Of a stretch of DNA of 64,000 nt, positions 1 through 64,000 are shown piece by piece (the first letter of the stretch is position 1; each line of letters begins with the position of its first letter). The position numbers were made by a program, and so were the translations under genes. Below the pieces are notes generated by a model that was given only the letters and a program-made list of their open reading frames with translations, did not search any database and was not told the origin of the DNA. Source of the DNA: Micromonospora globbae (GTDB lineage: Bacteria; Actinomycetota; Actinomycetes; Mycobacteriales; Micromonosporaceae); assembly GCF_003610785.1 (NCBI RefSeq), contig NZ_RAQQ01000008.1, positions 124,001 through 188,000 of the forward strand. The letters are read 5' to 3'.

Positions 1-187
1 CGCCGCCCTGCTCGCCGCCCGCGTCGACGAGGGCGAGGCCGGCGCGTACCGGCACTGGCTCGTGGAGATCGCCGAGCAGGTGGTCGGCGCGGCCTCCAGC
101 GGCGGTGTGCTGGGGCTCGGCGGTGAGGTGGTCAGCGACTCCGAGCGCCGCTTCCGCGACCGCCTGGCCCAAGTCCTGAACGACTAA
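1..187 (+). CDS. C-terminal end of an unidentified protein (5' part outside the window)
   Basis: An open frame enters from the left edge and stops at TAA 185-187, leaving 61 residues. What is visible is an Ala/Glu/Val-rich helical stretch (AYRHWLVEIAEQVVGAAS), a glycine-rich turn (SGGVLGLGGEVVSDSE) and a short charged tail ending LAQVLND. There is no membrane segment or catalytic motif. I do not recognise the family; the Gly-rich turn followed by V-S-x-S/A-E resembles the ends of small uncharacterised actinobacterial cytoplasmic proteins, but that is a weak impression. The frame has codon use like its neighbours, so I take it as a real gene. Confidence 0.6.
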   Translation, partial: AALLAARVDEGEAGAYRHWLVEIAEQVVGAASSGGVLGLGGEVVSDSERRFRDRLAQVLND

Positions 188-223
188 CCCTCCCCTCCCC
201 GTCCCCGCGCTCCCTGTCCCCTC

Positions 224-304
224 CCCCCGCGATCTTGCACTTTCGGCCCGTGAGATGCGGCTTGTGTCCCTTTCGCCCGGGCACAAAGTGCAAGATCGCG
301 GGGG
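224..304. repeat. Large intergenic inverted repeat (20-bp arms)
   Basis: Arms 224-243 and 285-304 are perfect reverse complements (CCCCCGCGATCTTGCACTTT and its complement) around a 41-nt centre. It lies between the gene ending at 187 and the exporter ending at 318, so it could fold as a bidirectional terminator, but its GCGATCTTG core also occurs in the palindromes at 61.2 and 62.3 kb, which argues for a dispersed repeat family. Confidence 0.75.
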
Positions 305-317
305 AGGGTGGGCGGGG

Positions 318-1877
318 TCAGCGCGCGGGGGTGGGGGTTGGGGTTGGGGTTGGGGTGGGACTTGGGGTGGGGGTGCGTACTCCGCGTAGCGTGGCCACGG
401 TGAGCACGGCGGCGAGCAGCATCAGCGCCCCGGCACCGGCCGCGGCCAGGTGCAGCCCGTCGGTGAACGCCGTCGTGGCGGCCTGCCGTACGGCGGCGGC
501 CGCGTCGGCGGGCAGGTTCGCGGCGACCGCCACGGCGCCCCCCAGCGTCTCCCGCGCGGCGTCCGCGGCGTCGGCCGGCAGCCCGGCCGGAATACCATCG
601 ACCACCTCCCGCCGGTAGACGGCGCCGCCCACGCTGCCCAGCACCGCCATTCCGAGCGCACCGCCGAGTTCGCTGCTCGACTCGGTGAGCGCCGAGGCGA
701 CGCCGGCCCGCTCCGGCGGCGCGGCGCCGAGCACCAGCTCGGTGACCAGTGACATCACCACCACCAGGCCGGCCGCGTAGACGCTCGCGCCGACCAGCAG
801 CGTGGCCAGTCCGTCCGTGACCGGCACCCGGGTCAGCACCACGAACCCGGCGGCCGCGACGACGAAGCCGGCCCCGATGAGGTACGCCCGGTCGATCCGC
901 CGGGCCAGCGCCGCCGCGACCGGCGCGACCCCGCCCACGAGCACAGACGGCACGAGGCTCCACAGTGCCGCGCGCAGCGGGCTGAAGCCGAGCACCGACT
1001 GGAGGTGCTGGGTGGTGAAGATGGCGAAGCCGACCATCGCGAACATCGCGACCAGGTTGACCCCGAGCGCCGCGCCGACCGCCCGGCGGCGGACCAGCGC
1101 GAGGTCGACCATGGGGTACGCGAGCCGGCGCTGCCGCCGGACGAAGAACACCGCGACGAGCAGCCCGGCGGCGACGGCCGACGCGGGCACGGCCGACCAG
1201 CCCTCGCGGGCCAGTTCCTTGATGCCGTAGATCACCGGCAGCAGCGCGGCCAGTGAGAGCACCGAGCTGAGCAGGTCGAACCGGCCGGCCCGCGGGTTGC
1301 GGAACTCCGGCACCAGCAGCGGCGCCAGCAGGAGCAGCAGCACCATGGCCGGCAGGTTGATCAGGAAGATCGACCCCCACCAGAAGTGCTCGAGCAGGAT
1401 GCCGCTGAGCACGGGGCCGATGGCGATGCCCCCGGTCAGCGCGGCGGTCCAGATGGCGATGGCGGTGCCGCGCTGCTTCTCGTCGTGGAACATGTTGCGG
1501 ACCAGCGCCAGCGTGGAGGGCATCAGGGTGGCGCCGCCGACGCCGAGCACCGCCCGGGCGGCGATCAGCGTGCCGGCGCTGTCGGCGTACGCGGCGAGCA
1601 CCGAGGCCGCGCCGAACGCCACCGCACCGGCGAGCAGCAGCCGGCGGCGGCCGATCCGGTCGCCGAGGGCACCCATGGTGATGAGCAGCCCGGCGAGGAC
1701 GAAGCCGTAGATGTCGAAGATCCAGAGCTGCTCGGTGCTGGTCGGGCGCAGTTCGGCGCTCAGGAACGGGACGGCGAAGTAGAGCACCGAGACGTCCATG
1801 GAGACCAGGAGCAGCGGCAGCATCAGCACGCCGAAGCCGATCCACTCACGGCGTCCGGCGCGAGGTGTCGAGGGCAT
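318..1877 (-). CDS. MFS drug exporter, DHA2 (EmrB/QacA) family, 14 TM
   Basis: Proton-driven multidrug exporter of the cytoplasmic membrane, 519 residues, the usual length of DHA2 14-helix transporters. Visible marks are the loop 2-3 motif A (GDRIGRRRLLL, about residue 72), the motif-C-like LGVGGATLMPS in helix 5, and regularly spaced hydrophobic helices to about residue 490. The last ~20 residues are a Thr-Pro repeat encoded by GGGGTT-like repeats and look like a low-complexity extension. The ATG at 1877 has AAGGAG upstream. It is divergent from a TetR gene with two operators in the gap, so repression by that TetR with relief by a drug-like ligand is the natural model. The substrate cannot be told from sequence. 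Confidence 0.92.
   Translation of the reverse strand: MPSTPRAGRREWIGFGVLMLPLLLVSMDVSVLYFAVPFLSAELRPTSTEQLWIFDIYGFVLAGLLITMGALGDRIGRRRLLLAGAVAFGAASVLAAYADSAGTLIAARAVLGVGGATLMPSTLALVRNMFHDEKQRGTAIAIWTAALTGGIAIGPVLSGILLEHFWWGSIFLINLPAMVLLLLLAPLLVPEFRNPRAGRFDLLSSVLSLAALLPVIYGIKELAREGWSAVPASAVAAGLLVAVFFVRRQRRLAYPMVDLALVRRRAVGAALGVNLVAMFAMVGFAIFTTQHLQSVLGFSPLRAALWSLVPSVLVGGVAPVAAALARRIDRAYLIGAGFVVAAAGFVVLTRVPVTDGLATLLVGASVYAAGLVVVMSLVTELVLGAAPPERAGVASALTESSSELGGALGMAVLGSVGGAVYRREVVDGIPAGLPADAADAARETLGGAVAVAANLPADAAAAVRQAATTAFTDGLHLAAAGAGALMLLAAVLTVATLRGVRTPTPSPTPTPTPTPTPAR
327..374 (+). repeat. Telomere-like G-rich repeat inside the exporter C-terminus
   Basis: Runs of four to five G separated by T or TT (GGGGTTGGGGTTGGGGTT and similar). 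It encodes the Thr-Pro tail of the exporter on the minus strand and has enough G-runs on the plus strand for a G-quadruplex. Confidence 0.7.
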
Positions 1878-1889
1878 GGGAGACTCCTT

Positions 1890-1908
1890 CTGCGTATGTC
1901 ATACGCGC
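1890..1908. promoter_or_regulatory. TetR operator 1 (exporter-proximal)
   Basis: GCGTATG-T-CATACGC (1892-1906) is a perfect 15-bp palindrome. Read in the wider frame CTGCGTA-N5-TACGCGC it matches the second operator 21 bp away. It sits 15 bp before the exporter start. Confidence 0.75.
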
Positions 1909-1910
1909 TT

Positions 1911-1929
1911 CTGCGTAGACCATACGCAG
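1911..1929. promoter_or_regulatory. TetR operator 2
   Basis: CTGCGTA-GACCA-TACGCAG, perfect 7-bp arms with a 5-bp centre. Its centre lies 21 bp (two helical turns) from that of operator 1. It lies next to the possible -10 hexamer TAGGAT (1933-1938) of the TetR gene, so one repressor could control both directions. Confidence 0.75.
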
Positions 1930-1957
1930 AACTAGGATGGGCCGGCAAGGAGGAGCC

Positions 1958-2716
1958 GTGGAGCCGACAGCAGACGAGCCGACAATCCCCCCGGCCATCG
2001 CCGAGGCCTGGGGGCTGCGCGGACGCGCGCCCAAGGGGCCGCGACCGGGGCTCACCCTGGGCGGGATCGTCGCCGCCGCGGTGGCGCTCGCCGACGCCGA
2101 AGGGTTGCCGGCCGTGTCGATGAGCCGGGTGGCCAAGGAACTGGGCGCGGCCACCATGGCCCTCTACCGGTACGTCGGCGCCAAGGAGGAACTGCTGACG
2201 CTGATGGTCGACGCCGCGTACGGCGAACCACCCGCCCCGGCCGGATCCGGCCCGGACTGGCGGGTCGGGCTGTCGCGGTGGGCCTGGGCCGAACGCGAGG
2301 CCCTGCGCCGGCACCCCTGGATCGTCCGCGTCCCCATCGGCAGCCCGCCGCTCACGCCGCACCAGCTCGGTTGGCTGGACGCGGGGCTGCGCTGCCTGGA
2401 CGGCACCGGCCTCACCGAGCCCGAGAAGATGTCGGTGATGCTGCTGCTCACCAGCTACGTGCGCAACGAGGCCCTGCTCACCGCCCAACTGCTCGACGCC
2501 GCACAGGCCGCCGGCCGCGAACCCGGCGCCGTCATGCCGGCGTACGCCCGGCTGGTCGCCCGACTGGCCGACCCGGCCCGCTTCCCGGCGCTGCACGCGG
2601 TGCTCGCCTCCGGCGCGCTCGATTCGGACGACGACCCGGACGACGAGTTCACCTTCGGCCTCGACCGGCTGCTGGACGGCGTCGAGACGCTGGTGCGCGC
2701 CCGGACGGCGGGGTGA
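1958..2716 (+). CDS. TetR/AcrR family repressor (TetR_C-type ligand domain)
   Basis: Cytoplasmic one-component repressor, 252 residues from the GTG at 1958. I prefer this start over the in-frame ATG at 1937 because AAGGAGG lies just before it and the ATG has no ribosome site. The helix-turn-helix covers about residues 35-85 (LADAEGLPAVSMSRVAKELG, then ATMALYRYVGAKEEL, the TetR recognition-helix pattern). The C-terminal half is the helical ligand/dimer domain of drug-type TetR proteins. It is divergent from the exporter with paired operators between, so it very likely represses the exporter and itself. Its stop overlaps the start of the AraC-type gene, making the two regulators translationally coupled. 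Confidence 0.92.
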   Translation: MEPTADEPTIPPAIAEAWGLRGRAPKGPRPGLTLGGIVAAAVALADAEGLPAVSMSRVAKELGAATMALYRYVGAKEELLTLMVDAAYGEPPAPAGSGPDWRVGLSRWAWAEREALRRHPWIVRVPIGSPPLTPHQLGWLDAGLRCLDGTGLTEPEKMSVMLLLTSYVRNEALLTAQLLDAAQAAGREPGAVMPAYARLVARLADPARFPALHAVLASGALDSDDDPDDEFTFGLDRLLDGVETLVRARTAG

Positions 2717-3717
2717 CGGTGGCGGGTCTGCGGGTCGAGACCGTGGACACCACGGTGGTGCCACCGGCCGACCGGTTCCCACTCTGGCTGGAGATGGCCG
2801 GGCGGGTGTCCGCGCCGGTCGCCTTCACGAGCGACCACGCCGACGACTTCCGGGGGCACGCCCGCATGGTCGACCTGGGCGGCATCGCGCTCACCCGGTT
2901 CCGCTACCAGTCGCTGGTCGGGCAGCGCACCCCGCGCCTGATCCGCCAGGCGGACCCCGAGGTCTACCAGATCGCGCTGGCCACGAGCGGCACGTGCGCT
3001 ATCAGTGCCCGCCGCCGCGACACGGCCCTGCCGGTCGGCGACTTCACGCTGGTCGACTGGGGCCGGCCGCACGACCTGGAACACCTGGGCGACAACGCCC
3101 GGGACGTCCCCGCCGCCTCCGCGACCGCCGTCATCCCCCGGGCGCGGCTGCCGCTGAGCCCCGACAAGGTCGACCGCCTCACGGCCGCCCGGCTGTCCGG
3201 ATCGGAGGGTCCGGGCGCCCTGCTGGCGCAGCACCTGCACCGGATCACCCGGCATCCCGAGGAGTTCCGCGACAGCGACGTGCCCTACCTGGCGGACGTC
3301 ACGATCAGCCTGGTCTCCGCACTGCTCGCGCGCCACCTCGACGCCGAGGACGCGCTGCCGGTGGACGTCCGCGAGCGGACCCTGCTCGCCCGGATCAGCG
3401 ACTTCATCGACCGGCACCTCGACGACCCGGCGTTGAGCCCGCAGGCCGTCGCGGACGCCCACCACGTGTCCCTCCGGACGCTGCACCGGCTCTTCCAGAC
3501 CGAGGAGCAGACCGTGGCCGCGACGATCCGCCGGCGACGCCTGGAACGGTGCCGCCGCGACCTGGCCGATCCGCTGCTGCGGCACCGGCCCGTCCACCTC
3601 GTCGCCCGTCGCTGGGGCTTCACCGACAAGGCCCACTTCAGTCGCGCGTTCCGGTCGGCGTACGGGATGAGCCCGCAGGCGTACCGGGCCCGCTCCGGCT
3701 CCGGCCCGACCGGCTGA
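2713..3717 (+). CDS. AraC family transcriptional regulator
   Basis: DNA-binding regulator, about 334 residues. The N-terminal ~190 residues are an AraC-binding-type sensor region (ISARRRDTALPVGDFTLVDW fits its cupin fold), and the C-terminal ~100 residues carry two helix-turn-helices: LSPQAVADAHHVSLRTLHRL, and the second with the family signature WGFTDKAHFSRAFRSAYGMS. The start is GTG 2713, sharing GTGA with the TetR stop; GTG 2719 is possible. The sequence does not show its ligand or target genes, and the next gene runs convergently. Membership of the family is clear; function is not. Confidence 0.9.
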   Translation: MTVAGLRVETVDTTVVPPADRFPLWLEMAGRVSAPVAFTSDHADDFRGHARMVDLGGIALTRFRYQSLVGQRTPRLIRQADPEVYQIALATSGTCAISARRRDTALPVGDFTLVDWGRPHDLEHLGDNARDVPAASATAVIPRARLPLSPDKVDRLTAARLSGSEGPGALLAQHLHRITRHPEEFRDSDVPYLADVTISLVSALLARHLDAEDALPVDVRERTLLARISDFIDRHLDDPALSPQAVADAHHVSLRTLHRLFQTEEQTVAATIRRRRLERCRRDLADPLLRHRPVHLVARRWGFTDKAHFSRAFRSAYGMSPQAYRARSGSGPTG

Positions 3718-3936
3718 CCGGCGCACCCGGCACCGGACGTCAACCGGTTGGCGCGCACGGTCAACTCCGGGTCGGCAGACTGTCCGCGACGCGGTCGCCG
3801 TCCCCCGACCCGTGCGGGGAACCGGCCGCCATCGGGGGCCGTGCGCGGCGCCCGCCGCCGACGCGGCGGGCGGCCGCCGGGCTCGACGTCCGGCGCTCCG
3901 GCTCCGCCACTTCCCCCAGGACGGTGGCGGGGCCGG
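3718..3936. other. Convergent gap between AraC gene and topoisomerase gene
   Basis: About 220 bp between two converging genes. It is GC-rich and I find no clear perfect hairpin with a T-run, no gene and no repeat. Confidence 0.5.
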
Positions 3937-4920
3937 TCAGGCCTCCTCGAGCAGTTCCAGCACGGCCCGTTCGGCCTTCTCCCGCGGGGTGTCCCCGTCG
4001 ACCGGCACCACCACGCCGTCGTGGTAGAGGTCGACCACCCGGGGGTCCACGTAGGACGTGCGCGCCACGGTCGGCGTGTTCCCCAGCAGTTCGGCGACCT
4101 CGCGCATCACGGCGGCCACCGCCCGTTTCCGGGCCGTGGCCGACCGGGCGGGCCCCACGGCGGCCAGCTCGACGGCGGCCCGCACGGTGGCGTGCCAGGT
4201 GCGAAAGTCCTTCGCGGTCATCTCCCCGCCGCTGGCGTCGCGCAGGTACTCGTTGACCTCGTCGGCGCGCACGTCCCGCCAGTCCCGGCCGTCCCAGTAG
4301 CCGAACAGCCGCTCGGCCCGGCGGCGGCGCCGGCGCAGGTTGAGCAGCACCCGGCACAGCTCGGGGTCCTCGATCCGGCGCACCTGCTCGATGCCGCCCT
4401 TGGCGGGGAACTCGAACACCACGCAGCCGCCGCGGGAGCGGGCGTGCTCGGGGCGCAGCGTGGACACCCCGAACGTCGGGTCGTCGCCGGCCGCGTACTG
4501 GTCGCTGCCGACCCGGAACATGCCCATGTCCAGCAGCCGGGCGACCGTGGCGAGCACCCGGTCCCGGTTCAGCCCGCGCCCGCCGAGGTCCGCGCCGACC
4601 CGCTCGCGCAGGGCCGGCAACCGCCGGGCCACCTCCAGCACGTGGTCGAACTTCGCCTCGTCGCGCTTCTCCCGCCACACCGGGTGGTAGAGGTACTGCT
4701 TGCGGCCGGCCGCGTCGATCCCGGTGGCCTGGATGTGCCCGTTCGGGTACGGGCAGATCCACACGTCCCGCCACGCGGGCGGGATGACCAGCGCGCGGAG
4801 GCGGTCCAGTTCGTCCGGGTCGCGCACCGGTTCGCCGGCCGGGTCCAGGAAGAGCCAGCCCTTGCCACGCCGGCGACGCCGGTATCCCGGCCTGCCCGGA
4901 TCGCTACGCCGCAACCGCAC
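3937..4920 (-). CDS. DNA topoisomerase IB
   Basis: Poxvirus-like type IB topoisomerase that relaxes supercoils through a 3'-phosphotyrosyl intermediate. The 327 residues match bacterial forms. Opening VRLRRSDPGRPGYRRRRRGKG is the family's usual N-terminus, which is why GTG 4920 is chosen over an in-frame ATG at 4977. Further marks: PPAWRDVWICP and GHIQATGIDAAGRKQYLYH in the N-terminal half; in the catalytic half GKGG-like FPAKGGIEQ, MTAKDFRTWHAT and the C-terminal TSYVDPRVVDLYHDG, whose YVDP tyrosine is the expected nucleophile. Its start overlaps the end of the glycosyltransferase gene by 17 nt, so it is the last gene of the heptose operon, an odd place for a topoisomerase. Confidence 0.93.
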   Translation of the reverse strand: MRLRRSDPGRPGYRRRRRGKGWLFLDPAGEPVRDPDELDRLRALVIPPAWRDVWICPYPNGHIQATGIDAAGRKQYLYHPVWREKRDEAKFDHVLEVARRLPALRERVGADLGGRGLNRDRVLATVARLLDMGMFRVGSDQYAAGDDPTFGVSTLRPEHARSRGGCVVFEFPAKGGIEQVRRIEDPELCRVLLNLRRRRRRAERLFGYWDGRDWRDVRADEVNEYLRDASGGEMTAKDFRTWHATVRAAVELAAVGPARSATARKRAVAAVMREVAELLGNTPTVARTSYVDPRVVDLYHDGVVVPVDGDTPREKAERAVLELLEEA

Positions 4921-5857
4921 CGGAGTCCCGCACCACCCGTTCCACCTCGTCCACGGCCGCCGACACCTCGTCGACACCGAGAGCGGTCAATGACGGGTGG
5001 CTTCCTACCCCGTCCCAGCTGGGCCAATCCCTGTTCCCGGCCCAGATCACACGGTGCCGGGGCCGGTCCGGCGGCGGCCCCCAGCGGGCCGGGGACACCG
5101 GGCCGAACAGCACGACCGACGGCCTCCCGTAGCCGGTCGCCAGGTGGGCCACGCCCGTGTCCCCGCTCACCACCACCCGGGCGTACGCCACGAGCGCCGC
5201 CAGCTCGGCGAGGCCCGTCCGGCCGGCCCACACGGCCTCGGGGGGCAGGCCGGCGGCGGAGGCCACCCCGCCCGCCAGCTCCCGCTCGTCGGCGGAGCCG
5301 GTCAGCACCACCCGGTGTCCCCGCGCGGCGAGCCGGCGCGCCAGCACGGCGAACCGGTCGGCCGGCCAGCGCTTCGCGGCGATCTTCGACCCCGGGTGCA
5401 GGACGGTGGCCCCGGTCGGCACCCCGGTCGCCGCCGGCCGGCCCAGCGCCAGGTCGGTTCGGTCGGCGGGGATCCCGTACCACGCCAGCAGGCGGCACCA
5501 GCGGTCCACCTCGTGCTCGTCGGCGTCCCAGTCCGGCCCGTCGGTGAACCCGGCGTCCGGACTGGCGAAGGCGAGCAGCCGCCCCGGCCCGGTGGCCGCG
5601 AGCGCCCGGTGCGACTGCGGGCCGCGCCCGTGCAGGTTCACCGCGAGCCGCGGCGGCGGGTGGGGCCACCGGATCCGGCCCGGATCCGGGGTGTCCACCA
5701 GCAGGTCGACCCCGCCCACCAGGTCGACCAGCGGCGCGAGCCAGGCCGGCGCGGCGAGCGCGAGCCGCCGGTCGGGGTGGGCGGCCCGCAGCGCGCGCAG
5801 CGCGGGCACGGCGGTGGCCAGGTCGCCGACACCGAGCGCCCGCAGCACGAGGATCAC
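4904..5857 (-). CDS. Glycosyltransferase family 9 (heptosyltransferase-like)
   Basis: Transfers a heptose from ADP-heptose to a glycan acceptor on the cytoplasmic side; 317 residues. N-terminal half ILVLRALGVGDLATAVPALR is the GT9 acceptor-side motif, and the C-terminal half has LHPGSKIAAKRWPADRFAVL and VVSGDTGVAHLATGYGRPSV, the nucleotide-sugar motif (D-T-G-x-x-H). The GTG start at 5857 overlaps the upstream TGA by 4 nt (GTGA), so it is co-translated with the SDR gene. Its place in an operon with GmhA, HldE and GmhB supports ADP-heptose as donor. The acceptor is unknown; there is no lipid A here. Confidence 0.88.
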   Translation of the reverse strand: MILVLRALGVGDLATAVPALRALRAAHPDRRLALAAPAWLAPLVDLVGGVDLLVDTPDPGRIRWPHPPPRLAVNLHGRGPQSHRALAATGPGRLLAFASPDAGFTDGPDWDADEHEVDRWCRLLAWYGIPADRTDLALGRPAATGVPTGATVLHPGSKIAAKRWPADRFAVLARRLAARGHRVVLTGSADERELAGGVASAAGLPPEAVWAGRTGLAELAALVAYARVVVSGDTGVAHLATGYGRPSVVLFGPVSPARWGPPPDRPRHRVIWAGNRDWPSWDGVGSHPSLTALGVDEVSAAVDEVERVVRDSGAVAA

Positions 5858-6552
5858 GGGTACGACGACTCCTGCTCGGCGCAGACCACCATCTCCCGTA
5901 CGGCGCAGCCGGGCGGCTGGGACAGCGCGTACATGACGGCCGCCGCCGTGTCGGCCGGGTCGTTGAGCACCGCGTCCGCCCCGGGGCGGTAGCGCTCGTC
6001 CCGTTCGTCGAAGAACGCCGTCCGCATGCCGCCGGGGATGAGCAGGGTCACGCCCACCGTGCCGGCGAGTTCGGCGGCGAGGGCCCGGGTGAAGCCGACC
6101 ACCCCGAACTTCGCGGCGCAGTACGCGGTGGCGTCGCTCACGGCCTTGACGCCGAGCGTGGACGCCACGGTGACGATCGTGCCCCGGGACGCCTCCAGGT
6201 AGGGCAGCGCGGCCCGGATCACCGCGGCCGTGGCGAGCAGGTCGACGGCGACGATCCGCTCCCAGGTGTCCGCCGGCACGTCCGCCAGCCGCCCCGGGAC
6301 GTCCATCCCGGCCGCCGTCACCACCGCGTCCAGGCCGCCGGAGCGCTCGGCGAGCTGCCGTGTGGCGTCCTCGGCGGCCCGGGTGTCGGCCAGGTCGCAC
6401 TCCACCCACGGCACCCCGTCGCCGGGGGCCCGCCGGTCGATCACGAGCGGCCGGCCGCCGGAGCGGGCCACCGCGGCGACCACGGCCGCGCCCAGCCCGC
6501 TCGACCCGCCCGTCACCAGGACGGCGGATCCGCTCGGCACGCCGGCGGTCAT
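5854..6552 (-). CDS. Short-chain dehydrogenase/reductase in the heptose operon
   Basis: Classical SDR of 232 residues: TGGSSGLG cofactor motif near residue 15, NAG-equivalent TAAG, and YCAAK catalytic Tyr/Lys at about 145. Start ATG 6552 overlaps the HldE stop by 4 nt (ATGA), and its own stop overlaps the GT9 start. It is too short and of the wrong subgroup for HldD, the extended-SDR ADP-heptose 6-epimerase, so it may oxidise or reduce a heptose intermediate or a different sugar. Family is certain, substrate unknown. Confidence 0.87.
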   Translation of the reverse strand: MTAGVPSGSAVLVTGGSSGLGAAVVAAVARSGGRPLVIDRRAPGDGVPWVECDLADTRAAEDATRQLAERSGGLDAVVTAAGMDVPGRLADVPADTWERIVAVDLLATAAVIRAALPYLEASRGTIVTVASTLGVKAVSDATAYCAAKFGVVGFTRALAAELAGTVGVTLLIPGGMRTAFFDERDERYRPGADAVLNDPADTAAAVMYALSQPPGCAVREMVVCAEQESSYP

Positions 6553-8051
6553 CGGATCCGCTCCACGTCCGGCGCCGACGCGCCGACGGGACCGTCGCCG
6601 GGCGCCCGCGCGGCCTCGCAGCACGCCCCGGAGAGCTGGCCGCCGGACCGCGCGGCGGCGATCATGTCCGTCGTCGAGCGGCCGTCGAGGTACGGCACCA
6701 CCACGGTGTGCCCGCCCCACCGCCGCAGGATCTCCGCCTCGGGCAGGGCCGAGGCGTCCCCGGCGCCGGTGGCGTAGTCGCCGCCCTTCACCCAGATGTC
6801 CGGGCGCAGCCAGGTCAGCGCCGCGTGCGGCGTCGGCTCGTCGAAGATCATCACCGCGTCCACGCAGCTCAGCGCCGCCAGCAGCCGGCTGCGGTCGCCC
6901 TGCGGGACCACCGGGCGGTCCGGCCCCTTCAGCCCGGCCACGCTGGCGTCGGAGTTCAGGCAGACGATGAGGCAGTCGCCCAGCTTCCGGGCCGCCTGCA
7001 ACGTCGCCACGTGACCGGCGTGCAGCAGGTCGAAGCAGCCGCCGGTGGCCACCACCGTGCCGCCGGCCGCGCGCACCTGGGCGAGCACCGACGCCACGGC
7101 GGCCACGCCGACCCGCTCGCCGCCGGGCGCGGCCACCGCGCTCACCTCCGGCCGCGCCGGAGGCGGCAGCACGCTCGCCACTCCCCCGCCCGCCACGTAC
7201 GCCGACGCCTCGGCCACCGCCTCCTGCACCGCCTCGGAGACCAGCGCGCCCCGGGCCAGGGCGAGGCTCGCGGTGGCCGCGAACCGGTCACCGGCGCCAC
7301 AGGTGTCCCCCTCGGCGGTGGCCGGTGACGGCACCACCAGCGGTGTCGACCCGGCGTGGCAGAGCAGCGCCCCGTCGCCGCCGAGGGTCACGGCCACCGC
7401 GCCGGCCCGCCACCGCCGGCGCAGCCCCTGGGCGCCCCGCGACGCGGTGGCCAGCCGGGTCGCGCCCGGCAGCGCCGGCACCAGCTCGCGGACCTCGGAC
7501 TCGTTGGGCGTGGCCAGATGCACGCCGGGAACGGCAGCCGGACCGCGTGGGTGCGGGTCCCACACCACCGGCGCCCGGGTCGCGGCGAGCGCCGCCCGCA
7601 GCGCCGACTTCCGGGCCACACCGCGGCCGTAGTCGCTGACGAGGACGGCGGACGCGTTCGCGATCATCCGGAGCATCGCCTCGGTCGGTTCGCCGGGCTC
7701 CCCGGGCGGGCCGCCGCGGTCGTGCCGCAGCAGGACGCGTCCGCGGGCCCGCAGCCGGATCTTCTCCGGCGTGGCCCCGGCCAGCGGCAGCGCGTACACC
7801 TGCACGCCGGCGGCGGCGAGCAGGGCGCTCAGCCGCGCGCCCCCGGCGTCGTCCGCGAGCGCCGTCACCAGCACCACCTCGGCGCCCTGTGCGGCGGCGA
7901 AGACGGCGGCCAGGCCGGCGCCGCCGGGGCGGTCGACGTACTCGGTCTCGTCGAGCACCGGCACCGGAGAGTCCGGACAGAGCCGGTTGACCACCCCCTC
8001 CACGTCCCGGTCGAGCAGGGTGTCACCGACCACCACCACGGGTCCCGTCAC
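6549..8051 (-). CDS. hldE: HldE: heptose-7-phosphate kinase / heptose-1-phosphate adenylyltransferase
   Basis: Bifunctional enzyme of ADP-D-glycero-beta-D-manno-heptose synthesis, 500 residues against about 480 in E. coli. Residues 1-320 are a PfkB-type sugar kinase: VVVGDTLLDRDVEG, the glycine-rich PGGAGLAAVFAA, and the catalytic GDTCGAGDRFAATASLALA. Residues ~340-475 are the nucleotidyltransferase: GGCFDLLHAGHVATLQAARK (HxGH), CLNSDASVAGLKG, and KGGDY. GTG 8051 has AGGAGGGG before it; an ATG at 8066 overlapping the GmhA stop is the alternative. It phosphorylates C1 and then adenylylates the product of the GmhA and GmhB steps. A full-length HldE in a Gram-positive is uncommon; it is firm here. 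Confidence 0.95.
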   Translation of the reverse strand: MTGPVVVVGDTLLDRDVEGVVNRLCPDSPVPVLDETEYVDRPGGAGLAAVFAAAQGAEVVLVTALADDAGGARLSALLAAAGVQVYALPLAGATPEKIRLRARGRVLLRHDRGGPPGEPGEPTEAMLRMIANASAVLVSDYGRGVARKSALRAALAATRAPVVWDPHPRGPAAVPGVHLATPNESEVRELVPALPGATRLATASRGAQGLRRRWRAGAVAVTLGGDGALLCHAGSTPLVVPSPATAEGDTCGAGDRFAATASLALARGALVSEAVQEAVAEASAYVAGGGVASVLPPPARPEVSAVAAPGGERVGVAAVASVLAQVRAAGGTVVATGGCFDLLHAGHVATLQAARKLGDCLIVCLNSDASVAGLKGPDRPVVPQGDRSRLLAALSCVDAVMIFDEPTPHAALTWLRPDIWVKGGDYATGAGDASALPEAEILRRWGGHTVVVPYLDGRSTTDMIAAARSGGQLSGACCEAARAPGDGPVGASAPDVERIR

Positions 8052-8062
8052 GCTTCCCCTCC

Positions 8063-8740
8063 TCATCCTCGGGCCTGCACCTGTTTCCCGCTGTCGCCGT
8101 CGAGTACCACCTCCACCCCGGCGTGCACACCGTCGGAGCGGAGCGGCTCCGACACGTCCGCCGACGCGGCCAGCGCGGCCGGCAGCGCCCGGTCGACGTA
8201 CTCGCAGAGCACGTGCGCCGAGACGAGGTGCAGTTCCTGCACCACCTGGCTGTCCGGCGAGGCGATGGCGAGCGCCTCGTGGCAGGCGTCGGCGAGGGGG
8301 TTGGGTGCGGGGCCGGTGAAGGCCCAGCAGCGCAGGCCGGTGTCGTGGGCGGCCTGGGCGGCGGTGAGGAGGTTGGGGCTGGTGCCGCTGGTGGACAGGA
8401 GCAGGAGGATGTCGCCGGGTCGGCCGTGGGCGCGGACCTGGCGGGCGAAGACGTGGTCGTAGTCGTAGTCGTTGGCGATGGCGGTGAGGGCGGAGGTTTC
8501 GGCGTGCAGGGCGATGGCGGACAGGGGTTGGCGGTCGTCGCGGAGTTTGCCGACGAGTTCGGCGGTGAGGTGTTGGGCTTCGGCGGCGCTGCCGCCGTTG
8601 CCGGCGACGAGCAGCCGACCACCGGCCGCCAGCCGCCTCGCGAGGGTCTCACCCCACCGGGCGAGCAGGTGCTCGCACTCCCGGTACGGCAGCAGGGCCG
8701 CGGCCAGGTTCGCCAGGTGCGCGTCGAGCAGCCCCGCCAT
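8063..8740 (-). CDS. gmhA: GmhA: sedoheptulose-7-phosphate isomerase
   Basis: SIS-domain isomerase, 225 residues, converting sedoheptulose 7-phosphate to D-glycero-D-manno-heptose 7-phosphate, the first committed step. Key marks: GNGGSAAEAQHLTAELVGKL, nearly the textbook GmhA motif; the SIS phosphate loop LLLSTSGTSPN; and the late helix with HLVSAHVLCEYVD. The protein continues ~25 residues past the usual end. Its ATG at 8740 shares one base with the TGA of the upstream transferase, so the operon is tight. Codons in 8310-8600 are strongly C-ending compared with adjacent stretches. Confidence 0.93.
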   Translation of the reverse strand: MAGLLDAHLANLAAALLPYRECEHLLARWGETLARRLAAGGRLLVAGNGGSAAEAQHLTAELVGKLRDDRQPLSAIALHAETSALTAIANDYDYDHVFARQVRAHGRPGDILLLLSTSGTSPNLLTAAQAAHDTGLRCWAFTGPAPNPLADACHEALAIASPDSQVVQELHLVSAHVLCEYVDRALPAALAASADVSEPLRSDGVHAGVEVVLDGDSGKQVQARG

Positions 8741-9957
8741 CAGGCCACCACCCGCGTCGGCCGGCGCGCCGCGGTCACCTCGCCGTAGACCTCCACCAGC
8801 CGCTCCGCGGTCGCCGCCCAGGAGTACCGCAGCCGGGCCCGTTCCTGCGCCGCCGTGGCGTACGCGAAACGGCGGATCCGGTCGTCGAGCAGGCCCTGGA
8901 TCGCGGCGCCGAGCGCCCGCGGGTCCCGGGCCGGGACCAGGTCGCCGGTCACACCGTCGACGACCGTGTCCTTGATCCCGCCGACCGCGGTGCCGATCAC
9001 CGGCACGCCGCAGGCCATCGCCTCCAGCGGGGTCAGCCCGAACGGTTCGTACCAGGGGGCCGCCACCAGGACGTCCGCGGACCGGTACCAGCGGCCCATC
9101 TCCTCGCGCGGCACCGCGCCGACCAGGCGGACCCGGTCGGCCACCCCGCACGTCCTCGCGAGCGCCCGCAGCCGCTGGGCGTACGGGTCGGTCTCCAGCA
9201 GTCCGGCGGGCGGGCCGCCCACCACCACGCACTCGGCGTCGGGCACCAGCGCCATCGCCCGGATCACCGTCTGGAAGCCCTTGCGTTCCACCAGCCGGCC
9301 GACGGTCAGGACGCGCGCCCGCCCGGGCTCGCGGTCGGCGGCCGGCCCGAGCGGGGCGAAGGTGCTGAGGTTGACCCCGGAGGGGACCACGGTCATCCGG
9401 GACCGGGGCACACCCATCCGGACCAGCTCGCCGACCTCGTCCTGGCACTGCGCGATCACGCGGTCCACGGACCGGCCCAGCTCCCGCTCGTACGCCACCC
9501 GGCGGGCCGGGCTGGTGTCCTGCACGCCCTGGTACCGCCGCTTCACCGTGCCGAGCGCGTGGTACGTCTGCACCACGGGGATCCCGGTCTGCCGGCTCGC
9601 GGCGAGCGCGGCGAGGCCGCTCATCCAGAAGTGCGCGTGGACCACCTCGGGCACCCAGTCCCCGCCCCGCCACCGCTCGACGAGCCAGCGGCTGAACTCC
9701 TTCATGTGCGGTAGCAGCGCGTCCTTCGCCACCGGCTCCGCCGGCCCGGCCGGCACGTGCACCACGTCGTACCCGTCCGGGCTGCGCACGGTGACCGGCA
9801 GGTCCACGGCGTCGCGCCGGGTGTAGACCCGTACGTCGTGGCCGGCGGCCGCGAGGGCGGCGGAGAGCTCCGCGACATGCGTGTTCTGGCCGCCGGCGTC
9901 CTCACCGCCGAGGATGGCGAGCGGGCTGGCGTGCTCCGAGATCATCGCGATGCGCAT
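8740..9957 (-). CDS. Glycosyltransferase family 4 (GT-B)
   Basis: Retaining glycosyltransferase of 405 residues. It opens MRIAMISEHASPLAILGG with GGQNTHVAELSAALAAAGHD, as in sucrose-synthase/MshA-like GT4 enzymes. The donor domain has VGRLVERKGFQTVIRAM and the E-x7-E motif in EPFGLTPLEAMACGVPVI. Its 3' end touches gmhA and its 5' end overlaps the next transferase by 16 nt. In this operon it probably extends a heptose-containing glycan, but GT4 donors are diverse, so the sugar is not known. Confidence 0.9.
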   Translation of the reverse strand: MRIAMISEHASPLAILGGEDAGGQNTHVAELSAALAAAGHDVRVYTRRDAVDLPVTVRSPDGYDVVHVPAGPAEPVAKDALLPHMKEFSRWLVERWRGGDWVPEVVHAHFWMSGLAALAASRQTGIPVVQTYHALGTVKRRYQGVQDTSPARRVAYERELGRSVDRVIAQCQDEVGELVRMGVPRSRMTVVPSGVNLSTFAPLGPAADREPGRARVLTVGRLVERKGFQTVIRAMALVPDAECVVVGGPPAGLLETDPYAQRLRALARTCGVADRVRLVGAVPREEMGRWYRSADVLVAAPWYEPFGLTPLEAMACGVPVIGTAVGGIKDTVVDGVTGDLVPARDPRALGAAIQGLLDDRIRRFAYATAAQERARLRYSWAATAERLVEVYGEVTAARRPTRVVA

Positions 9958-10919
9958 ACTTCCTCCTCCAGCAGCCGGTCCCAGTCGGCGAGGAAACGGT
10001 CGAGGCCGTACCGGTCACGGGCGGCCGTCCGGGCCACCGCGCCGGCCTGCCGCGCGAGTTCCGGTTCGGCGATGAACCGCTCGGCGGCGTCCAACAGGGT
10101 CTGCGTCCGGGTGGCGAGGGCGCCCGCCCCCGGCGGTACGGCCATCACCGCCTCGGTGGTGGCGAGCGCGACGACCGGCATGCCGATCGCCATGGCCTCG
10201 ATGAGGCTGAGGCCGAGGGAGGTCCAGCGGCACAGGTGCAGGTACGCCCGCCGCCGGGCCAGTTCCTCGTGCATGCGGGCCTGCGGCACGTCGTCGTGGC
10301 TGACCACCCGTTCGGGCGGGAGCCCGAGCGCGTCGGCGAGGCCGGCCACCTTCATCCCGAAGACGTCCAGCGGGGCGATTTCGGCGAACCGGGGCAGCAG
10401 GTCGGTGCCGGTGACACGCCAGCGGCGTACCGGCTCGTTGATGACCACGGCGAGCCGGTCCAGTTCGCCGCTGTAGTCGACCCGGGGTGGCACGATGCCG
10501 TGGTCGACGACGGTGGTGCGGGTCGATCCGGTGTCCCAGAACAGCTGGTTGAAGCCGGTGACGTGGGCGATGAGCAGGTCGTCGCGGTCGGCCATGGGGT
10601 GGCGGCTGTTGGGGACGTTGCCGTCCTTGGGGGTGTTGTGTTCGACGTAGATGGCGGGCAGGTCGTGGCCGGGTCGGCGGCGTAGCCACTGTTGGGCGAG
10701 GTCGAGTTCTTCGGGGCGTTGGAGGATGACGAGGTCGACGTCGGTGTGGGGGAGCTGGTCGGGGGTGATTTCGGTGACGGTGTCGGGCCAGGGGTAGGTG
10801 CGGGCGCGGCCGAGGCCGTAGGGGCCGCGGTCGGGGGTGACGGGGACGAGGTAGTGGTGTCGGCCGTGGACGAACGCGGTGGTCCAGGAGCCGTGCACGT
10901 GCCACAGCAGGATGTTCAT
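9942..10919 (-). CDS. Glycosyltransferase, GT4-like
   Basis: 325 residues, opening MNILLWHVHGSWTTAFVHG. The C-terminal half has the GT4 donor-site pattern: SLGLSLIEAMAIGMPVVALA and a closing helix LDRFLADWDRLLEEEV. The N-terminal half (VEHNTPKDGNVPN, HVTGFNQLFWD) is less typical. The ATG at 10919 overlaps the stop of the GmhB-GT9 gene. 10600-10880 uses C-ending codons almost exclusively. It is a second non-GT9 transferase of the heptose operon; donor and acceptor are unknown. Confidence 0.85.
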   Translation of the reverse strand: MNILLWHVHGSWTTAFVHGRHHYLVPVTPDRGPYGLGRARTYPWPDTVTEITPDQLPHTDVDLVILQRPEELDLAQQWLRRRPGHDLPAIYVEHNTPKDGNVPNSRHPMADRDDLLIAHVTGFNQLFWDTGSTRTTVVDHGIVPPRVDYSGELDRLAVVINEPVRRWRVTGTDLLPRFAEIAPLDVFGMKVAGLADALGLPPERVVSHDDVPQARMHEELARRRAYLHLCRWTSLGLSLIEAMAIGMPVVALATTEAVMAVPPGAGALATRTQTLLDAAERFIAEPELARQAGAVARTAARDRYGLDRFLADWDRLLEEEVCASR

Positions 10920-12697
10920 CGGGCGCTCCCGCCCGAGGCGGTCACCGCCACGCCCGCCGTGGCCCGGTCCGGGGTCACGCCCAGCAGGCGCAACGCCGCG
11001 ACCACGTCGGCGGGCTGGATGCCGGCGAGGCAGGGGTGGCCGGGGACGGGGCAGGTGGCGGCGCGGGTGTCGCGGCAGGGGGCGGTGGGGTCGCCGAGGC
11101 GGACGGTGGGGACGCGGTAGGGGGCCCACTGGCCGAACGGGACGGTGGGGGCGAAGAGGCTCACCACGGGGGTGCCGACGGCGGCGGCCAGGTGCGCGGG
11201 CCCCGTGTTGCCCACCACCACGGCCGCCGCGTCCGCGATCACCCCGGCCAGTTCCGCCAACCCGGTACGACCCCCCAGGTCCACGCCGCCGGCACCGGCC
11301 ACGGCGGCGGTCAGCTCCCGCTCCGCCGGTGTGCCGGTCACCACGACCCGGTGCCCGGCGTCGACGAGTGCCCGTCCGATGCCGACCGCCACCTCCGGGG
11401 GGCAGGCACGGCTGGGCACCGACGAGCCGGGGTGCAGCACCACGTAGCCCGGCGGCCCGACCGGCGACGGCGGCACCGCCTCGGGTCGCAGGTGGAGGGT
11501 GGGCTCCTCGTCGGCGGGCAGCCCGTACCCGGCGGCCGCCGCCAGGGACAGGGCCCGCTCCGGCTCCGGCACACCCGGGGGCACCCGGTGCCGCACGTCC
11601 AGCAGGCTGCCCGGGTAGTCGTCGCTGATCGCCGCGACCCGCGGCACACCCGCCATGCGCAGCAGCAACGCCATCGGCAACGGCGACTGATGGAACGAGG
11701 TGAAGATGACCGCCTCGTCCGCACCCACCGCCGCCAACCGCCCGACGAGGCCGCGCATGTCAGCCGGATCCACAGGCGCCGGAACAGGATCGATCCACGG
11801 CAACGGATGCTCGATCACCTCATCCACACCCGGCAACAGATCAGCCGCCGCCCGCCCCCGCGGACCACACACCAACACCACCCGATCCGCACCCGCCGCG
11901 ACCGCCCGGACCGCCGGACCCGTCACCAACACATCCCCCACCGAATCCGCACGCACCACCACCACCGTGCCCCGCCCACCACCCGACGACACCGGCCACG
12001 GCGCCACCGCAGCCGGCGTCACCGCCGCCTGCCGCCGCAAAATCTCCTCCACCGCCGCAGGCAGATCCACCGCCGTCCACGCAGCGGCCGCCACCTCCTC
12101 CGCCCGCGTCACCACCGTCGGCACCAACACCCCCGCCGCACCCGCCGCCGCAGCCGCCACGACATCCCGACCGATGTCACCCACCACCACACACCGGGCC
12201 GGCACCGTCCCCAAATCCGCCGCCGCCGCCCACACCAACCCCGGCGCCGGCTTACGACACCCACACCCATCCGCATCCTCGTGCGGACACACCCGCCACG
12301 TACCGAACGGCCCCAACAACTGCTCAACCCGCGCATGCACCGCCGCCATCTGCGACCCGCTGAACAAACCCCGCGCCACACCCGACTGGTTCGTCACCAC
12401 CCCCAGCCGCAACCCCGCCGCCCGCAACCGATCCAACGCCGCCCGCACCCCCGGCAACGGCCGCACCTTCTCCGGATCACCGTTGAACGGCACGTCCTCC
12501 ACCAACGTCCCGTCCCGATCCAGCAACACCGCGTCGAACAGGACCGGCCCGGCCGCGGCCCGGTCAGCACCGGAACAAGCCCCGGCTGACCTGCGCTGAT
12601 CCGGCTCCACCTGGTCCTGTCGCACGGGCGGCGGGTTCCCGGCCCCCAGGGGAGTAAACGTCGTCCTCGGCGCGGCGACAGCGCCCACGCACGCCAC
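10916..12697 (-). CDS. gmhB: Fusion: GmhB-type heptose-bisphosphate phosphatase + GT9 heptosyltransferase
   Basis: Two enzymes in one 593-residue frame. Residues ~50-230 are a HAD phosphatase of the GmhB type: FDAVLLDRDGTLVEDVPF (nucleophile Asp), VVTNQSGVARGLF, the zinc-site segment CPHEDADGCGCRKPAPGL, and GDIGRD. Residues ~245-590 are a GT9 transferase: RADSVGDVLVTGPAVRAV, LHPGSSVPSRACP and VVGNTGPAHLAAAVGTPVV. It would remove the C7 phosphate before adenylylation and transfer heptose afterwards. The start is uncertain: GTG 12697 is the longest, GTG 12625 or one near 12540 would still keep the HAD domain; none has a good ribosome site. It is the first gene of the operon, 20-30 bp after a SigB-like promoter. 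Codons switch from G-ending to C-ending near 11690. Confidence 0.9.
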   Translation of the reverse strand: MACVGAVAAPRTTFTPLGAGNPPPVRQDQVEPDQRRSAGACSGADRAAAGPVLFDAVLLDRDGTLVEDVPFNGDPEKVRPLPGVRAALDRLRAAGLRLGVVTNQSGVARGLFSGSQMAAVHARVEQLLGPFGTWRVCPHEDADGCGCRKPAPGLVWAAAADLGTVPARCVVVGDIGRDVVAAAAAGAAGVLVPTVVTRAEEVAAAAWTAVDLPAAVEEILRRQAAVTPAAVAPWPVSSGGGRGTVVVVRADSVGDVLVTGPAVRAVAAGADRVVLVCGPRGRAAADLLPGVDEVIEHPLPWIDPVPAPVDPADMRGLVGRLAAVGADEAVIFTSFHQSPLPMALLLRMAGVPRVAAISDDYPGSLLDVRHRVPPGVPEPERALSLAAAAGYGLPADEEPTLHLRPEAVPPSPVGPPGYVVLHPGSSVPSRACPPEVAVGIGRALVDAGHRVVVTGTPAERELTAAVAGAGGVDLGGRTGLAELAGVIADAAAVVVGNTGPAHLAAAVGTPVVSLFAPTVPFGQWAPYRVPTVRLGDPTAPCRDTRAATCPVPGHPCLAGIQPADVVAALRLLGVTPDRATAGVAVTASGGSAR

Positions 12698-12725
12698 GGC
12701 CGTCGCACGGCCGCCCGCGCAGGCC

Positions 12726-12751
12726 TTACCCGTCGCCCCGGAGAAGCTAAC
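12726..12751 (-). promoter_or_regulatory. SigB/SigF-like promoter of the heptose operon
   Basis: On the minus strand GTTAGC (12751-12746), 14-bp spacer, GGGTAA (12731-12726). It points to the operon whose longest first start is 12697. It stands back to back with the promoter at 12763-12788. Confidence 0.55.
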
Positions 12752-12762
12752 CCGCCCGGCCC

Positions 12763-12788
12763 GTTAGCCCCGCTCGCGGCCCGGGTAT
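12763..12788 (+). promoter_or_regulatory. SigB/SigF-like promoter of the SRPBCC-SDR pair
   Basis: GTTAGC (12763-12768), 14-bp spacer, GGGTAT (12783-12788). The GTG start at 12798 is 10 nt after the -10, so the transcript would be nearly leaderless. Confidence 0.6.
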
Positions 12789-12797
12789 GGGGACCCA

Positions 12798-13244
12798 GTG
12801 GCGATTGTGGAGAAAGTGATCGACGCTCCCCCGCAGCGGGTCTTCGACGTGCTCGCCGACGGCTGGACGTACAGCGACTGGGTCGTCGGGACGGCGCACG
12901 TGCGGGACGTGGACGAGAACTGGCCCCAGGTCGGCAGCCAACTCCACCACCGGGCCGGGCCGTGGCCGTTCTCGTTGCAGGACGCCTCCACCGTGCTGCT
13001 CTGCGAGCCACCGCACCGGCTCGTCCTGCGGGCCGGCCTCTGGCCGGCCGGTGAGGCGATCGTGACGTTCACCCTCGATCCGGTGGACGGGGACGCCACC
13101 CGGGTGCGCATCGGCGAGGAGTTCGCGGCCGGCCCGCTGCGCTGGGTCCGCAACAAGCTCAACGACCTGGTACTGCACCTGCGCAACCGGGAGACCCTCA
13201 ACCGGCTCTCCGACATCGCCACCCGCCAGAAGGACCAGCGATGA
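12798..13244 (+). CDS. SRPBCC (START-like) family protein
   Basis: 148-residue helix-grip protein with the typical opening VEKVIDAPPQRVFDVLADGW and closing amphipathic helix LRNRETLNRLSDIATRQ. Such proteins hold hydrophobic ligands in a cavity; none can be named here. It has no signal peptide. Its TGA overlaps the ATG of the next gene (ATGA 13241-13244), so it is coupled to the SDR with a membrane tail. GTG 12798 is the start; the SigB-like promoter immediately upstream suggests stress control. Confidence 0.85.
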   Translation: MAIVEKVIDAPPQRVFDVLADGWTYSDWVVGTAHVRDVDENWPQVGSQLHHRAGPWPFSLQDASTVLLCEPPHRLVLRAGLWPAGEAIVTFTLDPVDGDATRVRIGEEFAAGPLRWVRNKLNDLVLHLRNRETLNRLSDIATRQKDQR

Positions 13245-14242
13245 CGCAGAGCGTGGTCGTCACCGGGGCGAGCGCGGGCGTGGGCCGCGCCGTCGCCCGC
13301 GCGTACGCCGCGCGGGGCGCCCGGGTCGCGCTGCTCGCCCGCGGCGAGGCCGGGCTGGCCGCCGCCGAACGGGACTGCCGCGAGCGGGGCGCCGCCGACG
13401 TGCGCACCTACCGGCTCGACGTGGCCGACGCCGCTGCCGTGCAGCACGCCGCGGACGACGTGGTGGCGCACTGGGGCGCGCTCGACGTCTGGGTGAACAA
13501 CGCCATGGTCTCGGTCTTCGCCCCGACCTGGGAGGTCACCCCCGCCGAGTTCCGGCGCGTCACGGAGGTGAACTACCTGGGCACCGTGCACGGCACGCTC
13601 GCGGCGCTGCGTCACATGCGCGCGAGCGGGCGGGGCGCGATCGTGCAGGTCGGCTCGGCGCTGGCGTACCGGGGCATCCCGCTGCAGGCCGCGTACTGCG
13701 CGACCAAGCACGCCATCCAGGGCTTCAACGACTCGCTGCGCGCCGAACTGCTGCACGACTGTCCGGCCGTGCGGCTGTCCATGGTGCAGCTGCCCGCCGT
13801 GAACACCCCGCAGTTCTCCTGGGTGCGCACCCGGCTGCCGCGGCACCCGCAGCCGGTGCCGCCGATCTTCACGCCCGAGCTGGCGGCCCGCGCCATCCTC
13901 TGGGCGGCCGACCGCGGGGTCCGGGAGCTGAACGTCGGCGGTCCCACCTGGCGGGCCCGTCTCGGTGACATGCTCGTGCCCGGTCTGCTGGACCGGAAAC
14001 TGGCCCGGGACGGGTACGGCAGCCAGCAGACCGGCACCCGGGTGGACCCGTCACGCTGGCGGGACAACCTCGACCGCCCACGGGACGACGAGCGGGACCA
14101 CGGCGCGGACGGGGTCTTCACCGACCAGGCGCGGAACCGGTCGGCGGCGCTGTGGGTGGGCACCCACAAGCGGGCGGTCTCCGGCCTCGCCCTCGCCGGG
14201 CTCGCCCTGGCCCTCGCCGGCGCGGCCGCCCGGCGCCTCTGA
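13241..14242 (+). CDS. Short-chain dehydrogenase with C-terminal membrane helix
   Basis: 333 residues. Residues 1-250 are a classical SDR: TGASAGVGRAVA, NNAM (in place of NNAG), the serine in VQVGSALAYRG, and YCATKHAIQGF. After a charged linker (about 260-305) comes one hydrophobic helix near the end (VSGLALAGLALALAGAAA), so the enzyme is probably tail-anchored with its active site in the cytoplasm. This SDR-plus-tail form is common in actinobacteria and its substrate is not known. It is coupled to the SRPBCC gene by a 4-nt overlap. Confidence 0.88.
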   Translation: MTQSVVVTGASAGVGRAVARAYAARGARVALLARGEAGLAAAERDCRERGAADVRTYRLDVADAAAVQHAADDVVAHWGALDVWVNNAMVSVFAPTWEVTPAEFRRVTEVNYLGTVHGTLAALRHMRASGRGAIVQVGSALAYRGIPLQAAYCATKHAIQGFNDSLRAELLHDCPAVRLSMVQLPAVNTPQFSWVRTRLPRHPQPVPPIFTPELAARAILWAADRGVRELNVGGPTWRARLGDMLVPGLLDRKLARDGYGSQQTGTRVDPSRWRDNLDRPRDDERDHGADGVFTDQARNRSAALWVGTHKRAVSGLALAGLALALAGAAARRL

Positions 14243-14278
14243 CCCGACACGGACAGCGGACAGGCACGTCGGCGCAAC

Positions 14279-14292
14279 CCTCCGATCGGAGG
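14279..14292. promoter_or_regulatory. Perfect 14-bp palindrome before the mannosyltransferase gene
   Basis: CCTCCGATCGGAGG, self-complementary without a loop, 66 bp before the next start. It could be a protein-binding site; no regulator is identified. Confidence 0.4.
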
Positions 14293-14357
14293 AGCCTTTA
14301 TGCCACCGATACGTCAACTGGCTACCCTCTGAGAGACTCCATGTCCGCAAACCGAGG

Positions 14358-15134
14358 ATGTCCGTCATGATCGAACCCGTGCAGTTGCCCGCGCCGTGGC
14401 GGGACGCACGCCTGACCGTCGTGGTGCCTACCTACAACGAGGCGGGGAACCTGCCGGTCCTGGTCGAGCGGCTCCTCGCCCTGCCGCTGCCGGGCCTGCG
14501 CGTGCTCGTCGCCGACGACAACTCGCCCGACGGCACCGGTGAGGTGGCGGACAAGCTGGCCATCGAGCACCCCGACCGGATCGAGGTGGTGCACCGGCCG
14601 GGCAAGGAGGGTCTCGGCCGGGCGTACGTGGACGGGATGGGACGGGCCCTGGACGGGGGCGCCGACTACGTGGCGCAGATGGACGCCGACCTCTCGCACC
14701 CGCCGGAGGCGCTGCCGGGCATGCTCGGGGCGCTCCTGTCGACGCAGGCCGGCGTGGTGATCGGCTCCCGGTACGTGCCCGGTGGCGAACTCGACGAGAA
14801 CTGGCCACTGTACCGGCGCGCGCTCAGCGGCTGGGCGAACCTCTACGTGCACACCCTGCTGCGCGTCCGCATCCGCGACCTCACGGCCGGCTTCAAGATC
14901 TGGCGGGCCGACGCGCTGCGCGACATCGGCCTCGAGCGGGTGCAGTCCAACGGCTACAGCTTCCAGGTCGAGATGCACTACCTCGCCACGAAGCTCGGGC
15001 ACACCATCCTGGAGGTGCCGATCCGCTTCGAGGAACGCCGCGAGGGCGCCTCGAAGATGACGACCGCCACCAAGATCGAGAGCGCGCTCATGCCGTTCAA
15101 GCTGCGCAGCAAGCACCGCAACATCACCCGCTGA
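14358..15134 (+). CDS. Polyprenol monophosphomannose synthase (GT2, Ppm1/DPM1 type)
   Basis: Makes polyprenyl-phosphate-mannose from GDP-mannose at the cytoplasmic face, the lipid-linked donor for lipoglycans and protein O-mannosylation. 258 residues of the soluble catalytic domain, with VVVPTYNEAGNLPVLVERLL, VADDNSPDGTGEVAD, the metal-binding QMDADLSHPPEAL and GSRYVPGG, and the late FEERREGASKM typical of DPM1. There is no Lnt-like or membrane domain, so the partner must be separate. Start ATG 14358 (MSVMIEP) or 14367; the second has GAGG at a better distance. It stands alone between the SDR gene and a tandem repeat. Confidence 0.93.
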   Translation: MSVMIEPVQLPAPWRDARLTVVVPTYNEAGNLPVLVERLLALPLPGLRVLVADDNSPDGTGEVADKLAIEHPDRIEVVHRPGKEGLGRAYVDGMGRALDGGADYVAQMDADLSHPPEALPGMLGALLSTQAGVVIGSRYVPGGELDENWPLYRRALSGWANLYVHTLLRVRIRDLTAGFKIWRADALRDIGLERVQSNGYSFQVEMHYLATKLGHTILEVPIRFEERREGASKMTTATKIESALMPFKLRSKHRNITR

Positions 15135-15190
15135 GCCCGGCCGTCGTCCGGCGCCCCCAGTCGGACGCGGCCCAGCCGGGCTTCCGCCGC

Positions 15191-15260
15191 CGCACGCCAC
15201 CCCACGCCGCCGCACGCCACCCCACGCCGCCGCACGCCACCCCACGCCGCCGCACGCCGG
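15191..15260. repeat. Tandem 20-bp repeat, about 3.5 copies
   Basis: CGCACGCCACCCCACGCCGC repeated exactly at 15191, 15211 and 15231, with a half copy after. It lies between convergent genes ending at 15134 and 15297. There is no spacer diversity, so it is not a CRISPR. Confidence 0.9.
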
Positions 15261-15296
15261 AGCCGCCGGCCGGCGGGGACGTGCCGGCGGCGCGGG

Positions 15297-16901
15297 TCAG
15301 CGGTACACGGCGCGCTGGGCCGCGCCCACGGCGGCCGCGTACACGCCGCCGGTGAACGCGCGGTCGCGGGCCAGCGCGGCGCGGGCCGCGTTCGCGCCGG
15401 GCGCGCCGTGCACTCCCCCGCCGGGATGCGCGGACGCGCTGGCCAGGTACAGCCGGTCCACCGGCGTGTCCGCCCGACCGAGGCCGGGAATCGGGCGCAG
15501 GAAGAGCTGCTGGTACGCCGCCGACGTGCCGCCGCCCACCGCGCCACCGACCAGGTTCGCGTCGCCCTTCTCCAGCTCGACCGGGCCGGCCACGTGCCGG
15601 CCGACGATGAGGCCGCGGAAGCCCGGCGCGGCCTCCTCCAGCACCCGTTCCATCCGCTCGACGTGCTGGGCGATCTCGTCCGCCCGCCAGTCCCGCCGGA
15701 ACGGCAGGTGGGTGTACGACCAGAGGGACTCGGTGCCGGGCGGCGAGTGGCTCGGATCGGCGACGGTCATCTGCCCCACCAGCAGGAACGGGTCCTCCGG
15801 CAGCTCGCCGCGGGCCAGCGCGGCCGAGTAGCTGGTGAGCCCGTTCAGGTCGGCGCGCAGGTGCACCGTGCCGGCGGTGGCGAGGGCCCGGTTCGTCCAC
15901 GGGACGGGCGCGGAGAGCGCCCAGTCGACCTTGAGCGTCGAGCCGTCCCAGCGGAAGTGCGCCAGGTCCTCCACGAGGCGGGGTGGCAGTGCCGCCGGGC
16001 CGACCAGGTCGAGGTAGAGCGCCGGGGCCGGCACGTCGGCGAGCACGGCACGACGGGCCCGCCACAGCGCGCCGCCCACGGTGCGGACCCCCATGGCCCG
16101 GCCCCGCGCGGTCAGCACCCGGTCCACACGCGCGCCGTAGAGGATCCGGCCGCCCCGCTCGGTGAGCCGGGCCACCAGCGCGTCGGTGATCCGTTGCGAG
16201 CCGCCCTCCGGCACCGGCCACCCGACCTGCTGGCCGAGCATGGTCAGCAGCCAGCCGTACACCCCGGAGCCGGCCTCCTCCGGGGACAGGTCGGTGTGCA
16301 GGGCGCAGCCCGCCAGCAGCGCGGGCCCGCCCTCGCCGTCGAAGAGTTCGTCGGTGAGCTTGCGGACGGGCACCACCAGCCGCCGGGCCAGCCGCAGCGC
16401 GCCGGAGATCCGCATCCGGCGGAGCAGGGTGAGGCCGCCGCGTACCGGCGGGAACGGAGAGGTGATCGTCTCCAGCATCGGCTCGGCGACCTCGGTCCAG
16501 TCGCCGTACGCCGTCAGCCAGCGTTTGCCGTCGCCGGGCGCGAACGCGTCCAGCGACGCGGCCGTGACCTCGGGATCCCGGTTGAGCACGGCGGCGCGGC
16601 CGTCGGGCAGCAGGTGGGCCAGCACGTCGGGGGCGTGGCGCCAGGTGAGCCCGTACCGGCCGAGGTCGAGCCGGCGCAGCACCGGCGAGGCGTACGCCAG
16701 GGGGTAGAACGAGCTGTAGAGGTCGCTCAGGTAGCCGGGTGCCGTGACCTCGGCGGAGCGGACGGCGCCGCCGGGCGTGGCGCTCGCCTCCAGCACCACC
16801 ACCTCCCAGCCGGCGTCCGCGAGCATGTTGGCGGCCACCAGACCGTTGTGGCCGGCCCCGACGACGACGGCGTCCGCGCTCTCCGCGCCGGTGGGAGTCA
16901 T
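15297..16901 (-). CDS. FAD-dependent phytoene-desaturase-like oxidoreductase
   Basis: 534-residue flavoprotein. N-terminal dinucleotide fold DAVVVGAGHNGLVAANMLADAG with the trailing EASATPGGAVRS, and the C-terminal FAD motif near LYLASASAHPGGGVHGAPGANAARAA, match the CrtI-related NAD(P)/FAD oxidoreductase family (PYROXD2-like), common in actinobacteria outside carotenoid clusters. No carotenoid genes are near, so carotenoid desaturation is not implied. The start ATG at 16901 lies 9 nt after a SigB-like -10. It is divergent from the aldehyde dehydrogenase; the substrate is unknown. Confidence 0.88.
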   Translation of the reverse strand: MTPTGAESADAVVVGAGHNGLVAANMLADAGWEVVVLEASATPGGAVRSAEVTAPGYLSDLYSSFYPLAYASPVLRRLDLGRYGLTWRHAPDVLAHLLPDGRAAVLNRDPEVTAASLDAFAPGDGKRWLTAYGDWTEVAEPMLETITSPFPPVRGGLTLLRRMRISGALRLARRLVVPVRKLTDELFDGEGGPALLAGCALHTDLSPEEAGSGVYGWLLTMLGQQVGWPVPEGGSQRITDALVARLTERGGRILYGARVDRVLTARGRAMGVRTVGGALWRARRAVLADVPAPALYLDLVGPAALPPRLVEDLAHFRWDGSTLKVDWALSAPVPWTNRALATAGTVHLRADLNGLTSYSAALARGELPEDPFLLVGQMTVADPSHSPPGTESLWSYTHLPFRRDWRADEIAQHVERMERVLEEAAPGFRGLIVGRHVAGPVELEKGDANLVGGAVGGGTSAAYQQLFLRPIPGLGRADTPVDRLYLASASAHPGGGVHGAPGANAARAALARDRAFTGGVYAAAVGAAQRAVYR

Positions 16902-16910
16902 CCGATCCGC

Positions 16911-16936
16911 CTACCCGGCGTCGAACCGGGCGAAAC
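16911..16936 (-). promoter_or_regulatory. SigB/SigF-like promoter before the oxidoreductase
   Basis: Minus strand GTTTCG (16936-16931), 14-bp spacer, GGGTAG (16916-16911). The ATG at 16901 is 9 nt from the -10, so the transcript is nearly leaderless. A weaker plus-strand match (GTTTGC 16939, GGGCAT 16958) points to the dehydrogenase. AAACGCGTTT (16933-16942) is a palindrome in between. Confidence 0.55.
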
Positions 16937-16973
16937 GCGTTTGCGCCGCCGGGGCCGGGGCATCCACCGGCAC

Positions 16974-18407
16974 ATGTACACGGTTGCGCAGCTGATAGGT
17001 GGGGTCTGGGGCGCTGGCGGCGAGGAGGGCGAGCTGGTCGTGCACGACCCGGCGGACGGCTCTCCGGTCAGCTCGGCGCCGGTGGCGACGGCCGACGTGG
17101 TCGGCAAGGCGGTGGAGGCGGCCCGGGAGGTCGAGGCGGAGTGGGCCGGTACGGCGCCCGCGGAACGGGCGGCGGCGCTGCACCGCGCCGCCGACGCCGT
17201 CGAGGCCGTCACGGACGAGCTGGCCGCGGCGGTCACCGCCGAGATGGGCAAGCCGCTGGCGGACGCGCGCGGCGGCGTGGAGGCGGGCATCGGCACGCTG
17301 CGACAGTACGCCGAACTCGGTCCGGTGCGGGGCGGGCGGACCCTGCACGGCGGCCACCACGCGCTCGACTTCATGGTGCCGCAGCCCCGGGGCGTCGTCG
17401 CCGCGATCACCCCCTGGAACGACCCGGTGGCGGTCTCCTGCGGCCTGCTGGGCGCGGCGCTCGTCACCGGCAACGTGGTGGTCTACAAGCCGAGCGAGCG
17501 GACGCCGGCCGCCGGCTGGCTGCTGGCGCGGGCGCTGGACAGCGCCCTGCCGCCGGGCGTCCTCTCGCTGGTCACCGGCGGCGCGGAGACCGGGGCGGCA
17601 CTCGCCGCTCAGCCGGTGGACGTGGTGGCGCACGTGGGCTCGACGGCGACCGGCCGGGCGATCGCCGCCTCGGCGGCCCGCACCGGCGCCAAGGTGCTGC
17701 TGGAGAACGGCGGAAGCGACCCGCTGATCGTCGACGCCGACGTCGACCCGATCTGGGCCGCCCGCGAGGCCGCGACGGGCGCCTTCGCCAACGCCGGCCA
17801 GATCTGCGTGGCGGTCGAGCGCATCTACGTCCACCGGGACGTCGCCGACGACTTCGTGGCGGCGTTGGTGAAGCGCGCCAGCGAGCTGCGGATGGGGCCG
17901 GGGCGGGACCCGGCGACCGAACTCGGCCCGCTGGTCGACCGGCGGCACCGGGACCACGTGCACGGCCAGGTCACGGCCGCCGTGGCCCAGGGCGCGCGGA
18001 TCCTCACCGGCGGCACGCTGCCGGACGGGCCGGGCGCGTTCTACCCGGCCACGGTCGTGGCCGACTGCCGCCACGACATGCCGCTGGTGCGCGACGAGAC
18101 GTTCGGGCCGGTCGCCCCGGTGGTGGTGGTCGACTCCTTCAGCGAGGCGCTGCGGTGCGCCGCCGACTCCCCGTACGGGCTGGCCGCCACCGTGCTCACC
18201 GGGTCGATGAGCCACGCCCACCGGGCCTGGCGGGAACTGCCGGTCGGCACCGTGAAGGTGAACGCGGTCTTCGGGGGCGCGCCGGGCGGCGCCGCCCACC
18301 CGCGCCGCGGCAGCGGCCAGGGCTTCGGGTACGGCCCGGAGCTGCTCGACGAGTTCACCGCCACGAAGGCCGTGCACATCGAGGCGCCGGGGCGCGGGCA
18401 CTGGTGA
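16974..18407 (+). CDS. Aldehyde dehydrogenase family protein
   Basis: NAD(P)-dependent oxidation of an aldehyde to an acid; 477 residues, the family's usual length. Marks in order: Rossmann segment ITPWNDPVAVSCGLL with YKPSERTP; VGSTATGRAIAAS; the general-base motif LENGGSDP (usual LELGG); the catalytic cysteine in NAGQICVAVERIYVHR; and DETFGPVAPV. Replacement of L by N in LENGG is unusual. Start ATG 16974 (MYTVAQLIGG). It is divergent from the flavin oxidoreductase with a shared 70-bp gap and may act with it. The substrate cannot be read. Confidence 0.92.
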   Translation: MYTVAQLIGGVWGAGGEEGELVVHDPADGSPVSSAPVATADVVGKAVEAAREVEAEWAGTAPAERAAALHRAADAVEAVTDELAAAVTAEMGKPLADARGGVEAGIGTLRQYAELGPVRGGRTLHGGHHALDFMVPQPRGVVAAITPWNDPVAVSCGLLGAALVTGNVVVYKPSERTPAAGWLLARALDSALPPGVLSLVTGGAETGAALAAQPVDVVAHVGSTATGRAIAASAARTGAKVLLENGGSDPLIVDADVDPIWAAREAATGAFANAGQICVAVERIYVHRDVADDFVAALVKRASELRMGPGRDPATELGPLVDRRHRDHVHGQVTAAVAQGARILTGGTLPDGPGAFYPATVVADCRHDMPLVRDETFGPVAPVVVVDSFSEALRCAADSPYGLAATVLTGSMSHAHRAWRELPVGTVKVNAVFGGAPGGAAHPRRGSGQGFGYGPELLDEFTATKAVHIEAPGRGHW

Positions 18408-18412
18408 CGCGC

Positions 18413-18444
18413 AAGGGTGGCCGTCCCGTGGGACGGCCACCCTT
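18413..18444. terminator. Bidirectional terminator hairpin
   Basis: AAGGGTGGCCGTCCC (18413-18427) and its exact complement (18430-18444) form a 15-bp stem with a minimal loop, followed by a short T-run on one side and A-rich start on the other, between convergent genes. Confidence 0.85.
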
Positions 18445-18452
18445 TCCGACGG

Positions 18453-18854
18453 TCAGCGGCTCCGCGCCTTGGCGGTCTGCCGGTTGTTGGCCTTCTGGAT
18501 GGCCTTGACCAGTTCCGGCTTGTTCATCCGGGACCGGCCGGGGACGTCCAGCTTGCGGGCGACCTTCATGAGGTGGTCCTTGGTCGCGTTCGCGTCCACC
18601 CCGCCGGCGGTCGGCGCGCGCCGCGCCGGCCCACCCCCGGCCGCCTGCCGGTCGCTGGGGCCCTTGCGGCCCTTCGGCTCCCAGTGGTCGCCGACCTTCT
18701 CGAACTGGTTCTTCACCGCGGCGAAGGCGGTTCGGTGCGCCCGCTCCCCCTCGCCGTACGTCTCCACCGCCGAGTCGTGCGTCTTCTCCCAGGTGCGCTG
18801 GGCCTTCGCCGGGGAGCGCCGCAGCGTGCTGGGCAGTACCTCGCGCCCGGGCAT
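18453..18854 (-). CDS. ChaB-family protein with Rho_N-like C-terminus
   Basis: 133 residues. The N-terminal ~65 residues are a ChaB domain: LPSTLRRSPAKAQRTWEKTH and FAAVKNQFEKVGDHWEPKG. A Gly/Ala/Pro linker is followed by a small helical SAP/Rho_N-like motif (TKDHLMKVARKLDVPGRSRM, NKPELVKAIQK), which in other proteins binds nucleic acid. It is cytoplasmic and basic. ChaB proteins are often annotated as cation-transport regulators, but their role in actinobacteria is unproven. It is divergent from BrkB, and the gap holds a SigB-like promoter in each direction, which suggests a stress role. Confidence 0.85.
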   Translation of the reverse strand: MPGREVLPSTLRRSPAKAQRTWEKTHDSAVETYGEGERAHRTAFAAVKNQFEKVGDHWEPKGRKGPSDRQAAGGGPARRAPTAGGVDANATKDHLMKVARKLDVPGRSRMNKPELVKAIQKANNRQTAKARSR

Positions 18855-18899
18855 CTCGTCCTCCTCCGCGTCGATGGGTCTGCTTGGTCTGCATTGACC

Positions 18900-18925
18900 G
18901 TTCCCGCTGGCGAGGGGGCGCAAAC
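18900..18925 (-). promoter_or_regulatory. SigB/SigF-like promoter of the ChaB gene
   Basis: Minus strand GTTTGC (18925-18920), 14-bp spacer, GGGAAC (18905-18900), 46 bp before the ATG at 18854. Confidence 0.6.
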
Positions 18926-19012
18926 CGGGGGCGCGCCACCGGCGGGCCGTCCGTTCGCCGGACCGGCCGGCGCGGTCGTACGACGGAACGCCCCTCGCCG
19001 GCGGAACCGGTC

Positions 19013-19038
19013 GTTTGCCGCCACCGGCCGCGGGGTAC
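19013..19038 (+). promoter_or_regulatory. SigB/SigF-like promoter of the BrkB gene
   Basis: GTTTGC (19013-19018), 14-bp spacer, GGGTAC (19033-19038), 56 bp before the ATG at 19095. Confidence 0.65.
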
Positions 19039-19094
19039 CGGCCGGGCCAACGAAGCGGACGGACGCCGCGACAGCCGGGCACAGGGGGCGGGAC

Positions 19095-20075
19095 ATGGCG
19101 ACGACGGAACCCGGCGTGGCGCTCGACGGTCGGCGCGGGCTGCGCCTGCCCCGCCGGATCCGGCAGCTGAGCTGGCGGACCTGGCGGGGCGTGCTGGTGC
19201 GCAGCGCCCGCAACTTCGTCCGGGACAACTGCGCCGACTGGGCCGCCGCGCTCACCTACTACGGGGTGCTGGCGCTCTTCCCGTCCGCCATCGTGGTCGT
19301 CTCCCTGGTCGGGCTGGTCTCCGACGGCGAGCGGACCGTGGACACCGTGCTGGACCTGTTCCGGCAGGTGGGCGCCGGCTCGGTCGTCGCGAACGAGGGG
19401 TTCGTCGGCGCGGTGCGGGAGGTGGTCGAGCAGGAGAGCTCGGCGAAGGTGCTGTTGAGCTTCGGTCTGCTCGGCGCGCTGTGGTCGGCCTCCGGGTACA
19501 TCGGCGCGTTCACCCGCGCCTCCAACGCGATCTACGGCGTGCGGGAGGGGCGGCCGTTCTGGAAGCTGCGGCCGTTGCAGATCGGGCTCGCCGGGCTCTC
19601 CCTGCTGCTCCTCGCCGTGGTCGCCACGGGGCTGATCGTCAGCGGCCCGGTCGCCGACGCCGTCGGTGACCTGGTGGGCGCGGGCGGTGTGGCCCGTACG
19701 GTGTGGCGCGTGTTCCGGTGGCCGGTGCTCGCCCTGATCATGATGGCGCTGTTGTCGCTGCTGTTCTGGATCGCCCCGAACGTGCGCCAACCCCGTTTCC
19801 GCTGGCTCACCCCCGGGGGCGCGGTGGCGCTCGCCGCCTGGGTGGTGGCCTCCTTCGGGTTCGGCCTGTACGTGGCCAACTTCGGCTCGTACGACGCCAC
19901 GTACGGCAGCCTCGGGGCCGTCATCGCCTTCCTGGTCTGGCTCTACCTGTCCAACTCGGCACTCATGTTCGGCGTGCAGATCAACGCCGAACTGCAGCGT
20001 GGCCGGCGCCTGCAGGCCGGTGCGCCGGCGACCGAGGAGCCCGTGCTGCCGCCCCGGGCCCCGGCCGGTTCGTGA
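19095..20075 (+). CDS. YihY/BrkB family inner-membrane protein
   Basis: 326-residue integral membrane protein with about six hydrophobic helices. Family marks: NCADWAAALTYYGVLALFPS in helix 1, the long middle region with GYIGAFTRASNAIYGVREGR, and LWLYLSNSALMFGVQINAEL (here starting FLVWLYL) near the end. Length fits the family. The former 'ribonuclease BN' label for this family is not supported for these membrane proteins; their function is unknown. It begins with a basic segment and ends with a ~25-residue polar tail. SigB-like promoter upstream; DUF2795 gene follows. Confidence 0.9.
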   Translation: MATTEPGVALDGRRGLRLPRRIRQLSWRTWRGVLVRSARNFVRDNCADWAAALTYYGVLALFPSAIVVVSLVGLVSDGERTVDTVLDLFRQVGAGSVVANEGFVGAVREVVEQESSAKVLLSFGLLGALWSASGYIGAFTRASNAIYGVREGRPFWKLRPLQIGLAGLSLLLLAVVATGLIVSGPVADAVGDLVGAGGVARTVWRVFRWPVLALIMMALLSLLFWIAPNVRQPRFRWLTPGGAVALAAWVVASFGFGLYVANFGSYDATYGSLGAVIAFLVWLYLSNSALMFGVQINAELQRGRRLQAGAPATEEPVLPPRAPAGS

Positions 20076-20085
20076 CCGCCTGCCG

Positions 20086-20110
20086 GTTTGACGCCGGTGC
20101 CTCCGGGTAG
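20086..20110 (+). promoter_or_regulatory. SigB/SigF-like promoter of the DUF2795 gene
   Basis: GTTTGA (20086-20091), 13-bp spacer, GGGTAG (20105-20110), 10 nt before the ATG at 20121. Confidence 0.65.
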
Positions 20111-20120
20111 CGCAGAAGGC

Positions 20121-20537
20121 ATGGAGCGTGGCAACAGCAAGCACGGACCGAGGCTGGACGAACAGCTGAGCCAGGAGGTCCACGGCCTCGTGCAGGGGCC
20201 CGGGACCGGCGGCTCACGGGTCGACGAGGCCCGGGTGCCCGAACCCGCGGGCGAGGACCAGCCGGAGGCGACCACGGCGCCGGCCGGCGAGCTGCGGACC
20301 GGCGCCCCCAAGGGGATGAGTTCCCAGGACGTCGAGCAGCGGAGCCGGCTCGGGCGGTTCATCACGATGAGCGCGCTGCCGGGTGACCGGGAGACGTTGA
20401 TCGCCAACGCCCGGGACAACGACGCGCCGGACGACATCATCGCCGCGCTGCAGACGCTGCCCGACGGCACCCGGTACCAGACCGTCTCCGAGGTCTGGGC
20501 CGCGCTCGGCAACAAGAACGAGACGACTCGCTGGTGA
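20121..20537 (+). CDS. DUF2795 domain protein
   Basis: 138 residues. The first ~75 are hydrophilic and rich in Gly, Glu and Pro. The last ~60 (GRFITMSALPGDRETLIANA, then NDAPDDIIAALQTLPDGTRY and VSEVWAALG) form the DUF2795 fold. The domain has no known activity; it is frequent in actinobacteria in small stress-associated proteins. ATG 20121 has AAGG before it and directly follows a SigB-like promoter, so a longer start at 20088 is unlikely because it would overlap the promoter. Confidence 0.85.
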   Translation: MERGNSKHGPRLDEQLSQEVHGLVQGPGTGGSRVDEARVPEPAGEDQPEATTAPAGELRTGAPKGMSSQDVEQRSRLGRFITMSALPGDRETLIANARDNDAPDDIIAALQTLPDGTRYQTVSEVWAALGNKNETTRW

Positions 20538-20586
20538 GTCGGGGCGATCCCGACCGGTCACCGGCGAAGACGAGGAGGATGCCCTG

Positions 20587-21048
20587 ATGAGTGGCGTTAC
20601 CGAACACGTGGACGTGGCCGTCCCGGTGCGGACCGCGTACGACCAGTGGACCCAGTTCGAGGAGTTCCCGAACTTCATGGAGGGCGTGCAGGAGGTCCGG
20701 CAGCTGTCGGACACGATGACCCACTGGACGGTCGAGATCGCCGGGGTGAAGCGCGAGTTCGACGCCGAGATCACCGAGCAGCTGCCCGACGAGCGGGTCG
20801 CCTGGCGGTCCACCGGCGGCACCCAGCAGGCCGGCGTGGTGACCTTCCACCGCCTGGACCCGGACCACACCCGCGTCACCCTCCAGCTCGAGTTCGAGCC
20901 GCAGGGCGTGGTCGAGCAGGCCGGCGACAAGCTGGGCATCGTGGACCGGCGCGCCAAGGGCGACCTGGAGCGCTTCAAGACGTTCATCGAGCGGCGCGGC
21001 CAGGAGACCGGTGCCTGGCGCGGCAAGGTGGACCGCCCCCAGCCGTGA
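20587..21048 (+). CDS. SRPBCC family protein (polyketide cyclase/dehydrase-like)
   Basis: 153 residues, single helix-grip domain: VTEHVDVAVPVRTAYDQWTQ, FPNFMEGVQEVRQL, WRSTGGTQQAGVVTFHRL and a final helix LERFKTFIERRGQETGAW. The opening V-x-V-P-x-x-x-A-Y-x-Q-W-T-x-F is the pattern of actinobacterial members found among stress genes. It is cytoplasmic; ligand unknown. ATG 20587 has GAGGAGG 6 nt upstream, and it follows the DUF2795 gene by 49 nt, so co-transcription is likely. A strong hairpin follows. Confidence 0.87.
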   Translation: MSGVTEHVDVAVPVRTAYDQWTQFEEFPNFMEGVQEVRQLSDTMTHWTVEIAGVKREFDAEITEQLPDERVAWRSTGGTQQAGVVTFHRLDPDHTRVTLQLEFEPQGVVEQAGDKLGIVDRRAKGDLERFKTFIERRGQETGAWRGKVDRPQP

Positions 21049-21069
21049 CATCCCCCGCGACGACGCTTC

Positions 21070-21100
21070 CGATGGCCGCCGGCAGGACCGGCGGCCATCG
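21070..21100. terminator. Terminator hairpin after the SRPBCC gene
   Basis: CGATGGCCGCCGG (21070-21082), 5-nt loop CAGGA, and exact complement (21088-21100): 13-bp stem, no long T-run, as usual in actinobacteria. Confidence 0.8.
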
Positions 21101-21143
21101 TCGTGCGCGCCGCCGCGGGCGTACGCGCCGGCGGCGTGCCGCT

Positions 21144-21168
21144 GTTTGCGATCACCACGCCCGGGTAC
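21144..21168 (+). promoter_or_regulatory. SigB/SigF-like promoter of the 86-aa gene
   Basis: GTTTGC (21144-21149), 13-bp spacer, GGGTAC (21163-21168), 9 nt before the ATG at 21178. Layout and following GAAGG are almost the same as before the DUF2795 gene. Confidence 0.65.
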
Positions 21169-21177
21169 CGCGAAGGT

Positions 21178-21438
21178 ATGAGCGACGAGAAGAAGGTGTG
21201 GCGGGACGAGGAACGGACTCCGCTGGAGGAACTGGACCGTGCCGTCGCCCGGTCCACCCTCGACGGGCAGGCCGACGACGTCACCGCCAACGACGCCGGC
21301 GAGGAGGCGGCGTTCGGCCACGGGCCGGAGGCCGCGGACCGGGGCGGCCAGGCCGCCGGCGCCGGGCGGGAGCCGACCGACCGGGACCGGGCGTACCGCC
21401 CGTCGACGACCGGACGCACCGGCCCGGACACCCTCTAG
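21178..21438 (+). CDS. Small acidic protein of unknown function
   Basis: 86 residues starting MSDEKKVWRDEERTPLEELD, very rich in Asp, Glu, Gly and Arg, with no hydrophobic segment and probably disordered. I do not recognise it. The ATG at 21178 with GAAGG before it and a SigB-like promoter 9 nt upstream support a real gene and rule out the longer frame from 21103, whose first part would cover the promoter. Its setting among ChaB, BrkB, DUF2795 and SRPBCC genes suggests a stress-induced hydrophilic protein. Confidence 0.7.
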   Translation: MSDEKKVWRDEERTPLEELDRAVARSTLDGQADDVTANDAGEEAAFGHGPEAADRGGQAAGAGREPTDRDRAYRPSTTGRTGPDTL

Positions 21439-21469
21439 AGCCGCCGCCCCTCGTGGGCGGTGGTGGCCG

Positions 21470-22831
21470 TCAGGCGCCGGTCCGGGCCCCCTGGACCGGC
21501 CGGCGGGTGGCCGCCGCGTGCAGGGCGATCAGCGCGACGGCGAGGACCAGGAGCGCCGGCCCCAGCGCCTCCACCGAGGTGTGCGAGATGAGGACCCCGA
21601 TCCCGGACGGGACCAGCGCCGCACCCAGCGACGACGTGCCGATCTGCAGGCCGATGGTCCGGTCCGCGTGCGCCGCGCCGACCCGCTCGACGGTGGTGAG
21701 CGTCAGCAGCGGGAACACCGGTGCGGCGGCGAAGCCGACCACCACGATCCCCACCACCGCCACCCAGGCGGGCGCCGGGACGGCGATCAACGCGGCGCCG
21801 GCCGCCATGCCGAGCAGGCTGGCACGCAGCACCCGGGGCGCCCCCCACCGCTCGGCCACCACCCCCTGCACGACGCGCCCCACGAAGAGGCTCCCCCAGT
21901 AGGCCGAGACCCCGAGGCCGGCGACCGCCGCGGCGAGCCCTCGCCCCTCGGTGAGCAGCAGGAACGCCCAGAGGCCCGTGGCCACCTCGACGGCCACGTA
22001 CACGGCGAAGGCGAGCATCCCCAGCCAGACGGCCGGCAGGCGCAGCGTCTCCCGCACCGGGACCGGCCGGGCCACCGGCGCGGCGGGCTCGACGGCGACC
22101 CCCACGGCGGCGGCCGGCGCGGCGGGTTCGACCGCCGGCCCGGCACCGTCCGCGGCGGCCGCGGACCCGGCAGCCGAGGGACCGACGCCGGCGGCCGGGC
22201 CCGAGGTCGCGGGATCGGCGGACGGGTCGACGACCGCGGGCGCGGCCTCCGGGCCGACCGGTGTCCGCTCCCGCCAGGCCCGTGCGCTGAGCGCGAACGC
22301 GGTGGCCAGCGCGAGCTGGGCGGCCGCCACGATCCCGTACCCCCAGCGCCAGCCCAGACCGGCGCCCAGCACGCCCGTCATGATGAGGGGGCCGATGGCC
22401 ACGCCGAGGCCGAAGAACGCGTGCATCCAGTTCATGTGCCGCGGTCCGAACGCGCCGGCCGCGTACGCGTTGAGCCCGGAGTCGATCGCCCCGGAGCCGA
22501 GCCCGAGCACCAGCGCGGCGCCGACCACCACGGTCAGCCCGGGGCTCGTCCCGTACCCGGTCAGCGCGAGCGCGGCCAGCAGGGTGCTGCCGGCCAGTAG
22601 CCAGCCGACGCCGAGCCGGGCGAGCGTGAAGCCGGCTAGCACGCTCGAGGTCAGGTAGCCGGCCGTGCCGGCGGCGAGCACCAGGCCGACCGCCTCGGTC
22701 GGTACGCCGAAGTCGGCGCGGATCGACGGCCAGCCCACGCCGATCAGGCCGTCGGGCAGGCCGAGGCTGACGAAGGCGAGGTAGGCCAGCAGGAGCAGGG
22801 CGGCCCGGGGCCGAGCGGGGGTGGTCGACAC
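21470..22831 (-). CDS. MFS transporter (FucP/YbjJ-like)
   Basis: 453 residues and 12 predicted helices in two halves (about 8-190 and 255-440). Opening helix LLLLAYLAFVSLGLPDGLIG with the G-x-x-W-P-x-I pattern, and SGAIDSGLNAYAA in helix 4, resemble the fucose-permease/YbjJ type. The central cytoplasmic loop (about 195-250) is an unusual 55-residue Ala/Pro/Val low-complexity stretch. The GTG start at 22831 has GGAGG upstream. No substrate can be named and the neighbours do not help. Confidence 0.88.
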   Translation of the reverse strand: MSTTPARPRAALLLLAYLAFVSLGLPDGLIGVGWPSIRADFGVPTEAVGLVLAAGTAGYLTSSVLAGFTLARLGVGWLLAGSTLLAALALTGYGTSPGLTVVVGAALVLGLGSGAIDSGLNAYAAGAFGPRHMNWMHAFFGLGVAIGPLIMTGVLGAGLGWRWGYGIVAAAQLALATAFALSARAWRERTPVGPEAAPAVVDPSADPATSGPAAGVGPSAAGSAAAADGAGPAVEPAAPAAAVGVAVEPAAPVARPVPVRETLRLPAVWLGMLAFAVYVAVEVATGLWAFLLLTEGRGLAAAVAGLGVSAYWGSLFVGRVVQGVVAERWGAPRVLRASLLGMAAGAALIAVPAPAWVAVVGIVVVGFAAAPVFPLLTLTTVERVGAAHADRTIGLQIGTSSLGAALVPSGIGVLISHTSVEALGPALLVLAVALIALHAAATRRPVQGARTGA

Positions 22832-22897
22832 GGAGCACCATCCTCCGCCCTCCCCCGCCGGTGGACCGGGGCGGGTCCCCCGTTACGACAGAAAGTG

Positions 22898-22925
22898 GCG
22901 TCCGGACGGTCCGGAAAACGGACGC
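22898..22925. promoter_or_regulatory. Nested inverted repeats in a divergent promoter region
   Basis: GCGTCCG (22898-22904) pairs with CGGACGC (22919-22925); inside are two TCCGGA palindromes (22901-22906, 22910-22915). The site lies between divergent genes starting at 22831 and 22987 and is a plausible operator; the regulator is unknown. Confidence 0.45.
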
Positions 22926-22986
22926 TCCGCACAGAATCGGCCGAACGGGGGACGGCAATCGGCCCGTGTCGCGTAAGACTTTCGGG

Positions 22987-23199
22987 ATGCAACAAGGCTC
23001 CGGCATCCTCACCACGCGTCAGCGTCGCCTGGCCTGGCTCGGCTTCGTGCTGGCCGCCCTCCAGGCGCCCGTCTCCGCCTGGCTCGTCTCCGATGACTCG
23101 TGGCTGTTCAGCCTCTGCGTCGCGTTGATGGTGGCCACGTTGATCATCGCCGACGACGCCGCCCGGCGGCGGCCGGCCGAGGCCCGCTCCGGCGACTAG
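22987..23199 (+). CDS. Small two-helix membrane protein
   Basis: 70 residues: a short polar start MQQGSGILTTRQRRLAW, helix 1 (LGFVLAALQAPVSAWLV), a short turn DDSW, helix 2 (LFSLCVALMVATLIIA) and a basic/polar tail. Both ends would be cytoplasmic. I do not recognise a family. The ATG at 22987 follows a TAAGACT-like hexamer within 12 nt, so the mRNA may be nearly leaderless. Its coding bias supports expression. It converges with the next gene, overlapping its stop by 4 nt. Confidence 0.7.
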   Translation: MQQGSGILTTRQRRLAWLGFVLAALQAPVSAWLVSDDSWLFSLCVALMVATLIIADDAARRRPAEARSGD

Positions 23200-23642
23200 T
23201 ACGTGACGCCGGGGCGCGCCTCGTGTCCTGGGAGGCCCCGGGTACGCCGCCGCTCCTTCATCTCCGCCTCGTAGAGGTGCCGCCGGCCGCCGACCAGCCG
23301 TTCGCGTGCGTCACGGTCCACGTCACGGAAGAGCGCGTAGTAGCCGTCGTCGAAGTCCTCGACGATCTGGAACGTCCAGCGCCCGGCGATGACGTTGCGC
23401 CCCAGCAGCTCGGTGGCGATCCGCTCGGCGATGTCCGGGTGCCCGGCGGCGCGGAACATCTCGACCGCGTCGTCCAGCATCAGGTCGGCGTGCCCGACCA
23501 GTTGGTGCAGCGAGTAGAGGTGGCCGCGTACGCGCTCCACGCACTCCAGCGCCTCGCTGAGCTTGCCCAGCGCCGCCACGGTCTCGTCGCTGACCCCCGG
23601 CGGCCGGCGGTGCCGGTCGTCGGGCCCGTCCTGCTGCGCCAT
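23196..23642 (-). CDS. Conserved hypothetical cytoplasmic protein
   Basis: 148 residues, mostly helical: a polar His/Arg-rich start, then VSDETVAALGKLSEALECVE, RVRGHLYSLHQLVGHADLML, and a C-terminal part WTFQIVEDFDDGYYALFRDV followed by a basic helix. There is no signal peptide or membrane segment. I do not recognise the family, although the middle helices look like a conserved actinobacterial hypothetical. The ATG at 23642 has GGGAGGGG before it. It ends tail-to-tail with the two-helix membrane protein and gives no clue to function. Confidence 0.75.
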   Translation of the reverse strand: MAQQDGPDDRHRRPPGVSDETVAALGKLSEALECVERVRGHLYSLHQLVGHADLMLDDAVEMFRAAGHPDIAERIATELLGRNVIAGRWTFQIVEDFDDGYYALFRDVDRDARERLVGGRRHLYEAEMKERRRTRGLPGHEARPGVTY

Positions 23643-23735
23643 CGCACCCCTCCCTGCTGCCGCACCGGTGGCCGACCCCACACCGTCCGCGCGGCCGAGG
23701 CCGGCCGCGGAACGGGATGGCTAGCCTCCTTCCCC

Positions 23736-24104
23736 ATGCGTGTGCCGTTCAACCGGGTCACCTCCGCCGTCGACTCGGCGCGGTCCACCCTCACCGCCCT
23801 CGCCGACGCCCTCGGCGCCGACGGGCTCGCCGCCGCGGCCCGGTGCCCCGGTCTGCTCGCCACCGTCGACCAGCACGCCGCCGCCGTACGGGACAGCCTC
23901 GAGGCCGACGACCGGCCGCTGACGCCGGCCGCCCTCGCCGGCTACGTCGAGGGCGTCAGCGCGGCGGCGCGCGACCACGGCTGGACGCCGCCGACCGGCC
24001 CGGTCGACTGGTCCGACCCCGACTGGCTGCTCACCCGGCTGCTCGCGGTGCACGCGCTGGCCCAGGACCTCGACGGCGCCGGGCACCCCGCCGACGCGGC
24101 CTGA
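23736..24104 (+). CDS. Small protein resembling the DUF6401 family
   Basis: 122 residues: SARSTLTALADALGADGLAA, then CPGLLATVDQHAAAVRDSLE, GYVEGVSAAARDHGWTPP and a final WSDPDWLLTRLLAVHALAQD. This order (G-L-x-x-A-A-x-x-P-G-L-L-A-x-V-D-Q-H-A-A-A-V-R-D, then W-x-x-P-D-W) is what I know from actinobacterial proteins listed as DUF6401; I have not checked the assignment. No activity is known. The ATG at 23736 lies 12 nt after TAGCCT, a leaderless-type -10. Confidence 0.75.
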   Translation: MRVPFNRVTSAVDSARSTLTALADALGADGLAAAARCPGLLATVDQHAAAVRDSLEADDRPLTPAALAGYVEGVSAAARDHGWTPPTGPVDWSDPDWLLTRLLAVHALAQDLDGAGHPADAA

Positions 24105-24202
24105 CCTCCGACGGCCCCGGGCACCCGCGACGCGCGCCCACCTCGGCCCCACGCCCTGCGCGACGCCGGCCGCTGCGTACCACAGCGGCGGGGCGGGTCA
24201 CG

Positions 24203-25093
24203 TCACCGCCCGTACCACCGCGTCTCGTCCCCCACCTCGCGCGTCTCGTCGCCCACCGCGCCCGTCTCGTCGGCCACCGCGCCCGCCCGGTAGATCCGCC
24301 CGCCGGGCGCGGCGGACCCCCGCGCCGCCTGCGTCCCCTCGGTCGGCTCGGCCATCTGCCGCTCGACGTCGGCGCGCCCCGCCGCGGCGGCCCGCCTCCG
24401 CTCCCGCACCGCCCGGGACTCCGCGGCCGCGCGGTCGAGCCAGCGGTCCCAGCGGGCCTGCATCGGCTTCACGAGGCCACCGCCCACCCCGACGACGAGG
24501 ATCCCCGACACCGTGGCGAGGAACGCGATCAGCACCGGGGTGGTGACCGTGGTCGCGATGCCCACCTGGTTGAGCGCCGCGATCACCCCCAGCGCGATCA
24601 CGAAGACGGCCGTCAGGTCGGCCAGCACCCGCCCGTACGACAGGCCACCCAGGGCGCCGCGCACCAGGTCACGGACGGCGTTGGCGATAGCCGCGGCCAC
24701 CACCACGATGACGATCGCCACGAACGCCCGGGGCAGCCACGCCACCACTCCCCGGATCAGGTCGCTGATTGGGTTCGGTCCCCAGACGCCGAACGCGAAC
24801 TGCAACGTGAACAGCAGCACCGCGTAGTACGCGAGCTTCGCGAGGATGTCGCTCGCGTCGTACCGGGTGCGTTCGAGGGCGCGCCGCAGACCGCCCCGCT
24901 CCACCGCCCGGTCGAAGCCCACCCGTTCCAGCACGGTGTCCACGATCTTCAGGACGACCCGGGCCACGAGCCAGCCCACCACCAGGATCACCACGAACGC
25001 CACGGCCTTCGGGACGAACAGGAGCACCTCCCGCCACGCGTCCGACACGGCGTCGCCGATGTCGGCCTGCCGCAACGCGACGTTTCCCCCCAT
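24203..25093 (-). CDS. Mechanosensitive-channel-like membrane protein (MscS TM_helix repeats)
   Basis: 296 residues. Paired 'TM_helix' units: VPKAVAFVVILVVGWLVARV with VLKIVDTVLERVGFD, and LPRAFVAIVIVVVAAAIANA with LVRGALGG, then two more helices ending ILVVGVGGGLVKPMQARWDR. The beta domain of true MscS is missing, so it is one of the short conserved TM-helix proteins; osmotic gating is only inferred. The C-terminus has three copies of an ADETG/GDETR octamer-type repeat. Start ATG 25093 with AGGAGGG upstream. A GGGTAA hexamer 36 bp upstream lacks a matching -35. Confidence 0.82.
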   Translation of the reverse strand: MGGNVALRQADIGDAVSDAWREVLLFVPKAVAFVVILVVGWLVARVVLKIVDTVLERVGFDRAVERGGLRRALERTRYDASDILAKLAYYAVLLFTLQFAFGVWGPNPISDLIRGVVAWLPRAFVAIVIVVVAAAIANAVRDLVRGALGGLSYGRVLADLTAVFVIALGVIAALNQVGIATTVTTPVLIAFLATVSGILVVGVGGGLVKPMQARWDRWLDRAAAESRAVRERRRAAAAGRADVERQMAEPTEGTQAARGSAAPGGRIYRAGAVADETGAVGDETREVGDETRWYGR

Positions 25094-25231
25094 GACGGCC
25101 CTCCTGTCACGCGCCTCGCGCCGGGGGCTTACCCGGTCGCCGCGGCGGCACGCGGGCGGATGCGGGGATTTCCCGACACGCGCCGGGCATGATCGGAAAC
25201 AGCGTTCGGGTCGTCCGGTTAGGCTGCGGGC

Positions 25232-27361
25232 ATGCCAGGAACGGTCGGGCGCATCCCCACGCCGCCGGCGCCGGTGTCCGCGGCAGCCGCCCGGACCGAC
25301 GCGGCGGCCACCGTCCTCGGCCACGACTGGGCCGGCACGTCCCTGGGCCCCCGGACGGCGTGGGACCCGGCCGTACGCGCGGTCGTCGACCTCATCCTCG
25401 CCTCGCCCGTGCCGATGGCCCTCGCGTACGGGGACGAGCTGGTCCTGCTCTACAACGACGCGTACGCCGACCTGATCGGGGACAAGCACCCCGCGGCGAT
25501 CGGCCGCCCGGCCGCCGAGGTGTTCCCGGAACTGTGGCACCTGCCGGGCGTCGGCGACGTCATGGAACGCATCTACCGCGACGGCGGGACCTTCCTGGAG
25601 AAGGAGAGCAGCCTCCCGCTGGGCCGGGGCCACGGCGGGGTGGTCGAGCAGGCCGTCTTCACCCGCGGCTGCTCCCCCGTACGCGACAGCACCGGACGGA
25701 TCGTCGGCGTGCTCACCGTGGCGGCCGAGACCACCCACGTCACCCAGCAGTTGCAGAGCGTCAGCGAGGTGGCGGCGGCCCTCGCCGGCACGCTCACCCT
25801 CGACGACGTGGCCCGGGTCACGCTGCGGTACGCGATCACCACCTTCGACGCCGACCGGGTCGCCTTCGCCGTCGACGAGGGCGGCGGAGGCTGGCGGATG
25901 GTCCGCCGGGTCCGGGGCGAGCTGATGGACGAGGCCGACGAGCGGCTCCCTCCGCTGTGGCGGCGGGTCGCCGCGGACTGGCCCGACCCCCTCGTGGAGG
26001 CGGCCCGCGCGGGCACCCCGTCGATCACCTCGAACGGTCAGCCGCTGCGCGACGCGGCCACCGACCGCCACGACCAGAAGATCGTCTCGCTGATCGCCGT
26101 GCCGCTGCGGGCCACGGTCGTCCGCGGTGGCCTGTCCATCGGCCACCAGGCCCCCCGCCTGTGGTCCGCCGCGGAGCGCGCGCTGCTGGCCGCGTCCGCC
26201 GAGCTGATCGGGCAGGCGGCCGAGCGGGCACGCCGGTTCGAGACCCAGCACGGCACCGCCCAGCTGCTGCAGCGCAGCATGCTGCCCGAGCACCTGCCGA
26301 ACCTCCCCCGGCTGCGCATCGCCGCGCGCTACGACCCGGGGGTGGACGGCAACGCGGCCGGCGGGGACTTCTACGACGCGTTCCTGCTGCCCACCGGGCA
26401 GCTCGGCGTCGTCCTCGGCGACGTCGCCGGGCACGACGTGCAGGCGGCCGCGCGGATGGGGCAGGTACGCGCGGCGCTGCGCGCGCTCGCGCTGGCCGAT
26501 CCGCGCCCGGACTCCGTGCTCACCGGTCTGGATCGGCTGGTCACCAGTCTCGGCGCCGAGGCCGGCACGTACGAGCTGTTCGTCACCGTGGTCTTCGGCG
26601 TCGTCGACGCCGAGCGGCGGGAACTCACCCTGGCCAGCGCGGGGCACCCCCCGCCGCTGATCCGTCGCTGCGCCCCCGACGACCGCCCGCACGCCGAGTA
26701 CGTCGACCTGCCCGCCGGCGCGCCCCTCGGGCTCGGCGCCCGGCCGACCGTCACGACCGTCGCGTTCGCCCCGGGCGACACGCTGCTGCTGTTCAGCGAC
26801 GGCGTCGTGGAACGGCGACGGCAGAGCCTGGGCGCCGGGCTCGACGTGCTCGCCGACGCGGTCGCCGCCGCCGGCAGCGGGGACCCTCGGGCGCTGTGCG
26901 CCGTGGCGAGCGGGGCCGTCGCCGGAGCCACGGAGGACGACGTGGCCGTCCTCGCCGTGGAGCACGCGCTGCGGCCGAGCCGGTCGGCGAGCATGGAGGT
27001 GCCCGCCGAGCCGACCGCGCCGAGCCGGGTCCGGCACTGGATGAGCGCCCAGCTCGGCGAGTGGCAGGTGCCGGAGTCCGTCATCGGCTCCGCCGTGCTG
27101 TGCACCAGCGAGCTGACGACCAACGCGTTGCTGCACGCCGGCACGGCCGCCCGCGTGGACATCGACCTCAGCGCCGAGCGGCTGCTGGTCTCGGTGGCCG
27201 ACTCGGGCACGCGCGGCACCGTCACCCGGGCGCAGACCGACACGTTGAGCAGCCGGGGCCGTGGGCTGGGGCTGATCGAGGAACTCAGCGACGCGTGGGG
27301 CACGGACCCGACGGTGCGTGGCTCGACCGTGTGGTTCGAGATCCTCCTCCCCACCGAGTGA
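25232..27361 (+). CDS. PAS-GAF-SpoIIE (PP2C) phosphatase with C-terminal anti-sigma-type HATPase
   Basis: 709-residue cytoplasmic signalling protein. Residues ~20-150 are a PAS-like domain (SPVPMALAYGDELVLLYNDA), ~165-325 a GAF domain, ~350-545 a SpoIIE/PP2C phosphatase (AAGGDFYDAF, LGDVAGHDVQAAARM, FSDGVVERR) and ~565-705 an RsbW/SpoIIAB-like kinase (CTSELTTNALLHAG, SRGRGLGLIEEL). Proteins of this design act in partner switching: the phosphatase domain dephosphorylates an anti-sigma antagonist and the HATPase domain may rephosphorylate it or hold a sigma factor. A stress sigma factor lies 10 kb away. TAGGCT ends 6 nt before the ATG, so the mRNA is probably leaderless. The partners are not in the window. 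Confidence 0.93.
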   Translation: MPGTVGRIPTPPAPVSAAAARTDAAATVLGHDWAGTSLGPRTAWDPAVRAVVDLILASPVPMALAYGDELVLLYNDAYADLIGDKHPAAIGRPAAEVFPELWHLPGVGDVMERIYRDGGTFLEKESSLPLGRGHGGVVEQAVFTRGCSPVRDSTGRIVGVLTVAAETTHVTQQLQSVSEVAAALAGTLTLDDVARVTLRYAITTFDADRVAFAVDEGGGGWRMVRRVRGELMDEADERLPPLWRRVAADWPDPLVEAARAGTPSITSNGQPLRDAATDRHDQKIVSLIAVPLRATVVRGGLSIGHQAPRLWSAAERALLAASAELIGQAAERARRFETQHGTAQLLQRSMLPEHLPNLPRLRIAARYDPGVDGNAAGGDFYDAFLLPTGQLGVVLGDVAGHDVQAAARMGQVRAALRALALADPRPDSVLTGLDRLVTSLGAEAGTYELFVTVVFGVVDAERRELTLASAGHPPPLIRRCAPDDRPHAEYVDLPAGAPLGLGARPTVTTVAFAPGDTLLLFSDGVVERRRQSLGAGLDVLADAVAAAGSGDPRALCAVASGAVAGATEDDVAVLAVEHALRPSRSASMEVPAEPTAPSRVRHWMSAQLGEWQVPESVIGSAVLCTSELTTNALLHAGTAARVDIDLSAERLLVSVADSGTRGTVTRAQTDTLSSRGRGLGLIEELSDAWGTDPTVRGSTVWFEILLPTE

Positions 27362-27412
27362 ACCGCGCCGCCGGTGGCGTCAGCCCGCCGCGCCGCGGGT
27401 AGGAGGACGGCC

Positions 27413-28090
27413 ATGCCTACCGACAACCCCGCCGGCGCGCTCTTCGACGTCGACGGCACCCTCGTCGACACCACCTACCTGCACACCGTGAGCTGGTGGG
27501 AGGCCCTGCGCCAGAACGACCAGCCGGTGCCCATGGCCACCGTCCACCGTGCCATCGGCATGGGGTCGGACAAGCTGCTCGACCACCTGCTCGGCCCCGA
27601 GCGCGACCGCGCCGCCGACAGCCGGCTGCGCGACGCGCACGACACGCTGTACGCCGAGTACTGGGAGCGGCTCACCCCGCTGCCCGGCGCGGCGGACCTG
27701 CTGCGCGCCTGCGCCGAGCGGGGCCTGCGGGTGGTGCTCGCCACCTCGGCCGCCGAGCACGAGGTGGCCGCGCTGCGCCGGGCCCTCGACGCCGACGACG
27801 TCATCGCCGCGGTCACCTCCTCGGCGGACGCGGAGCAGAGCAAGCCGGCGCCGGACATCCTCGTCGCCGCGCTCGACCAGTCCGGGCTGCCCGCCGAGCG
27901 GGTCGTCTTCGTCGGCGACTCGGTCTGGGACGTGGCCGCCGCCGGCAAGCTGGACATCCCCTGCGTCGGGCTGACCTGCGGCGGCACCAGCCGCGGGGAG
28001 CTGGCCGGGGCGGGCGCGGTGGCCGTGTACGACGACCCGGCCGCGCTGCTGGCGTCCCTCGACGAGTCGCCGCTGACCCGACGCCGGTGA
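27413..28090 (+). CDS. HAD-superfamily phosphatase (phosphoglycolate phosphatase-like)
   Basis: 225 residues, subclass I HAD with an alpha-helical cap. Motif I FDVDGTLVDTTYLH, motif II VVLATSA, motif III SKPAPDI (Lys) and motif IV GDSVWDVAAA are all present and intact. It removes phosphate from a small metabolite; the substrate is not readable, with beta-phosphoglucomutase- or Gph-like relatives equally possible. The ATG at 27413 has GTAGGAGG upstream. It follows the signalling phosphatase in the same direction and may be co-transcribed, though no functional link is evident. Confidence 0.9.
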   Translation: MPTDNPAGALFDVDGTLVDTTYLHTVSWWEALRQNDQPVPMATVHRAIGMGSDKLLDHLLGPERDRAADSRLRDAHDTLYAEYWERLTPLPGAADLLRACAERGLRVVLATSAAEHEVAALRRALDADDVIAAVTSSADAEQSKPAPDILVAALDQSGLPAERVVFVGDSVWDVAAAGKLDIPCVGLTCGGTSRGELAGAGAVAVYDDPAALLASLDESPLTRRR

Positions 28091-28193
28091 GCACACCACT
28101 TTCCGGCCTTCCGGGCGCATAGCCGGCACCCCGGCGGGGCACAGTCCGTCACCACCGACCCGTACGGCGCGGGTGCGGCCGGGAGGTGGTGCG

Positions 28194-29486
28194 GTGGAAC
28201 CGATGGACGTGGCGTTCGCGCTGGTGGGCGTCGGCGCGCTGCTCGCCGGCATCCTTCCCCGGGTGCTGGAGCGCCAGCCGCTCTCCATGCCGATCGCCTT
28301 CCTCGGCCTGGGCATGGCGGTGTTCCTGCTGCCGACCGGGCTGCCGGTTCCCGACCCGCTCGCCCATCCGGAGGTGGCCACCCACCTCACCGAGATCGGG
28401 GTGATCGTCGCCCTCATGGGCGCCGGACTCAAGATCGACCGACCGTTGAGCTGGTCCCGCTGGTCGTCCACCTGGCGGCTGCTCGCCGTCGCGATGCCGC
28501 TCTGCATCGCCGCCGTGGCGCTGCTCGGCTGGTGGTGGGCCGGACTGGTGCCGGCGACCGCTCTCCTGCTCGGCAGCGCGCTCGCCCCGACCGACCCCGT
28601 CCTCGCCTCCGACGTGCAGGTCGGCGAACCCACCGACGTGGAGGACTCCGAGGACGAGGTCCGGTTCGCCCTCACGTCCGAGGCCGGGCTGAACGACGGG
28701 CTGGCCTTCCCCTTCGTGTACGCGGCGATCGCCGTCGCCACGACGAGCCTCGCCCCCGGGGACTGGCTGGGCCGGTGGTTCGCCGTGGACGTGCTGTGGA
28801 AGATCGGCATCGGCGTCGGCGGCGGGCTGCTCGTGGGGTGGCTGCTCGGCAAGCTCTTCTTCCGCGCGCCCCGCCACCTGCGGCTGGCCCGGCACGCCGA
28901 GGGCTTCCTCGCGCTGGCCGCCACGTTCCTCGCGTACGGGTTGGTCGAGGTGGCCGGTGGGTACGGCTTCCTGGCCGTCTTCGTGGCCGCCCGGGCGATC
29001 CGCGCCGCCGAGCGGACCCACGAGTTCCACTCGGTGCTGCACGACTTCGCCGAGCAGGTCGAGCGGCTGCTGACCGTCCTGCTGCTGCTGCTCTTCGGCG
29101 GCGCCGTGGTGGGCGGCCTGCTGGCCCCGCTCACCTGGCCGGCCGCGGCCGTGGGGCTCGCGCTCGTCTTCGTGCTCCGACCCCTGATCGGCTGGCTGTC
29201 GCTGCGCGGGTCACCCGGCCGCCCCGCCGAACACTGGGTGATCGCGTTCTTCGGCATCCGCGGGGTCGGCTCGCTCTTCTACCTCGCGTACGCCACCACG
29301 AAGGCCGACTTCCCGCAGGCCGAGCTGGTCTGGGCCACCGTCGGGCTCGTGGTGATCGTCTCGGTGGTGGTGCACGGCGTCGCCGCGACCCCGGTGATGC
29401 GGCTGCTCGACCGTGCCGGGGAACGCACCGGCGAGCGCGCGCCCGCGCGGGCCGGCGCACCGGCGGCCAGCGGCGCGGGCACCTGA
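28194..29486 (+). CDS. Cation/proton antiporter, CPA1 type
   Basis: 430 residues, about 12 membrane helices, exchanging Na+ or K+ for H+. Marks: LGSALAPTDPVLASDVQVGE (the antiporter TDP motif in the core), LTSEAGLNDGLAFPFVYAA with the conserved acidic ND pair, and WVIAFFGIRGVGSLFYLAYA near the end. GTG 28194 has GGGAGG 7 nt upstream and is chosen over ATG 28203. The Arg/Ala-rich last 30 residues are cytoplasmic. It differs clearly from the other antiporter at 43-44.6 kb, which has a longer C-terminal regulatory tail. It sits in the stress-gene stretch. Confidence 0.9.
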   Translation: MEPMDVAFALVGVGALLAGILPRVLERQPLSMPIAFLGLGMAVFLLPTGLPVPDPLAHPEVATHLTEIGVIVALMGAGLKIDRPLSWSRWSSTWRLLAVAMPLCIAAVALLGWWWAGLVPATALLLGSALAPTDPVLASDVQVGEPTDVEDSEDEVRFALTSEAGLNDGLAFPFVYAAIAVATTSLAPGDWLGRWFAVDVLWKIGIGVGGGLLVGWLLGKLFFRAPRHLRLARHAEGFLALAATFLAYGLVEVAGGYGFLAVFVAARAIRAAERTHEFHSVLHDFAEQVERLLTVLLLLLFGGAVVGGLLAPLTWPAAAVGLALVFVLRPLIGWLSLRGSPGRPAEHWVIAFFGIRGVGSLFYLAYATTKADFPQAELVWATVGLVVIVSVVVHGVAATPVMRLLDRAGERTGERAPARAGAPAASGAGT

Positions 29487-29495
29487 GTCGTACGC

Positions 29496-29521
29496 GCATG
29501 GACCGGCCACGCCAGGGGTAT
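29496..29521 (+). promoter_or_regulatory. Weak SigB-like promoter of the DUF3072 gene
   Basis: GCATGG (29496-29501), 14-bp spacer, GGGTAT (29516-29521). The -35 only matches the looser GNNT form. The ATG is at 29552. Confidence 0.35.
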
Positions 29522-29551
29522 TGGTACGCCTGTTCGAAGGAGGGTGAGATC

Positions 29552-29767
29552 ATGACGGACCGCAACAGCGACCCGGCGGACCCGCGGGGTGCGATCAAGG
29601 ATCCCGACGAGTGGGTGACCGGTGAGGAGCCGCCGACCGCCGCGCAGGAGTCCTACCTCGCCACGCTGGCCCGCGAGGCGGACGCCGAGGTGCCCGAGGG
29701 GCTGACGAAGGCGGAGGCGTCCAAGCGGATCGACGAACTCCAGGAGGAGACGGGCCGCGGCCGGTGA
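29552..29767 (+). CDS. DUF3072 domain protein
   Basis: 71-residue acidic protein. Core DUF3072 pattern: IKDPDEWVTGEEPPTAAQES, YLATLAREADAEVPEGLTKA and EASKRIDELQ, ending EETGRGR. The helical S-Y-L-x-T-L-A ... L-T-K-A-E-A-S-x-x-I-D-E-L unit is reminiscent of small nucleic-acid- or topology-associated modules, but no activity is known. AAGGAGGGTG 7 nt before the ATG is a strong ribosome site. It lies between the antiporter and a convergent metallophosphoesterase. Confidence 0.85.
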   Translation: MTDRNSDPADPRGAIKDPDEWVTGEEPPTAAQESYLATLAREADAEVPEGLTKAEASKRIDELQEETGRGR

Positions 29768-29785
29768 CGGCACGACCGGGTCGGG

Positions 29786-30286
29786 TCAGCGCGGCGGAAG
29801 GCGGTGCAGCTCGACCCGGTCCAGTGCCCCGGCCGTGACCCGGGCGGTCAGGTACGTGGCGTACGGCTGGGACCGCCGGTCCGTGGGCGAGCCGGGGTTG
29901 AGCAGCCGGAGCCCGCCCGGGGCGACGCTGTCCCACGGGATGTGGGAGTGCCCGAAGACCAGCAGATCGGTGTCGGGGAAGCGGGCGGCGCACCGCTCCT
30001 CCCGCCGCGTCCGCGGCCCGGTCTCGTGCACCACGGCGACCCGCAGCCCGTCCAGTTCGACCCGAGCGATCTCGGGCAGCCGGGCCCGCAGGGCCGGCCC
30101 GTCGTTGTTGCCGTACACCCCGACGAGCCGGCGCGAGCGGGCCTCCATGGCGTCCAGCAGCGACTCGTCGACCCAGTCCCCCGCGTGCAGCACCACGTCC
30201 GCCTCCTCGATGGCGGTCCACAGCGGCGCGGGGAGGTCCCGCGCCCGCTTCGGCACGTGGGTGTCGGCGGTGATCACCAGGCGCAT
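29786..30286 (-). CDS. YfcE/MJ0936-type metallophosphoesterase
   Basis: 166-residue cytoplasmic phosphodiesterase. The metal-binding series is complete: ITADTHV (D-x-H), HAGDWVD (G-D), YGNNDG (GN-N-D in place of GNCD), VVHETG (H) and FGHSHIPW (GHTH-like). The length fits small YfcE-family enzymes that cleave phosphodiesters in vitro; the cellular substrate is unknown. Start ATG 30286 (MRLVITADTH). It stands alone on the minus strand between the DUF3072 gene and the general stress protein. Confidence 0.9.
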   Translation of the reverse strand: MRLVITADTHVPKRARDLPAPLWTAIEEADVVLHAGDWVDESLLDAMEARSRRLVGVYGNNDGPALRARLPEIARVELDGLRVAVVHETGPRTRREERCAARFPDTDLLVFGHSHIPWDSVAPGGLRLLNPGSPTDRRSQPYATYLTARVTAGALDRVELHRLPPR

Positions 30287-30408
30287 CCACCCATTCTCCC
30301 CGCCGGGGGACGGCCCGCGACCCGGCACGGTCCGCGCGTCGCGGCGCACGCCCCGCCGGCGCTGTGCACGCCCCTGGGTGACGGCGCCCGCCGCGGTCGC
30401 GACGCGGC

Positions 30409-30433
30409 GTTACCGGCGGGCGGGGGCGGGAAA
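30409..30433 (+). promoter_or_regulatory. SigB/SigF-like promoter of the general stress protein
   Basis: GTTACC (30409-30414), 13-bp spacer, GGGAAA (30428-30433), 26 nt before the ATG at 30460. GGGAA in place of GGGTA is shared with the ChaB promoter. Confidence 0.5.
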
Positions 30434-30459
30434 TGAGTCAGCCGACGAGGGAGGAACTC

Positions 30460-31044
30460 ATGACCAGTGCTACGGGACCGTCCGCCGGCTGGCGACCCGG
30501 CATGCCCGGCGGTGACCTGCTTCCGTCCGGCCCCGCGGGACGCCCCACGACGCCCGGTGACGGGCAGGGCCCCCAGACGGGCCCGCCGACCGTGACGATC
30601 GGCTCGTATCCGGACTACCCGTCCGCGCAGCGGGTCATCGACTACCTGGCGGACAACCGGTTCCCGGTCGAGCACACCGCCATCGTCGGGACGAACCTCA
30701 CCCTGGTGGAGACCGTGCTCGGCCGCATGACCACCGCCCGGGCGGCGTTGATCGGCGCCGGTACGGGCGCCTGGTTCGGGCTCTTCATCGGCCTGCTCTT
30801 CGGCATCTTCACGGTCGGCAACTGGCTCGCCGTGATCATCGTGGGCCTGGTGGTCGGCGCCATCTGGGGCGCGGTCTTCGGCGCCGTGGCGCACGCCATG
30901 ACCGGCGGGCAGCGTGACTTCACGTCCGCCAGCTCGTTGCGGGCCGGCCAGTACGCGGTCATCGTCGACGCGAACCTCGCCGACCAGGCGCGGCAGCTGC
31001 TCGGCCGGCTGAACCTCTCCACGTCCGCCCCGGACGTCCGCTGA
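30460..31044 (+). CDS. General stress protein, YflT/GSP17M-like, membrane-associated
   Basis: 194 residues. A Pro/Gly-rich lead (~45 residues) precedes a GSP-type domain: VTIGSYPDYPSAQRVIDYLA and FPVEHTAIVGTNLTLVETVL (the YflT 'heat-induced stress' fold). Between the halves of that fold is a glycine-rich pair of hydrophobic helices, LIGAGTGAWFGLFIGLLFGI and WLAVIIVGLVVGAIWGAVFG. The end, SSLRAGQYAVIVDANLADQA, returns to a ferredoxin-like strand-helix. GAGGGAGG 6 nt before ATG 30460 decides the start over ATG 30433. SigB-like promoter upstream. A strong hairpin follows. Confidence 0.88.
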   Translation: MTSATGPSAGWRPGMPGGDLLPSGPAGRPTTPGDGQGPQTGPPTVTIGSYPDYPSAQRVIDYLADNRFPVEHTAIVGTNLTLVETVLGRMTTARAALIGAGTGAWFGLFIGLLFGIFTVGNWLAVIIVGLVVGAIWGAVFGAVAHAMTGGQRDFTSASSLRAGQYAVIVDANLADQARQLLGRLNLSTSAPDVR

Positions 31045-31054
31045 CGGCCACGTC

Positions 31055-31087
31055 GCGGCACCCCGGCGCGCCACGCCGGGGTGCCGC
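31055..31087. terminator. Bidirectional terminator hairpin
   Basis: GCGGCACCCCGGCG (31055-31068), 5-nt loop, exact complement (31074-31087): 14-bp stem between the convergent general-stress and DUF1684 genes. Confidence 0.8.
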
Positions 31088-31096
31088 CGTGCGCGA

Positions 31097-31702
31097 TCAG
31101 GTACCGCTGCCGTCCGGCCGGGTGTACGCCAGTTCGCCGGCGCGCAGCGCCACCTCGACCCGGTTCTCCTGCGGAGCGAGCGGGCAGGCCCAGCGGTCGT
31201 CGTAGGCGCAGGACGGGTTGTAGAGGTAGTTGGCGTCCAGCCGCACCCGGTCACCGGCCAGCACGGTCAGACCGCGCCCGTGCGTGCCCTTCACCGTGTC
31301 GGTGAGGTAGCGGCCGCCGCCGTAGCTCTCCCGCCCGCAGGTGGCGTCGCGCAACGGCACGAAGAGTCCGCCCCCGTACGCGGCGATCCACCAGAGCGTG
31401 AGCGGCCCCCACGGAGTGTCCGCCACGGCGACCCGCCGGTAGCGGATGACGCCGTCCGGACCGCCGGTGTCGATGTCGAGTTCCCCGTGGGCCGGGCGCA
31501 GCGGCGCCTCGACGACGGCCGACGGGTTCGGCGGGTGGTAACGCAGCCCGGTGAAGGCCGCCCGGTCCCGGGACGGGATGGGGCTCTGCGGGTGGCCGGC
31601 GAAGAGGCGGTCGCGCTCGGCCCGGAAACCGGCCAGGTCGAGGTCGGACAGGTAGAGCCGGGCGGTCCGTTCCCGCCAGTCGAGCAGGTCGAGGTCGTCC
31701 AC
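31097..31702 (-). CDS. DUF1684 protein
   Basis: 201 residues, cytoplasmic. The family pattern is clear: LDWRERTARLYLSDLDLAGF near the start, RLFAGHPQSPIPSRDRAAFT, and later YGGGLFVPLRDATCGRESYG, GGRYLTDTVKG, and DANYLYNPSCAYDDRWACPL ('YNPSCAY...CPL', with paired Cys). No activity is established; the conserved Cys/Asp set suggests an enzyme or metal site. GTG 31702 lies 6 nt after TAGGCT (31714-31709 on the minus strand), so translation starts at the first base of a leaderless mRNA. It is divergent from the MarR gene. Confidence 0.9.
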   Translation of the reverse strand: MDDLDLLDWRERTARLYLSDLDLAGFRAERDRLFAGHPQSPIPSRDRAAFTGLRYHPPNPSAVVEAPLRPAHGELDIDTGGPDGVIRYRRVAVADTPWGPLTLWWIAAYGGGLFVPLRDATCGRESYGGGRYLTDTVKGTHGRGLTVLAGDRVRLDANYLYNPSCAYDDRWACPLAPQENRVEVALRAGELAYTRPDGSGT

Positions 31703-31794
31703 CCGGCGAGCCTAGCGCCCGCCTCCTTCAAACCTGCACCACCTCTCGGCTGCACGGCTTGACGAGGCGGACCACACACGGATCGGCGGGGTTG

Positions 31795-31819
31795 TTGAAT
31801 TTTGAAAGAGTGCTACCGT
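31795..31819 (+). promoter_or_regulatory. MarR promoter with possible operator
   Basis: TTGTTG (31792-31797) and TACCGT (31814-31819) with 16-bp spacing; GTG 31827 is 7 nt further, so leaderless. The AT-rich TTGAA-TT-TTGAA direct repeat (31795-31806) in the spacer is a candidate MarR site. Confidence 0.45.
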
Positions 31820-31826
31820 TGCGGGC

Positions 31827-32309
31827 GTGACCGAGGGTCTGGACACCGCTCGCCTCGCCGCCTGGCGCGCGTACGTCGAATCCAGCCAGCTGCTGCTCAC
31901 GCAGCTGGAGGAGGAACTGCGCGACGCCAGCGGGCTGAGCTTCGCCGACTACCACGTGCTCGTCCTGCTGTCCGAGGTGCCGGGGCAGCGGCTACGCATG
32001 GGTGAGCTGGCCAACCGCCTGGTCTTCTCCCCCAGCCGGCTGACGTACCAGATCTCCTCGATGCAGCGCCGAGGTCTGGTCACCCGGCAGGCATGCCCGG
32101 AGGACCGGCGCGGCAGCGAGGCCGTGCTCACCGCCGCCGGGCTGCTGGCCCTGCGCGAGGCCGCGCCGCACCACCTCGCGTCGGTGCGCGCGCACCTCAT
32201 GGACGACCTCGACGACGACGAGGTCGCCTGCCTCACCCGGGTCTTCGAGCGCCTCGGCCGCCGCCTGCGGGCGGCACGGGACGCCTCCACCGCCAACGCC
32301 TCACGTTAG
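31827..32309 (+). CDS. MarR family transcriptional regulator
   Basis: 160-residue winged-helix dimer. Helices LAAWRAYVESSQLLLTQLEE and DYHVLVLLSEVPGQRLRMGE lead to the recognition region LANRLVFSPSRLTYQISSMQ, then the wing RRGLVTRQACPEDRRGSEAV. It probably represses its own operon with the pirin gene that follows 10 nt later, and may respond to a phenolic or oxidant. It contains one cysteine (RQACPED), which could sense oxidation, but that is a guess. GTG 31827 follows a TACCGT -10 by 7 nt. Confidence 0.93.
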   Translation: MTEGLDTARLAAWRAYVESSQLLLTQLEEELRDASGLSFADYHVLVLLSEVPGQRLRMGELANRLVFSPSRLTYQISSMQRRGLVTRQACPEDRRGSEAVLTAAGLLALREAAPHHLASVRAHLMDDLDDDEVACLTRVFERLGRRLRAARDASTANASR

Positions 32310-32319
32310 GAGCCTCCCG

Positions 32320-33306
32320 ATGCCCGCCATCACCGTCGACGACGTGCTCGTCCTGCCGCGCCTGCCGCGGCTTCCCGAGTCCACCACCTTCCGGCCGGTG
32401 CGCCGGGTCACCACCGCGCCCAGCGGCTACGAGGGCGAGGGCTTCCCGGTGCGTCGCGCCTTCGCCGGGGTGCCGCTGAGCCAGCTGGACCCGTTCATCC
32501 ACCTCGACCAGATGGGCGAGGTCGACTACGCGCCGGGCGAGCCGAAGGGCACCTCCTGGCACCCCCACCGGGGCTTCGAGACCGTCACGTACATGATCGA
32601 CGGGATCATCGACCACCAGGACTCGACCGGTGGCGGCGGCACCATCACCGACGGCGACACGCAGTGGATGACGGCCGGCAGCGGCCTGCTGCACATCGAG
32701 GCCCCGCCGGAGCACCTGGTGGTCAGCGGCGGGCTGTTCCACGGCCTGCAGCTGTGGGTCAACCTGCCGCGGGCGGCGAAGATGAACCCGCCCCGCTACC
32801 AGGACATCCGGGGTCGGGAGGCGGCGCTGCTCACCACCCCGGACGGCGGGGCGCTGATCCGCGTGATCGCCGGCTCCGTCGCCGGCCACCGGGGTCCGGG
32901 TTCCACCCACACCCCGATCACCATCGCGCACGTCACCGTCCAACCCGGAGCGCAGGTCGACATCCCCTGGCAGCCGGAGTTCAACGCCCTCGCGTACGTC
33001 CTGAGCGGTCGCGGCACGGTCGGCACCGACCGGCGGCCGCTGCACCTCGGGCAGCTCGCGGTGCACGGTCCGGGCGACGCGCTGCGCTTCACGGCGGACG
33101 CCAGCCAGGATTCGCACACCCCGGCGCTGGACCTCTACCTCATGGGAGGGCAGCCGATCCGCGAGCCGGTCGCGCACTACGGTCCGTTCGTCATGAACAC
33201 CCGGGACGAGCTGATCCAGGCGTTCGAGGACTACCAGGCCGGCCGGCTGGGAGTCGTCCCGGCCGAGCGGCTGCCGCACACGGGCGGCGAGGGCACCCGG
33301 CCCTGA
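32320..33306 (+). CDS. Pirin family protein
   Basis: 328-residue bicupin. The N-terminal cupin carries the metal-site motif WHPHRGFETVTYMIDGIIDH and TAGSGLLHIEAP (His/His/His/Glu), and the second cupin has GRGTVGTDRRPLHLGQLAVH. Bacterial pirins bind iron and some have quercetinase activity or bind pyruvate dehydrogenase; which applies is unknown. The spacing of 10 nt to MarR with GGAG in between indicates an operon, as often seen for pirins induced by oxidative or phenolic stress. Confidence 0.93.
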   Translation: MPAITVDDVLVLPRLPRLPESTTFRPVRRVTTAPSGYEGEGFPVRRAFAGVPLSQLDPFIHLDQMGEVDYAPGEPKGTSWHPHRGFETVTYMIDGIIDHQDSTGGGGTITDGDTQWMTAGSGLLHIEAPPEHLVVSGGLFHGLQLWVNLPRAAKMNPPRYQDIRGREAALLTTPDGGALIRVIAGSVAGHRGPGSTHTPITIAHVTVQPGAQVDIPWQPEFNALAYVLSGRGTVGTDRRPLHLGQLAVHGPGDALRFTADASQDSHTPALDLYLMGGQPIREPVAHYGPFVMNTRDELIQAFEDYQAGRLGVVPAERLPHTGGEGTRP

Positions 33307-33316
33307 GTCCCGTCGT

Positions 33317-33348
33317 GCGGGTGGTGGGCGCGCACGCCTGCCACCCGC
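33317..33348. terminator. Possible terminator after the pirin gene
   Basis: GCGGGTGG (33317-33324) and CCACCCGC (33341-33348) form an 8-bp stem with a 16-nt GC-rich loop. Confidence 0.45.
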
Positions 33349-33371
33349 GCGGCGCGGGTCGGTGGTGCGGC

Positions 33372-33500
33372 TCAGGAGACGGCGAAGATCCCGGCGACCC
33401 CGAGGATCACCATGACCAACACCGCCACCAGCGCACCCCGTTCACCCTCCACCGCCGTCTCGTGATGCTGGGTCAGTGGATTGGTCGTCTCGCGGGGCAT
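33372..33500 (-). CDS. 42-residue single-helix membrane protein
   Basis: ATG at 33500 to TGA at 33372. The peptide is MPRETTNPLTQHHETAVEGE, then RG, then a hydrophobic helix ALVAVLVMVILGVAGIFAVS to the end. It has a GGGAGGA ribosome site 6-8 nt upstream, and a GTTTCC/GGGTAA promoter-like pair 170 bp further up. I do not recognise it. The soluble half would face the cytoplasm by the positive-inside rule only weakly. Its coding bias and good ribosome site argue for a real gene, possibly a stress-induced microprotein. Confidence 0.65.
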   Translation of the reverse strand: MPRETTNPLTQHHETAVEGERGALVAVLVMVILGVAGIFAVS

Positions 33501-33832
33501 GGTCTGGTCCTCCCGGGTGTCGCGCGGCGGATACGGGCCGGCCGTGTCACCGGATGACGGCCGGCACTCACCCCACGGCGGGGGTCCTGCCGTGGGGACG
33601 GAGCCGGCTTCGGAGAGACCCGGTGCCGGGGTCTGGCACCGCGGCCGAACGCGCCGGCCCGGTCACACGGTTACCCGTCTGGACGGGCGGAAACCTGGTC
33701 CGGCCGGTGATTACCGGAAAGCGCGACGCGCTCCTACCCGGGTGTGCCCGCCGGCGCGGGCCCAGCGGACCCGACCGGCATGCGCCGGGTACCTGCCGGC
33801 ACGGTGGGCCGGCAGGCACAGACGTCAGGCTC
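33501..33832. other. Hairpin-rich gap without a recognised gene
   Basis: About 330 bp. In order: stem 33571-33579/33589-33597 (9 bp); stem 33622-33627/33635-33640 (6 bp); tetraloop stem 33674-33678/33683-33687; tetraloop stem 33704-33708/33713-33717; tetraloop stem 33746-33751/33756-33761; and stem 33792-33800/33808-33816 (9 bp). The last may terminate the decarboxylase-like gene. Together they could be a structured RNA or the leader of the 42-residue gene. Confidence 0.5.
33671..33694 (-). promoter_or_regulatory. SigB/SigF-like promoter upstream of the microprotein
   Basis: Minus strand GTTTCC (33694-33689), 12-bp spacer (slightly short), GGGTAA (33676-33671). A transcript from here would carry a ~165-nt leader containing two of the hairpins before the ATG at 33500. 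Confidence 0.45.
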
Positions 33833-34582
33833 CTACCGGCGGACGGGCTCCACGAGCCGGCCGGCGCGCCGGGAGGCGGTGGCGAGTGCGACCCGGGCGC
33901 CCTGGCGTCCCGTCTCCTGGGGGTGCACGGTGAGGCCGCCCGGTGAGGCGAAGGAGGCGCGGGGCGCGTAGTAGCCGCAGACGATGGTGAGCGGGTTGGC
34001 CGGGCGCAGCGCGTACACCGGGTGGTCGGGTTCCAGGAACTCCACCGACTCGATCTCGAACGGCGTCACCGGCTCCGCCACGTACGCGTAGACGCAGCTG
34101 ACCAGGTCGCCGTGGCACCGGCTGAGGTAGCGGTGGTGGCCGCTGCGGACGGCGTGCCCGGTCTCCCCCACGTGGCACCGGACCCGGACGACCGGCACGC
34201 CGTCCAGCTCGGTCTCGGCCACGAGCACGCCGCCGCGCACCTCGACGCTGGTCCGGCCGGGGTACGCGGGGGCGCCGCAGGCGCGGGACTGCGCGAGCAT
34301 CCGTTCGTTGGAGGTGACGTGGTGGGTCCACCAGGCGCCCGCCCCGCCCGGGGTGGCGGCCCCGTCCAGCGCCACGGCGAGGTGGGTGAGGTCGTGCGCG
34401 CCGAGGCCCGAGGTCTGGGTCTCGTCGTCGACGACGCGCTGGTGGAGGACCACCGTCCGGTCCGGGTGGGGGCGCAGCCCGGCCGGCAGCATCGCGGCGA
34501 CCGACGCCGGGTCCGCCGGCAGCCAGCCGATGTACAGCGCGCGACTGTTCAGGACGAGCTGGGGAGCGGCGAGGTCGACCAC
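33833..34582 (-). CDS. Acetoacetate decarboxylase family protein
   Basis: 249 residues of the ADC-like beta-cone fold: LNSRALYIGWLPADPASVAA (usual N-terminus of the actinobacterial group), LRPHPDRTVVLHQRVVDDET, the middle SVEVRGGVLVAETELDGVPV, and VEFLEPDHPVYALRPANPLT. The lysine that forms the Schiff base in true acetoacetate decarboxylase is not evident at the expected place, so it may be a non-decarboxylating relative. GTG 34582 is taken as start because GGAGG lies just upstream and the family opening fits; longer frames run into promoter DNA. It is divergent from the sigma factor gene. Confidence 0.75.
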   Translation of the reverse strand: MVDLAAPQLVLNSRALYIGWLPADPASVAAMLPAGLRPHPDRTVVLHQRVVDDETQTSGLGAHDLTHLAVALDGAATPGGAGAWWTHHVTSNERMLAQSRACGAPAYPGRTSVEVRGGVLVAETELDGVPVVRVRCHVGETGHAVRSGHHRYLSRCHGDLVSCVYAYVAEPVTPFEIESVEFLEPDHPVYALRPANPLTIVCGYYAPRASFASPGGLTVHPQETGRQGARVALATASRRAGRLVEPVRR

Positions 34583-34962
34583 GGCGCCTCCATCTCCGAC
34601 GACCACGTCACCGACGCTACGGCTGGTCCCATGTACGGGACAAGGACGGATTGGTGACAGGTACGGCTTGTCTGTCGGGTTCGCATCGGCCGCTCGGTGG
34701 AGCGCGGCGGCCGTCCGGTCGGCGGCCGGGGGATGTCCGGGTGACCCGGCGGGACCGGAAGAACCGACCGTAACGGCCCTCACAACCGCGCCGGGGATGG
34801 TCGATTTGCGACCGTTAACGGCGGTTAAATCACATAAGTACATCGTCCGTTCGGCTAGATTTTCTCCGGACGATCGGGTTAGGGTGACTTCCGAACGGCC
34901 CATTGGAAGCTAGCCAAAGCGTCACGTCTATATCCGCGGACGAGGTGCAGGGAGGACCACCC
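34583..34962. promoter_or_regulatory. Long regulatory gap before the sigma factor gene
   Basis: 380 bp between divergent genes. It has GTCCC-N6-GGGAC (34626-34641), the palindrome CCGTTAACGG (34812-34821), a local AT-rich island (34822-34866) with TAGATT (34856) as a candidate -10, and a second candidate TAGGGT (34880). Several promoters would fit a stress sigma gene. No reading frame with good coding bias is seen. Confidence 0.5.
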
Positions 34963-35790
34963 ATGACCGCGCCAGCGATCAGCGAACAGACGACGAGCAC
35001 CACGCCCGACACCGCGGGGAAGCTCGACCCGCGGGCCCTCGCCGACAGCGCCACCGATCTGCTCAACGCGATGGCCGCGCTGCCGGCCAACCATCCGTCG
35101 CGACCCGCGCTGCGCGACAAGGCGATCGAGGCCTGGCTGCCGCTCGCCAACCACCTCGCCCACCGCTACAGCGGCCGGGGCGAGCCCACCGACGACCTGG
35201 CGCAGACCGCCGCCGTCGGCCTCATCAAGGCCATCGACAAGTTCGACCCGTCGCGCGGCGTCGACTTCGCCGGCTACGCCATCCCCACCATCATCGGCGA
35301 GCTGAAGCGGCACTTCCGCGACCGCACCTGGGACATCCGGGTGCCGCGCCGCCTCCAGGAACTGCGCCTGGCGATCTCCGACGCCAACAGCTCGCTGCTG
35401 CAGACCCTCGGCCGCTCGCCGACGGTCGCCGACATCGCCGCCCACCTCAAGATCACCGAGGAGGAGGTCCTGGAGGGCCTGGAAGGCGCCCGCGCCTACA
35501 ACGCGGTTTCGCTCTCCACCCCCACCGGCGACGGCGACCGGGCCACCGAGCTGGGCGACATGCTCGGCGGCGAGGACGGCGAGTTCGAGCTCGCCGAGCT
35601 GCGGGTCGCCCTCGGCCCGGCGTTGGCCACCCTCGACGAGCGCGAGCAGAAGATCCTCACCCTGCGGTTCTACGGCAACCTGACGCAGTCCCAGATCGCC
35701 GAGCAGATCGGCGTCTCGCAGATGCACGTCTCCCGGCTGCTGGCCCGGGCGCTGACGAAGCTGCGCGGGCAGCTCGACGGCACCTACTGA
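34963..35790 (+). CDS. Alternative RNA polymerase sigma factor, SigB/SigF/SigG type
   Basis: 275 residues with sigma regions 2, 3 and 4. Region 2: WLPLANHLAHRYSGRGEPTD, DLAQTAAVGLIKAIDKFDPS, RGVDFAGYAIPTIIGELKRH, RDRTWDIRVPRRLQEL (the SigB-group signature). Region 3: LGRSPTVADIAAHLKITEEE. Region 4: LDEREQKILTLRFYGNLTQS and IGVSQMHVSRLLARALTKLR. It directs polymerase to GTTT/GGGTA promoters in this group. ATG 34963 with GGGAGG upstream is preferred over ATG 34903. No anti-sigma gene is adjacent; the SpoIIE-HATPase protein at 25 kb may belong to its control circuit. The likely targets in this window are listed under its promoter motif. Confidence 0.95.
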   Translation: MTAPAISEQTTSTTPDTAGKLDPRALADSATDLLNAMAALPANHPSRPALRDKAIEAWLPLANHLAHRYSGRGEPTDDLAQTAAVGLIKAIDKFDPSRGVDFAGYAIPTIIGELKRHFRDRTWDIRVPRRLQELRLAISDANSSLLQTLGRSPTVADIAAHLKITEEEVLEGLEGARAYNAVSLSTPTGDGDRATELGDMLGGEDGEFELAELRVALGPALATLDEREQKILTLRFYGNLTQSQIAEQIGVSQMHVSRLLARALTKLRGQLDGTY

Positions 35791-35825
35791 CGCCGGGGGC
35801 GCGAAGGCACCTACCAGGGGGTGAC

Positions 35826-35860
35826 GCCGATGGCCGGGTCCACGAGACCCGGCCATCGGC
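35826..35860. terminator. Terminator of the sigma factor gene
   Basis: GCCGATGGCCGGGTC (35826-35840), loop CACGA, exact complement (35846-35860): 15-bp stem. Confidence 0.85.
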
Positions 35861-35947
35861 ATGTCCGCGCCCTGCCCACGTCACGCACGCGTGACAGTCG
35901 GGGCGGCGGGGTGGGCCGGCCCGGGGACGCCGGTGCGAGACTGGGCC

Positions 35948-38470
35948 GTGCTCTCGGACGTCCGCCTCGACCTGCCCGTACGCGCCACGTTGCCGGCCGT
36001 CGTCGCGGCGCTGCGCACCGCCGGCACCGGCGTCCTGGTGGCCCCGCCGGGCACCGGCAAGACCACGCTCGCCCCGTTGGCCGTCGCCGACCAGGTCGAG
36101 GGGCGGGTGGTGATCGCCCAGCCGCGGCGGGTCGCCGCGCGGGCCGCGGCCCGGCGGATGGCGGAGCTGCTCGGCGAGCGCGTCGGCGACCGGATCGGGT
36201 ACGCGGTACGCGGTGACCGGCGGCGCGGCCCACGGACCCGCGTCGAGGTGGTCACGACCGGCGTGTTGGTGCGTCGGCTGCTGCGCGACCCGGACCTGCC
36301 CGGCACCGGCGCCGTGCTGCTCGACGAGTGCCACGAACGCCACCTCGACGCCGACCTCGCGCTCGCGTTCGCCGTCGAGGCACGCGCCGCGCTCCGGCCC
36401 GACCTGTGGCTGCTGGCCATGTCGGCCACACCGGAGGCCGACCGGTTCGCGGCGCTGCTGGGCGGCGCCGACACCTCGGCGCCCGTGGTCCGGGCCGAGT
36501 CGGTGCTGCACCCCGTGACCCGGATCTGGGCGCCCCCGCCCCGGCCGGCACCGGCTCCCGGGGCCGGCCCCGTGGACCGGGCGCTGCTCGACCACGTGGC
36601 GGCCACCGTCCGGCGTGCGCTGCGCGAGCGGGACGGCGACGTGCTGGTCTTCCTGCCCGGAGCCGGGGAGATCGCCGCGGTGGCCCGCCGGCTGGCCGAC
36701 CTCGGGGACTCCGTGGCGCTGCTGCCGCTGCACGGCCGGCAGCGCGCCGCCGAGCAGGACGCCGCGCTGCGCCCCGGCGACCGGCGACGGGTGGTGCTGG
36801 CCACGGCGGTGGCCGAGAGCAGCCTCACGGTGCCCGGGGTCCGGGTGGTGGTCGACGCCGGGCTGAGCCGGGTGGCCCGGCTGGACCGCGCCCGCGGTCT
36901 CGGTGCGCTGGTCACGGTCCCGGTGTCCCGGGCGGCCGCCACCCAACGGGCGGGCCGGGCGGGGCGGGAGGCGCCGGGCTTCGTCTACCGCTGCTGGTCC
37001 GAAGCCGTCCACGAGCACCTGCCCGCCCAGCCGGAACCGGAGATCGCCACGGCGGACCTCACCGGCTTCGCCCTGGACGTCGCCGCCTGGGGACGGCCGG
37101 ACGCCGCCGGTCTGGCGTTGCCCGACCCGCCACCGCCGGCCGCCATGCAGGTCGCCCGCGACACGCTCGCCACCCTCGACGCCGTCGACGCCGAGGGTCG
37201 GGTCACCGCACGCGGGCGGGCGATCGCCGCCGTGGGCGCCCATCCACGGCTGGCCCGGGCGCTGCTCGACGGCGCCGGCCGGGTCGGCGCGGACCGGGCC
37301 GCCGAGGTGGTCGCCCTGCTCGCCGAGGACACCGCCGCCGGCGGGGTCGACGACCTCGCGATCGCCTGGCGCCGGTTGCGCGCCGGCGCCGACCCGGCGG
37401 CCACGGCCCGCTGGCGCGCCGAGGTGCGCCGCCTGCGCGCCCTCCTGCCGTCCGACGCCGCCGACGGTACGCGCGCCGGGGTGCCCCTCTCCGACGACCT
37501 CGCCGCGGGGCTGCTCGTCGGGCTCGCTCACCCCGAGCGGCTGGCCCGGGTCCGGCGACCGGGCGGGTCGTCGTACCTCATGACCGGCGGCACGGCCGCG
37601 GAGCTGGCGCCCGGGTCACCGCTCGCCGGCGCCGAGTGGCTCGCGGTGGCCGTGGCGGACCGCGCCCCGGGAGCGCCGGCCGCGCGGATCCGGCTCGCCG
37701 CCGCGCTCGACGAGGCCACCGCGCGGGAGGCGGCTACGGCGCTGCTGCGCACCGAACGGGAGGTCGGCTGGTCCGGCGCCGACGTGGTGGCCCGGGAGGT
37801 GGTCCGGCTCGGCGCGCTCGAACTGCGCGAACGGCCGTTGACCGATCCCGGTCCCGCCGAGGTCGCCGCGGCCCTGATCGCCGGCCTGCGGAGCACCGGC
37901 CTGGGGCTTCTGGAGTGGACCCCGGCCGCCCGCGCGCTGCGCGAACGGCTCGCGTTCTGCCGGCACGCGCTCGGCGACGAGTGGCCGGACGTCGGCGACG
38001 AGGCGCTGCTCGCCGCCGCGCCGGTCTGGCTCGGTCCGGAGCTGGCCACCGCCCGACGCCGGGCCGACCTGGCGCGGGTGGACGTGGCCGCCGCGCTGCG
38101 CCGGCTGCTGCCGTGGGCGCAGGCCGCCCGGTTGGACGAGGTGGCGCCGGAGCGCCTCACGGTCCCCAGCGGCTCCCGGATCCGCGTCGACTACGCCGAC
38201 CCGGCGAAGCCGGTGCTGCCGGTGAAGCTCCAGGAGACCTTCGGTTGGCGGGACGCGCCCCGGATCGCCGGCGGCCGGGTGCCGGTGCTGCTGCACCTGC
38301 TCTCCCCGGCCGGCCGCCCCGTCGCGGTCACCGCCGACCTCGCCTCGTTCTGGCGGGTGGGCTATCCGCAGGTACGGGCGGAGCTGCGGGGCCGGTATCC
38401 CCGGCACCCGTGGCCGGAGGACCCGACGACGGCGACCCCCACCCGGCACGCCAGCCCGCGCCGGCGCTGA
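35948..38470 (+). CDS. hrpB: ATP-dependent helicase HrpB
   Basis: 840-residue DEAH-box helicase of the HrpB group. Motif I VAPPGTGKTTLAPLAVAD, Ia QPRRVAARAAARRMAE, II DECHER, III MSATPEADRF, V VLATAVAESSLTVPGV and VI TQRAGRAGREAPG are intact; the C-terminal ~280 residues hold the HrpB_C domain with VKLQETFGWRDAPRI near the end. It is expected to unwind RNA; its cell role in bacteria is poorly defined. GTG 35948 gives the family's usual start (VLSDVRLDLPVRATLPAVVA); longer frames overlap upstream non-coding DNA. It stands alone between two terminators or gaps. Confidence 0.94.
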   Translation: MLSDVRLDLPVRATLPAVVAALRTAGTGVLVAPPGTGKTTLAPLAVADQVEGRVVIAQPRRVAARAAARRMAELLGERVGDRIGYAVRGDRRRGPRTRVEVVTTGVLVRRLLRDPDLPGTGAVLLDECHERHLDADLALAFAVEARAALRPDLWLLAMSATPEADRFAALLGGADTSAPVVRAESVLHPVTRIWAPPPRPAPAPGAGPVDRALLDHVAATVRRALRERDGDVLVFLPGAGEIAAVARRLADLGDSVALLPLHGRQRAAEQDAALRPGDRRRVVLATAVAESSLTVPGVRVVVDAGLSRVARLDRARGLGALVTVPVSRAAATQRAGRAGREAPGFVYRCWSEAVHEHLPAQPEPEIATADLTGFALDVAAWGRPDAAGLALPDPPPPAAMQVARDTLATLDAVDAEGRVTARGRAIAAVGAHPRLARALLDGAGRVGADRAAEVVALLAEDTAAGGVDDLAIAWRRLRAGADPAATARWRAEVRRLRALLPSDAADGTRAGVPLSDDLAAGLLVGLAHPERLARVRRPGGSSYLMTGGTAAELAPGSPLAGAEWLAVAVADRAPGAPAARIRLAAALDEATAREAATALLRTEREVGWSGADVVAREVVRLGALELRERPLTDPGPAEVAAALIAGLRSTGLGLLEWTPAARALRERLAFCRHALGDEWPDVGDEALLAAAPVWLGPELATARRRADLARVDVAAALRRLLPWAQAARLDEVAPERLTVPSGSRIRVDYADPAKPVLPVKLQETFGWRDAPRIAGGRVPVLLHLLSPAGRPVAVTADLASFWRVGYPQVRAELRGRYPRHPWPEDPTTATPTRHASPRRR

Positions 38471-38508
38471 CCGGCCGCACCGTGTCGCCGGGCGCGGGTA
38501 CGCCCTCC

Positions 38509-39234
38509 CTACTCCTCGACGACGTCCGCCACGATGACCGTCACGTTGTCCGGGCCGCCCGCCCGCAACGCCAGGTCGATGAGCTTCTGCGCGCACTCGG
38601 CGCGGTCCGGGTAGCCCGCCAGCACCTCCGCGAGGGTGTCCGCGCGCACCACGTTGGAGAGACCGTCGCTGCACAGCAGCCACCGGTCGCCGGCCCAGGG
38701 CACCATCGTCGCGTACGCCGGGGAGACCTCGTCGCCCTGCAGGGCCTGGGTGACGACGGCCCGCCGCGGGTGGCTGCTCGCCTGGTCCGGGGTGATGACC
38801 CCCTGGTCGACCAGCATCTGCACGAAGGTGTCGTCCCGGGTGATCTGCTTGAGCACACCCTCGCGGAAGAGGTAGGCGCGGGAGTCGCCGACGTGGGCCA
38901 GCGCGAGGCAGCTGCCCGTCCGGGCGAAGAGCAGGGCGGTGAGGGTGGTGCCCATGCCCTGCCGCTCCGGATCCTCGCTGACCGCCTGGCGGATCCGCGC
39001 GGTGGCCTGCTCGATGCCGCTCTGCAGGGCGGCGACGAGAGCGTCCTCCGGTGTCTCCACGTCCAGCGGCGCCATCGCGCCGATGGCGATCGAGCTGGCG
39101 AGGTCGCCGGCCGCCATGCCGCCCATGCCGTCGGCCACGGCGATCAGCCAGGTGCCGGCGTGCATGGCGTCCTGGTTTCCGCTGCGGATCAGCCCACGGT
39201 CGCTCGTCCCCACGGAACGCAGCTTCAGGGTCAT
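38509..39234 (-). CDS. PP2C-family serine/threonine phosphatase (PstP-like)
   Basis: 241 residues, single PP2C domain with all motifs: SGNQDAMHAG, VADGMGGMAAGDLAS, GTTLTALLFARTGS, AHVGDSRAYLFREG, LLCSDGLSNVV and GGPDNVTVIVADVVE. The four metal-binding aspartates (motifs 1, 2, 8 and 11) are present. It would reverse Ser/Thr kinase signalling. No membrane segment or FHA domain is present and no kinase is adjacent. ATG 39234. It ends 38 bp from HrpB in convergent arrangement. Confidence 0.93.
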   Translation of the reverse strand: MTLKLRSVGTSDRGLIRSGNQDAMHAGTWLIAVADGMGGMAAGDLASSIAIGAMAPLDVETPEDALVAALQSGIEQATARIRQAVSEDPERQGMGTTLTALLFARTGSCLALAHVGDSRAYLFREGVLKQITRDDTFVQMLVDQGVITPDQASSHPRRAVVTQALQGDEVSPAYATMVPWAGDRWLLCSDGLSNVVRADTLAEVLAGYPDRAECAQKLIDLALRAGGPDNVTVIVADVVEE

Positions 39235-39373
39235 GGGAGGCAGCCTGCCAGGCGGAGGCCGCTGTTGTCTCTAGGAGATCCACGGCGACGGCGCGTGGCG
39301 CGGCGAATCTCACTGTCCGCAGCGCCGCGGACGCGCCGGACCCCGGGGCGGACCGGGTCGGCGACCCCGGTGG

Positions 39374-39428
39374 TTGACAGCGCCCGGCGGCCCTGTAAGC
39401 ATCGACCAGCAGCTATGGGAGCGCTCCC
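39374..39428 (+). promoter_or_regulatory. Cellulase promoter with CebR-type operator
   Basis: TTGACA (39374-39379), 16-bp spacer, TAAGCA (39396-39401), then GGGAGCGCTCCC (39417-39428), a perfect palindrome equal to the core of the CebR site TGGGAGCGCTCCCA known from Streptomyces. The site lies just after the expected start of transcription, where repressor would block it until cello-oligosaccharide is present. Confidence 0.8.
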
Positions 39429-39470
39429 GGAGCACGCACCGCACCCGCCACCGTCCCGGAAGGACACCCC

Positions 39471-42077
39471 GTGACGCCACCCCGACGCCGCCGCGCGCTG
39501 CTCGCCGCGGCGGCCGCCCTCGCCCTCGCCACCGTCGGCGCCGCCCCCGCACACGCCGAGCCACCGCCCGACGCGCCCGAGCAGATCGACAACGGCGACT
39601 TCAGCGCCGGCGTGGCGCCGTGGTTCTCCTACGGCACCGGCCCGCTCGGCGTGACCGACGGCCGCCTCTGCGCCACCGTGCCCGGTGGCCTCGCCAACCC
39701 CTGGGACGCCGGCATCGGCCAGGACGGCGTCCCGCTCGTCGCCGGCGCCGAGTACACCCTCGGCTTCGACGTGTCGGCCACCCCCGGCACCCCGGTCACG
39801 GCCGTGCTGCAGCTGGGCGCCCCGCCGTACACCGGGTACGCGAGCGTCACCGTCACCGCCGGCGGCACCGCCCAGCGGGTCGAGCGGACCTTCACCGCCA
39901 CGGACGGCAACCCGTCCGCGCAGTTGATCTTCCAGGTCGGCGGGAGCGCCGACGAACAGACCGTCTGCCTCGACAACGTCTCGCTGCGCGGTGGCGAGCC
40001 GCCCGAGCCGTACGAGCCGGACACCGGCCCGCGCGTCCGCGTCAACCAGGTCGGCTACCTTCCGGGTGGACCGAAGAACGCCACGGTCGTGACCGAGGCG
40101 ACCGAGCCCCTGCCCTGGCGGCTGCGCTCCGCCGACGGCGACGTGCTGGCCGAGGGCACCACCACCCCGCGCGGCGTGGACCCCGCCTCCGGGCAGAACG
40201 TGCAGACGGCCGACTTCTCCGCGTACCGCACCCCGGGCACCGGGCTGCGGCTGGAGATCGACGGGGAGGCGAGCCACCCGTTCGACATCTCCGGCGGCCT
40301 CTACGAGCGGCTGCGCGCCGACTCGCTCCAGTTCTTCTACGCCCAGCGCAGCGGCATCGCCATCGACGGCGCGCTGCTCGGCGAGGCGTACGCCCGCCCG
40401 GCCGGCCACCTCGGGGTGGCCCCCAACCAGGGCGACACGGACGTGCCCTGCCAGCCCGGGGTGTGCGACTACCGCCTCGACGTGCGCGGCGGCTGGTACG
40501 ACGCGGGCGACCACGGCAAGTACGTGGTCAACGGCGGCATCGCCACCTACCAGCTGCTGAGCGCGTTCGAGCGGACCAAGACGGCCGCCACGGCGGGCGG
40601 CGGCGCCGCGCTCGGCGACGGCACCCTGCGGGTGCCCGAGCACGGCAACGGGGTGCCCGACATCCTCGATGAGGCCCGCTGGGAGCTGGAGTTCCTGCTG
40701 CGCATGCAGGTGCCGGCCGGCCAGCCGCTCGCCGGCATGGCACACCACAAGATCCACGACCGGAACTGGACGGGCCTGCCGCTCGCCCCGCACGACGACC
40801 CGCAACCGCGCGAGCTGCACCCGCCGTCCACGGCCGCCACCCTGAACCTCGCCGCCGTGGCGGCCCAGTGCGCCCGGCTCTACGCGCCGTACGACGCCGC
40901 GTTCGCGGGCCGCTGCCGGACGGCGGCGACCACGGCGTACGCGGCCGCGAAGGCCCACCCCGACCGGTACGCGAGCCCGGCCGACAGCACCGGCGGCGGC
41001 GCGTACGACGACACGCGGGTGACCGACGAGTTCTACTGGGCGGCCGTCGAGCTGTGGCTCACCACCGGCGCGCCGGCGTACCTCGCCGACCTGACCGCGT
41101 CGCCGCACCACACCCAGGACGTGTTCGAGCCGCGGGGCTTCGGCTGGCAGGGCGTCGCCGCGCTGGGCCGGCTCGACCTCGCCACCGTGCCGAACGCGCT
41201 GCCCGCCGCCGAGCTGGCCCGCGTCCGGGCCTCGGTCACCGACGCCGCCGACGGTTACCTCGCCGAGCTGCGGCGGCAGGCGTACGGGCTGCCGATGCCC
41301 GGCGACGCCGGCAGCTACTTCTGGGGCGGCAACAGCAACGTCCTCAACAACACCGTCGTGCTGGCCACGGCGTTCGACCTGACCGGCGACGCCCGCTACC
41401 GCGACGGCGCCGTGCAGGCCGTGGACTACCTCTTCGGCCGCAACGCGCTGAACATCTCGTACGTGACCGGCTGGGGCGAGCACGCCGCCCGGAACCAGCA
41501 CAGCCGCATCTTCGCCCACCAGCTCGACCCGAGCCTGCCGCACCCGCCCGCGGGTTCCCTCGCCGGCGGGCCGAACGCCGCCCTCCAGGACCCGTTCGCC
41601 GCGCAACTGCTCGCCGGGTGCGCACCCATGTTCTGCTACGTCGACGACATCAACTCGTACTCGACCAACGAGGTGGCGATCAACTGGAACTCGGCCCTGG
41701 CCTGGGTCGCCTCCTTCCTCGCCGACCAGGGCGCGGCCGACCCGGTGGCGGCGCCGACCTGCGCCGCGACGTACACCCTCCACGGCAGCTGGCCGGGCGG
41801 CTTCACCAGCCAGGTGACCATCCGCAACACCGGCACGGCCCCGGTCGACGGTTGGACGGCGCGGTTCGCGTTCACCGGCGACCAGGCGGTGGACCGGGCG
41901 TGGCTCGCGAGGGTGAGCCAGTCCGGCGCCACGGTGACCGCGCGCAACGAACCGCACAACGCCCGGATCAACCCGGGCGCGACGGTGACGTTCGGGTTCA
42001 CCGCGACCACCGGCGGCGGCGCCAATCCGCCACCCGGCCTGGTCACGCTCAACGGCGTCCCCTGCACGTCGGCCTGA
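39471..42077 (+). CDS. Secreted endoglucanase, GH9 with CBM4/9, Ig-like domain and CBM2
   Basis: 868-residue extracellular cellulase. Order: signal peptide 1-29 (basic start, Ala-rich core, APAHA cleavage); CBM4/9-like sandwich ~35-175; CelD_N Ig-like domain ~185-275 ([19 protein letters not shown]); GH9 catalytic domain ~280-755 with [16 protein letters not shown] (base Asp pair) and [11 protein letters not shown] (acid Glu); CBM2 ~765-868 ([20 protein letters not shown], with the usual terminal cysteines). It cuts beta-1,4-glucan inside the chain and binds crystalline cellulose through CBM2. A CebR-type operator precedes it. There is no cellobiose transporter nearby. A strong hairpin follows. 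Confidence 0.96.
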
Positions 42078-42082
42078 CCGTT

Positions 42083-42120
42083 CCCGCCCCGGCGCGGCCG
42101 CACGGTCGCGCCGGGGCGGG
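42083..42120. terminator. Terminator of the cellulase gene
   Basis: CCCGCCCCGGCGCG (42083-42096) and exact complement (42107-42120): 14-bp stem with a 10-nt loop. Confidence 0.8.
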
Positions 42121-42191
42121 CACCACCCGCCCGACGGGAACGCCCGCTCGCGGCCCTTCATCGCCGGACGCCGGTGTAGCACGATGTCGGC

Positions 42192-42719
42192 GTGACCGAC
42201 ACCCTGACCGTCCGGCCCGGCGAGCCCGCGGACGCGCCCACGATCCTGCGCCTGCTCGACGGCGCGACCGCCTGGCTCGTCGCCCGTGGCCGCAGCGGCC
42301 AGTGGGGCACCGAGCCGGCCTCGGCCGATCCGCGCCGCATCGCCCAGGCACAGGAGTGGGCCACCGGCGGCGGGCTCTGGCTCGCGATGCTCGGTGACCA
42401 GCCGGTCGGCGCCCTGGTCGTGGGCGCCGCCACCGAGTACGTGCCGGCGGCCACCGAACCCGAGCTGTACGTCAACCTGCTGGTCACCGACCGGGCGTAC
42501 GCCGGACGGGCCATCGGGGGCCGGCTGCTGGCGCACGCCGCGGAGCTGGCCCGCGAGCGGGGCCTGGGCCTGCTGCGGGTGGACTGCTACGCCGGCGCCG
42601 ACGGCGCCCTGGTGCGCTGGTACGAGCGGCAGGGCTTCACCCGCACCGACACGTTCACGGTGCGGCGGCCCGGACGGGAGCCCTGGCCCGGCCAGGTCCT
42701 CGCCCGGCGGCTGCCCTGA
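42192..42719 (+). CDS. GNAT family N-acetyltransferase
   Basis: 175 residues, one GNAT domain: TVRPGEPADAPTILRLLDGA at the start, PELYVNLLVTDRAYAGRAIG with the acetyl-CoA P-loop region (R-x-x-x-G-x-x-IG-G here AGRAIGGRLLAHAAELARER), and LLRVDCYAGADGALVRWYER. It moves an acetyl group from acetyl-CoA to an amine; the acceptor is unknown. GTG 42192 follows TAGCAC-type sequence within 15 nt, so a short leader. It ends 12 bp from the convergent zinc-finger gene. Confidence 0.9.
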   Translation: MTDTLTVRPGEPADAPTILRLLDGATAWLVARGRSGQWGTEPASADPRRIAQAQEWATGGGLWLAMLGDQPVGALVVGAATEYVPAATEPELYVNLLVTDRAYAGRAIGGRLLAHAAELARERGLGLLRVDCYAGADGALVRWYERQGFTRTDTFTVRRPGREPWPGQVLARRLP

Positions 42720-42731
42720 CGGCGGTACGGC

Positions 42732-42989
42732 TCAGCCGATCTCCTCGTCCACGTAGCACCACCGCCAGGACTCCCCCGGCTGGATCGAGCGCATCACCGG
42801 GTGCCCGCTCTCCTCGAAGTGTGCGCTCGCGTGCCGGTACGGGGACGAGTCGCAGCAGCCCACGTACCCGCAGGTGAGGCAGGCGCGCAGGTGCACCCAG
42901 TCGGCGTTGCCGATCGCCACGCAGGCCGGGCACTCGTCGGTGGCCCGCGGCTCGGCCGTGCCCGCCTCGGTCAGGTGTACGCAGCTCAC
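42732..42989 (-). CDS. UBP-type zinc finger protein
   Basis: 85 residues consisting only of a ZnF-UBP domain. Ligand series: Cys3, His5, Cys20, Cys23, Cys37, Cys40, Cys45 or 46, His53, His57 and His63, around WVHLRACLTCGYVGCCD. The eukaryotic domain binds the ubiquitin tail; bacterial copies, common in actinobacteria, have no known partner. Its ATG at 42989 overlaps the antiporter's TGA (42986) by 4 nt, so it is translationally coupled to a Na+/H+ antiporter, a pairing seen in other actinobacteria, and may tune it. Confidence 0.92.
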   Translation of the reverse strand: MSCVHLTEAGTAEPRATDECPACVAIGNADWVHLRACLTCGYVGCCDSSPYRHASAHFEESGHPVMRSIQPGESWRWCYVDEEIG

Positions 42990-44563
42990 CGCTCGCTCTC
43001 CCGTCGCAGCAACGATTCCTCCAGGTCCAGGTCACGATAGGCCCGCACCAGCACCTCCTCCGGGATCCGGCCGCTGTCCCGGGCCAGGCGGAACACCTCA
43101 CGCTCCGCGTCGATCATCTCCTGCCGCAACCGCCCGTACGCCTGCGACGGCGTCTCCCGCTCGGTGCCGCCGAGCTGCTCCCACGCCAGGTTGGTGCGCT
43201 CCTCCACGACCCGGCGCAGCCGCTCCACCACCGGCCCCGGCGCGCTGTCCGCCAGCTCGTTCAACCGGTCCCGCGCCGCGCGGCTGGCCTGCTGCTGCAC
43301 GCCGGCGGCGGAGAGGGCGTCCTGCACGGGGTCGTCCGGCGGCAGTTTGAGCCACCGGGCCACGGCCGGCAGGGTGGCGCCCTGGCCGACGAGGGTGACC
43401 ACGATAACCGCGAAGGCCAGCCAGATGAACAGCGCCCGGGGATACTCCTCGCCGCCGGACACGGTGAACGGCAGGGCCAGCGCGCCGGCGAGCGTCACCA
43501 CGCCCCGCATCCCCGCCCAGCCGATCACCAGCGGGTACTTCACCGGCTTCCGCTCCCCGCCGCGGCGCCGGACGCCCGGCACCAGCCGGGTCAGGTAGGT
43601 GAGGGGGAACAGCCAGGCGAAGCGGGCCAGGAACAGGGTGCCGATCACCGCGGCCGTGACACCGACGAGCCGCCCCATCGGCTCGTCGAGGTCCTGGAGC
43701 ACGTCCGGGAGCTGCAACCCGACGAGCAGGAAGACCAGGCCCTCCAGCAGGAACCGCACCAGCCGCCACACGGCGCCGACCTGGAGCCGGGACGCCGCCG
43801 ACATCAGCACCGGCAGCCGGTGGCCCAGCGCGAGCCCGGTGACCACCACGGCGACCACGCCCGACGCGTGGATCTCCTCGGCCACGAAGACCACCGCGAA
43901 CGGGATGATCAACGAGAGCGCGTTGTCCAGCAGCGGGTCGGTGATCCGCCGGTGCACGAACCCGAAGACCACCGCCCCGAGGGCGCCGACCAGCACCCCG
44001 CCCCCGGCGGACCGGAGCACCTCGATGCTCACCTCACCCGGGCCGACCGCCGAGCCGACGGCCGCCAGCGCGGCCACCCGGAACAGCACCAGGGCGGTGG
44101 CGTCGTTGAGCAGGCTCTCCCCCTCCAGGATCGTGACCACCCGTCGGGGTAGGCCGATCCGCCGCGCCACCGCCGTCGCCGCCACGGCGTCCGGCGGGGC
44201 GAGCACCGCGCCGAGGGCGAGGCAGATGGCGTAGGGCACCGCCGGCAGCAGCGCGTGCAGGACGAACCCGACGGCCACCGCCGTGAAGATCACCAGGCCG
44301 ATGGCCAGCCACAGGATCGGGCGCAGGTTGTGCCGGAACGCCGGCACCGAGGTCTCCAGGGCGGCCACGTAGAGCAGCGGCGGCAGGATCCCCACGAGCA
44401 CCAGGTCCGGGTCGAGCCGGACGTGCGGGAAGCCGGGTACGAAGGAGAGCACGAGCCCCGCCACCACCAGCACGATCGGTGCCAGCAGCCCGAGCTTGCG
44501 GGCCAGCGCCGCACCGACCGTCGCGATCGCCAGGAACACGACGACCTCGAAGAGTCCGTCCAT
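42986..44563 (-). CDS. Na+/H+ antiporter, CPA1/NhaP type
   Basis: 525 residues: about 12 membrane helices (1-410) and a ~115-residue cytoplasmic tail. Marks: AICLALGAVLAPPDAVAATA, LEGESLLNDATALVLFRVAA (essential ND pair in the core), and IGWAGMRGVVTLAGALALPF. The tail is helical and charged (ERLRRVVEERTNLAWEQLGG) and ends LEESLLRRESER. It expels Na+ in exchange for protons. TAGGCT ends 8 nt before ATG 44563, a leaderless-type promoter. It overlaps the UBP zinc-finger gene by 4 nt. Confidence 0.94.
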   Translation of the reverse strand: MDGLFEVVVFLAIATVGAALARKLGLLAPIVLVVAGLVLSFVPGFPHVRLDPDLVLVGILPPLLYVAALETSVPAFRHNLRPILWLAIGLVIFTAVAVGFVLHALLPAVPYAICLALGAVLAPPDAVAATAVARRIGLPRRVVTILEGESLLNDATALVLFRVAALAAVGSAVGPGEVSIEVLRSAGGGVLVGALGAVVFGFVHRRITDPLLDNALSLIIPFAVVFVAEEIHASGVVAVVVTGLALGHRLPVLMSAASRLQVGAVWRLVRFLLEGLVFLLVGLQLPDVLQDLDEPMGRLVGVTAAVIGTLFLARFAWLFPLTYLTRLVPGVRRRGGERKPVKYPLVIGWAGMRGVVTLAGALALPFTVSGGEEYPRALFIWLAFAVIVVTLVGQGATLPAVARWLKLPPDDPVQDALSAAGVQQQASRAARDRLNELADSAPGPVVERLRRVVEERTNLAWEQLGGTERETPSQAYGRLRQEMIDAEREVFRLARDSGRIPEEVLVRAYRDLDLEESLLRRESER

Positions 44564-44588
44564 GGATCACGAGCCTAGGCAACGCCAC

Positions 44589-44611
44589 CCGGCCGGTCCG
44601 CCACCGGCCGG
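44589..44611. terminator. Hairpin after the LLM oxidoreductase gene
   Basis: CCGGCCGGT (44589-44597), 5-nt loop, ACCGGCCGG (44603-44611): 9-bp stem just beyond the stop of the minus-strand gene. Confidence 0.55.
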
Positions 44612-44630
44612 TCGGTCGTCGGTCACACCG

Positions 44631-45593
44631 TCACCGGGCGCCCAGCTTCGGCAGCACCTCGGCGCCGAACGCGTCGAGGAACGCCCGCTGCTCCTGCCCG
44701 ACGTGGTGCAGCGCGATCTGGTCGAAGCCCAGCGCCACGTACTCCTCCAGCCAGCCGACGTGCCGGCCCAGGTCCGCCGAGACGTTGACCACACGGGCCA
44801 CCCGCTCCATGGGCACGTCGGCCGACACCACGTCGAAGTGCTCGGCGGTCTCCAGGTCCCAGCAGACCGGCGGCGCGAAGACGTTGCTGCGCCACTGGTC
44901 GTACGCGACGGCCTCCGCCTCGGCCTGGTCCGGCGCCCAGCTGAGGTGCACCTGAAGGTGCAGCGGCCCGCGGCCACCGGCGTCGCGGTAGGCGTCGATC
45001 ATCCGGCGCAGGTGCTCCACCGGCGCGTTCACCGTGATGAGCCCGTCCGCCCACCCCGCGCACCAGCGGGCCGTGGGCACGCTCACGGCCGCGCCGAGCA
45101 GCGCCGGGGGCCGCTCGGGCCGGGTCCACAGCCGTGCCCGGTCCACCCGGACCAGGCCGTCGTGGCTGACCTCCTCCCCCGCCAGCAGCGCCCGGATCAC
45201 GTCGACGCACTCGCGCAGCCGGGCGGCGCGGACCGACTTGCGGGGCCAGCCGTCGCCGGTGACGTGCTCGTTGCTGGCCTCCCCCGTGCCCAGGGCCGCC
45301 CAGAACCGGCCCGGGTACATCGCCGCGAGCGTGCCGATCGCCTGGGCCACGACCGCCGGGTGGTACCGCTGGCCGGGGGCGTTCACCACGCCGAACGGCA
45401 GCCCGGTGGCCTGGAGCGCGGCCCCGAGCCAGGACCACGCGAACCCCGAGTGGCCCTGCCGGGCGCTCCACGGCGAGAAGTGGTCCGAACACATGGCGGC
45501 GTCGAAGCCGACCCGCTCGGCGTGGACCACCGCGTCCAACAGGGCGCGGGGGTGGATCTGCTCGTGGGACGCGTGGAAGCCGAACACCGTCAT
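44631..45593 (-). CDS. LLM-class flavin oxidoreductase, TIGR03885-like
   Basis: 320-residue TIM-barrel oxidoreductase of the luciferase-like group. Opening TVFGFHASHEQIHPRALLDA, then FDAAMCSDHFSPWSARQGHS, LGTGEASNEHVTGDGWPRKS and a late ISADLGRHVGWLEEYVALGF-like stretch match the TIGR03885/G6PD-related subgroup. It would use FMN or F420; which is not decidable, though actinobacteria favour F420. The substrate is unknown. ATG 45593 lies 11 nt after GGGTAG of a SigB-like promoter. Confidence 0.88.
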   Translation of the reverse strand: MTVFGFHASHEQIHPRALLDAVVHAERVGFDAAMCSDHFSPWSARQGHSGFAWSWLGAALQATGLPFGVVNAPGQRYHPAVVAQAIGTLAAMYPGRFWAALGTGEASNEHVTGDGWPRKSVRAARLRECVDVIRALLAGEEVSHDGLVRVDRARLWTRPERPPALLGAAVSVPTARWCAGWADGLITVNAPVEHLRRMIDAYRDAGGRGPLHLQVHLSWAPDQAEAEAVAYDQWRSNVFAPPVCWDLETAEHFDVVSADVPMERVARVVNVSADLGRHVGWLEEYVALGFDQIALHHVGQEQRAFLDAFGAEVLPKLGAR

Positions 45594-45604
45594 GGGTGCG
45601 TTCC

Positions 45605-45631
45605 CTACCCAGGACGGTGTCCGGCTAAAGC
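45605..45631 (-). promoter_or_regulatory. SigB/SigF-like promoter of the LLM gene
   Basis: Minus strand GCTTTA (45631-45626), 15-bp spacer, GGGTAG (45610-45605), 11 nt before ATG 45593. The -35 deviates from GTTT. Confidence 0.45.
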
Positions 45632-45649
45632 TGGGCGCGTCGCGCGGGA

Positions 45650-47065
45650 CTACTCGGCGTGCGCGCCCGCCGGTCCGACGGAGCCGGCGCCCTCGCCCAC
45701 CCAGACCGTCTTGGTGTTGCAGAACTCCCGCATGCCCAGCGCGGACAGCTCCCGGCCGTACCCGGAGTTCTTCACCCCGCCGAAGGGCAGTTCGGGGAAC
45801 GAGGTGGTCATCCCGTTGATGAACACGTTGCCGGCGTCCAGGTCGGTCGCGAAGCGCGCCTGCTCGTCCTCGTCCCGGGTCCAGGCGTTCGACCCGAGCC
45901 CGAAGGTGGTGCCGTTGGCCACCTCGATCGCCTCGTCGTACGACGACACCCGGAACAGGCCGGCGACCGGACCGAACACCTCCTCGTGCCACATCCGCAT
46001 CTCCGGGGTGAGGCCGGTGACCACGGTCGGCGGGTACCACCAGCCGTCACCGGCGGGCGGCTCGCCGCCGACCAGCACCGTGGCGCCCTTCTCGACCGCG
46101 TCCCGGACCTGGGCGTGCACCTCGTCGCGACCGCGCTCGCTCGCGAGGGGCCCCACGTCGGTCTGCTCGTCCATCGGGTCGCCGACCCGCAGCGCCGCCA
46201 TGTTGGCCGCGAACTTCTCGGCGAAGGCGTCGAAGACGTCGGCGTGCACGATGAACCGCTTCGCCGCGATACAGGACTGGCCGTTGTTCTGGCAGCGCGC
46301 CGTCGTGGCCACCTCGGCGGCCTTGTCGAGGTCGGCCGACGGCATCACCACGAACGGGTCGCTGCCGCCCAGTTCCAGCACGGTCTTCTTCAGCTCCCGG
46401 CCGGCGATCTGCGCGATCGAGCGGCCGGCGCCCTCGCTGCCGGTCAGCGTGGCGGCGCGGACACGCGGATCGCTGAGGATCTGGTCGACGGCCTCCGACC
46501 CCACGAGCAGCGTGGTGAACGCCCCCTCCGGGAAGCCGGCGCGACGGAACAGGTCCTCCAGCAGCAGCGCCGTCTGCGGCACGTTCGAGGCGTGCTTGAG
46601 CAGCCCGGTGTTGCCGGCCATCAACGCCGGCGCGGCGAACCGCATCACCTGCCACAGCGGGAAGTTCCACGGCATCACGGCGAGCACCGGGCCGATCGGC
46701 TGGTAGCGGACGAACGCGCGGGCCGCGCTCACCGCGGCGGCGTCGGCCGGCTCGTCGGCGAGGAACTCGGCCGCGTGGGCGGCGTAGAAGCGCGCCGCCG
46801 TGGCGCACTTGGTCACCTCGGCCTTCGCCGAGGCGTACGTCTTGCCCATCTCGGTCGTCATGATCCGGGCGATCTCGTCCCGCTCGGCGTCCAGCAGGTC
46901 CGCCGCCGCGTTCATCCAGCCGGCCCGCTGGTCGAGCGTGGTGCGGCCCAGCTGCCGGTACGCCAGGTCGGCCCGCTCGATGGCGGCGTCGATCTGTTCG
47001 GCGGACATGGGGTCGTACGTCTTGAGCACCTGTCCGGTGGCGGGGTTGGTCGTGGCGATGGGCAT
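45650..47065 (-). CDS. gabD: Succinate-semialdehyde dehydrogenase (NADP+)-like aldehyde dehydrogenase
   Basis: 471 residues. Oxidises succinate semialdehyde, the last step of 4-aminobutyrate use, if the assignment is right. Opening IATTNPATGQVLKTYDPMSA, AVMPWNFPLWQVMRFAAPAL, the base motif LELGGSDPFVV, the catalytic cysteine in NNGQSCIAAKRFIVH, and PFGGVKNSGYGRELSALGMR are those of the GabD1 group. AGGAGG precedes ATG 47065. The upstream small membrane gene ends 12 nt before and is probably in the same transcript, which starts at a SigB-like promoter. No GABA transaminase is nearby, so a general aldehyde-detoxifying role is possible. Confidence 0.92.
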   Translation of the reverse strand: MPIATTNPATGQVLKTYDPMSAEQIDAAIERADLAYRQLGRTTLDQRAGWMNAAADLLDAERDEIARIMTTEMGKTYASAKAEVTKCATAARFYAAHAAEFLADEPADAAAVSAARAFVRYQPIGPVLAVMPWNFPLWQVMRFAAPALMAGNTGLLKHASNVPQTALLLEDLFRRAGFPEGAFTTLLVGSEAVDQILSDPRVRAATLTGSEGAGRSIAQIAGRELKKTVLELGGSDPFVVMPSADLDKAAEVATTARCQNNGQSCIAAKRFIVHADVFDAFAEKFAANMAALRVGDPMDEQTDVGPLASERGRDEVHAQVRDAVEKGATVLVGGEPPAGDGWWYPPTVVTGLTPEMRMWHEEVFGPVAGLFRVSSYDEAIEVANGTTFGLGSNAWTRDEDEQARFATDLDAGNVFINGMTTSFPELPFGGVKNSGYGRELSALGMREFCNTKTVWVGEGAGSVGPAGAHAE

Positions 47066-47077
47066 CTCGTCCTCCTG

Positions 47078-47341
47078 TCACTCGAACAGCGAGTGCCGTG
47101 CGCCCGGCTCCTCGCGACGGCGGGCGGCGCGGCGGCGCTGGATGATGACCAGGTCGACGACGGCGACCACCGCGAAGAACGCGCAGACCGCGCCCAGCCA
47201 CGCCAGGTCCGCCAGGAACGCCAGCACCGCGAAGATCGCCATGATCACAAGGCCGAAGCCGGCGAGCGCGAGCCGGAGGTTCAGCGCGCTGTAGGCGTGC
47301 CCGACCGTGCCGCGGGCACGCCGGGGCTGCGATCTCGTCAT
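47078..47341 (-). CDS. Small two-helix membrane protein
   Basis: 87 residues: basic start TRSQPRRARGTVGHAYSALN, helix 1 (LRLALAGFGLVIMAIFAVLA), helix 2 (LGAVCAFFAVVAVVDLVII), and a strongly basic end RRRAARRREEPGARHSLFE. The C-terminus would be cytoplasmic. It resembles the DUF6343-type actinobacterial membrane proteins in general layout, but I cannot confirm this. ATG 47341 lies 9 nt from GGGTAG, so the mRNA is leaderless or nearly so. The dehydrogenase gene follows 12 nt later. Confidence 0.8.
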   Translation of the reverse strand: MTRSQPRRARGTVGHAYSALNLRLALAGFGLVIMAIFAVLAFLADLAWLGAVCAFFAVVAVVDLVIIQRRRAARRREEPGARHSLFE

Positions 47342-47350
47342 TCCCCCGAC

Positions 47351-47375
47351 CTACCCCGCGACGGCCGGGCCTAAC
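47351..47375 (-). promoter_or_regulatory. SigB/SigF-like promoter of the membrane-protein/gabD pair
   Basis: Minus strand GTTAGG (47375-47370), 13-bp spacer, GGGTAG (47356-47351), 9 nt before the ATG at 47341. Confidence 0.6.
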
Positions 47376-47401
47376 CGGTGTGGTCGACCCGTGGGGCCGG
47401 C

Positions 47402-48271
47402 TCAGCCGATCTCGGCGAGCCGCGGCACGATCCGCTCGCCGACCTGCTCGGCGAACTCGGCGGGGTGCCGGTCCGGGGTCACCTGGATCTCGGTAACGCC
47501 GAGCGCGGCGTACTCCCGGACCGCGGTGAGGAACGCCTCCGGCTCGTCCAGGGGCGGCACCCGCATGACCAGGGTCTTCTCGATGCTGTCGTAGTCGCGT
47601 CCCTCGGCCGCGCAGTGCGCGCGGAGCACGTCGAGCTTGTGGCGGACCTCGTCGGCGCCGGTGTCGAAGAGGTTGCACGAGTCGGCGTACCGGGCGACCA
47701 GCAGGAGGGTCTTCTTCTCCCCGCCGCCGCCGATCATGACGGGCGGGTGGGGCCGCCGGAGCGGAGCGGGCACGCAGAGGGTCTCGGCCAACCGGTAGTG
47801 CCGCCCCTCGTAGGGGCCGTTGTTCCCGCTCCACATCTGCAGGCAGATCTGGATGGTCTCCTCCAGCCGCTCGAACCGCTCACCCACCGGCACCACGGGC
47901 ACCCCGAGACCCCGCTGCTCCCGCTCGTACCACGAGGCGCCGATGCCCAGGCGGGCACGGCCGCCGGACAGCACGTCCAGGGTCGTGACGATCTTCGCGA
48001 GCAGGCCCGGGTACCGGTACATCACGCCGGTGACCAGCACGCCGAGCGTCATCCGCTCCGTGTGGGCGGCCACGAAGCCGAGCGTCGTGTACGCCTCCAG
48101 CATCGGCTCGTCGGCGGGCGCCGTCGCCTCCATCTGGAAGTAGTGGTCCATGACGGTGAACGAGGCGAACCCGGCGTCCTCGGCGATCCGCGCGGTGCGC
48201 GCGAGGGTCGGGGCGATCATCTCCGGTTCGGACGGGATTGTGAAGGTCCAGTAGTGCAGGCCGATCCTCAC
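47402..48271 (-). CDS. LLM-class F420-dependent oxidoreductase
   Basis: 289 residues, luciferase-like barrel. VRIGLHYWTFTIPSEPEMIA, FASFTVMDHYFQMEATAPAD, LGVLVTGVMYRYPGLLAKIV, GRARLGIGASWYEREQRGLG and PVMIGGGGEKKTLLLVARYA are the usual F420-type series (the G-G-G-G-E-K-K segment in particular). It reduces or oxidises an unknown organic substrate with F420. GTG 48271 (VRIGLHY) is chosen because GAGGGAGG stands 6-8 nt upstream. Its end lies 27 bp from the promoter at 47375, so it is transcribed toward the gabD group. Confidence 0.9.
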   Translation of the reverse strand: MRIGLHYWTFTIPSEPEMIAPTLARTARIAEDAGFASFTVMDHYFQMEATAPADEPMLEAYTTLGFVAAHTERMTLGVLVTGVMYRYPGLLAKIVTTLDVLSGGRARLGIGASWYEREQRGLGVPVVPVGERFERLEETIQICLQMWSGNNGPYEGRHYRLAETLCVPAPLRRPHPPVMIGGGGEKKTLLLVARYADSCNLFDTGADEVRHKLDVLRAHCAAEGRDYDSIEKTLVMRVPPLDEPEAFLTAVREYAALGVTEIQVTPDRHPAEFAEQVGERIVPRLAEIG

Positions 48272-48507
48272 CGTCACCCTCCCTCGCCCCCGGCCGGCGT
48301 CCGCGGCACACCCCACAATTCCATCCGGGTACGCGGGGTGTCGAGCCTCGGCGCGGCGTCACCCGGACGGCCGACCGCGGTGGCTAGCACATCGGCGGCC
48401 ACCCTGGACACCGATGTGCCGCATAGCCGACAGCAGCCACCCACCGCTACCTCGTCAGCGCGTACAGTGACCGCGCTGCCGCCAGGAGTCGCCGGACGGG
48501 GAAGGAC

Positions 48508-49356
48508 ATGCCTCGACGCTGGGTCACCGCGGTCGCCTGCCTCGCGGCGCTCGTGGCGCTGGCCTGCGAGGGCGCCGGCGACGGTCCGTCCCGCCCGCCG
48601 CGCACCACGCCACCCGCCGGCTCCGGAGGGATCGCCGCCCTCGGCGACTCGGTCAGCACGGGGTTCGGCTCCTGCCTGGTGCTCACCTCGTGCGAGCGCA
48701 ACTCCTGGTCGACCGGGGACGGGCTGCGGGTGCGCAGCCTCTACCGGCGGCTGCTCGACCGCGACCCGGGCGTCCGCGGGAAGGCCTACAACCACGCGCG
48801 GCCGGGTGCCCGGGCGGCGGCGCTGCAGGGCCAGGCCCGCGCGGCGGTACGCGACCGCGTCGACCACGTGACCGTGCTGGTCGGCGCGAACGACGCCTGC
48901 CGGGGCCGGGTCGAGGAGATGACGCCGGTGGCGCAGTTCCGGGCGGACGTGGACCGGGGGCTGCGGGTCCTGCGCACCGGCCGCCCCCGGGCGCGGGTGC
49001 TGGTGGTGAGCATCCCCGACCTGTACCGCCTCTGGGAGGTCGGGCACACCGATTCGCGGGCGGTCCGCGCCTGGCGGCGGGGTGTCTGCCCGGCACTGCT
49101 GGCCGACCCGACCTCGACGGCGCCCGCCGACCGGGCCCGCCGGCTCGCCGTGCGCGAGCGCATCGACGCCTACAACGCGCAGTTGCGGGCGGCGTGCCGG
49201 GCGTACGGGTCGCGCTGCCGGTACGACGGCGGGGCCGTGCACCGGGTGCGCTTCACCCTCGACCTGGTCAACCGGCTGGACTGGTTCCACCCGAACGCGG
49301 CCGGTCAGGACCGGCTCGCCGAGGTGGCCTGGCGGGCCTCGGGCCTCGCCGACTGA
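48508..49356 (+). CDS. SGNH/GDSL-family hydrolase, probable lipoprotein
   Basis: 282 residues. Residues 1-20 form a lipoprotein signal (hydrophobic core, lipobox VALAC with Cys20). The hydrolase domain follows with block I AALGDSVSTGFGSC (nucleophile Ser), block III VGANDACRGR (Asn), and block V NRLDWFHPNAAGQDRLAEVA (Asp/His). Six or more cysteines suggest disulfides outside the membrane. It is an esterase of unknown substrate on the cell surface. AAGGAC precedes ATG 48508, and TACAGT (48474) is a canonical -10 candidate. Confidence 0.92.
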   Translation: MPRRWVTAVACLAALVALACEGAGDGPSRPPRTTPPAGSGGIAALGDSVSTGFGSCLVLTSCERNSWSTGDGLRVRSLYRRLLDRDPGVRGKAYNHARPGARAAALQGQARAAVRDRVDHVTVLVGANDACRGRVEEMTPVAQFRADVDRGLRVLRTGRPRARVLVVSIPDLYRLWEVGHTDSRAVRAWRRGVCPALLADPTSTAPADRARRLAVRERIDAYNAQLRAACRAYGSRCRYDGGAVHRVRFTLDLVNRLDWFHPNAAGQDRLAEVAWRASGLAD

Positions 49357-49369
49357 CGTTCCGGCCGTC

Positions 49370-49426
49370 GGCGCGACCGGCGGTCCGGCGCAACCGGGCG
49401 ACCGGCGCGACCGGCGGCCCGGCGCG
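49370..49426. repeat. Imperfect 34-bp direct repeat
   Basis: GGCGCGACCGGCGG-Y-CCGGCGC at 49370 and again at 49404 in the short gap between convergent genes. Confidence 0.7.
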
Positions 49427-49448
49427 ACCCGCCGGCCGGGCGCGAGGG

Positions 49449-50192
49449 CTAGCGGCGCGGGTCGGGGACGGCCCGCCCCCGGTAGAGCGCCCGGGAACGC
49501 TCGGCGAGGTCCGTGGTGGCCGAGGAGTTGGCCCAGGTGCCGAGGATGATCGCCGCCCCGGGTACGACCTTCGCGAAGACCCGCTTGGCCGCCCGCACAC
49601 CGGCCATCTGGGCCAGCCGGACGCCCAGGCGCAGCATCGCCCGCCCCAGGTGGCCCTGCCCGCCCATGCCGAACAGCGCGCCCGCGCGTTCCCGCCCGGC
49701 CGCCACCCCGAGGGCCAGCCGGGCGCTCTCGGCCACCTTGTGCACCCGTTGGAGGACCAGCAGGTCGGTGGCGCGGTCGCTGTGCAGCGGGTCGACGCCG
49801 TACGCGGCGGCGATGTGCAGCACCATCCGGGCCTGGGTCCAGGCGAGCACGCCCACGTCGATCACCGCGCCGGGCAGGCCCGCCGCGCCGGAGACGGCGC
49901 CCGACAGCCGCGCCCGGTTGACGAACCTGCGGGCGGCCTGCTCGGCCAGGTCCTCGGCCGTCGCGTCCGGCTGCTCCGCCCGGGCGCGCCGCGCCCACTG
50001 GGCCGCCTCCGGGCCGAGCCGGCGCACCGCCTCCAGGGCGAGGTGCTCCGGCGCGTACTGCGGGTCGGCCCGCATCCGGTCCCAAAGGGTGACCGGTGGC
50101 GCCTCGGGGGCCTCCTGGGCGGCGGTCCCGGCCGCCGCGGGCTGCGGCGTGGGAGCGGGCGGCTGGCCGTCGGCGGGCACGGGATCGGTCAC
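49449..50192 (-). CDS. EcsC family protein
   Basis: 247 residues. After a Pro/Ala-rich disordered lead (~35) comes an EcsC-like domain: PEHLALEAVRRLGPEAAQWA, LSGAVSGAAGLPGAVIDVGV with the conserved G-L-P-G hinge, MVLHIAAAYGVDPLHSDRAT, and VVPGAAIILGTWANSSATTD. Two amphipathic or weakly hydrophobic regions suggest membrane association. EcsC accompanies ABC exporters in Bacillus, but no such transporter is here, and the function is unknown. GTG 50192 has GGGAG upstream. Confidence 0.85.
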   Translation of the reverse strand: MTDPVPADGQPPAPTPQPAAAGTAAQEAPEAPPVTLWDRMRADPQYAPEHLALEAVRRLGPEAAQWARRARAEQPDATAEDLAEQAARRFVNRARLSGAVSGAAGLPGAVIDVGVLAWTQARMVLHIAAAYGVDPLHSDRATDLLVLQRVHKVAESARLALGVAAGRERAGALFGMGGQGHLGRAMLRLGVRLAQMAGVRAAKRVFAKVVPGAAIILGTWANSSATTDLAERSRALYRGRAVPDPRR

Positions 50193-50237
50193 AGGTACTC
50201 CCGAGGGGTGAGCGGGCGGGTACGACGCGCGGTGGGG

Positions 50238-50381
50238 TCAGCGACGGTTCGACAACTTCGCCGCCAGCCCGCGCAGCCTCCGCTGGGTCTCGGGCTTGGC
50301 CAGTTCGCGGCGGCCGCGCGCGACGAGCTGCTGACCTCGGGGTGAGCGCAGGAAGGTGCTGATCCGCTGGAGCAGAGACAT
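50238..50381 (-). CDS. 47-residue basic small protein
   Basis: ATG 50381 to TGA 50238. MSLLQRISTFLRSPRGQQLV followed by ARGRRELAKPETQRRLRGLA and AKLSNRR: strongly basic, amphipathic, no membrane helix. AGGAGGACCGAG before the ATG is an excellent ribosome site, and GGGTAC stands 50 bp upstream. It precedes the EcsC gene by 45 bp in the same direction, so it is probably the first gene of that transcript. I recognise the type (short 'SPxGR/K..A..PxxQ' proteins in actinobacteria) but no function. Confidence 0.7.
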   Translation of the reverse strand: MSLLQRISTFLRSPRGQQLVARGRRELAKPETQRRLRGLAAKLSNRR

Positions 50382-50485
50382 CTCGGTCCTCCTGTGTCCG
50401 GTGAGCCCTCACTCATGTGTACCCGGAACCGACAACCGATGCGCCCGGGACGCCCCGACCGCTTCCGTCCACTGTGGTCCGAAGA

Positions 50486-51382
50486 CTACCGCTCCGGGGG
50501 CACGATGGCGTCGACGACCCGGGTCGCCCGCCACTCGTGCTTCGCGTAGTGCTCGGGGTACGCCGACACCTGCACCGCCTGCGCCGCGTCGGTGAGCCGC
50601 ATCTGCTGCCAGCCCGGCACCTGCTCCAGGGCGCTGAGGAACCGCCGGGTGGCGAACTCCGGGTCCATCAGCCGGTCGACGGGCCCCCAGCCGCTGCTCG
50701 GCCGCTGCTGGAAGAGCCCGACGGAGTCGTGGTCCCACCCGATGGCCTGGTGCGGGTACTTCTGGGACTCCGGCAGCACGCCACTGGCGTAGTTGTAGAG
50801 GTTGCTCTCCTGCATGGCGGTGGCCACCGCGATCACCAGGGCCCGGCGGGGGACGCCCATCTCCCGGCCGGTCCGCACGATGGCCTCGGCGTTCTCCATC
50901 TGCGCCTCGGTCAGCCCCGCCACCGGCGCCGGCTCCTCCGGCGCGTCCCGATCGGTGTCCGGGTCGGTCGAGGCGGGCGCGGCCTTCGCGGGGCGGGACG
51001 GGGCCGACGTCGCGGCGGGCGTCCGGTCCTGCCCACGGGAGGCGGTCTCCTGCTGGGCGCGCTGCGCCAGGTCGGACCGTGCCGCCACGGCGGCCGTGTC
51101 GTCGCCGGTCTGCGCGTACGCGGCGAGGCCGAGGCAGCACACCACGCCGGCGGCGAGCGCGACCCCGGCCCGGCCCGGGGCGGCGGCGAGCACGGTCCGG
51201 GCCCGGGCGGGGGCGGTGGCGAGCACGGTCCGCGCCCGGGCGGGCGCGGCGGCGAGGCGCCGGCGGTAGGCACGGGCGGCCGCGAGGCCCGACCTCATCC
51301 GTTCGGGTGAGGATGTGTCATCCGTACGGACATCGGGGTCGAGGGGAGCGTTCGAGTCGTCGAGGGTGCGGTCGTCACGCAT
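50486..51382 (-). CDS. Secreted lysozyme-like protein with Ala/Arg repeat anchor region
   Basis: 298 residues. N-terminal ~80 are cytoplasmic: an acidic start, then two to three copies of an AAAPARARTVL unit. One membrane helix follows (VALAAGVVCCLGLAAYAQT), then a ~65-residue Pro/Thr/Ala linker outside, and a C-terminal ~140-residue domain: LTEAQMENAEAIVRTGREMG, AMQESNLYNYASG, WDHDSVGLFQQRPSSGWGPV and DRLMDPEFATRRFLSALEQV. That last block is the fold used by actinobacterial lytic transglycosylase/Rpf-like and phage-lysozyme-like proteins, with Glu in MQES as possible acid. It likely acts on peptidoglycan. ATG 51382. Confidence 0.82.
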   Translation of the reverse strand: MRDDRTLDDSNAPLDPDVRTDDTSSPERMRSGLAAARAYRRRLAAAPARARTVLATAPARARTVLAAAPGRAGVALAAGVVCCLGLAAYAQTGDDTAAVAARSDLAQRAQQETASRGQDRTPAATSAPSRPAKAAPASTDPDTDRDAPEEPAPVAGLTEAQMENAEAIVRTGREMGVPRRALVIAVATAMQESNLYNYASGVLPESQKYPHQAIGWDHDSVGLFQQRPSSGWGPVDRLMDPEFATRRFLSALEQVPGWQQMRLTDAAQAVQVSAYPEHYAKHEWRATRVVDAIVPPER

Positions 51383-51802
51383 CAGCCGAGGCTAGGCATG
51401 CGGATCCCATGATTACCGTGGGTGATCTCGTGGCCCTGACCACAGAATCCGGGCCGTCGGGGGGACAGGGCGGGAGGTCCGGCGCCGCGCTCGGACGGAC
51501 CTCGCGACCGGGACGCAACGGTCACCGGGCGCGGGCCGGTCGCGCGTCACCCGGAACGGGACACCTCGCCGGGCGGCGGTCCACGATCACTAAACTCGGT
51601 CGTCCGGCCCAGGCAGCGTCCACCGATCGGGGGGCAGCCCCTCGCCGCCCGGCGGAATGCGGCAATTCGCCCCATCCAGATCACTCATTGAGAACGAACC
51701 GCCCGGCGAAGGAATGCACCAGGATGGCGGGTACGTTGCCGGAACCGGGCGCCGCGCCACGCGGCGGCGCTTCGCAGGCACATCCCAGGGAGGTCCGCAC
51801 CG
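51383..51802. other. 420-bp gap without a gene
   Basis: No frame with convincing coding bias in either strand. Candidate -10 TAAACT (51590) and TTGAGA (51688) are isolated. The PAC2 gene start at 51803 has GGGAGG upstream, so its leader may begin in the second half. Confidence 0.5.
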
Positions 51803-52723
51803 GTGCTCGACCCACACGAGCTCTACGAGCTCACCGACGATCTGCCCGACCTCGGACAGCCGGTCCTGATCCAGGCCCTCACGGGCTTCGTCGACGCCGG
51901 GAGCGCCAGCCGGCTGGCCCGCGAGCAGCTGTTCAGCTCGCTGGAGTCCCGCCCGATCGCGACCTTCGACCTCGACCAGCTCTTCGACTACCGCTCCCGG
52001 CGGCCGGTGATGACCTTCGTCGAGGACCACTGGGAGTCGTACGACACCCCGAAGCTCGAGCTGCACCTGCTGCGCGACGACGACGACACCCCGTTCCTGC
52101 TGCTCACCGGACCCGAGCCGGACCTGCAGTGGGAGCGCTTCGTGGCCGCGGTGGCGGGACTCTCCGCGCGGCTGGACGTCCGGCTCACCGTCGGGCTCAA
52201 CTCGATCCCGATGGCCGTGCCGCACACCCGGCCCACCGGGGTGACCGCCCACGCGACGCGCCGCGAGCTGATCGCCGGGCACGAGCCGTGGTTGCAGCGG
52301 GTGCAGGTGCCGGGGAGCGTCGGCCACCTCCTCGAGTACCGCCTCGGCGAGATGGGCCGCGACGCCGTCGGCTTCGCCGCCCACGTGCCGCACTACGTGG
52401 CCCAGACCGAGTACCCGGCCGCCGCGGAGGTGCTGCTCGCCTCGGTGTCCCGCAGCACCGGCCTGCTGCTGCCCAGCGACGGGCTGCGCTCGGCCGCCGA
52501 GGTGGTCCGCGTCGAGATCGACCGCCAGGTCGCCCAGAGCGAGGACGCCGCGGCGCTCGTGCAGGCACTCGAGGAGCAGTACGACGCGTTCGCCCGGGGC
52601 CGGGGCGGAAAGAACCTGCTCGCCCCCGAGTCGGGGTCGCTGCCGACCGCCGAGGAACTCGCCGCCGAGCTGGAGCGGTTCCTGGCCGAGCAGAGCCGCC
52701 CGAACGACACCCCGGGCAGCTGA
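51803..52723 (+). CDS. PAC2 family protein (proteasome assembly chaperone-like)
   Basis: 306 residues. LDPHELYELTDDLPDLGQPV at the start, LIQALTGFVDAGSASRLARE, FDYRSRRPVMTFVEDHWESY, LLLTGPEPDLQWERFVAAVA, NSIPMAVPHTRPTGVTAHAT and VPHYVAQTEYPAAAEVLLAS are those of the actinobacterial PAC2 group. The C-terminal ~60 residues are helical and acidic. Eukaryotic PAC2 helps build the 20S proteasome; actinobacteria have a proteasome, but the bacterial role is unproven. GTG 51803 with GGGAGGTCC 10 nt upstream. Confidence 0.93.
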   Translation: MLDPHELYELTDDLPDLGQPVLIQALTGFVDAGSASRLAREQLFSSLESRPIATFDLDQLFDYRSRRPVMTFVEDHWESYDTPKLELHLLRDDDDTPFLLLTGPEPDLQWERFVAAVAGLSARLDVRLTVGLNSIPMAVPHTRPTGVTAHATRRELIAGHEPWLQRVQVPGSVGHLLEYRLGEMGRDAVGFAAHVPHYVAQTEYPAAAEVLLASVSRSTGLLLPSDGLRSAAEVVRVEIDRQVAQSEDAAALVQALEEQYDAFARGRGGKNLLAPESGSLPTAEELAAELERFLAEQSRPNDTPGS

Positions 52724-52760
52724 CGCGGCGCACCGGCCGCGGATGCGGCAGGCTGGAGGC

Positions 52761-53558
52761 ATGCGCCTGGCGACCTGGAACGTGAACTCGGTGAAGGCCC
52801 GCCTCCCCCGGCTGCTCGACTGGCTCGCCGGCACGAAGCCGGACGTGGTCTGCCTCCAGGAGACGAAGTGCCCGGACGGGGCCTTCCCCGTGGCGGAGGT
52901 CGGCGAGCTGGGCTACACCGTGGCCAGCCACAGCGACGGCCGGTGGAACGGGGTGGCGCTGCTGTCGCGCGTCGGCCTGGCGGACGTGACGGTCGGCTTC
53001 CCCGGCGAGCCGGGCTTCCCGCAGCCGGAGGCACGCGCCATCTCCGCCACCTGCGACGGACTGCGGGTCTGGTCGGTGTACGTGCCGAACGGCCGCACGC
53101 CCGACGACCCGCACTACACGTACAAGCTGGCCTGGCTCGCCGCGCTGCGCGACGCGCTGGACCAGGAGCTCACCGGCGGGTTGCCGCTGGCGGTCTGCGG
53201 CGACTTCAACGTGGCCCCGACCGACGCCGACGTCTGGGATCCGGCGGTGTTCACCCACTCCACGCACGTCACGCCGGCCGAACGCGCCGCCCTGGCCGCG
53301 CTGCGCGACCTGGGGCTCTCCGACATCGTGCCGACGCCCATGAAGGGGCCCCACCCGTTCACGTACTGGGACTACCGGGCCGGGATGTTCCACCAGAACA
53401 AGGGCATGCGCATCGACCTCGTGTACGCCTCGGCGCCGTTCGCCCGGGCGGTCCGCTCCGCGTACGTCGACCGGGAGGCCCGCAAGGGCAAGGGGCCCTC
53501 CGACCACGCGCCGATCGTCGTCGACGCCGACCTGGTGCCGGCCGTCGAGACGTTCTGA
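52761..53558 (+). CDS. xth: Exodeoxyribonuclease III (AP endonuclease)
   Basis: 265 residues. Repairs abasic sites and removes 3' blocks from DNA. Motifs in order: MRLATWNVNSVKARL, VVCLQETKCPD (metal Glu), WSVYVPNGRTPDDPHYTYK (Tyr), VCGDFNVAPTDADVWDP (Asp/Asn), YWDYRAGMFHQNKGMRIDLV and GPSDHAPIVVD (His/Asp). Every catalytic residue of the EEP family is in place. The start is ATG 52761 with GGAGG upstream; ATG 52743 is in frame but lacks one. It follows the PAC2 gene by 37 nt and may be co-transcribed. Confidence 0.95.
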   Translation: MRLATWNVNSVKARLPRLLDWLAGTKPDVVCLQETKCPDGAFPVAEVGELGYTVASHSDGRWNGVALLSRVGLADVTVGFPGEPGFPQPEARAISATCDGLRVWSVYVPNGRTPDDPHYTYKLAWLAALRDALDQELTGGLPLAVCGDFNVAPTDADVWDPAVFTHSTHVTPAERAALAALRDLGLSDIVPTPMKGPHPFTYWDYRAGMFHQNKGMRIDLVYASAPFARAVRSAYVDREARKGKGPSDHAPIVVDADLVPAVETF

Positions 53559-53576
53559 CCTGGTTAGGGTGGGGGC

Positions 53577-53879
53577 ATGGCAGTCGTGAAGATCAACGCT
53601 ATCGACGTCCCTCCCGGCGCGGGCGAGGAGCTGGAGAAGCGCTTCGCGGCGCGGGCCGGCGCCGTGGAGAACTCCCCCGGCTTCCTCGGGTTCGAGCTGC
53701 TCCGACCGGTCGGCGGGGAGACCCGCTACTTCGTCTACACGAAGTGGGAGTCGGAGGAGGCGTACCAGGCCTGGGCCGCCGGCCCGTCCCGGGCGGCGCA
53801 CGGCGGGCAGCAGCAGCAGCGCCCGGTCGCGACCGGCGCCACCCTGCTCGAGTTCGAGGTGGTCCAGCAGGTCCCGTGA
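53577..53879 (+). CDS. Antibiotic-biosynthesis-monooxygenase fold protein (IsdG/MhuD-like)
   Basis: 100 residues, one dimeric alpha/beta-barrel domain: VKINAIDVPPGAGEELEKRF, NSPGFLGFELLRPVGGETRY and FVYTKWESEEAYQAWAAGPS. The N (of ENSPGF) and the W (of TKW) match the family of haem-degrading monooxygenases, such as mycobacterial MhuD; the haem-ligand histidine would be the AAH of SRAAHGG. Haem degradation is plausible but not certain. TAGGGT ends 6 nt before ATG 53577, so the mRNA is leaderless. Confidence 0.88.
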   Translation: MAVVKINAIDVPPGAGEELEKRFAARAGAVENSPGFLGFELLRPVGGETRYFVYTKWESEEAYQAWAAGPSRAAHGGQQQQRPVATGATLLEFEVVQQVP

Positions 53880-53915
53880 CGCCGGCTTCCGGGTTCCGCG
53901 CGGCCCGCGGGCCGG

Positions 53916-54623
53916 TCAGGTGGCCCGGGTGTCCGCCAGGGAGGCGAACGCGATGACGTTGTCGGCGTAGCCCGTGCGGCCGCCGACGAAGTCCCCGCCG
54001 CAGGTGATGAGCACCAGCTGAGGTGGCCCGTCGCGGCCGTACACCCGGTCGGCCGGCAGCCGGTCCTTCGGGAACCGCTCCACCGAGTCGATCCGGAACG
54101 TCAGCACCGACCGATCGGCCCGGGTCACCTCGACGGTGTCGCCCGCCTTCAGCTTGCCCAGGTCGTAGAAAACTGACGGGCCCTCCCGGGTGTCGACGTG
54201 CCCGACGATCACCGCGGGGCCCGGCTCGCCCGGCGTCGGCCCCCGGTCGTACCAGCCGGTCTCGTTGTGCCGCTCCAGCGGAGGTACGGCGATCGAGCCG
54301 TCGCGGGCCTGCCCGACCGGCGCCACCGGCGCGGACACCTCGATCGCCGGCACCACGAGGCGTACCGGCCGGCTGGCCCGCAGGGCGTCGCCTTCCTCCC
54401 GCGACGACCGGTCCCCGCTGCTCGACGCCCACTCCAGCGGGACCGTGCGACCCAGGCCCGCTCCCGTGGCGAAGACCCCGGCCAGCACGAACACGATCGC
54501 CAACGGCACCGTCCACGGGCTGCGCCCGCGCGGCCGGCCGGCGGAGGACGGCCGGCGGGCGGGCAGGCGGCCGACGGGCGGCCGACCCTCGACGGGCGGT
54601 CGGGCGGGGCGCTGGGTGACCAT
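53916..54623 (-). CDS. Class F sortase
   Basis: 235 residues. A basic/Pro-rich cytoplasmic start, one membrane helix (VPLAIVFVLAGVFATGAGLG), then the sortase barrel: RLVVPAIEVSAPVAPVGQAR, GWYDRGPTPGEPGPAVIVGH with catalytic His in GHVDT, LVLITCGGDF with catalytic Cys, and the Arg in GRTGYADNV. It cleaves a sorting signal and joins the protein to peptidoglycan or pili. Class F enzymes are actinobacterial and their signals are little studied. The putative substrate gene ends 8 nt upstream. ATG 54623. Confidence 0.93.
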   Translation of the reverse strand: MVTQRPARPPVEGRPPVGRLPARRPSSAGRPRGRSPWTVPLAIVFVLAGVFATGAGLGRTVPLEWASSSGDRSSREEGDALRASRPVRLVVPAIEVSAPVAPVGQARDGSIAVPPLERHNETGWYDRGPTPGEPGPAVIVGHVDTREGPSVFYDLGKLKAGDTVEVTRADRSVLTFRIDSVERFPKDRLPADRVYGRDGPPQLVLITCGGDFVGGRTGYADNVIAFASLADTRAT

Positions 54624-54631
54624 GGCGGACC

Positions 54632-55303
54632 TCAGCGGCGGACGCGGACGGTACGGGGGCGGCGCAACGCCGCCACGGCGAGGATCGCGCCGACGATGGT
54701 CAGCGCCACGCCGCCGGGGAGCAGCAGGCCACCGGGAAGGCCACCGGCCGTGCCGCCGAACCCGGTGGCCGGGCCACGGCTGGGCGGCGGCGTACCCTTC
54801 ACCACCTGCAGCATCGTCGAGGCGGTCGCGCCGTCCCGGCACTCGAGCTTGACCCGGTAGTTGCCCGGACGGACGCGCTCCCGCACCATCGGCGCGGCGG
54901 TGAGCAGCCCCCGCTGCGGCTGCACCTGCACCCGGCCGAACGCGTCGGACGCGACGATCGCGGGCACCGAGTTGTCGTGGCAGCTGGCCTTGATACCGAC
55001 GAGGAATCCCGGCTGGACGGTGCTGGGGCTGACCTCCACGAACACGTCCACGATCGGGCTGGGCTGGGGCGCGGCGACCGGGTCGGCCTCCACCTCGGCG
55101 TCCGCGCCGCCGTCCTCCGGCCAGCGCGGCGCGGGCGCGGTGTGCTCCGGGGGGCCCGGCGTCGGCGCGGCCTGCGCCAGCGCGGCGGGCGACGCGTCGA
55201 CGTACGCGGGGGCCGCACCCTCCCGGGGCGCCTCCTGGTTGGCGGCGACGGCCATCACGAGGCCGGCGATCACGGCCGACAGGGCGAACTCACCGCGGGT
55301 CAT
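54632..55303 (-). CDS. Putative sortase-anchored cell-surface protein
   Basis: 223 residues. Signal peptide 1-21 (FALSAVIAGLVMAVAANQ), Pro/Ala-rich spacer to ~85, an Ig-like or beta-sandwich domain with a cysteine pair (KASCHDNSVPAIVASD and LECRDGATAS), and a C-terminal sorting-signal layout: Gly-rich segment, hydrophobic helix (GGVALTIVGAILAVAALR) and a basic tail RRPRTVRVRR. The pentapeptide is not LPXTG; PATGFGG before the helix is the likely recognition site. It overlaps nothing but precedes the sortase by 8 nt, so the pair is an operon. Its ligand is unknown. Confidence 0.8.
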   Translation of the reverse strand: MTRGEFALSAVIAGLVMAVAANQEAPREGAAPAYVDASPAALAQAAPTPGPPEHTAPAPRWPEDGGADAEVEADPVAAPQPSPIVDVFVEVSPSTVQPGFLVGIKASCHDNSVPAIVASDAFGRVQVQPQRGLLTAAPMVRERVRPGNYRVKLECRDGATASTMLQVVKGTPPPSRGPATGFGGTAGGLPGGLLLPGGVALTIVGAILAVAALRRPRTVRVRR

Positions 55304-55440
55304 GCCGATGCCCCCTCCCGACGCCGTTCACCCGTGCCGGGCAGCGGAGAAGCCCGGTCTGCCGTACGAGATGGATCCTCTCATCCCTGGTCGTACATCA
55401 CATCCGATCCGGCGGGACGGTCGCGTACGCTCGGGTCGCT

Positions 55441-56214
55441 GTGACCTCCACCGACCACGACCCCACCGCCGCCGTGCCGCGCCCGCCGCTGCGGACGATC
55501 CGTACCTTCCATCCCCGCCGGGGCCGGATGACGGGTCGGCAGGCGGACGCGCTGGACCGGCTCTTCACGGCGTACGGCCTTCCGGTGCCGGACGGACCCG
55601 GCGCCCCGATCGACCCGGCCGAGCTGTTCGGGCGCGCGGCCCCGGTGGTGCTGGAGATCGGTTCGGGTATGGGCGAGACCACCGCGGCGATGGCCGGCGC
55701 CGATCCGGATCGAGATTATCTGGCGGTAGAGGTGCACACGCCCGGAATCGCCAACCTCCTCGACCTCGTGGAGCGGCACGGCCTGCGCAACGTCCGGGTG
55801 GCCCGCGGCGACGCCCTGGAGCTGGTGCGCCGGCTGCCGGCCGGGTCGCTCGACGCCGTGCACGTCTTCTTCCCGGACCCGTGGCCCAAGGCCCGGCACC
55901 ACAAGCGGCGGCTCATCCAGCCGGCGCACGTGGCGCTGCTGCGCAGCCGGTTGGCGCCGGGCGGGACGATCCACTGCGCCACCGACTGGGCCGAGTACGC
56001 CGAGGCGATGCGGGAGACGCTCGACGCCGACCCCGAGCTCGTGAACACCCACGACGGCTTCGCCCCACGCCCGGCCCACCGCCCCGTCACGAAGTTCGAG
56101 CGGCGGGCGCTGCTCGCCGGCCGCCCGGTGGCCGACCTGATCTACCGCCGCCGCACACCCGCCGGTCAGCCGGCGGGGCCCGCGTCTCAGGCGGGGCCGC
56201 CCTCCACCGCCTGA
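55441..56214 (+). CDS. trmB: TrmB: tRNA (guanine-N7-)-methyltransferase
   Basis: 257 residues. Methylates G46 of tRNA with S-adenosylmethionine. RTFHPRRGRMTGRQADALDR at the start, the SAM loop VVLEIGSGMGETTAAMAG, and the family's hallmark VHVFFPDPWPKARHHKRRL, then CATDWAEYAEAM and TKFERRALLAGRPVADLIYR. All key residues are present. GTG 55441 lies 9 nt after TACGCT, a short-leader promoter. The last ~20 residues are a Gly/Pro/Ala tail. It stands alone between the sortase pair and the helicase. Confidence 0.95.
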   Translation: MTSTDHDPTAAVPRPPLRTIRTFHPRRGRMTGRQADALDRLFTAYGLPVPDGPGAPIDPAELFGRAAPVVLEIGSGMGETTAAMAGADPDRDYLAVEVHTPGIANLLDLVERHGLRNVRVARGDALELVRRLPAGSLDAVHVFFPDPWPKARHHKRRLIQPAHVALLRSRLAPGGTIHCATDWAEYAEAMRETLDADPELVNTHDGFAPRPAHRPVTKFERRALLAGRPVADLIYRRRTPAGQPAGPASQAGPPSTA

Positions 56215-56284
56215 GGGCCCCTGCCGACACCCGCCACCACCCGGTTGGCGCGGGTGGCCATGATCCAGGCACCATTGACGGGCT

Positions 56285-58789
56285 ATGACGCTCACCGCCG
56301 CGCTACCCGCCACCGCCGACCCCGACACCCTCTTCGACACGTTCGCCGGCTGGGCCAAGGAACGCGGCCTCGACCTCTACCCCCACCAGGAGGAGGCGGT
56401 CATCGAGATCGTCTCCGGCGCCAACGTCATCATGAACACGCCGACCGGCTCGGGGAAGAGCCTGGTCGCCGCCGCGGCGCACTTCGCGGCCCTCGCCGAC
56501 GACCGCACCACCTTCTACACGGCCCCGATCAAGGCCCTCGTGTCGGAGAAGTTCTTCGCCCTGTGCGAGATCTTCGGCGCCGAGAACGTCGGCATGCTCA
56601 CCGGCGACGCCAGCGTCAACGCCGACGCGCCGGTCATCTGCTGCACCGCCGAGATCCTCGCCAACCTGGCCCTGCGGGAGGGCGCCCGCGCCGACGTCGG
56701 CCAGGTCGTCATGGACGAGTTCCACTTCTACGCCGAGCCGGACCGCGGCTGGGCCTGGCAGGTGCCGCTCATCGAGCTGCCGCAGGCACAGTTCATCCTC
56801 ATGTCCGCGACGCTCGGCGACACCACCCGCTTCGTCGACGACCTCACGCGGCGCACCGGGCGGCCGACCGCCGTCGTCCGCTCGGCCGAGCGGCCCGTCC
56901 CGCTCCTCTTCTCGTACGCCATGACGCCGCTGCACGAGACCCTGGAGGAGCTGCTGGAGACGAAGCAGGCCCCGGTCTACGTCGTGCACTTCACCCAGGC
57001 CGCCGCCCTGGAGCGCGCCCAGGCCCTGATGAGCGTCAACGTCTGCACCCGGGCCGAGAAGGACATGATCGCGCAGGCGATCGGGAACTTCCGCTTCACC
57101 TCCGGCTTCGGCAGGACGCTGTCCCGGCTGGTCCGGCACGGCATCGGCGTGCACCACGCCGGCATGCTGCCCAAGTACCGCCGCCTCGTGGAGACCCTCG
57201 CCCAGGCCGGGCTGCTCAAGGTCATCTGCGGCACCGACACGCTGGGCGTCGGCATCAACGTGCCGATCCGCACCGTGCTGTTCACCGGCCTGTCGAAGTT
57301 CGACGGCACCCGTACCCGGCTGCTCAAGGCCCGCGAGTTCCACCAGATCGCCGGCCGCGCCGGCCGGGCCGGCTTCGACACCATCGGCCGGGTGGTGGTG
57401 CAGGCGCCGGAGCACGTCATCGAGAACGAGAAGGCCCTCGCCAAGGCCGGTGACGACCCGAAGAAGCGGCGCAAGGTGGTCAGGAAGAAGCCGCCCGAGG
57501 GGTCGATCGGCTGGGGGAAGCCCACCTTCGAACGGCTCGTCGAGGCCGAGCCGGAACCGCTCACCTCCAGCTTCCAGGTCAGCCACTCGATGCTGCTCAA
57601 CGTCATCGGCCGGCCCGGTGACGCGTTCGCCGCCATGCGGCACCTGCTCACCGACAACCACGAGGACCGGGCCGCCCAGCGCCGGCACATCCGCCGGGCC
57701 ATCGCGATCTACCGGGCGCTGAAGGCCGGCGGCGTCGTCGAGGAGCTGCCCGAGCCGGACGAGACCGGGCGGCGGGTACGGCTCACCGTCGACCTCCAGC
57801 TCGACTTCGCGCTCAACCAGCCGCTCTCCCCGCTCGCGCTGGCCGCCATCGAACTGCTCGACCGGGAGTCCCCGTCGTACGCCCTCGACGTGCTCTCGGT
57901 CATCGAGTCGATCCTCGACGACCCGCGGCAGGTGCTCTCGGCGCAGCAGTTCAAGGCGCGCGGCGAGGCGGTCGCCGCCATGAAGGCCGAGGGCATCGAG
58001 TACGAGGCACGCCTCGAACTGCTCGACGAGGTGACCTGGCCCAAGCCGCTCGCCGAGCTGCTCGAGTCGGCGTACGAGATGTACCGGCAGGGGCACCCGT
58101 GGGTGGCCGACCACCAGCTCTCCCCCAAGTCCGTCGTCCGGGACATGTACGAGCGGGCCATGACCTTCCCCGAGTACGTGCAGTTCTACGGGCTGTCCCG
58201 CTCCGAGGGGCTGGTGCTGCGCTACCTCGCCGACGCGTACAAGACGCTGCGGCAGACCGTCCCCGAGGACGCCAAGACCGAGGAACTCATCGACCTCATC
58301 GAGTGGCTCGGCGAACTCGTGCGGCAGGTGGACTCCAGCCTCATCGACGAGTGGGAGCGGCTGCGCAACCCGTCCGACGTCGAGGAGGTCGCCGCCTCGC
58401 TCGACGACCGGCCCGCCGCGGTGACGCGGAACACCCGCGCGTTCCGGGTGCTGGTGCGCAACGCGCTGTTCCGGCGGGTCGAGCTGGCCGCCCTGCGCCG
58501 GTGGGATCTCCTCGGGGAACTCGACGCCGGCGACGGGTGGGACGCCGACGCCTGGGCGGACGCGCTCGAGCCGTACTTCGAGACGTACGACTCGATCGGC
58601 ACCGGCCCGGACGCGCGCGGCCCGGCGCTGCTCATGATCGAGCAGGGCCGCTCGACCTGGACGGTGCGGCAGATCCTCGACGACCCCGAGGGCGACCACG
58701 ACTGGGGCATCAGCGCCGAGGTCGACCTCGCCGCGTCGGACGAGGCCGGCGAGGCGGTCGTCCGGATCACGTCCGTCGGGCAGCTCTGA
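56285..58789 (+). CDS. DEAD/DEAH-box RNA helicase with DUF3516
   Basis: 834 residues. Ski2-like helicase core: Q-region LYPHQEEAVIEIVSGANVIM, motif I NTPTGSGKSLVAAAA, II DEFHFYAEPDRG, III MSATLGDTTRF, IV/V CGTDTLGVGINVPIRTVLFT and VI HQIAGRAGRAGFDT. The rest (about 400-834) is DUF3516, specific to actinobacteria, with KKRRKVVRKKPPEGSIGWGK as a basic linker. It is expected to remodel RNA; no partner is nearby. Start ATG 56285 (MTLTAALPATAD) follows a TTGACG sequence within 10 nt, so its promoter is close. Confidence 0.95.
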   Translation: MTLTAALPATADPDTLFDTFAGWAKERGLDLYPHQEEAVIEIVSGANVIMNTPTGSGKSLVAAAAHFAALADDRTTFYTAPIKALVSEKFFALCEIFGAENVGMLTGDASVNADAPVICCTAEILANLALREGARADVGQVVMDEFHFYAEPDRGWAWQVPLIELPQAQFILMSATLGDTTRFVDDLTRRTGRPTAVVRSAERPVPLLFSYAMTPLHETLEELLETKQAPVYVVHFTQAAALERAQALMSVNVCTRAEKDMIAQAIGNFRFTSGFGRTLSRLVRHGIGVHHAGMLPKYRRLVETLAQAGLLKVICGTDTLGVGINVPIRTVLFTGLSKFDGTRTRLLKAREFHQIAGRAGRAGFDTIGRVVVQAPEHVIENEKALAKAGDDPKKRRKVVRKKPPEGSIGWGKPTFERLVEAEPEPLTSSFQVSHSMLLNVIGRPGDAFAAMRHLLTDNHEDRAAQRRHIRRAIAIYRALKAGGVVEELPEPDETGRRVRLTVDLQLDFALNQPLSPLALAAIELLDRESPSYALDVLSVIESILDDPRQVLSAQQFKARGEAVAAMKAEGIEYEARLELLDEVTWPKPLAELLESAYEMYRQGHPWVADHQLSPKSVVRDMYERAMTFPEYVQFYGLSRSEGLVLRYLADAYKTLRQTVPEDAKTEELIDLIEWLGELVRQVDSSLIDEWERLRNPSDVEEVAASLDDRPAAVTRNTRAFRVLVRNALFRRVELAALRRWDLLGELDAGDGWDADAWADALEPYFETYDSIGTGPDARGPALLMIEQGRSTWTVRQILDDPEGDHDWGISAEVDLAASDEAGEAVVRITSVGQL

Positions 58790-58845
58790 GGTCCGTCGCC
58801 CGCGGGGTCGCTCCCGCCTCGCGCCCGAAGCGGCATGGACGAACC

Positions 58846-58879
58846 GAGAGGCCCCTCCTCCGCACCGGAGGGGCCTCTC
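58846..58879. terminator. Bidirectional terminator hairpin
   Basis: GAGAGGCCCCTCC (58846-58858) and exact complement (58867-58879): 13-bp stem, 8-nt loop, between the convergent helicase and FG-GAP genes. Confidence 0.85.
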
Positions 58880-58899
58880 CGTAGCTCACGCGGGCTGCC

Positions 58900-60057
58900 T
58901 CACCACGAACTCGCGATCTTGGACCCGAAGCTCGCCCCGGTGGACAGGTCGCACTCGGCGCTGTAGGCCTCGCGGCGGCAGTGGTCGGCCCGGCCGTCGC
59001 CGTCGGCGTCCACCCAGCCGTGGAAACCGGCGGAGGTCGCCGCGGTGGCGAAGGTGCTTCCGAACGACGTCCCGTTCGAGAGCGTGCACTGCGCGAACGT
59101 GCCGCCGATCACGCGGCAGTAGTCGTCGCGGCCGTCACCGTTGACGTCGCCCCAGCCCTGGGTTTCCGGGTAGCCGGCGTCCATGGTGGGAGAGGTGAAG
59201 CTGGCGCCGAAGGCGGTGCCCGCCGACAGCGTGCACCGGACGGTGGTGGAGGCGTAGACCGCTGAGCCGACGATGCGGCAGTAGTCCGCACGGCTGTCGC
59301 CGTTGACGTCGGCCCACCTGCGGCTGTCGTCGTAGCCGGCGTCGAGCGCCGCCGAGGTGAACGTCTGCCCGAACGAGTTGCCGTTCGACAGGGTGCACTG
59401 CAGGGACGTGCTCCCGACGACCCGGCAGTAGTCGGCGCGGTTGTCGCCGTTGACGTCCACCCAGCTCCGCCCCGCGTCCCAGCCGGGGTCCAGCGCGGCG
59501 GACGTGATCGTGCTGCCGTAGCCGGTGCCGGTCGACAGGGTGCACTGTGCCCTCTTGTCCCACCCTCCGACGATCCGGCAGAAGTCCGACCGGCCGTCAC
59601 CGTTGAAGTCGGCCCAGGCCCGCCCGGCGTCGTAGCCCGGATCGACGGCACCGGACGTGAAGTCGCCGCCGTAGCGCGTACCCATCGAGACGGTGCACCG
59701 GAGGTTCTTGTATCCGCTGCCCACGACCCGGCAGTAATCGGCGCGGGCGTCACCGTTGAAGTCGGCCCACGCCCGGCCCGCGCCGTAACCGGGATCGACC
59801 ACCATCGTCACGGCTCCGGTGAAACCGGTGCCGGTCGAGCGGACGCAGGAGAGCATGGTGCCGCCGACGATCTGGCACGTGTCGGCACGACCGTCGCCGT
59901 CGAAGTCGACCCAGCCGTTCGCGCTCTGGACCGCCCGGAAACCGGTCATCGCCGCCTGCACGGGCGACGACGGGAGGGCGACGACCGTCCCGGCGAGCGT
60001 CACGGTCACCGCGACGACACGAAGAGCACTTCTCACGAGGGCATTGAATGGCCGCAT
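58900..60057 (-). CDS. Secreted seven-repeat FG-GAP/VCBS-like protein with a cysteine pair per repeat
   Basis: 385 residues. Signal peptide 1-35 (VVAVTVTLAGTVVALPSSPV, cleavage near VQA-AM). The rest is seven copies of a 45-50-residue unit: W-x-D-x-(N/D)-G-D-x-R-x-D-x-C-(R/Q), then a short loop, C-T-L-S-x-G-x-x-(F/Y)-G, and a link DxGYxxxR. The DxNGDxRxD loop is a calcium-binding FG-GAP/VCBS pattern, and seven units suggest a seven-bladed propeller. Each unit has two cysteines, likely a disulfide within the blade. It would be extracellular; the ligand is unknown. ATG 60057. Confidence 0.88.
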   Translation of the reverse strand: MRPFNALVRSALRVVAVTVTLAGTVVALPSSPVQAAMTGFRAVQSANGWVDFDGDGRADTCQIVGGTMLSCVRSTGTGFTGAVTMVVDPGYGAGRAWADFNGDARADYCRVVGSGYKNLRCTVSMGTRYGGDFTSGAVDPGYDAGRAWADFNGDGRSDFCRIVGGWDKRAQCTLSTGTGYGSTITSAALDPGWDAGRSWVDVNGDNRADYCRVVGSTSLQCTLSNGNSFGQTFTSAALDAGYDDSRRWADVNGDSRADYCRIVGSAVYASTTVRCTLSAGTAFGASFTSPTMDAGYPETQGWGDVNGDGRDDYCRVIGGTFAQCTLSNGTSFGSTFATAATSAGFHGWVDADGDGRADHCRREAYSAECDLSTGASFGSKIASSW

Positions 60058-60420
60058 CGATCCTCACACGTGGTGTTGGCAGAAGGGGTCGGCACCGCGT
60101 CCGGCGGCGCCACCACGAAGATCCCATCGACCATGATCATCCGTTGTCACAATCCTGACCGACGCCCGGTCGGCATCCGGACCAGCACCGTCGACCGGCG
60201 TCCGTGTCCGGTGCCGCGCGGGCCAGCCGCGGTCGGCCGGTCCGACCGGGGTCGATGGAGCCGACCCTCGCGGAGTTGGCCCTCGCGGAGCTGGCCCTCA
60301 CGGGGGCGGGGTCGAGCGGGGCGGACCGGCTCTCGGGGAGCCCTCTCGGGCGCTGGGCGATGTCATACCCGCCGATTAGAATGTATGTACTAATCGCGCT
60401 CCTGACCTGGGAGGACGACC
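60058..60420. other. Divergent 363-bp gap with short direct repeats
   Basis: It holds ATGATCAT (60133-60140), a 15-bp tandem repeat CCCTCGCGGAG-Y-TGG at 60265 and 60280, and the promoter/operator at 60374-60395. No gene with supporting bias is seen; a longer frame from 60204 would only read the repeat. Confidence 0.5.
60374..60395. promoter_or_regulatory. Palindromic operator over a canonical -10
   Basis: GATTAG (60374-60379) and CTAATC (60390-60395) flank 10 bp; TAGAAT (60377-60382) inside is a good -10. AT-rich for this genome. A repressor binding here would block the promoter of the gene at 60421. Confidence 0.65.
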
Positions 60421-61065
60421 GTGACCGCGCCCGCCTCCGCCCCCCTCACGCCCTACGCCACCCTCCTCGGCTTCACCCGCTACGTCGACCGCACCGGCCC
60501 CACGAAGGCCACCTTCGTGGGTGGCCTCCGCAAGCAGCGGGCCAGCCGTTCCGGCTTCAACCCGCACGGCCAGTTCGTGAAGGCGCTCAAGGCCGACATC
60601 GCCTTCCACACCGGCGGCACCCACCTCGACCAGGTGGCCGAGCAGGTCAAGCCCCGCTGGCGCCCGCTCTACCAGGCGCTGGTGCCCGGCGCGACGGCCT
60701 GGCTCCGCTCCCTCGGCGAGCCGACCTCGGTCGACCTGGCCCAGACCCGCGACGCCCTCGCGATGCTCGGCGACCTGCCCGTCAAGATCAACCCCCACTT
60801 CGGCGTACGCTACGCCGACGGGCGCGCCGAGGCGGTCCGACTGCACTTCGACGAGACCCCGCCGAGCGAGGAGGCGGTGCTCGCCACCCTGCACCTCATG
60901 GCCCGCCACATGGACGCGGTGCTCCCGCACGCCGAGCCGGTCCTCGTGGACGTCCGGCGCGGCCAGGCGCACCGGATGCCCGAGGGCGTCAAGGCCGACC
61001 AGGTCGAACGCTGGCTCGCCGGCGAGGCGGCCGCCTTCCGCGCCCTCTGGAGCACCGCCGCCTGA
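60421..61065 (+). CDS. Uncharacterised cytoplasmic protein
   Basis: 214 residues, no signal or membrane segment. Visible stretches: LTPYATLLGFTRYVDRTGPT, FNPHGQFVKALKADIAFHTG, RWRPLYQALVPGATAWLRSL, LPVKINPHFGVRYADGRAEA, and a C-terminal LHLMARHMDAVLPHAEPVLV then VDVRRGQAHRMPEGVKADQV. I do not recognise a family. The repeated R-x-x-R/H-x-x-M-x-x and the N-P-H-x-G-V-R-Y strand look like a mixed alpha/beta domain, possibly nucleotide- or RNA-binding, but this is a guess. GTG 60421 with GGGAGGAC 5 nt upstream. Regulated by the palindrome before it. Confidence 0.75.
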   Translation: MTAPASAPLTPYATLLGFTRYVDRTGPTKATFVGGLRKQRASRSGFNPHGQFVKALKADIAFHTGGTHLDQVAEQVKPRWRPLYQALVPGATAWLRSLGEPTSVDLAQTRDALAMLGDLPVKINPHFGVRYADGRAEAVRLHFDETPPSEEAVLATLHLMARHMDAVLPHAEPVLVDVRRGQAHRMPEGVKADQVERWLAGEAAAFRALWSTAA

Positions 61066-61167
61066 CGAACGCCGAGCCGGCCCGACCGCCGCCGACCGCC
61101 GCCGGGCGGCGCCCGCCGGCGGGCGGCCGGGCCGCGGACCGCCGGGCGGCCGCGCCCGCCGCCGCCC

Positions 61168-61250
61168 TGCAAGATCACGCTTGATGCGGGAAGTAGTGGC
61201 CTCCCGCAGCTCGGGAGGCCACTACTTTCGTGTTGCAGCGCGATCTTGAG
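61168..61250. repeat. Palindromic repeat copy (18-bp core shared with 62.3 kb)
   Basis: Outer arms CAAGATCACGC (61170-61180) and GCGCGATCTTG (61238-61248); inner arms AAGTAGTGGCCTCCCG (61191-61206) and complement (61212-61227), 16 bp, followed by TTCG. The inner hairpin can terminate both neighbours; the outer arms match the palindrome at 224-304. Confidence 0.8.
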
Positions 61251-61253
61251 GGG

Positions 61254-61262
61254 TTGTCCACA
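61254..61262 (+). promoter_or_regulatory. DnaA-box sequence
   Basis: TTGTCCACA, the exact actinobacterial DnaA-box, 42 bp before the DUF559 gene. A single box is not an origin, but perfect copies outside origins are uncommon. Confidence 0.5.
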
Positions 61263-61303
61263 GGGGCAGCGGGGCGGCCCGGTCATCCGCCAGCCTGTAC
61301 GGC

Positions 61304-62272
61304 ATGCCGAAGTCCCCTCGCCGTCCACCCCAGCTGCGCGGCCGGATCTTCCGCGGCTCCGCCGCCGTATCCCGGGGGCTGCTGAGCCGCAACGATCTGC
61401 GCAGCTCGGCCTGGCGGCCGCTCTTTCGCGACGTCTACGCCGACACGCAGGTCACCGTCACGCACCGGACGAGGTGCCTCGCGGTCGGGCGTTGGCTGAC
61501 CCCACCCGGCACGGCGATCGCCGGCCGGTCCGCGGCGGCCCTCCACGGGGTGGGGACCGTACCGCCGGATCAGCCGATCGACGTGCTCGTGCCGATCGAC
61601 ACGGTCACCGGCCCCGGATCGCCCCAACACCCGTCGGGGCGGCCCGACAGCACCCGTCCAGGCTCCCGCAGGGGCCCGATGGCGGGGCTGCGCGTGCACC
61701 ACGGTGTGCTCGACCCGGAGGACGTCGTCGACCGCGCCGGGCTCCTCGTCACCTCACCGGCCCGTACGTGCTGGGACGTCGCCCGCTGGCTCGACCCCGT
61801 GGAGGCGGTGGTCGTCGTCGACGGCCTGCTCGCCCGTCGACTCACCGACGTCACGGCACTGCGGGAGTACGCCCTGGCACGGGCGGGGCGGCGGGGCTGG
61901 CGTGCGCTGCTCCGCGCCGTGGACCTGGCCGACGCCGGGGCGGAGTCGCCGCAGGAGTCGCGCACCCGCGTCCGGCTGGTGCTCGCCGGGCTGCCCCGGC
62001 CGGTCACCCAGTTCGTGGTCGAGCGTGACGGCAGGTTCGTGGCACGCCTCGACCTCGCGTGGCCCGAGTTCAAGGTCGCCGTCGAGTACGACGGGTTCTG
62101 GCACGACGACCCGGAGCAGTTCCACCGGGACCGCCGGCGCCTCAACCGGCTCCTCGGCGAGGACTGGATCGTCCTGCACCTGACCGCCCGACGCCTCCGG
62201 GACGACTTTCCCGGCTTCGTGGCGGAGGTCCGGGCCGCCCTGCGCGCCCGCGGCCCGCGTGGCCGGGCCTGA
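61304..62272 (+). CDS. DUF559 endonuclease-like protein with AbiEi-type N-terminus
   Basis: 322 residues. N-terminal ~130 residues resemble the AbiEi antitoxin/winged-helix lead of such proteins: SAAVSRGLLSRNDLRSSAWR, PLFRDVYADTQVTVTHRTRC and GTAIAGRSAAALHGVG. C-terminal ~110 residues are a DUF559/VSR-like PD-(D/E)xK nuclease fold: RDGRFVARLDLAWPEFKVAV, EYDGFWHDDPEQFHRDRRRL and VLHLTARRLRDDF. The metal-site Asp (ARLDLAWP), Glu/Lys (EFK) and the E-Y-D-G-x-x-H are intact. Such genes occur singly in many actinobacteria; a defence or repair role is unproven. ATG 61304. Both flanks carry copies of the same palindrome. Confidence 0.88.
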   Translation: MPKSPRRPPQLRGRIFRGSAAVSRGLLSRNDLRSSAWRPLFRDVYADTQVTVTHRTRCLAVGRWLTPPGTAIAGRSAAALHGVGTVPPDQPIDVLVPIDTVTGPGSPQHPSGRPDSTRPGSRRGPMAGLRVHHGVLDPEDVVDRAGLLVTSPARTCWDVARWLDPVEAVVVVDGLLARRLTDVTALREYALARAGRRGWRALLRAVDLADAGAESPQESRTRVRLVLAGLPRPVTQFVVERDGRFVARLDLAWPEFKVAVEYDGFWHDDPEQFHRDRRRLNRLLGEDWIVLHLTARRLRDDFPGFVAEVRAALRARGPRGRA

Positions 62273-62278
62273 GGGGCC

Positions 62279-62355
62279 ACGATCGCGCCCCAACACGGAA
62301 GTAGTGGCCTCCCGATCGTCGGGAGGCCACTACGTCACGGATCCAGCGCGATCAT
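62279..62355. repeat. Palindromic repeat copy (pair of 61.2 kb)
   Basis: Outer GATCGCGC (62281-62288) and GCGCGATC (62346-62353); inner GTAGTGGCCTCCCG (62301-62314) and complement (62320-62333). The 18-mer GGAAGTAGTGGCCTCCCG is identical to the copy before the DUF559 gene. Confidence 0.8.
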
Positions 62356-62420
62356 CGCGCGACCCGAGTCGGGCCCGCGCGTCGCGACGGCACGCGCGTC
62401 GCGTGCGGCCGCGCGTCGCG

Positions 62421-62477
62421 GCGGCACGGCCGTCGCGGCGGCACGGCCGTCGCGGCGGCACGGCCGTTGCGGCGGCA
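62421..62477. repeat. Tandem 17-bp repeat, about 3.4 copies
   Basis: GCGGCACGGCCGTCGCG at 62421 and 62438, with one change at 62455, and a partial copy after. It lies just beyond the end of the iron-binding lipoprotein gene. Confidence 0.85.
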
Positions 62478-62482
62478 CTGGC

Positions 62483-63430
62483 TTACGCGGACAGGTACTT
62501 CTCCAGGTCGTCGAGGATCTTGTTGGCGGCGCCGACGCCGATGCCGGTCATCCAGACCTCGTCGGACACGACGTGCGCCTTGTTCGCCTTCACCGCCGAC
62601 AGGTTCTTCCAGAGGCTGCCCGCCGTCACCTTGGCCTGCTCGGCGGCGGCCTTCTCGCCGTACGCCGTCACGAAGATGACGTCACCGTCGACCTCGCCGA
62701 CCCGCTCGGGGCTCACCAGGTCGAAGCGCTTGTCGTCCTTGTTGGCGAGCATCTGGCGCTCGGGGCGGCCCAGCCCGGTGTCCCCGATGACGATCCCGGA
62801 GAAGGACTCCGGGCCGTAGACGCGGATGTTGCCGGGCATGAACCGGACGATCGACACCTTGCGGGAGGCGGCGTCGCCGAGCTTGGCGCCGAACTCCTTG
62901 GCCCGAGCCTCGTACGCGGCGAGCAGGTCCTTCGCCTCCTGCTCCTTGCCGAGCGCCTTGCCGTCGAGGAGGAAGTTCTCCTTCCAGGTGATCCCGACCT
63001 TCTCCGTGAAGACCGTCGGCGCGATGGCGGACAGCTCGTCGTAGAACTTCTCCTGGCGGAACTTGCTGCCCAGGATCAGGTCGGGCTTCAGCGCGTTGAT
63101 CGCCTCCAGGTCGGGCTCGGTGAGCACCCCGACCTCCTTGATGCCGGCGAGCTTGTCCTCGCCGAAGTACGTCGGCCAGCTCCGGGCCTCGCCGGCCACG
63201 GCGGCGCCGACCGGGGTGACACCGAGCGACAGCGCGGTGTCGATCTTGTCCGTGTCCAGCACGACGACGCGCTGGGGGTGGGCGGGCACCTTGGTGGTGC
63301 CCATGGCGTGGGTGATCTCCACGGTGTCCCCACCGGTGGTGCCGGCGACCGGGTCGCTCTCACCGCAGGCGGTGAGCCCGACGCCGAGGGCGACGGCCGC
63401 GGTGAGGACCGCGACGAGACGACGACGCAT
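62483..63430 (-). CDS. Iron-siderophore ABC transporter substrate-binding lipoprotein (FecB/FepB-like)
   Basis: 315 residues. Lipoprotein signal 1-22 (lipobox LTAC, Cys22). The rest is a single periplasmic-binding-type domain of the ferric-siderophore class: VPAHPQRVVVLDTDKIDTAL, EPDLEAINALKPDLILGSKF, ISWKENFLLD-type linker (here VGITWKENFLLDGKALGKEQ) and SVVRFMPG-like IVRFMPGNIRVYGPESF. It captures a ferric siderophore for the ATPase whose gene ends one base inside this one's start (TGATG). The siderophore is unknown and the permease lies outside the window. Confidence 0.93.
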   Translation of the reverse strand: MRRRLVAVLTAAVALGVGLTACGESDPVAGTTGGDTVEITHAMGTTKVPAHPQRVVVLDTDKIDTALSLGVTPVGAAVAGEARSWPTYFGEDKLAGIKEVGVLTEPDLEAINALKPDLILGSKFRQEKFYDELSAIAPTVFTEKVGITWKENFLLDGKALGKEQEAKDLLAAYEARAKEFGAKLGDAASRKVSIVRFMPGNIRVYGPESFSGIVIGDTGLGRPERQMLANKDDKRFDLVSPERVGEVDGDVIFVTAYGEKAAAEQAKVTAGSLWKNLSAVKANKAHVVSDEVWMTGIGVGAANKILDDLEKYLSA

Positions 63431-64000
63431 CAGATTCCTTCCGAAGGGTACGAGCCGGCGAGCGCGGTGTCGCCCGCGGCCGGAGTGGCGCCGGCGGACC
63501 CGGCGGTTGACGTGGTGCCGGAGCCGACGGCGGCGCCGGACGGACCCCCGACCGACGCACCAGCGGCCGGCGTGGCGGCGGACCCACCGCCGACCGACGC
63601 GGCGCCGGCGGCACCGGGCCCACCGCCGGAGGCGGCGGACGCGGCAGACCCGCCGGGGGCGGCAGACCCGCCGGAGGCGGCAGACCCGCCGGACGCGCGG
63701 GACGGACCGGCCAGGGTGGGGCTGGTCAGGGCGGGCACCACGAGCGGAGCGCCGGTGACCGGGCAGGGCACGACCACACAGTCGAGCCCGAACACCTCGC
63801 GGACCAGGTCCGCGGTGAGGATCTCGCGCGGCGGCCCGGCGGCCACCACGGCGCCGGCCCGCATCGCGACGAGGTGGTCGGCGTACCGCGCGGCCTGGTT
63901 GAGGTCGTGCAGCACGGCGACGACCGTGCGGCCCCGCTCGGCGCGCAGCCGGTGCAGCAGGTCCAGCACCTCCACCTGGTGGGCCAGGTCGAGGAACGTG
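63430..64000 (-). CDS. Iron-siderophore ABC transporter ATPase, C-terminal part with Gly/Ala/Ser tail
   Basis: Partial; the 5' part lies past 64000. What is seen: the tail of the ATPase domain (TFLDLAHQVEVLDLLHRLRA), the H-loop VVAVLHDLNQAARYADHLVA and FGLDCVVVPCPVTGAPLVVP, the usual FecE/FepC end. After that comes an extra ~105-residue low-complexity tail of Gly, Ala, Ser, Thr and Pro with repeated GGSAAS-type units, which these ATPases normally lack. Its stop shares one base with the start of the lipoprotein gene (TGATG). Confidence 0.9.
   Translation of the reverse strand, partial: TFLDLAHQVEVLDLLHRLRAERGRTVVAVLHDLNQAARYADHLVAMRAGAVVAAGPPREILTADLVREVFGLDCVVVPCPVTGAPLVVPALTSPTLAGPSRASGGSAASGGSAAPGGSAASAASGGGPGAAGAASVGGGSAATPAAGASVGGPSGAAVGSGTTSTAGSAGATPAAGDTALAGSYPSEGI

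Follow-up and report, generated by a model that had tools for sequence, protein, structure and literature searches.

A cwg-related operon of Micromonospora globbae with a predicted role in making a heptose-bearing envelope glycan

Activated heptose is a sugar familiar mainly from Gram-negative organisms. Their ADP-heptose pathway (GmhA, HldE, GmhB, and WaaC/WaaF) has its enzyme families in common with the Micromonospora operon studied here. In Pseudomonas, heptose of the LPS core is carbamoylated, a step associated with wapO in the excerpts of PMC8005017 and PMC7168646.

Among actinomycetes, Streptomyces coelicolor carries cwg (SCO6179-6190), an operon of 12 genes that sigma-E controls and that is assigned to a "putative cell wall glycan" (Hong et al. 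2002, cited in PMC6767563, PMC5839063, and PMC5882110). The cwg passages of PMC6767563 place it in the envelope stress regulon and describe its induction by vancomycin and cell-wall antibiotics. In the S. coelicolor table, cwgH is a phosphoheptose isomerase and cwgI a bifunctional synthase/transferase. For Gram-positive bacteria, the relevant parts of PMC11461863 already report NDP-heptose for septacidin in Streptomyces, together with a cross-kingdom survey. Septacidin belongs to an antibiotic pathway, and we liken the two clusters by description. Exopolysaccharide clusters described for Actinoplanes missouriensis were weighed as a further counterpart and set aside: the outline and a term search of PMC13390465 gave no heptose terms.

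Relation to cwg and gene content

Among 392 genomes of the probable Streptomyces group, one has the published cwg promoter (from the cwg passages of PMC6767563) letter for letter, and three have it with a single mismatch. In the exact-match genome (G742), an ORF starts 147 nt downstream, equal to the distance given in that paper, and twelve recognised genes follow the promoter. Seven homologous units stand in the same order in cwg and in Micromonospora, with identities to the G742 operon of 59% for GmhB, 59% for GT9a, 62% for GT4b, 56% for GT4a, 61% for GmhA, 54% for HldE, and 54% for GT9b. The locus thus has a precedent in cwg. Judged from these alignments, it is homologous to the cwg core and is not a complete cwg operon (seven of twelve units): it lacks cwg's epimerase and carbamoyltransferase as well as three GT2 genes, whereas an SDR gene is extra and GmhB is fused to GT9a. 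The fusion matches two separate stretches of the G742 operon. No counterpart of the SDR was found there, and three-frame translation of the ~730 nt between its HldE and GT9b yielded no gene assignment.

All eight minus-strand genes described in the earlier note were present at 3937-12697 of the window (the whole 64,000-nt stretch of DNA that was analysed), according to open reading frames, Pfam, and NCBIfam. The view of a tight eight-gene operon holds for seven of them, GmhB-GT9 through GT9b, which overlap neighbour to neighbour by 1-16 nt. The eighth, topoisomerase IB (3937..4914, minus strand, start uncertain; Topoisom_I 105 bits, Pfam cut-off 23.7), is an adjacent gene that we reject as a pathway member, because, among 38 loci of other families (hand-picked for spread over families), just 4 had it nearby, whereas each core gene was present in 30 to 38 of them. 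The highest 19-residue hydropathy means of the eight proteins ranged from 0.84 to 1.99, with peaks in or near domain cores. Means above about 1.6 can indicate membrane segments; on this simple scan, the operon proteins may be cytosolic.

Regarding sugar activation, GmhA (8063..8740, minus strand) matched SIS_2 with 77 bits (Pfam curated cut-off 27) as well as gmhA models, aligned to solved phosphoheptose isomerases, and carries the GNGGSAAEAQHLTAE and QELH motifs; each of two GmhA motifs was retained in 111 of 112 gene calls. The genome's top two SIS_2 matches (contigs C22 and C1) were dismissed as extra GmhA copies; by eye, their start sequences resemble other sugar-phosphate isomerases. HldE (6549..8066, minus strand), a predicted heptose 7-phosphate kinase and heptose 1-phosphate nucleotidyltransferase, combines PfkB (86 bits, Pfam cut-off 25.8) and CTP_transf_like (55 bits, cut-off 21) domains with GAGD and FDLLHAGH motifs; GAGD was kept in 120/120 HldE proteins and FDxLHxGH in 119/120. 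GmhB, a predicted HAD-IIIA heptose bisphosphate phosphatase, is fused to the GT9 domain GT9a (10916..12625, minus strand, proposed start GTG 12625) and contains DRDGT, CPHEDADGCGCRKP, and GDIGRD. Of the 126 proteins in the clusters for GmhB and GT9a, 76 have all three motifs, 15 have some, and 35 have none, a count lowered partly because these clusters include GT9a alone or cut gene calls.

Thus, the enzyme motifs described earlier as intact are indeed present in the three enzymes, together with their family domains. None of the three reached an NCBIfam equivalog cut-off (GmhA 152 vs. 209 bits; HldE domain II 170 vs. 181.5 and domain I 135 vs. 345; GmhB 60 vs. 149.6 and 114 vs. 178), so we base their names on domains and motifs together with genomic context. 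Unlike in the Gram-negative pathway, no ADP-heptose 6-epimerase (HldD) exceeded its cut-off in the genome (best 131 vs. 274.6 bits), and the L,D form of heptose is therefore not expected.

HldE further differs from the Gram-negative enzyme in its NTP-promiscuity arginine. According to the relevant section of PMC11461863, an arginine at position 5 of (F/L)xxGxSTT permits CDP- and UDP-heptose besides ADP-heptose. The operon protein reads YLDGRSTT, with this arginine and with Y replacing F/L. Position 5 was R in 108 of 120 HldE proteins, 95 identified by script and 13 by eye among the 17 that the script pattern had missed (among these 17, with or without R, the motif closes with STS in 11, and the G is missing from two). 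A tree made with a quick method covers 66 of the 120. The GmhA/HldE/GmhB set agrees with the ADP-heptose proposed earlier, but "ADP" alone is too narrow: the putative donor is ADP-heptose, possibly also CDP- or UDP-heptose.

Both GT9 domains passed Pfam Glyco_transf_9 (PF01075; 73.5 and 96.7 bits, cut-off 22), and the best NCBIfam heptosyltransferase score of the GT9 proteins was 81.9 bits, below its cut-off of 134.6. GT9b (4904..5857, minus strand) has the GDTGVAHL motif and aligns with the WaaC-like K (in K-R-W-P) and D-T-G-x-x-H letters, which we take to be donor-binding positions; in its relatives, this K is frequently replaced by R. In GT9a, the heptosyltransferase D and K are replaced by N and R. 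GT4b (9942..10919, minus strand) is GT4-like by Pfam Glyco_trans_1_2 and Glycos_transf_1. GT4a (8740..9957, minus strand) has MshA, an inositol phosphate glycosyltransferase, as its best NCBIfam match (TIGR03449, 247 bits, under the cut-off of 462.5), with Tll1590 (210 bits) and, more weakly, phosphatidylinositol mannosyltransferases (81 bits) as solved relatives. The SDR (5854..6552, minus strand; YCAAK; adh_short 125 bits, Pfam cut-off 26.6) is a classical oxidoreductase whose gene occurs in 30 of the 38 loci from other families; a search for its function returned general SDR relatives only. Altogether, domains, motifs, and the GT9b letters agree with an actinobacterial GmhA/HldE/GmhB set adjoining GT9 heptosyltransferase-like genes.

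Conservation, upstream elements, and a second copy

For the comparison across Micromonosporaceae, we used the best 80 of 293 relatives from a search of genome contigs. Gene order was kept in 75 of these 80 loci, and the remaining five were cut by contig ends, which rules out a chance grouping. More widely, 394 genomes of the class were sampled, and 93 of them have HldE relatives.

The upstream comparison included 81 regions (the 80 loci and the window); 74 could be anchored on a GmhB start preceded by 300 nt or more of sequence, and 61 were aligned, leaving out 13 from Plantactinospora, Actinoplanes-type, or second-copy loci. Two promoter-like elements were discovered post hoc from their conservation. 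P1, GGTTA-N16-GGGTA (12727..12752, minus strand), was present in 55 of the 61 regions and matched 11 times in the 7.09 Mb genome. P2, GTTTA-N14-GGGAA (12636..12659, minus strand), was present in 60 of 61, and its longer form is unique in the genome. Since P2 ends 10 nt 5' of GTG 12625, the first gene may start there rather than at 12697. The TTTACTCC stretch occurred in 53 of the 61 regions, with the frame to GmhB kept in 52 of 53. We do not favor a purely coding nature for the conserved stretch around P2, because 17 of the 53 had no in-frame start upstream within it, whereas the frame fitted in 60/60 when the GTG after P2 was taken as start. On these frame counts, it is likelier that promoter lies 5' of GTG 12625 and coding sequence 3' of it. 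The conserved leader was also rejected as a known RNA family (best 16.4 bits, gathering score 37), and no family exceeded its gathering score across the window.

While cwg is under sigma-E, no sigma-E-type site (AAC-N15-18-CGT(C/T), or a looser form) was found in the 450 nt around the Micromonospora start, which instead has the GTTTA/GGTTA...GGG(A/T)A elements. GTTT/GGTT...GGGTA-like elements presumably correspond to the sigma-B/F-type consensus, and the genome has two SigB/F/G genes above cut-off. Transcription likely starts at P2 and P1 as candidate sigma-B/F-like promoters.

Outside the window, and so beyond the view of the earlier note, there is probably another copy of the operon in the genome, one that includes a carbamoyltransferase gene and is split over two contigs (C48 and C29); the GmhB-GT9 of this set was not found in the assembly. 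Relatives of its TobZ-like carbamoyltransferase (contig C48) occurred in 28 of the 38 other-family loci and 13 of the 80 Micromonosporaceae loci. The operon in the window has no carbamoyltransferase itself, unlike the Pseudomonas system, which the carbamoyltransferase-bearing actinomycete loci resemble in having this gene beside heptose genes (wapO being likened by description). We infer that heptose is the sugar carbamoylated in those loci.

Predicted product and its meaning

We consider it probable that the operon is a cwg variant making an envelope glycan that bears D-glycero-D-manno-heptose; reactions, donor, acceptor, destination, and sigma factor are all predictions from sequence. GmhA would convert sedoheptulose 7-phosphate to heptose 7-phosphate, the HldE kinase domain would form heptose 1,7-bisphosphate, GmhB would strip the 7-phosphate, and the second HldE domain would attach the nucleotide (ADP, possibly CDP or UDP). 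GT9b, and perhaps GT9a, would then move D-glycero-D-manno-heptose onto a short glycan built with the help of GT4a and GT4b. The SDR would alter a sugar at some step, and proteins encoded outside the operon would export the glycan to the envelope.

Another product, a small soluble or secreted heptoside such as a septacidin-like specialised metabolite, is unlikely. It would suit the lack of an export or ligase gene recognised in the operon by Pfam and NCBIfam, the NDP-heptose use known for septacidin in Streptomyces (as covered in PMC11461863), and an MshA-like GT4 that could use a soluble acceptor. However, one gene order across the family that recurs in other families is unlike patchy metabolite clusters, Pfam revealed no assembly-line enzymes among eight genes neighbouring the block, and the homologous cwg is vancomycin-induced within the envelope stress regulon (cwg passages of PMC6767563). 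Even further from our expectation, and quite improbable, is that the GmhA/HldE/GmhB-like enzymes use another phosphosugar; their sub-equivalog scores and the deviating letters of GT9a could be read this way, but the three enzymes stand in conserved order with a GT9 bearing heptosyltransferase letters, and the HldE and GmhA motifs are retained in nearly all relatives.

Placement of the heptose on a glycolipid or protein instead of a wall polymer is a possibility to which we give a minor share of belief. MshA as best NCBIfam match of GT4a and the phosphatidylinositol mannosyltransferases among its weaker relatives fit this placement, as do four transferase domains without a polymerase, which suggest a short oligosaccharide. 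GT4 similarity is nonetheless poorly informative on acceptors, and neither Pfam nor NCBIfam showed an oligosaccharyltransferase in the operon. A heptosylated envelope glycan, among the products proposed in the earlier note, is still the most likely product.

More tentatively, and with the odds against it, the Micromonosporaceae cwg may have moved from sigma-E to leaderless sigma-B/F-like promoters, and this genome may hold two copies, of which just one has a TobZ/NodU-type carbamoyltransferase. Two related glycans of the envelope, both heptosylated and one also O-carbamoylated, would then be made in stress or sporulation. If so, chemistry like that of an LPS core, as in the Pseudomonas inner core, would occur in bacteria that lack an outer membrane.

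Studies of envelope stress in Streptomyces have included cwg since 2002, with its product described in the passages available simply as "a putative cell wall glycan". As a trimmed relative of cwg, the Micromonospora operon is not unique, and it may give a clear lead to what that glycan contains. Many actinomycete families have cwg-type operons, frequently with a carbamoyltransferase gene next to them, and an NDP-heptose reading of these operons offers a chemical target (heptose and carbamoyl heptose). The remark on ALPK1 in the earlier note is a reasonable one. If the NDP-heptose reading is true, common soil actinomycetes may also produce ALPK1-type ligands.

Genes of the operon and the expected heptose

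Seven overlapping genes lie on the minus strand, running from about 12625 to 4904: a fusion of GmhB with a GT9 domain (GT9a), a GT4-like transferase (GT4b), an MshA-like GT4 (GT4a), GmhA, HldE, a classical SDR, and a separate GT9 (GT9b). A topoisomerase IB gene follows GT9b on the same strand, extending to 3937. Profile search of the window proteins placed the main families above the Pfam cut-offs, and the catalytic motifs, read by eye, were intact. The gene set described in the earlier note is real. In the profile comparison, none of GmhA, HldE, and GmhB reached its NCBIfam equivalog cut-off, so these names hold at the family level only. GmhA aligned to solved GmhA structures (best 1.7e-39), HldE to two solved proteins, one a heptose 7-phosphate kinase and the other a putative cytidylyltransferase, and GmhB to solved heptose bisphosphate phosphatases. 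The GmhB part (12002-12529, minus strand) presented odd codon use, with 77% of codons ending in G and 8% in C vs. 28% and 64% in GT4b.

In an alignment with the solved structures of WaaF and WaaC, GT9b of the window shares K and D-T-G-x-x-H with them, letters that bind ADP-heptose in WaaC. Among GT9b relatives, the D was present in 94/94 pattern-matched sequences (17 unmatched) and the K place held K or R; among GT9a relatives, N replaced D in 86/86 (27 unmatched), and R replaced K where matched. The glycan is probably assembled in the cytosol and exported by other proteins, which the hydropathy scan does not settle.

According to PMC11461863, the nucleotidyltransferase can also use CTP and UTP when the fifth residue of (F/L)xxGxSTT is arginine, and such promiscuity is possible also without that arginine. 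The window HldE reads YLDGRSTT, its first residue being Y. Of 120 HldE proteins, 108 had the arginine at this position: a script found 95, and reading by eye added 13 among the 17 missed by its pattern. The remaining 12 had H, Y, Q, or W. No 6-epimerase scored above the HldD cut-off in the profile search of the genome. Considering this together with the arginine, we expect D,D-heptose carried on ADP, CDP, or UDP.

Conservation of the locus and a probable second copy

The nearest HldE relatives were from Micromonospora (90-91% for the top two matches), with M. costi nearest on the HldE tree. The earlier note had proposed comparing the cluster across Micromonosporaceae; in the best 80 of 293 HldE relatives from named genomes, 75 loci had all eight units (counting GmhB and GT9a apart) on one strand in an unchanged order, and the other five were cut by contig ends. 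Topoisomerase IB lay behind the block in 70 of those 75. At the class level, 93 of 394 sampled genomes, from 45 of 137 genera, gave a match to HldE at 1e-60 or lower.

For other families, about 20 kb was fetched around each of 38 loci, hand-picked for spread. They contained HldE (38), GT9a, GT4a, and GT9b (37 each), GmhB and GmhA (35 each), GT4b (33), SDR (30), GT2c (29), and carbamoyltransferase and epimerase (28 each), often but not always in the same order; topoisomerase IB was nearby in four. Locus L192 was excluded as this operon, since it carries a distant HldE only.

Upstream of the window operon (12798-16901) are genes for an SRPBCC protein, an SDR, a GT2, and an FAD amine-oxidase-like protein. 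The FAD and GT2 genes recur at most Micromonospora loci whose flank is long enough to show them. Neither was seen next to the Actinoplanes-type loci L113-L120 and L123-L125. Elsewhere in the window, 39471-42077 (plus strand) encodes a GH9 cellulase that carries CBM2 and CBM4_9 domains.

The source genome is a 7.09 Mb draft of 95 contigs, the window being C8:124001-188000. At the end of contig C29 we found a second HldE (65% over 474 aa) beside the end of a GT4b, a GT4a, GmhA, SDR, and GT9b; the end of contig C48 carries a TobZ-like carbamoyltransferase (88% to its M. mirobrigensis counterpart) and GT2c. Both gene sets form a single run in M. mirobrigensis (L121) and in the congeneric L195; C48 and C29 therefore probably each hold half of a single operon whose GmhB-GT9 is missing at the gap, and the genome probably has two operon copies. 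In the HldE tree, one branch (SH-aLRT 99) set apart 30 Micromonosporaceae rows and another (100) the 16 window-type rows. In Micromonospora sp. KC606 (L076, 2784-14097), the block has topoisomerase IB behind and carbamoyltransferase plus GT2c in front; hence, the absence of the latter two from the window type may reflect gene loss. A third HldE of 635 aa (contig C5; L043, 6670-10637) is accompanied by a GT2 and by a divergent GT9; neither GmhA nor GmhB gave a visible match next to it.

Promoter-like elements

The region upstream of the operon was strongly conserved across 61 aligned regions. P2 (12636..12659, minus strand) appeared as GTTTA-N13-16-GGGAA in 60 and P1 (12727..12752, minus strand) as GGTTA-N14-17-GGGTA in 55, counts that describe conservation rather than a blind test, since the motifs were found in the same sequences. 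Across those loci and the window (2.6 Mb, both strands, upstream regions included), P2 had 62 matches in total and P1 64. A GTG lies 10 nt past P2 in 59 regions and 9 nt in one, in frame with GmhB in 60/60. Across nine window stretches, the P2 codons TTT and ACT were each counted a single time vs. 51 TTC and 169 ACC or ACG; thus, P2 is conserved at the DNA level.

Genome-wide, seven of 11 P1-type sites sit 10-39 nt ahead of a plausible gene start. P1 itself, one of the 11, is 29 nt ahead of GTG 12697; the start proposed here is a different one. Another site is 10 nt ahead of the C48 carbamoyltransferase, and one lies about 1.4 kb beyond the end of the C29 genes. GGGTA stood 10-12 nt before the carbamoyltransferase ATG in all 14 Micromonosporaceae loci examined, five with the full GGTTA...GGGTA form, and in one of 19 other-family loci with a start found. 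Ahead of this element, a string close to AGAAGTC(A/G)A(T/C)GATC is conserved in Micromonosporaceae carbamoyltransferase operons (L214, 7463-7522); it could be made out by eye in most of those 14 regions, though not in L116 or L118. The window also has a P1-type site (47352-47376, minus strand) 10 nt ahead of a DUF6343 gene (47078-47341); an aldehyde dehydrogenase gene (45650-47065) comes next.

We take P1 and P2 to resemble sigma-B/F promoters. Two SigB/F/G genes score above the NCBIfam cut-off in the genome, and the one that lies in the window, at 34945-35790 (plus strand), is a candidate reader of such promoters.

Relation to the cwg operon

In Streptomyces coelicolor, the cwg operon (SCO6179-6190) comprises 12 genes and is a vancomycin-induced sigma-E target (PMC6767563); PMC5839063 tabulates cwgH under phosphoheptose isomerase and cwgI under bifunctional synthase/transferase, and cwgE is termed a putative heptosyl transferase (PMC5882110). 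Among 392 genomes, probably of the Streptomyces group, the cwg promoter published in PMC6767563 occurred exactly in a single genome (G742) and with one mismatch in three. G742, which we infer from this match to be S. coelicolor or close kin, has an ORF start 147 nt past the promoter, the published distance. Twelve genes were recognised in the order epimerase, carbamoyltransferase, GT2, GmhB, GT9a, GT4b, GT4a, GmhA, HldE, GT9b, GT2, and GT2.

Seven window units match this operon at 54-62% with their order kept; no counterpart of the window SDR was found in it. Judged by sequence, the window operon is a relative of the cwg operon. The upstream motif scan found no sigma-E-like site before the window operon. 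The literature on heptose genes, actinobacteria, and cwg, covered mostly as titles, abstracts, and passages and largely outside subscription journals, yielded no chemical structure of a cwg product, an absence that is not proof. Altogether, the locus is ordinary within its family and homologous to a known operon; its gene set is a variant, a second copy is probable, and its promoter type is its own.
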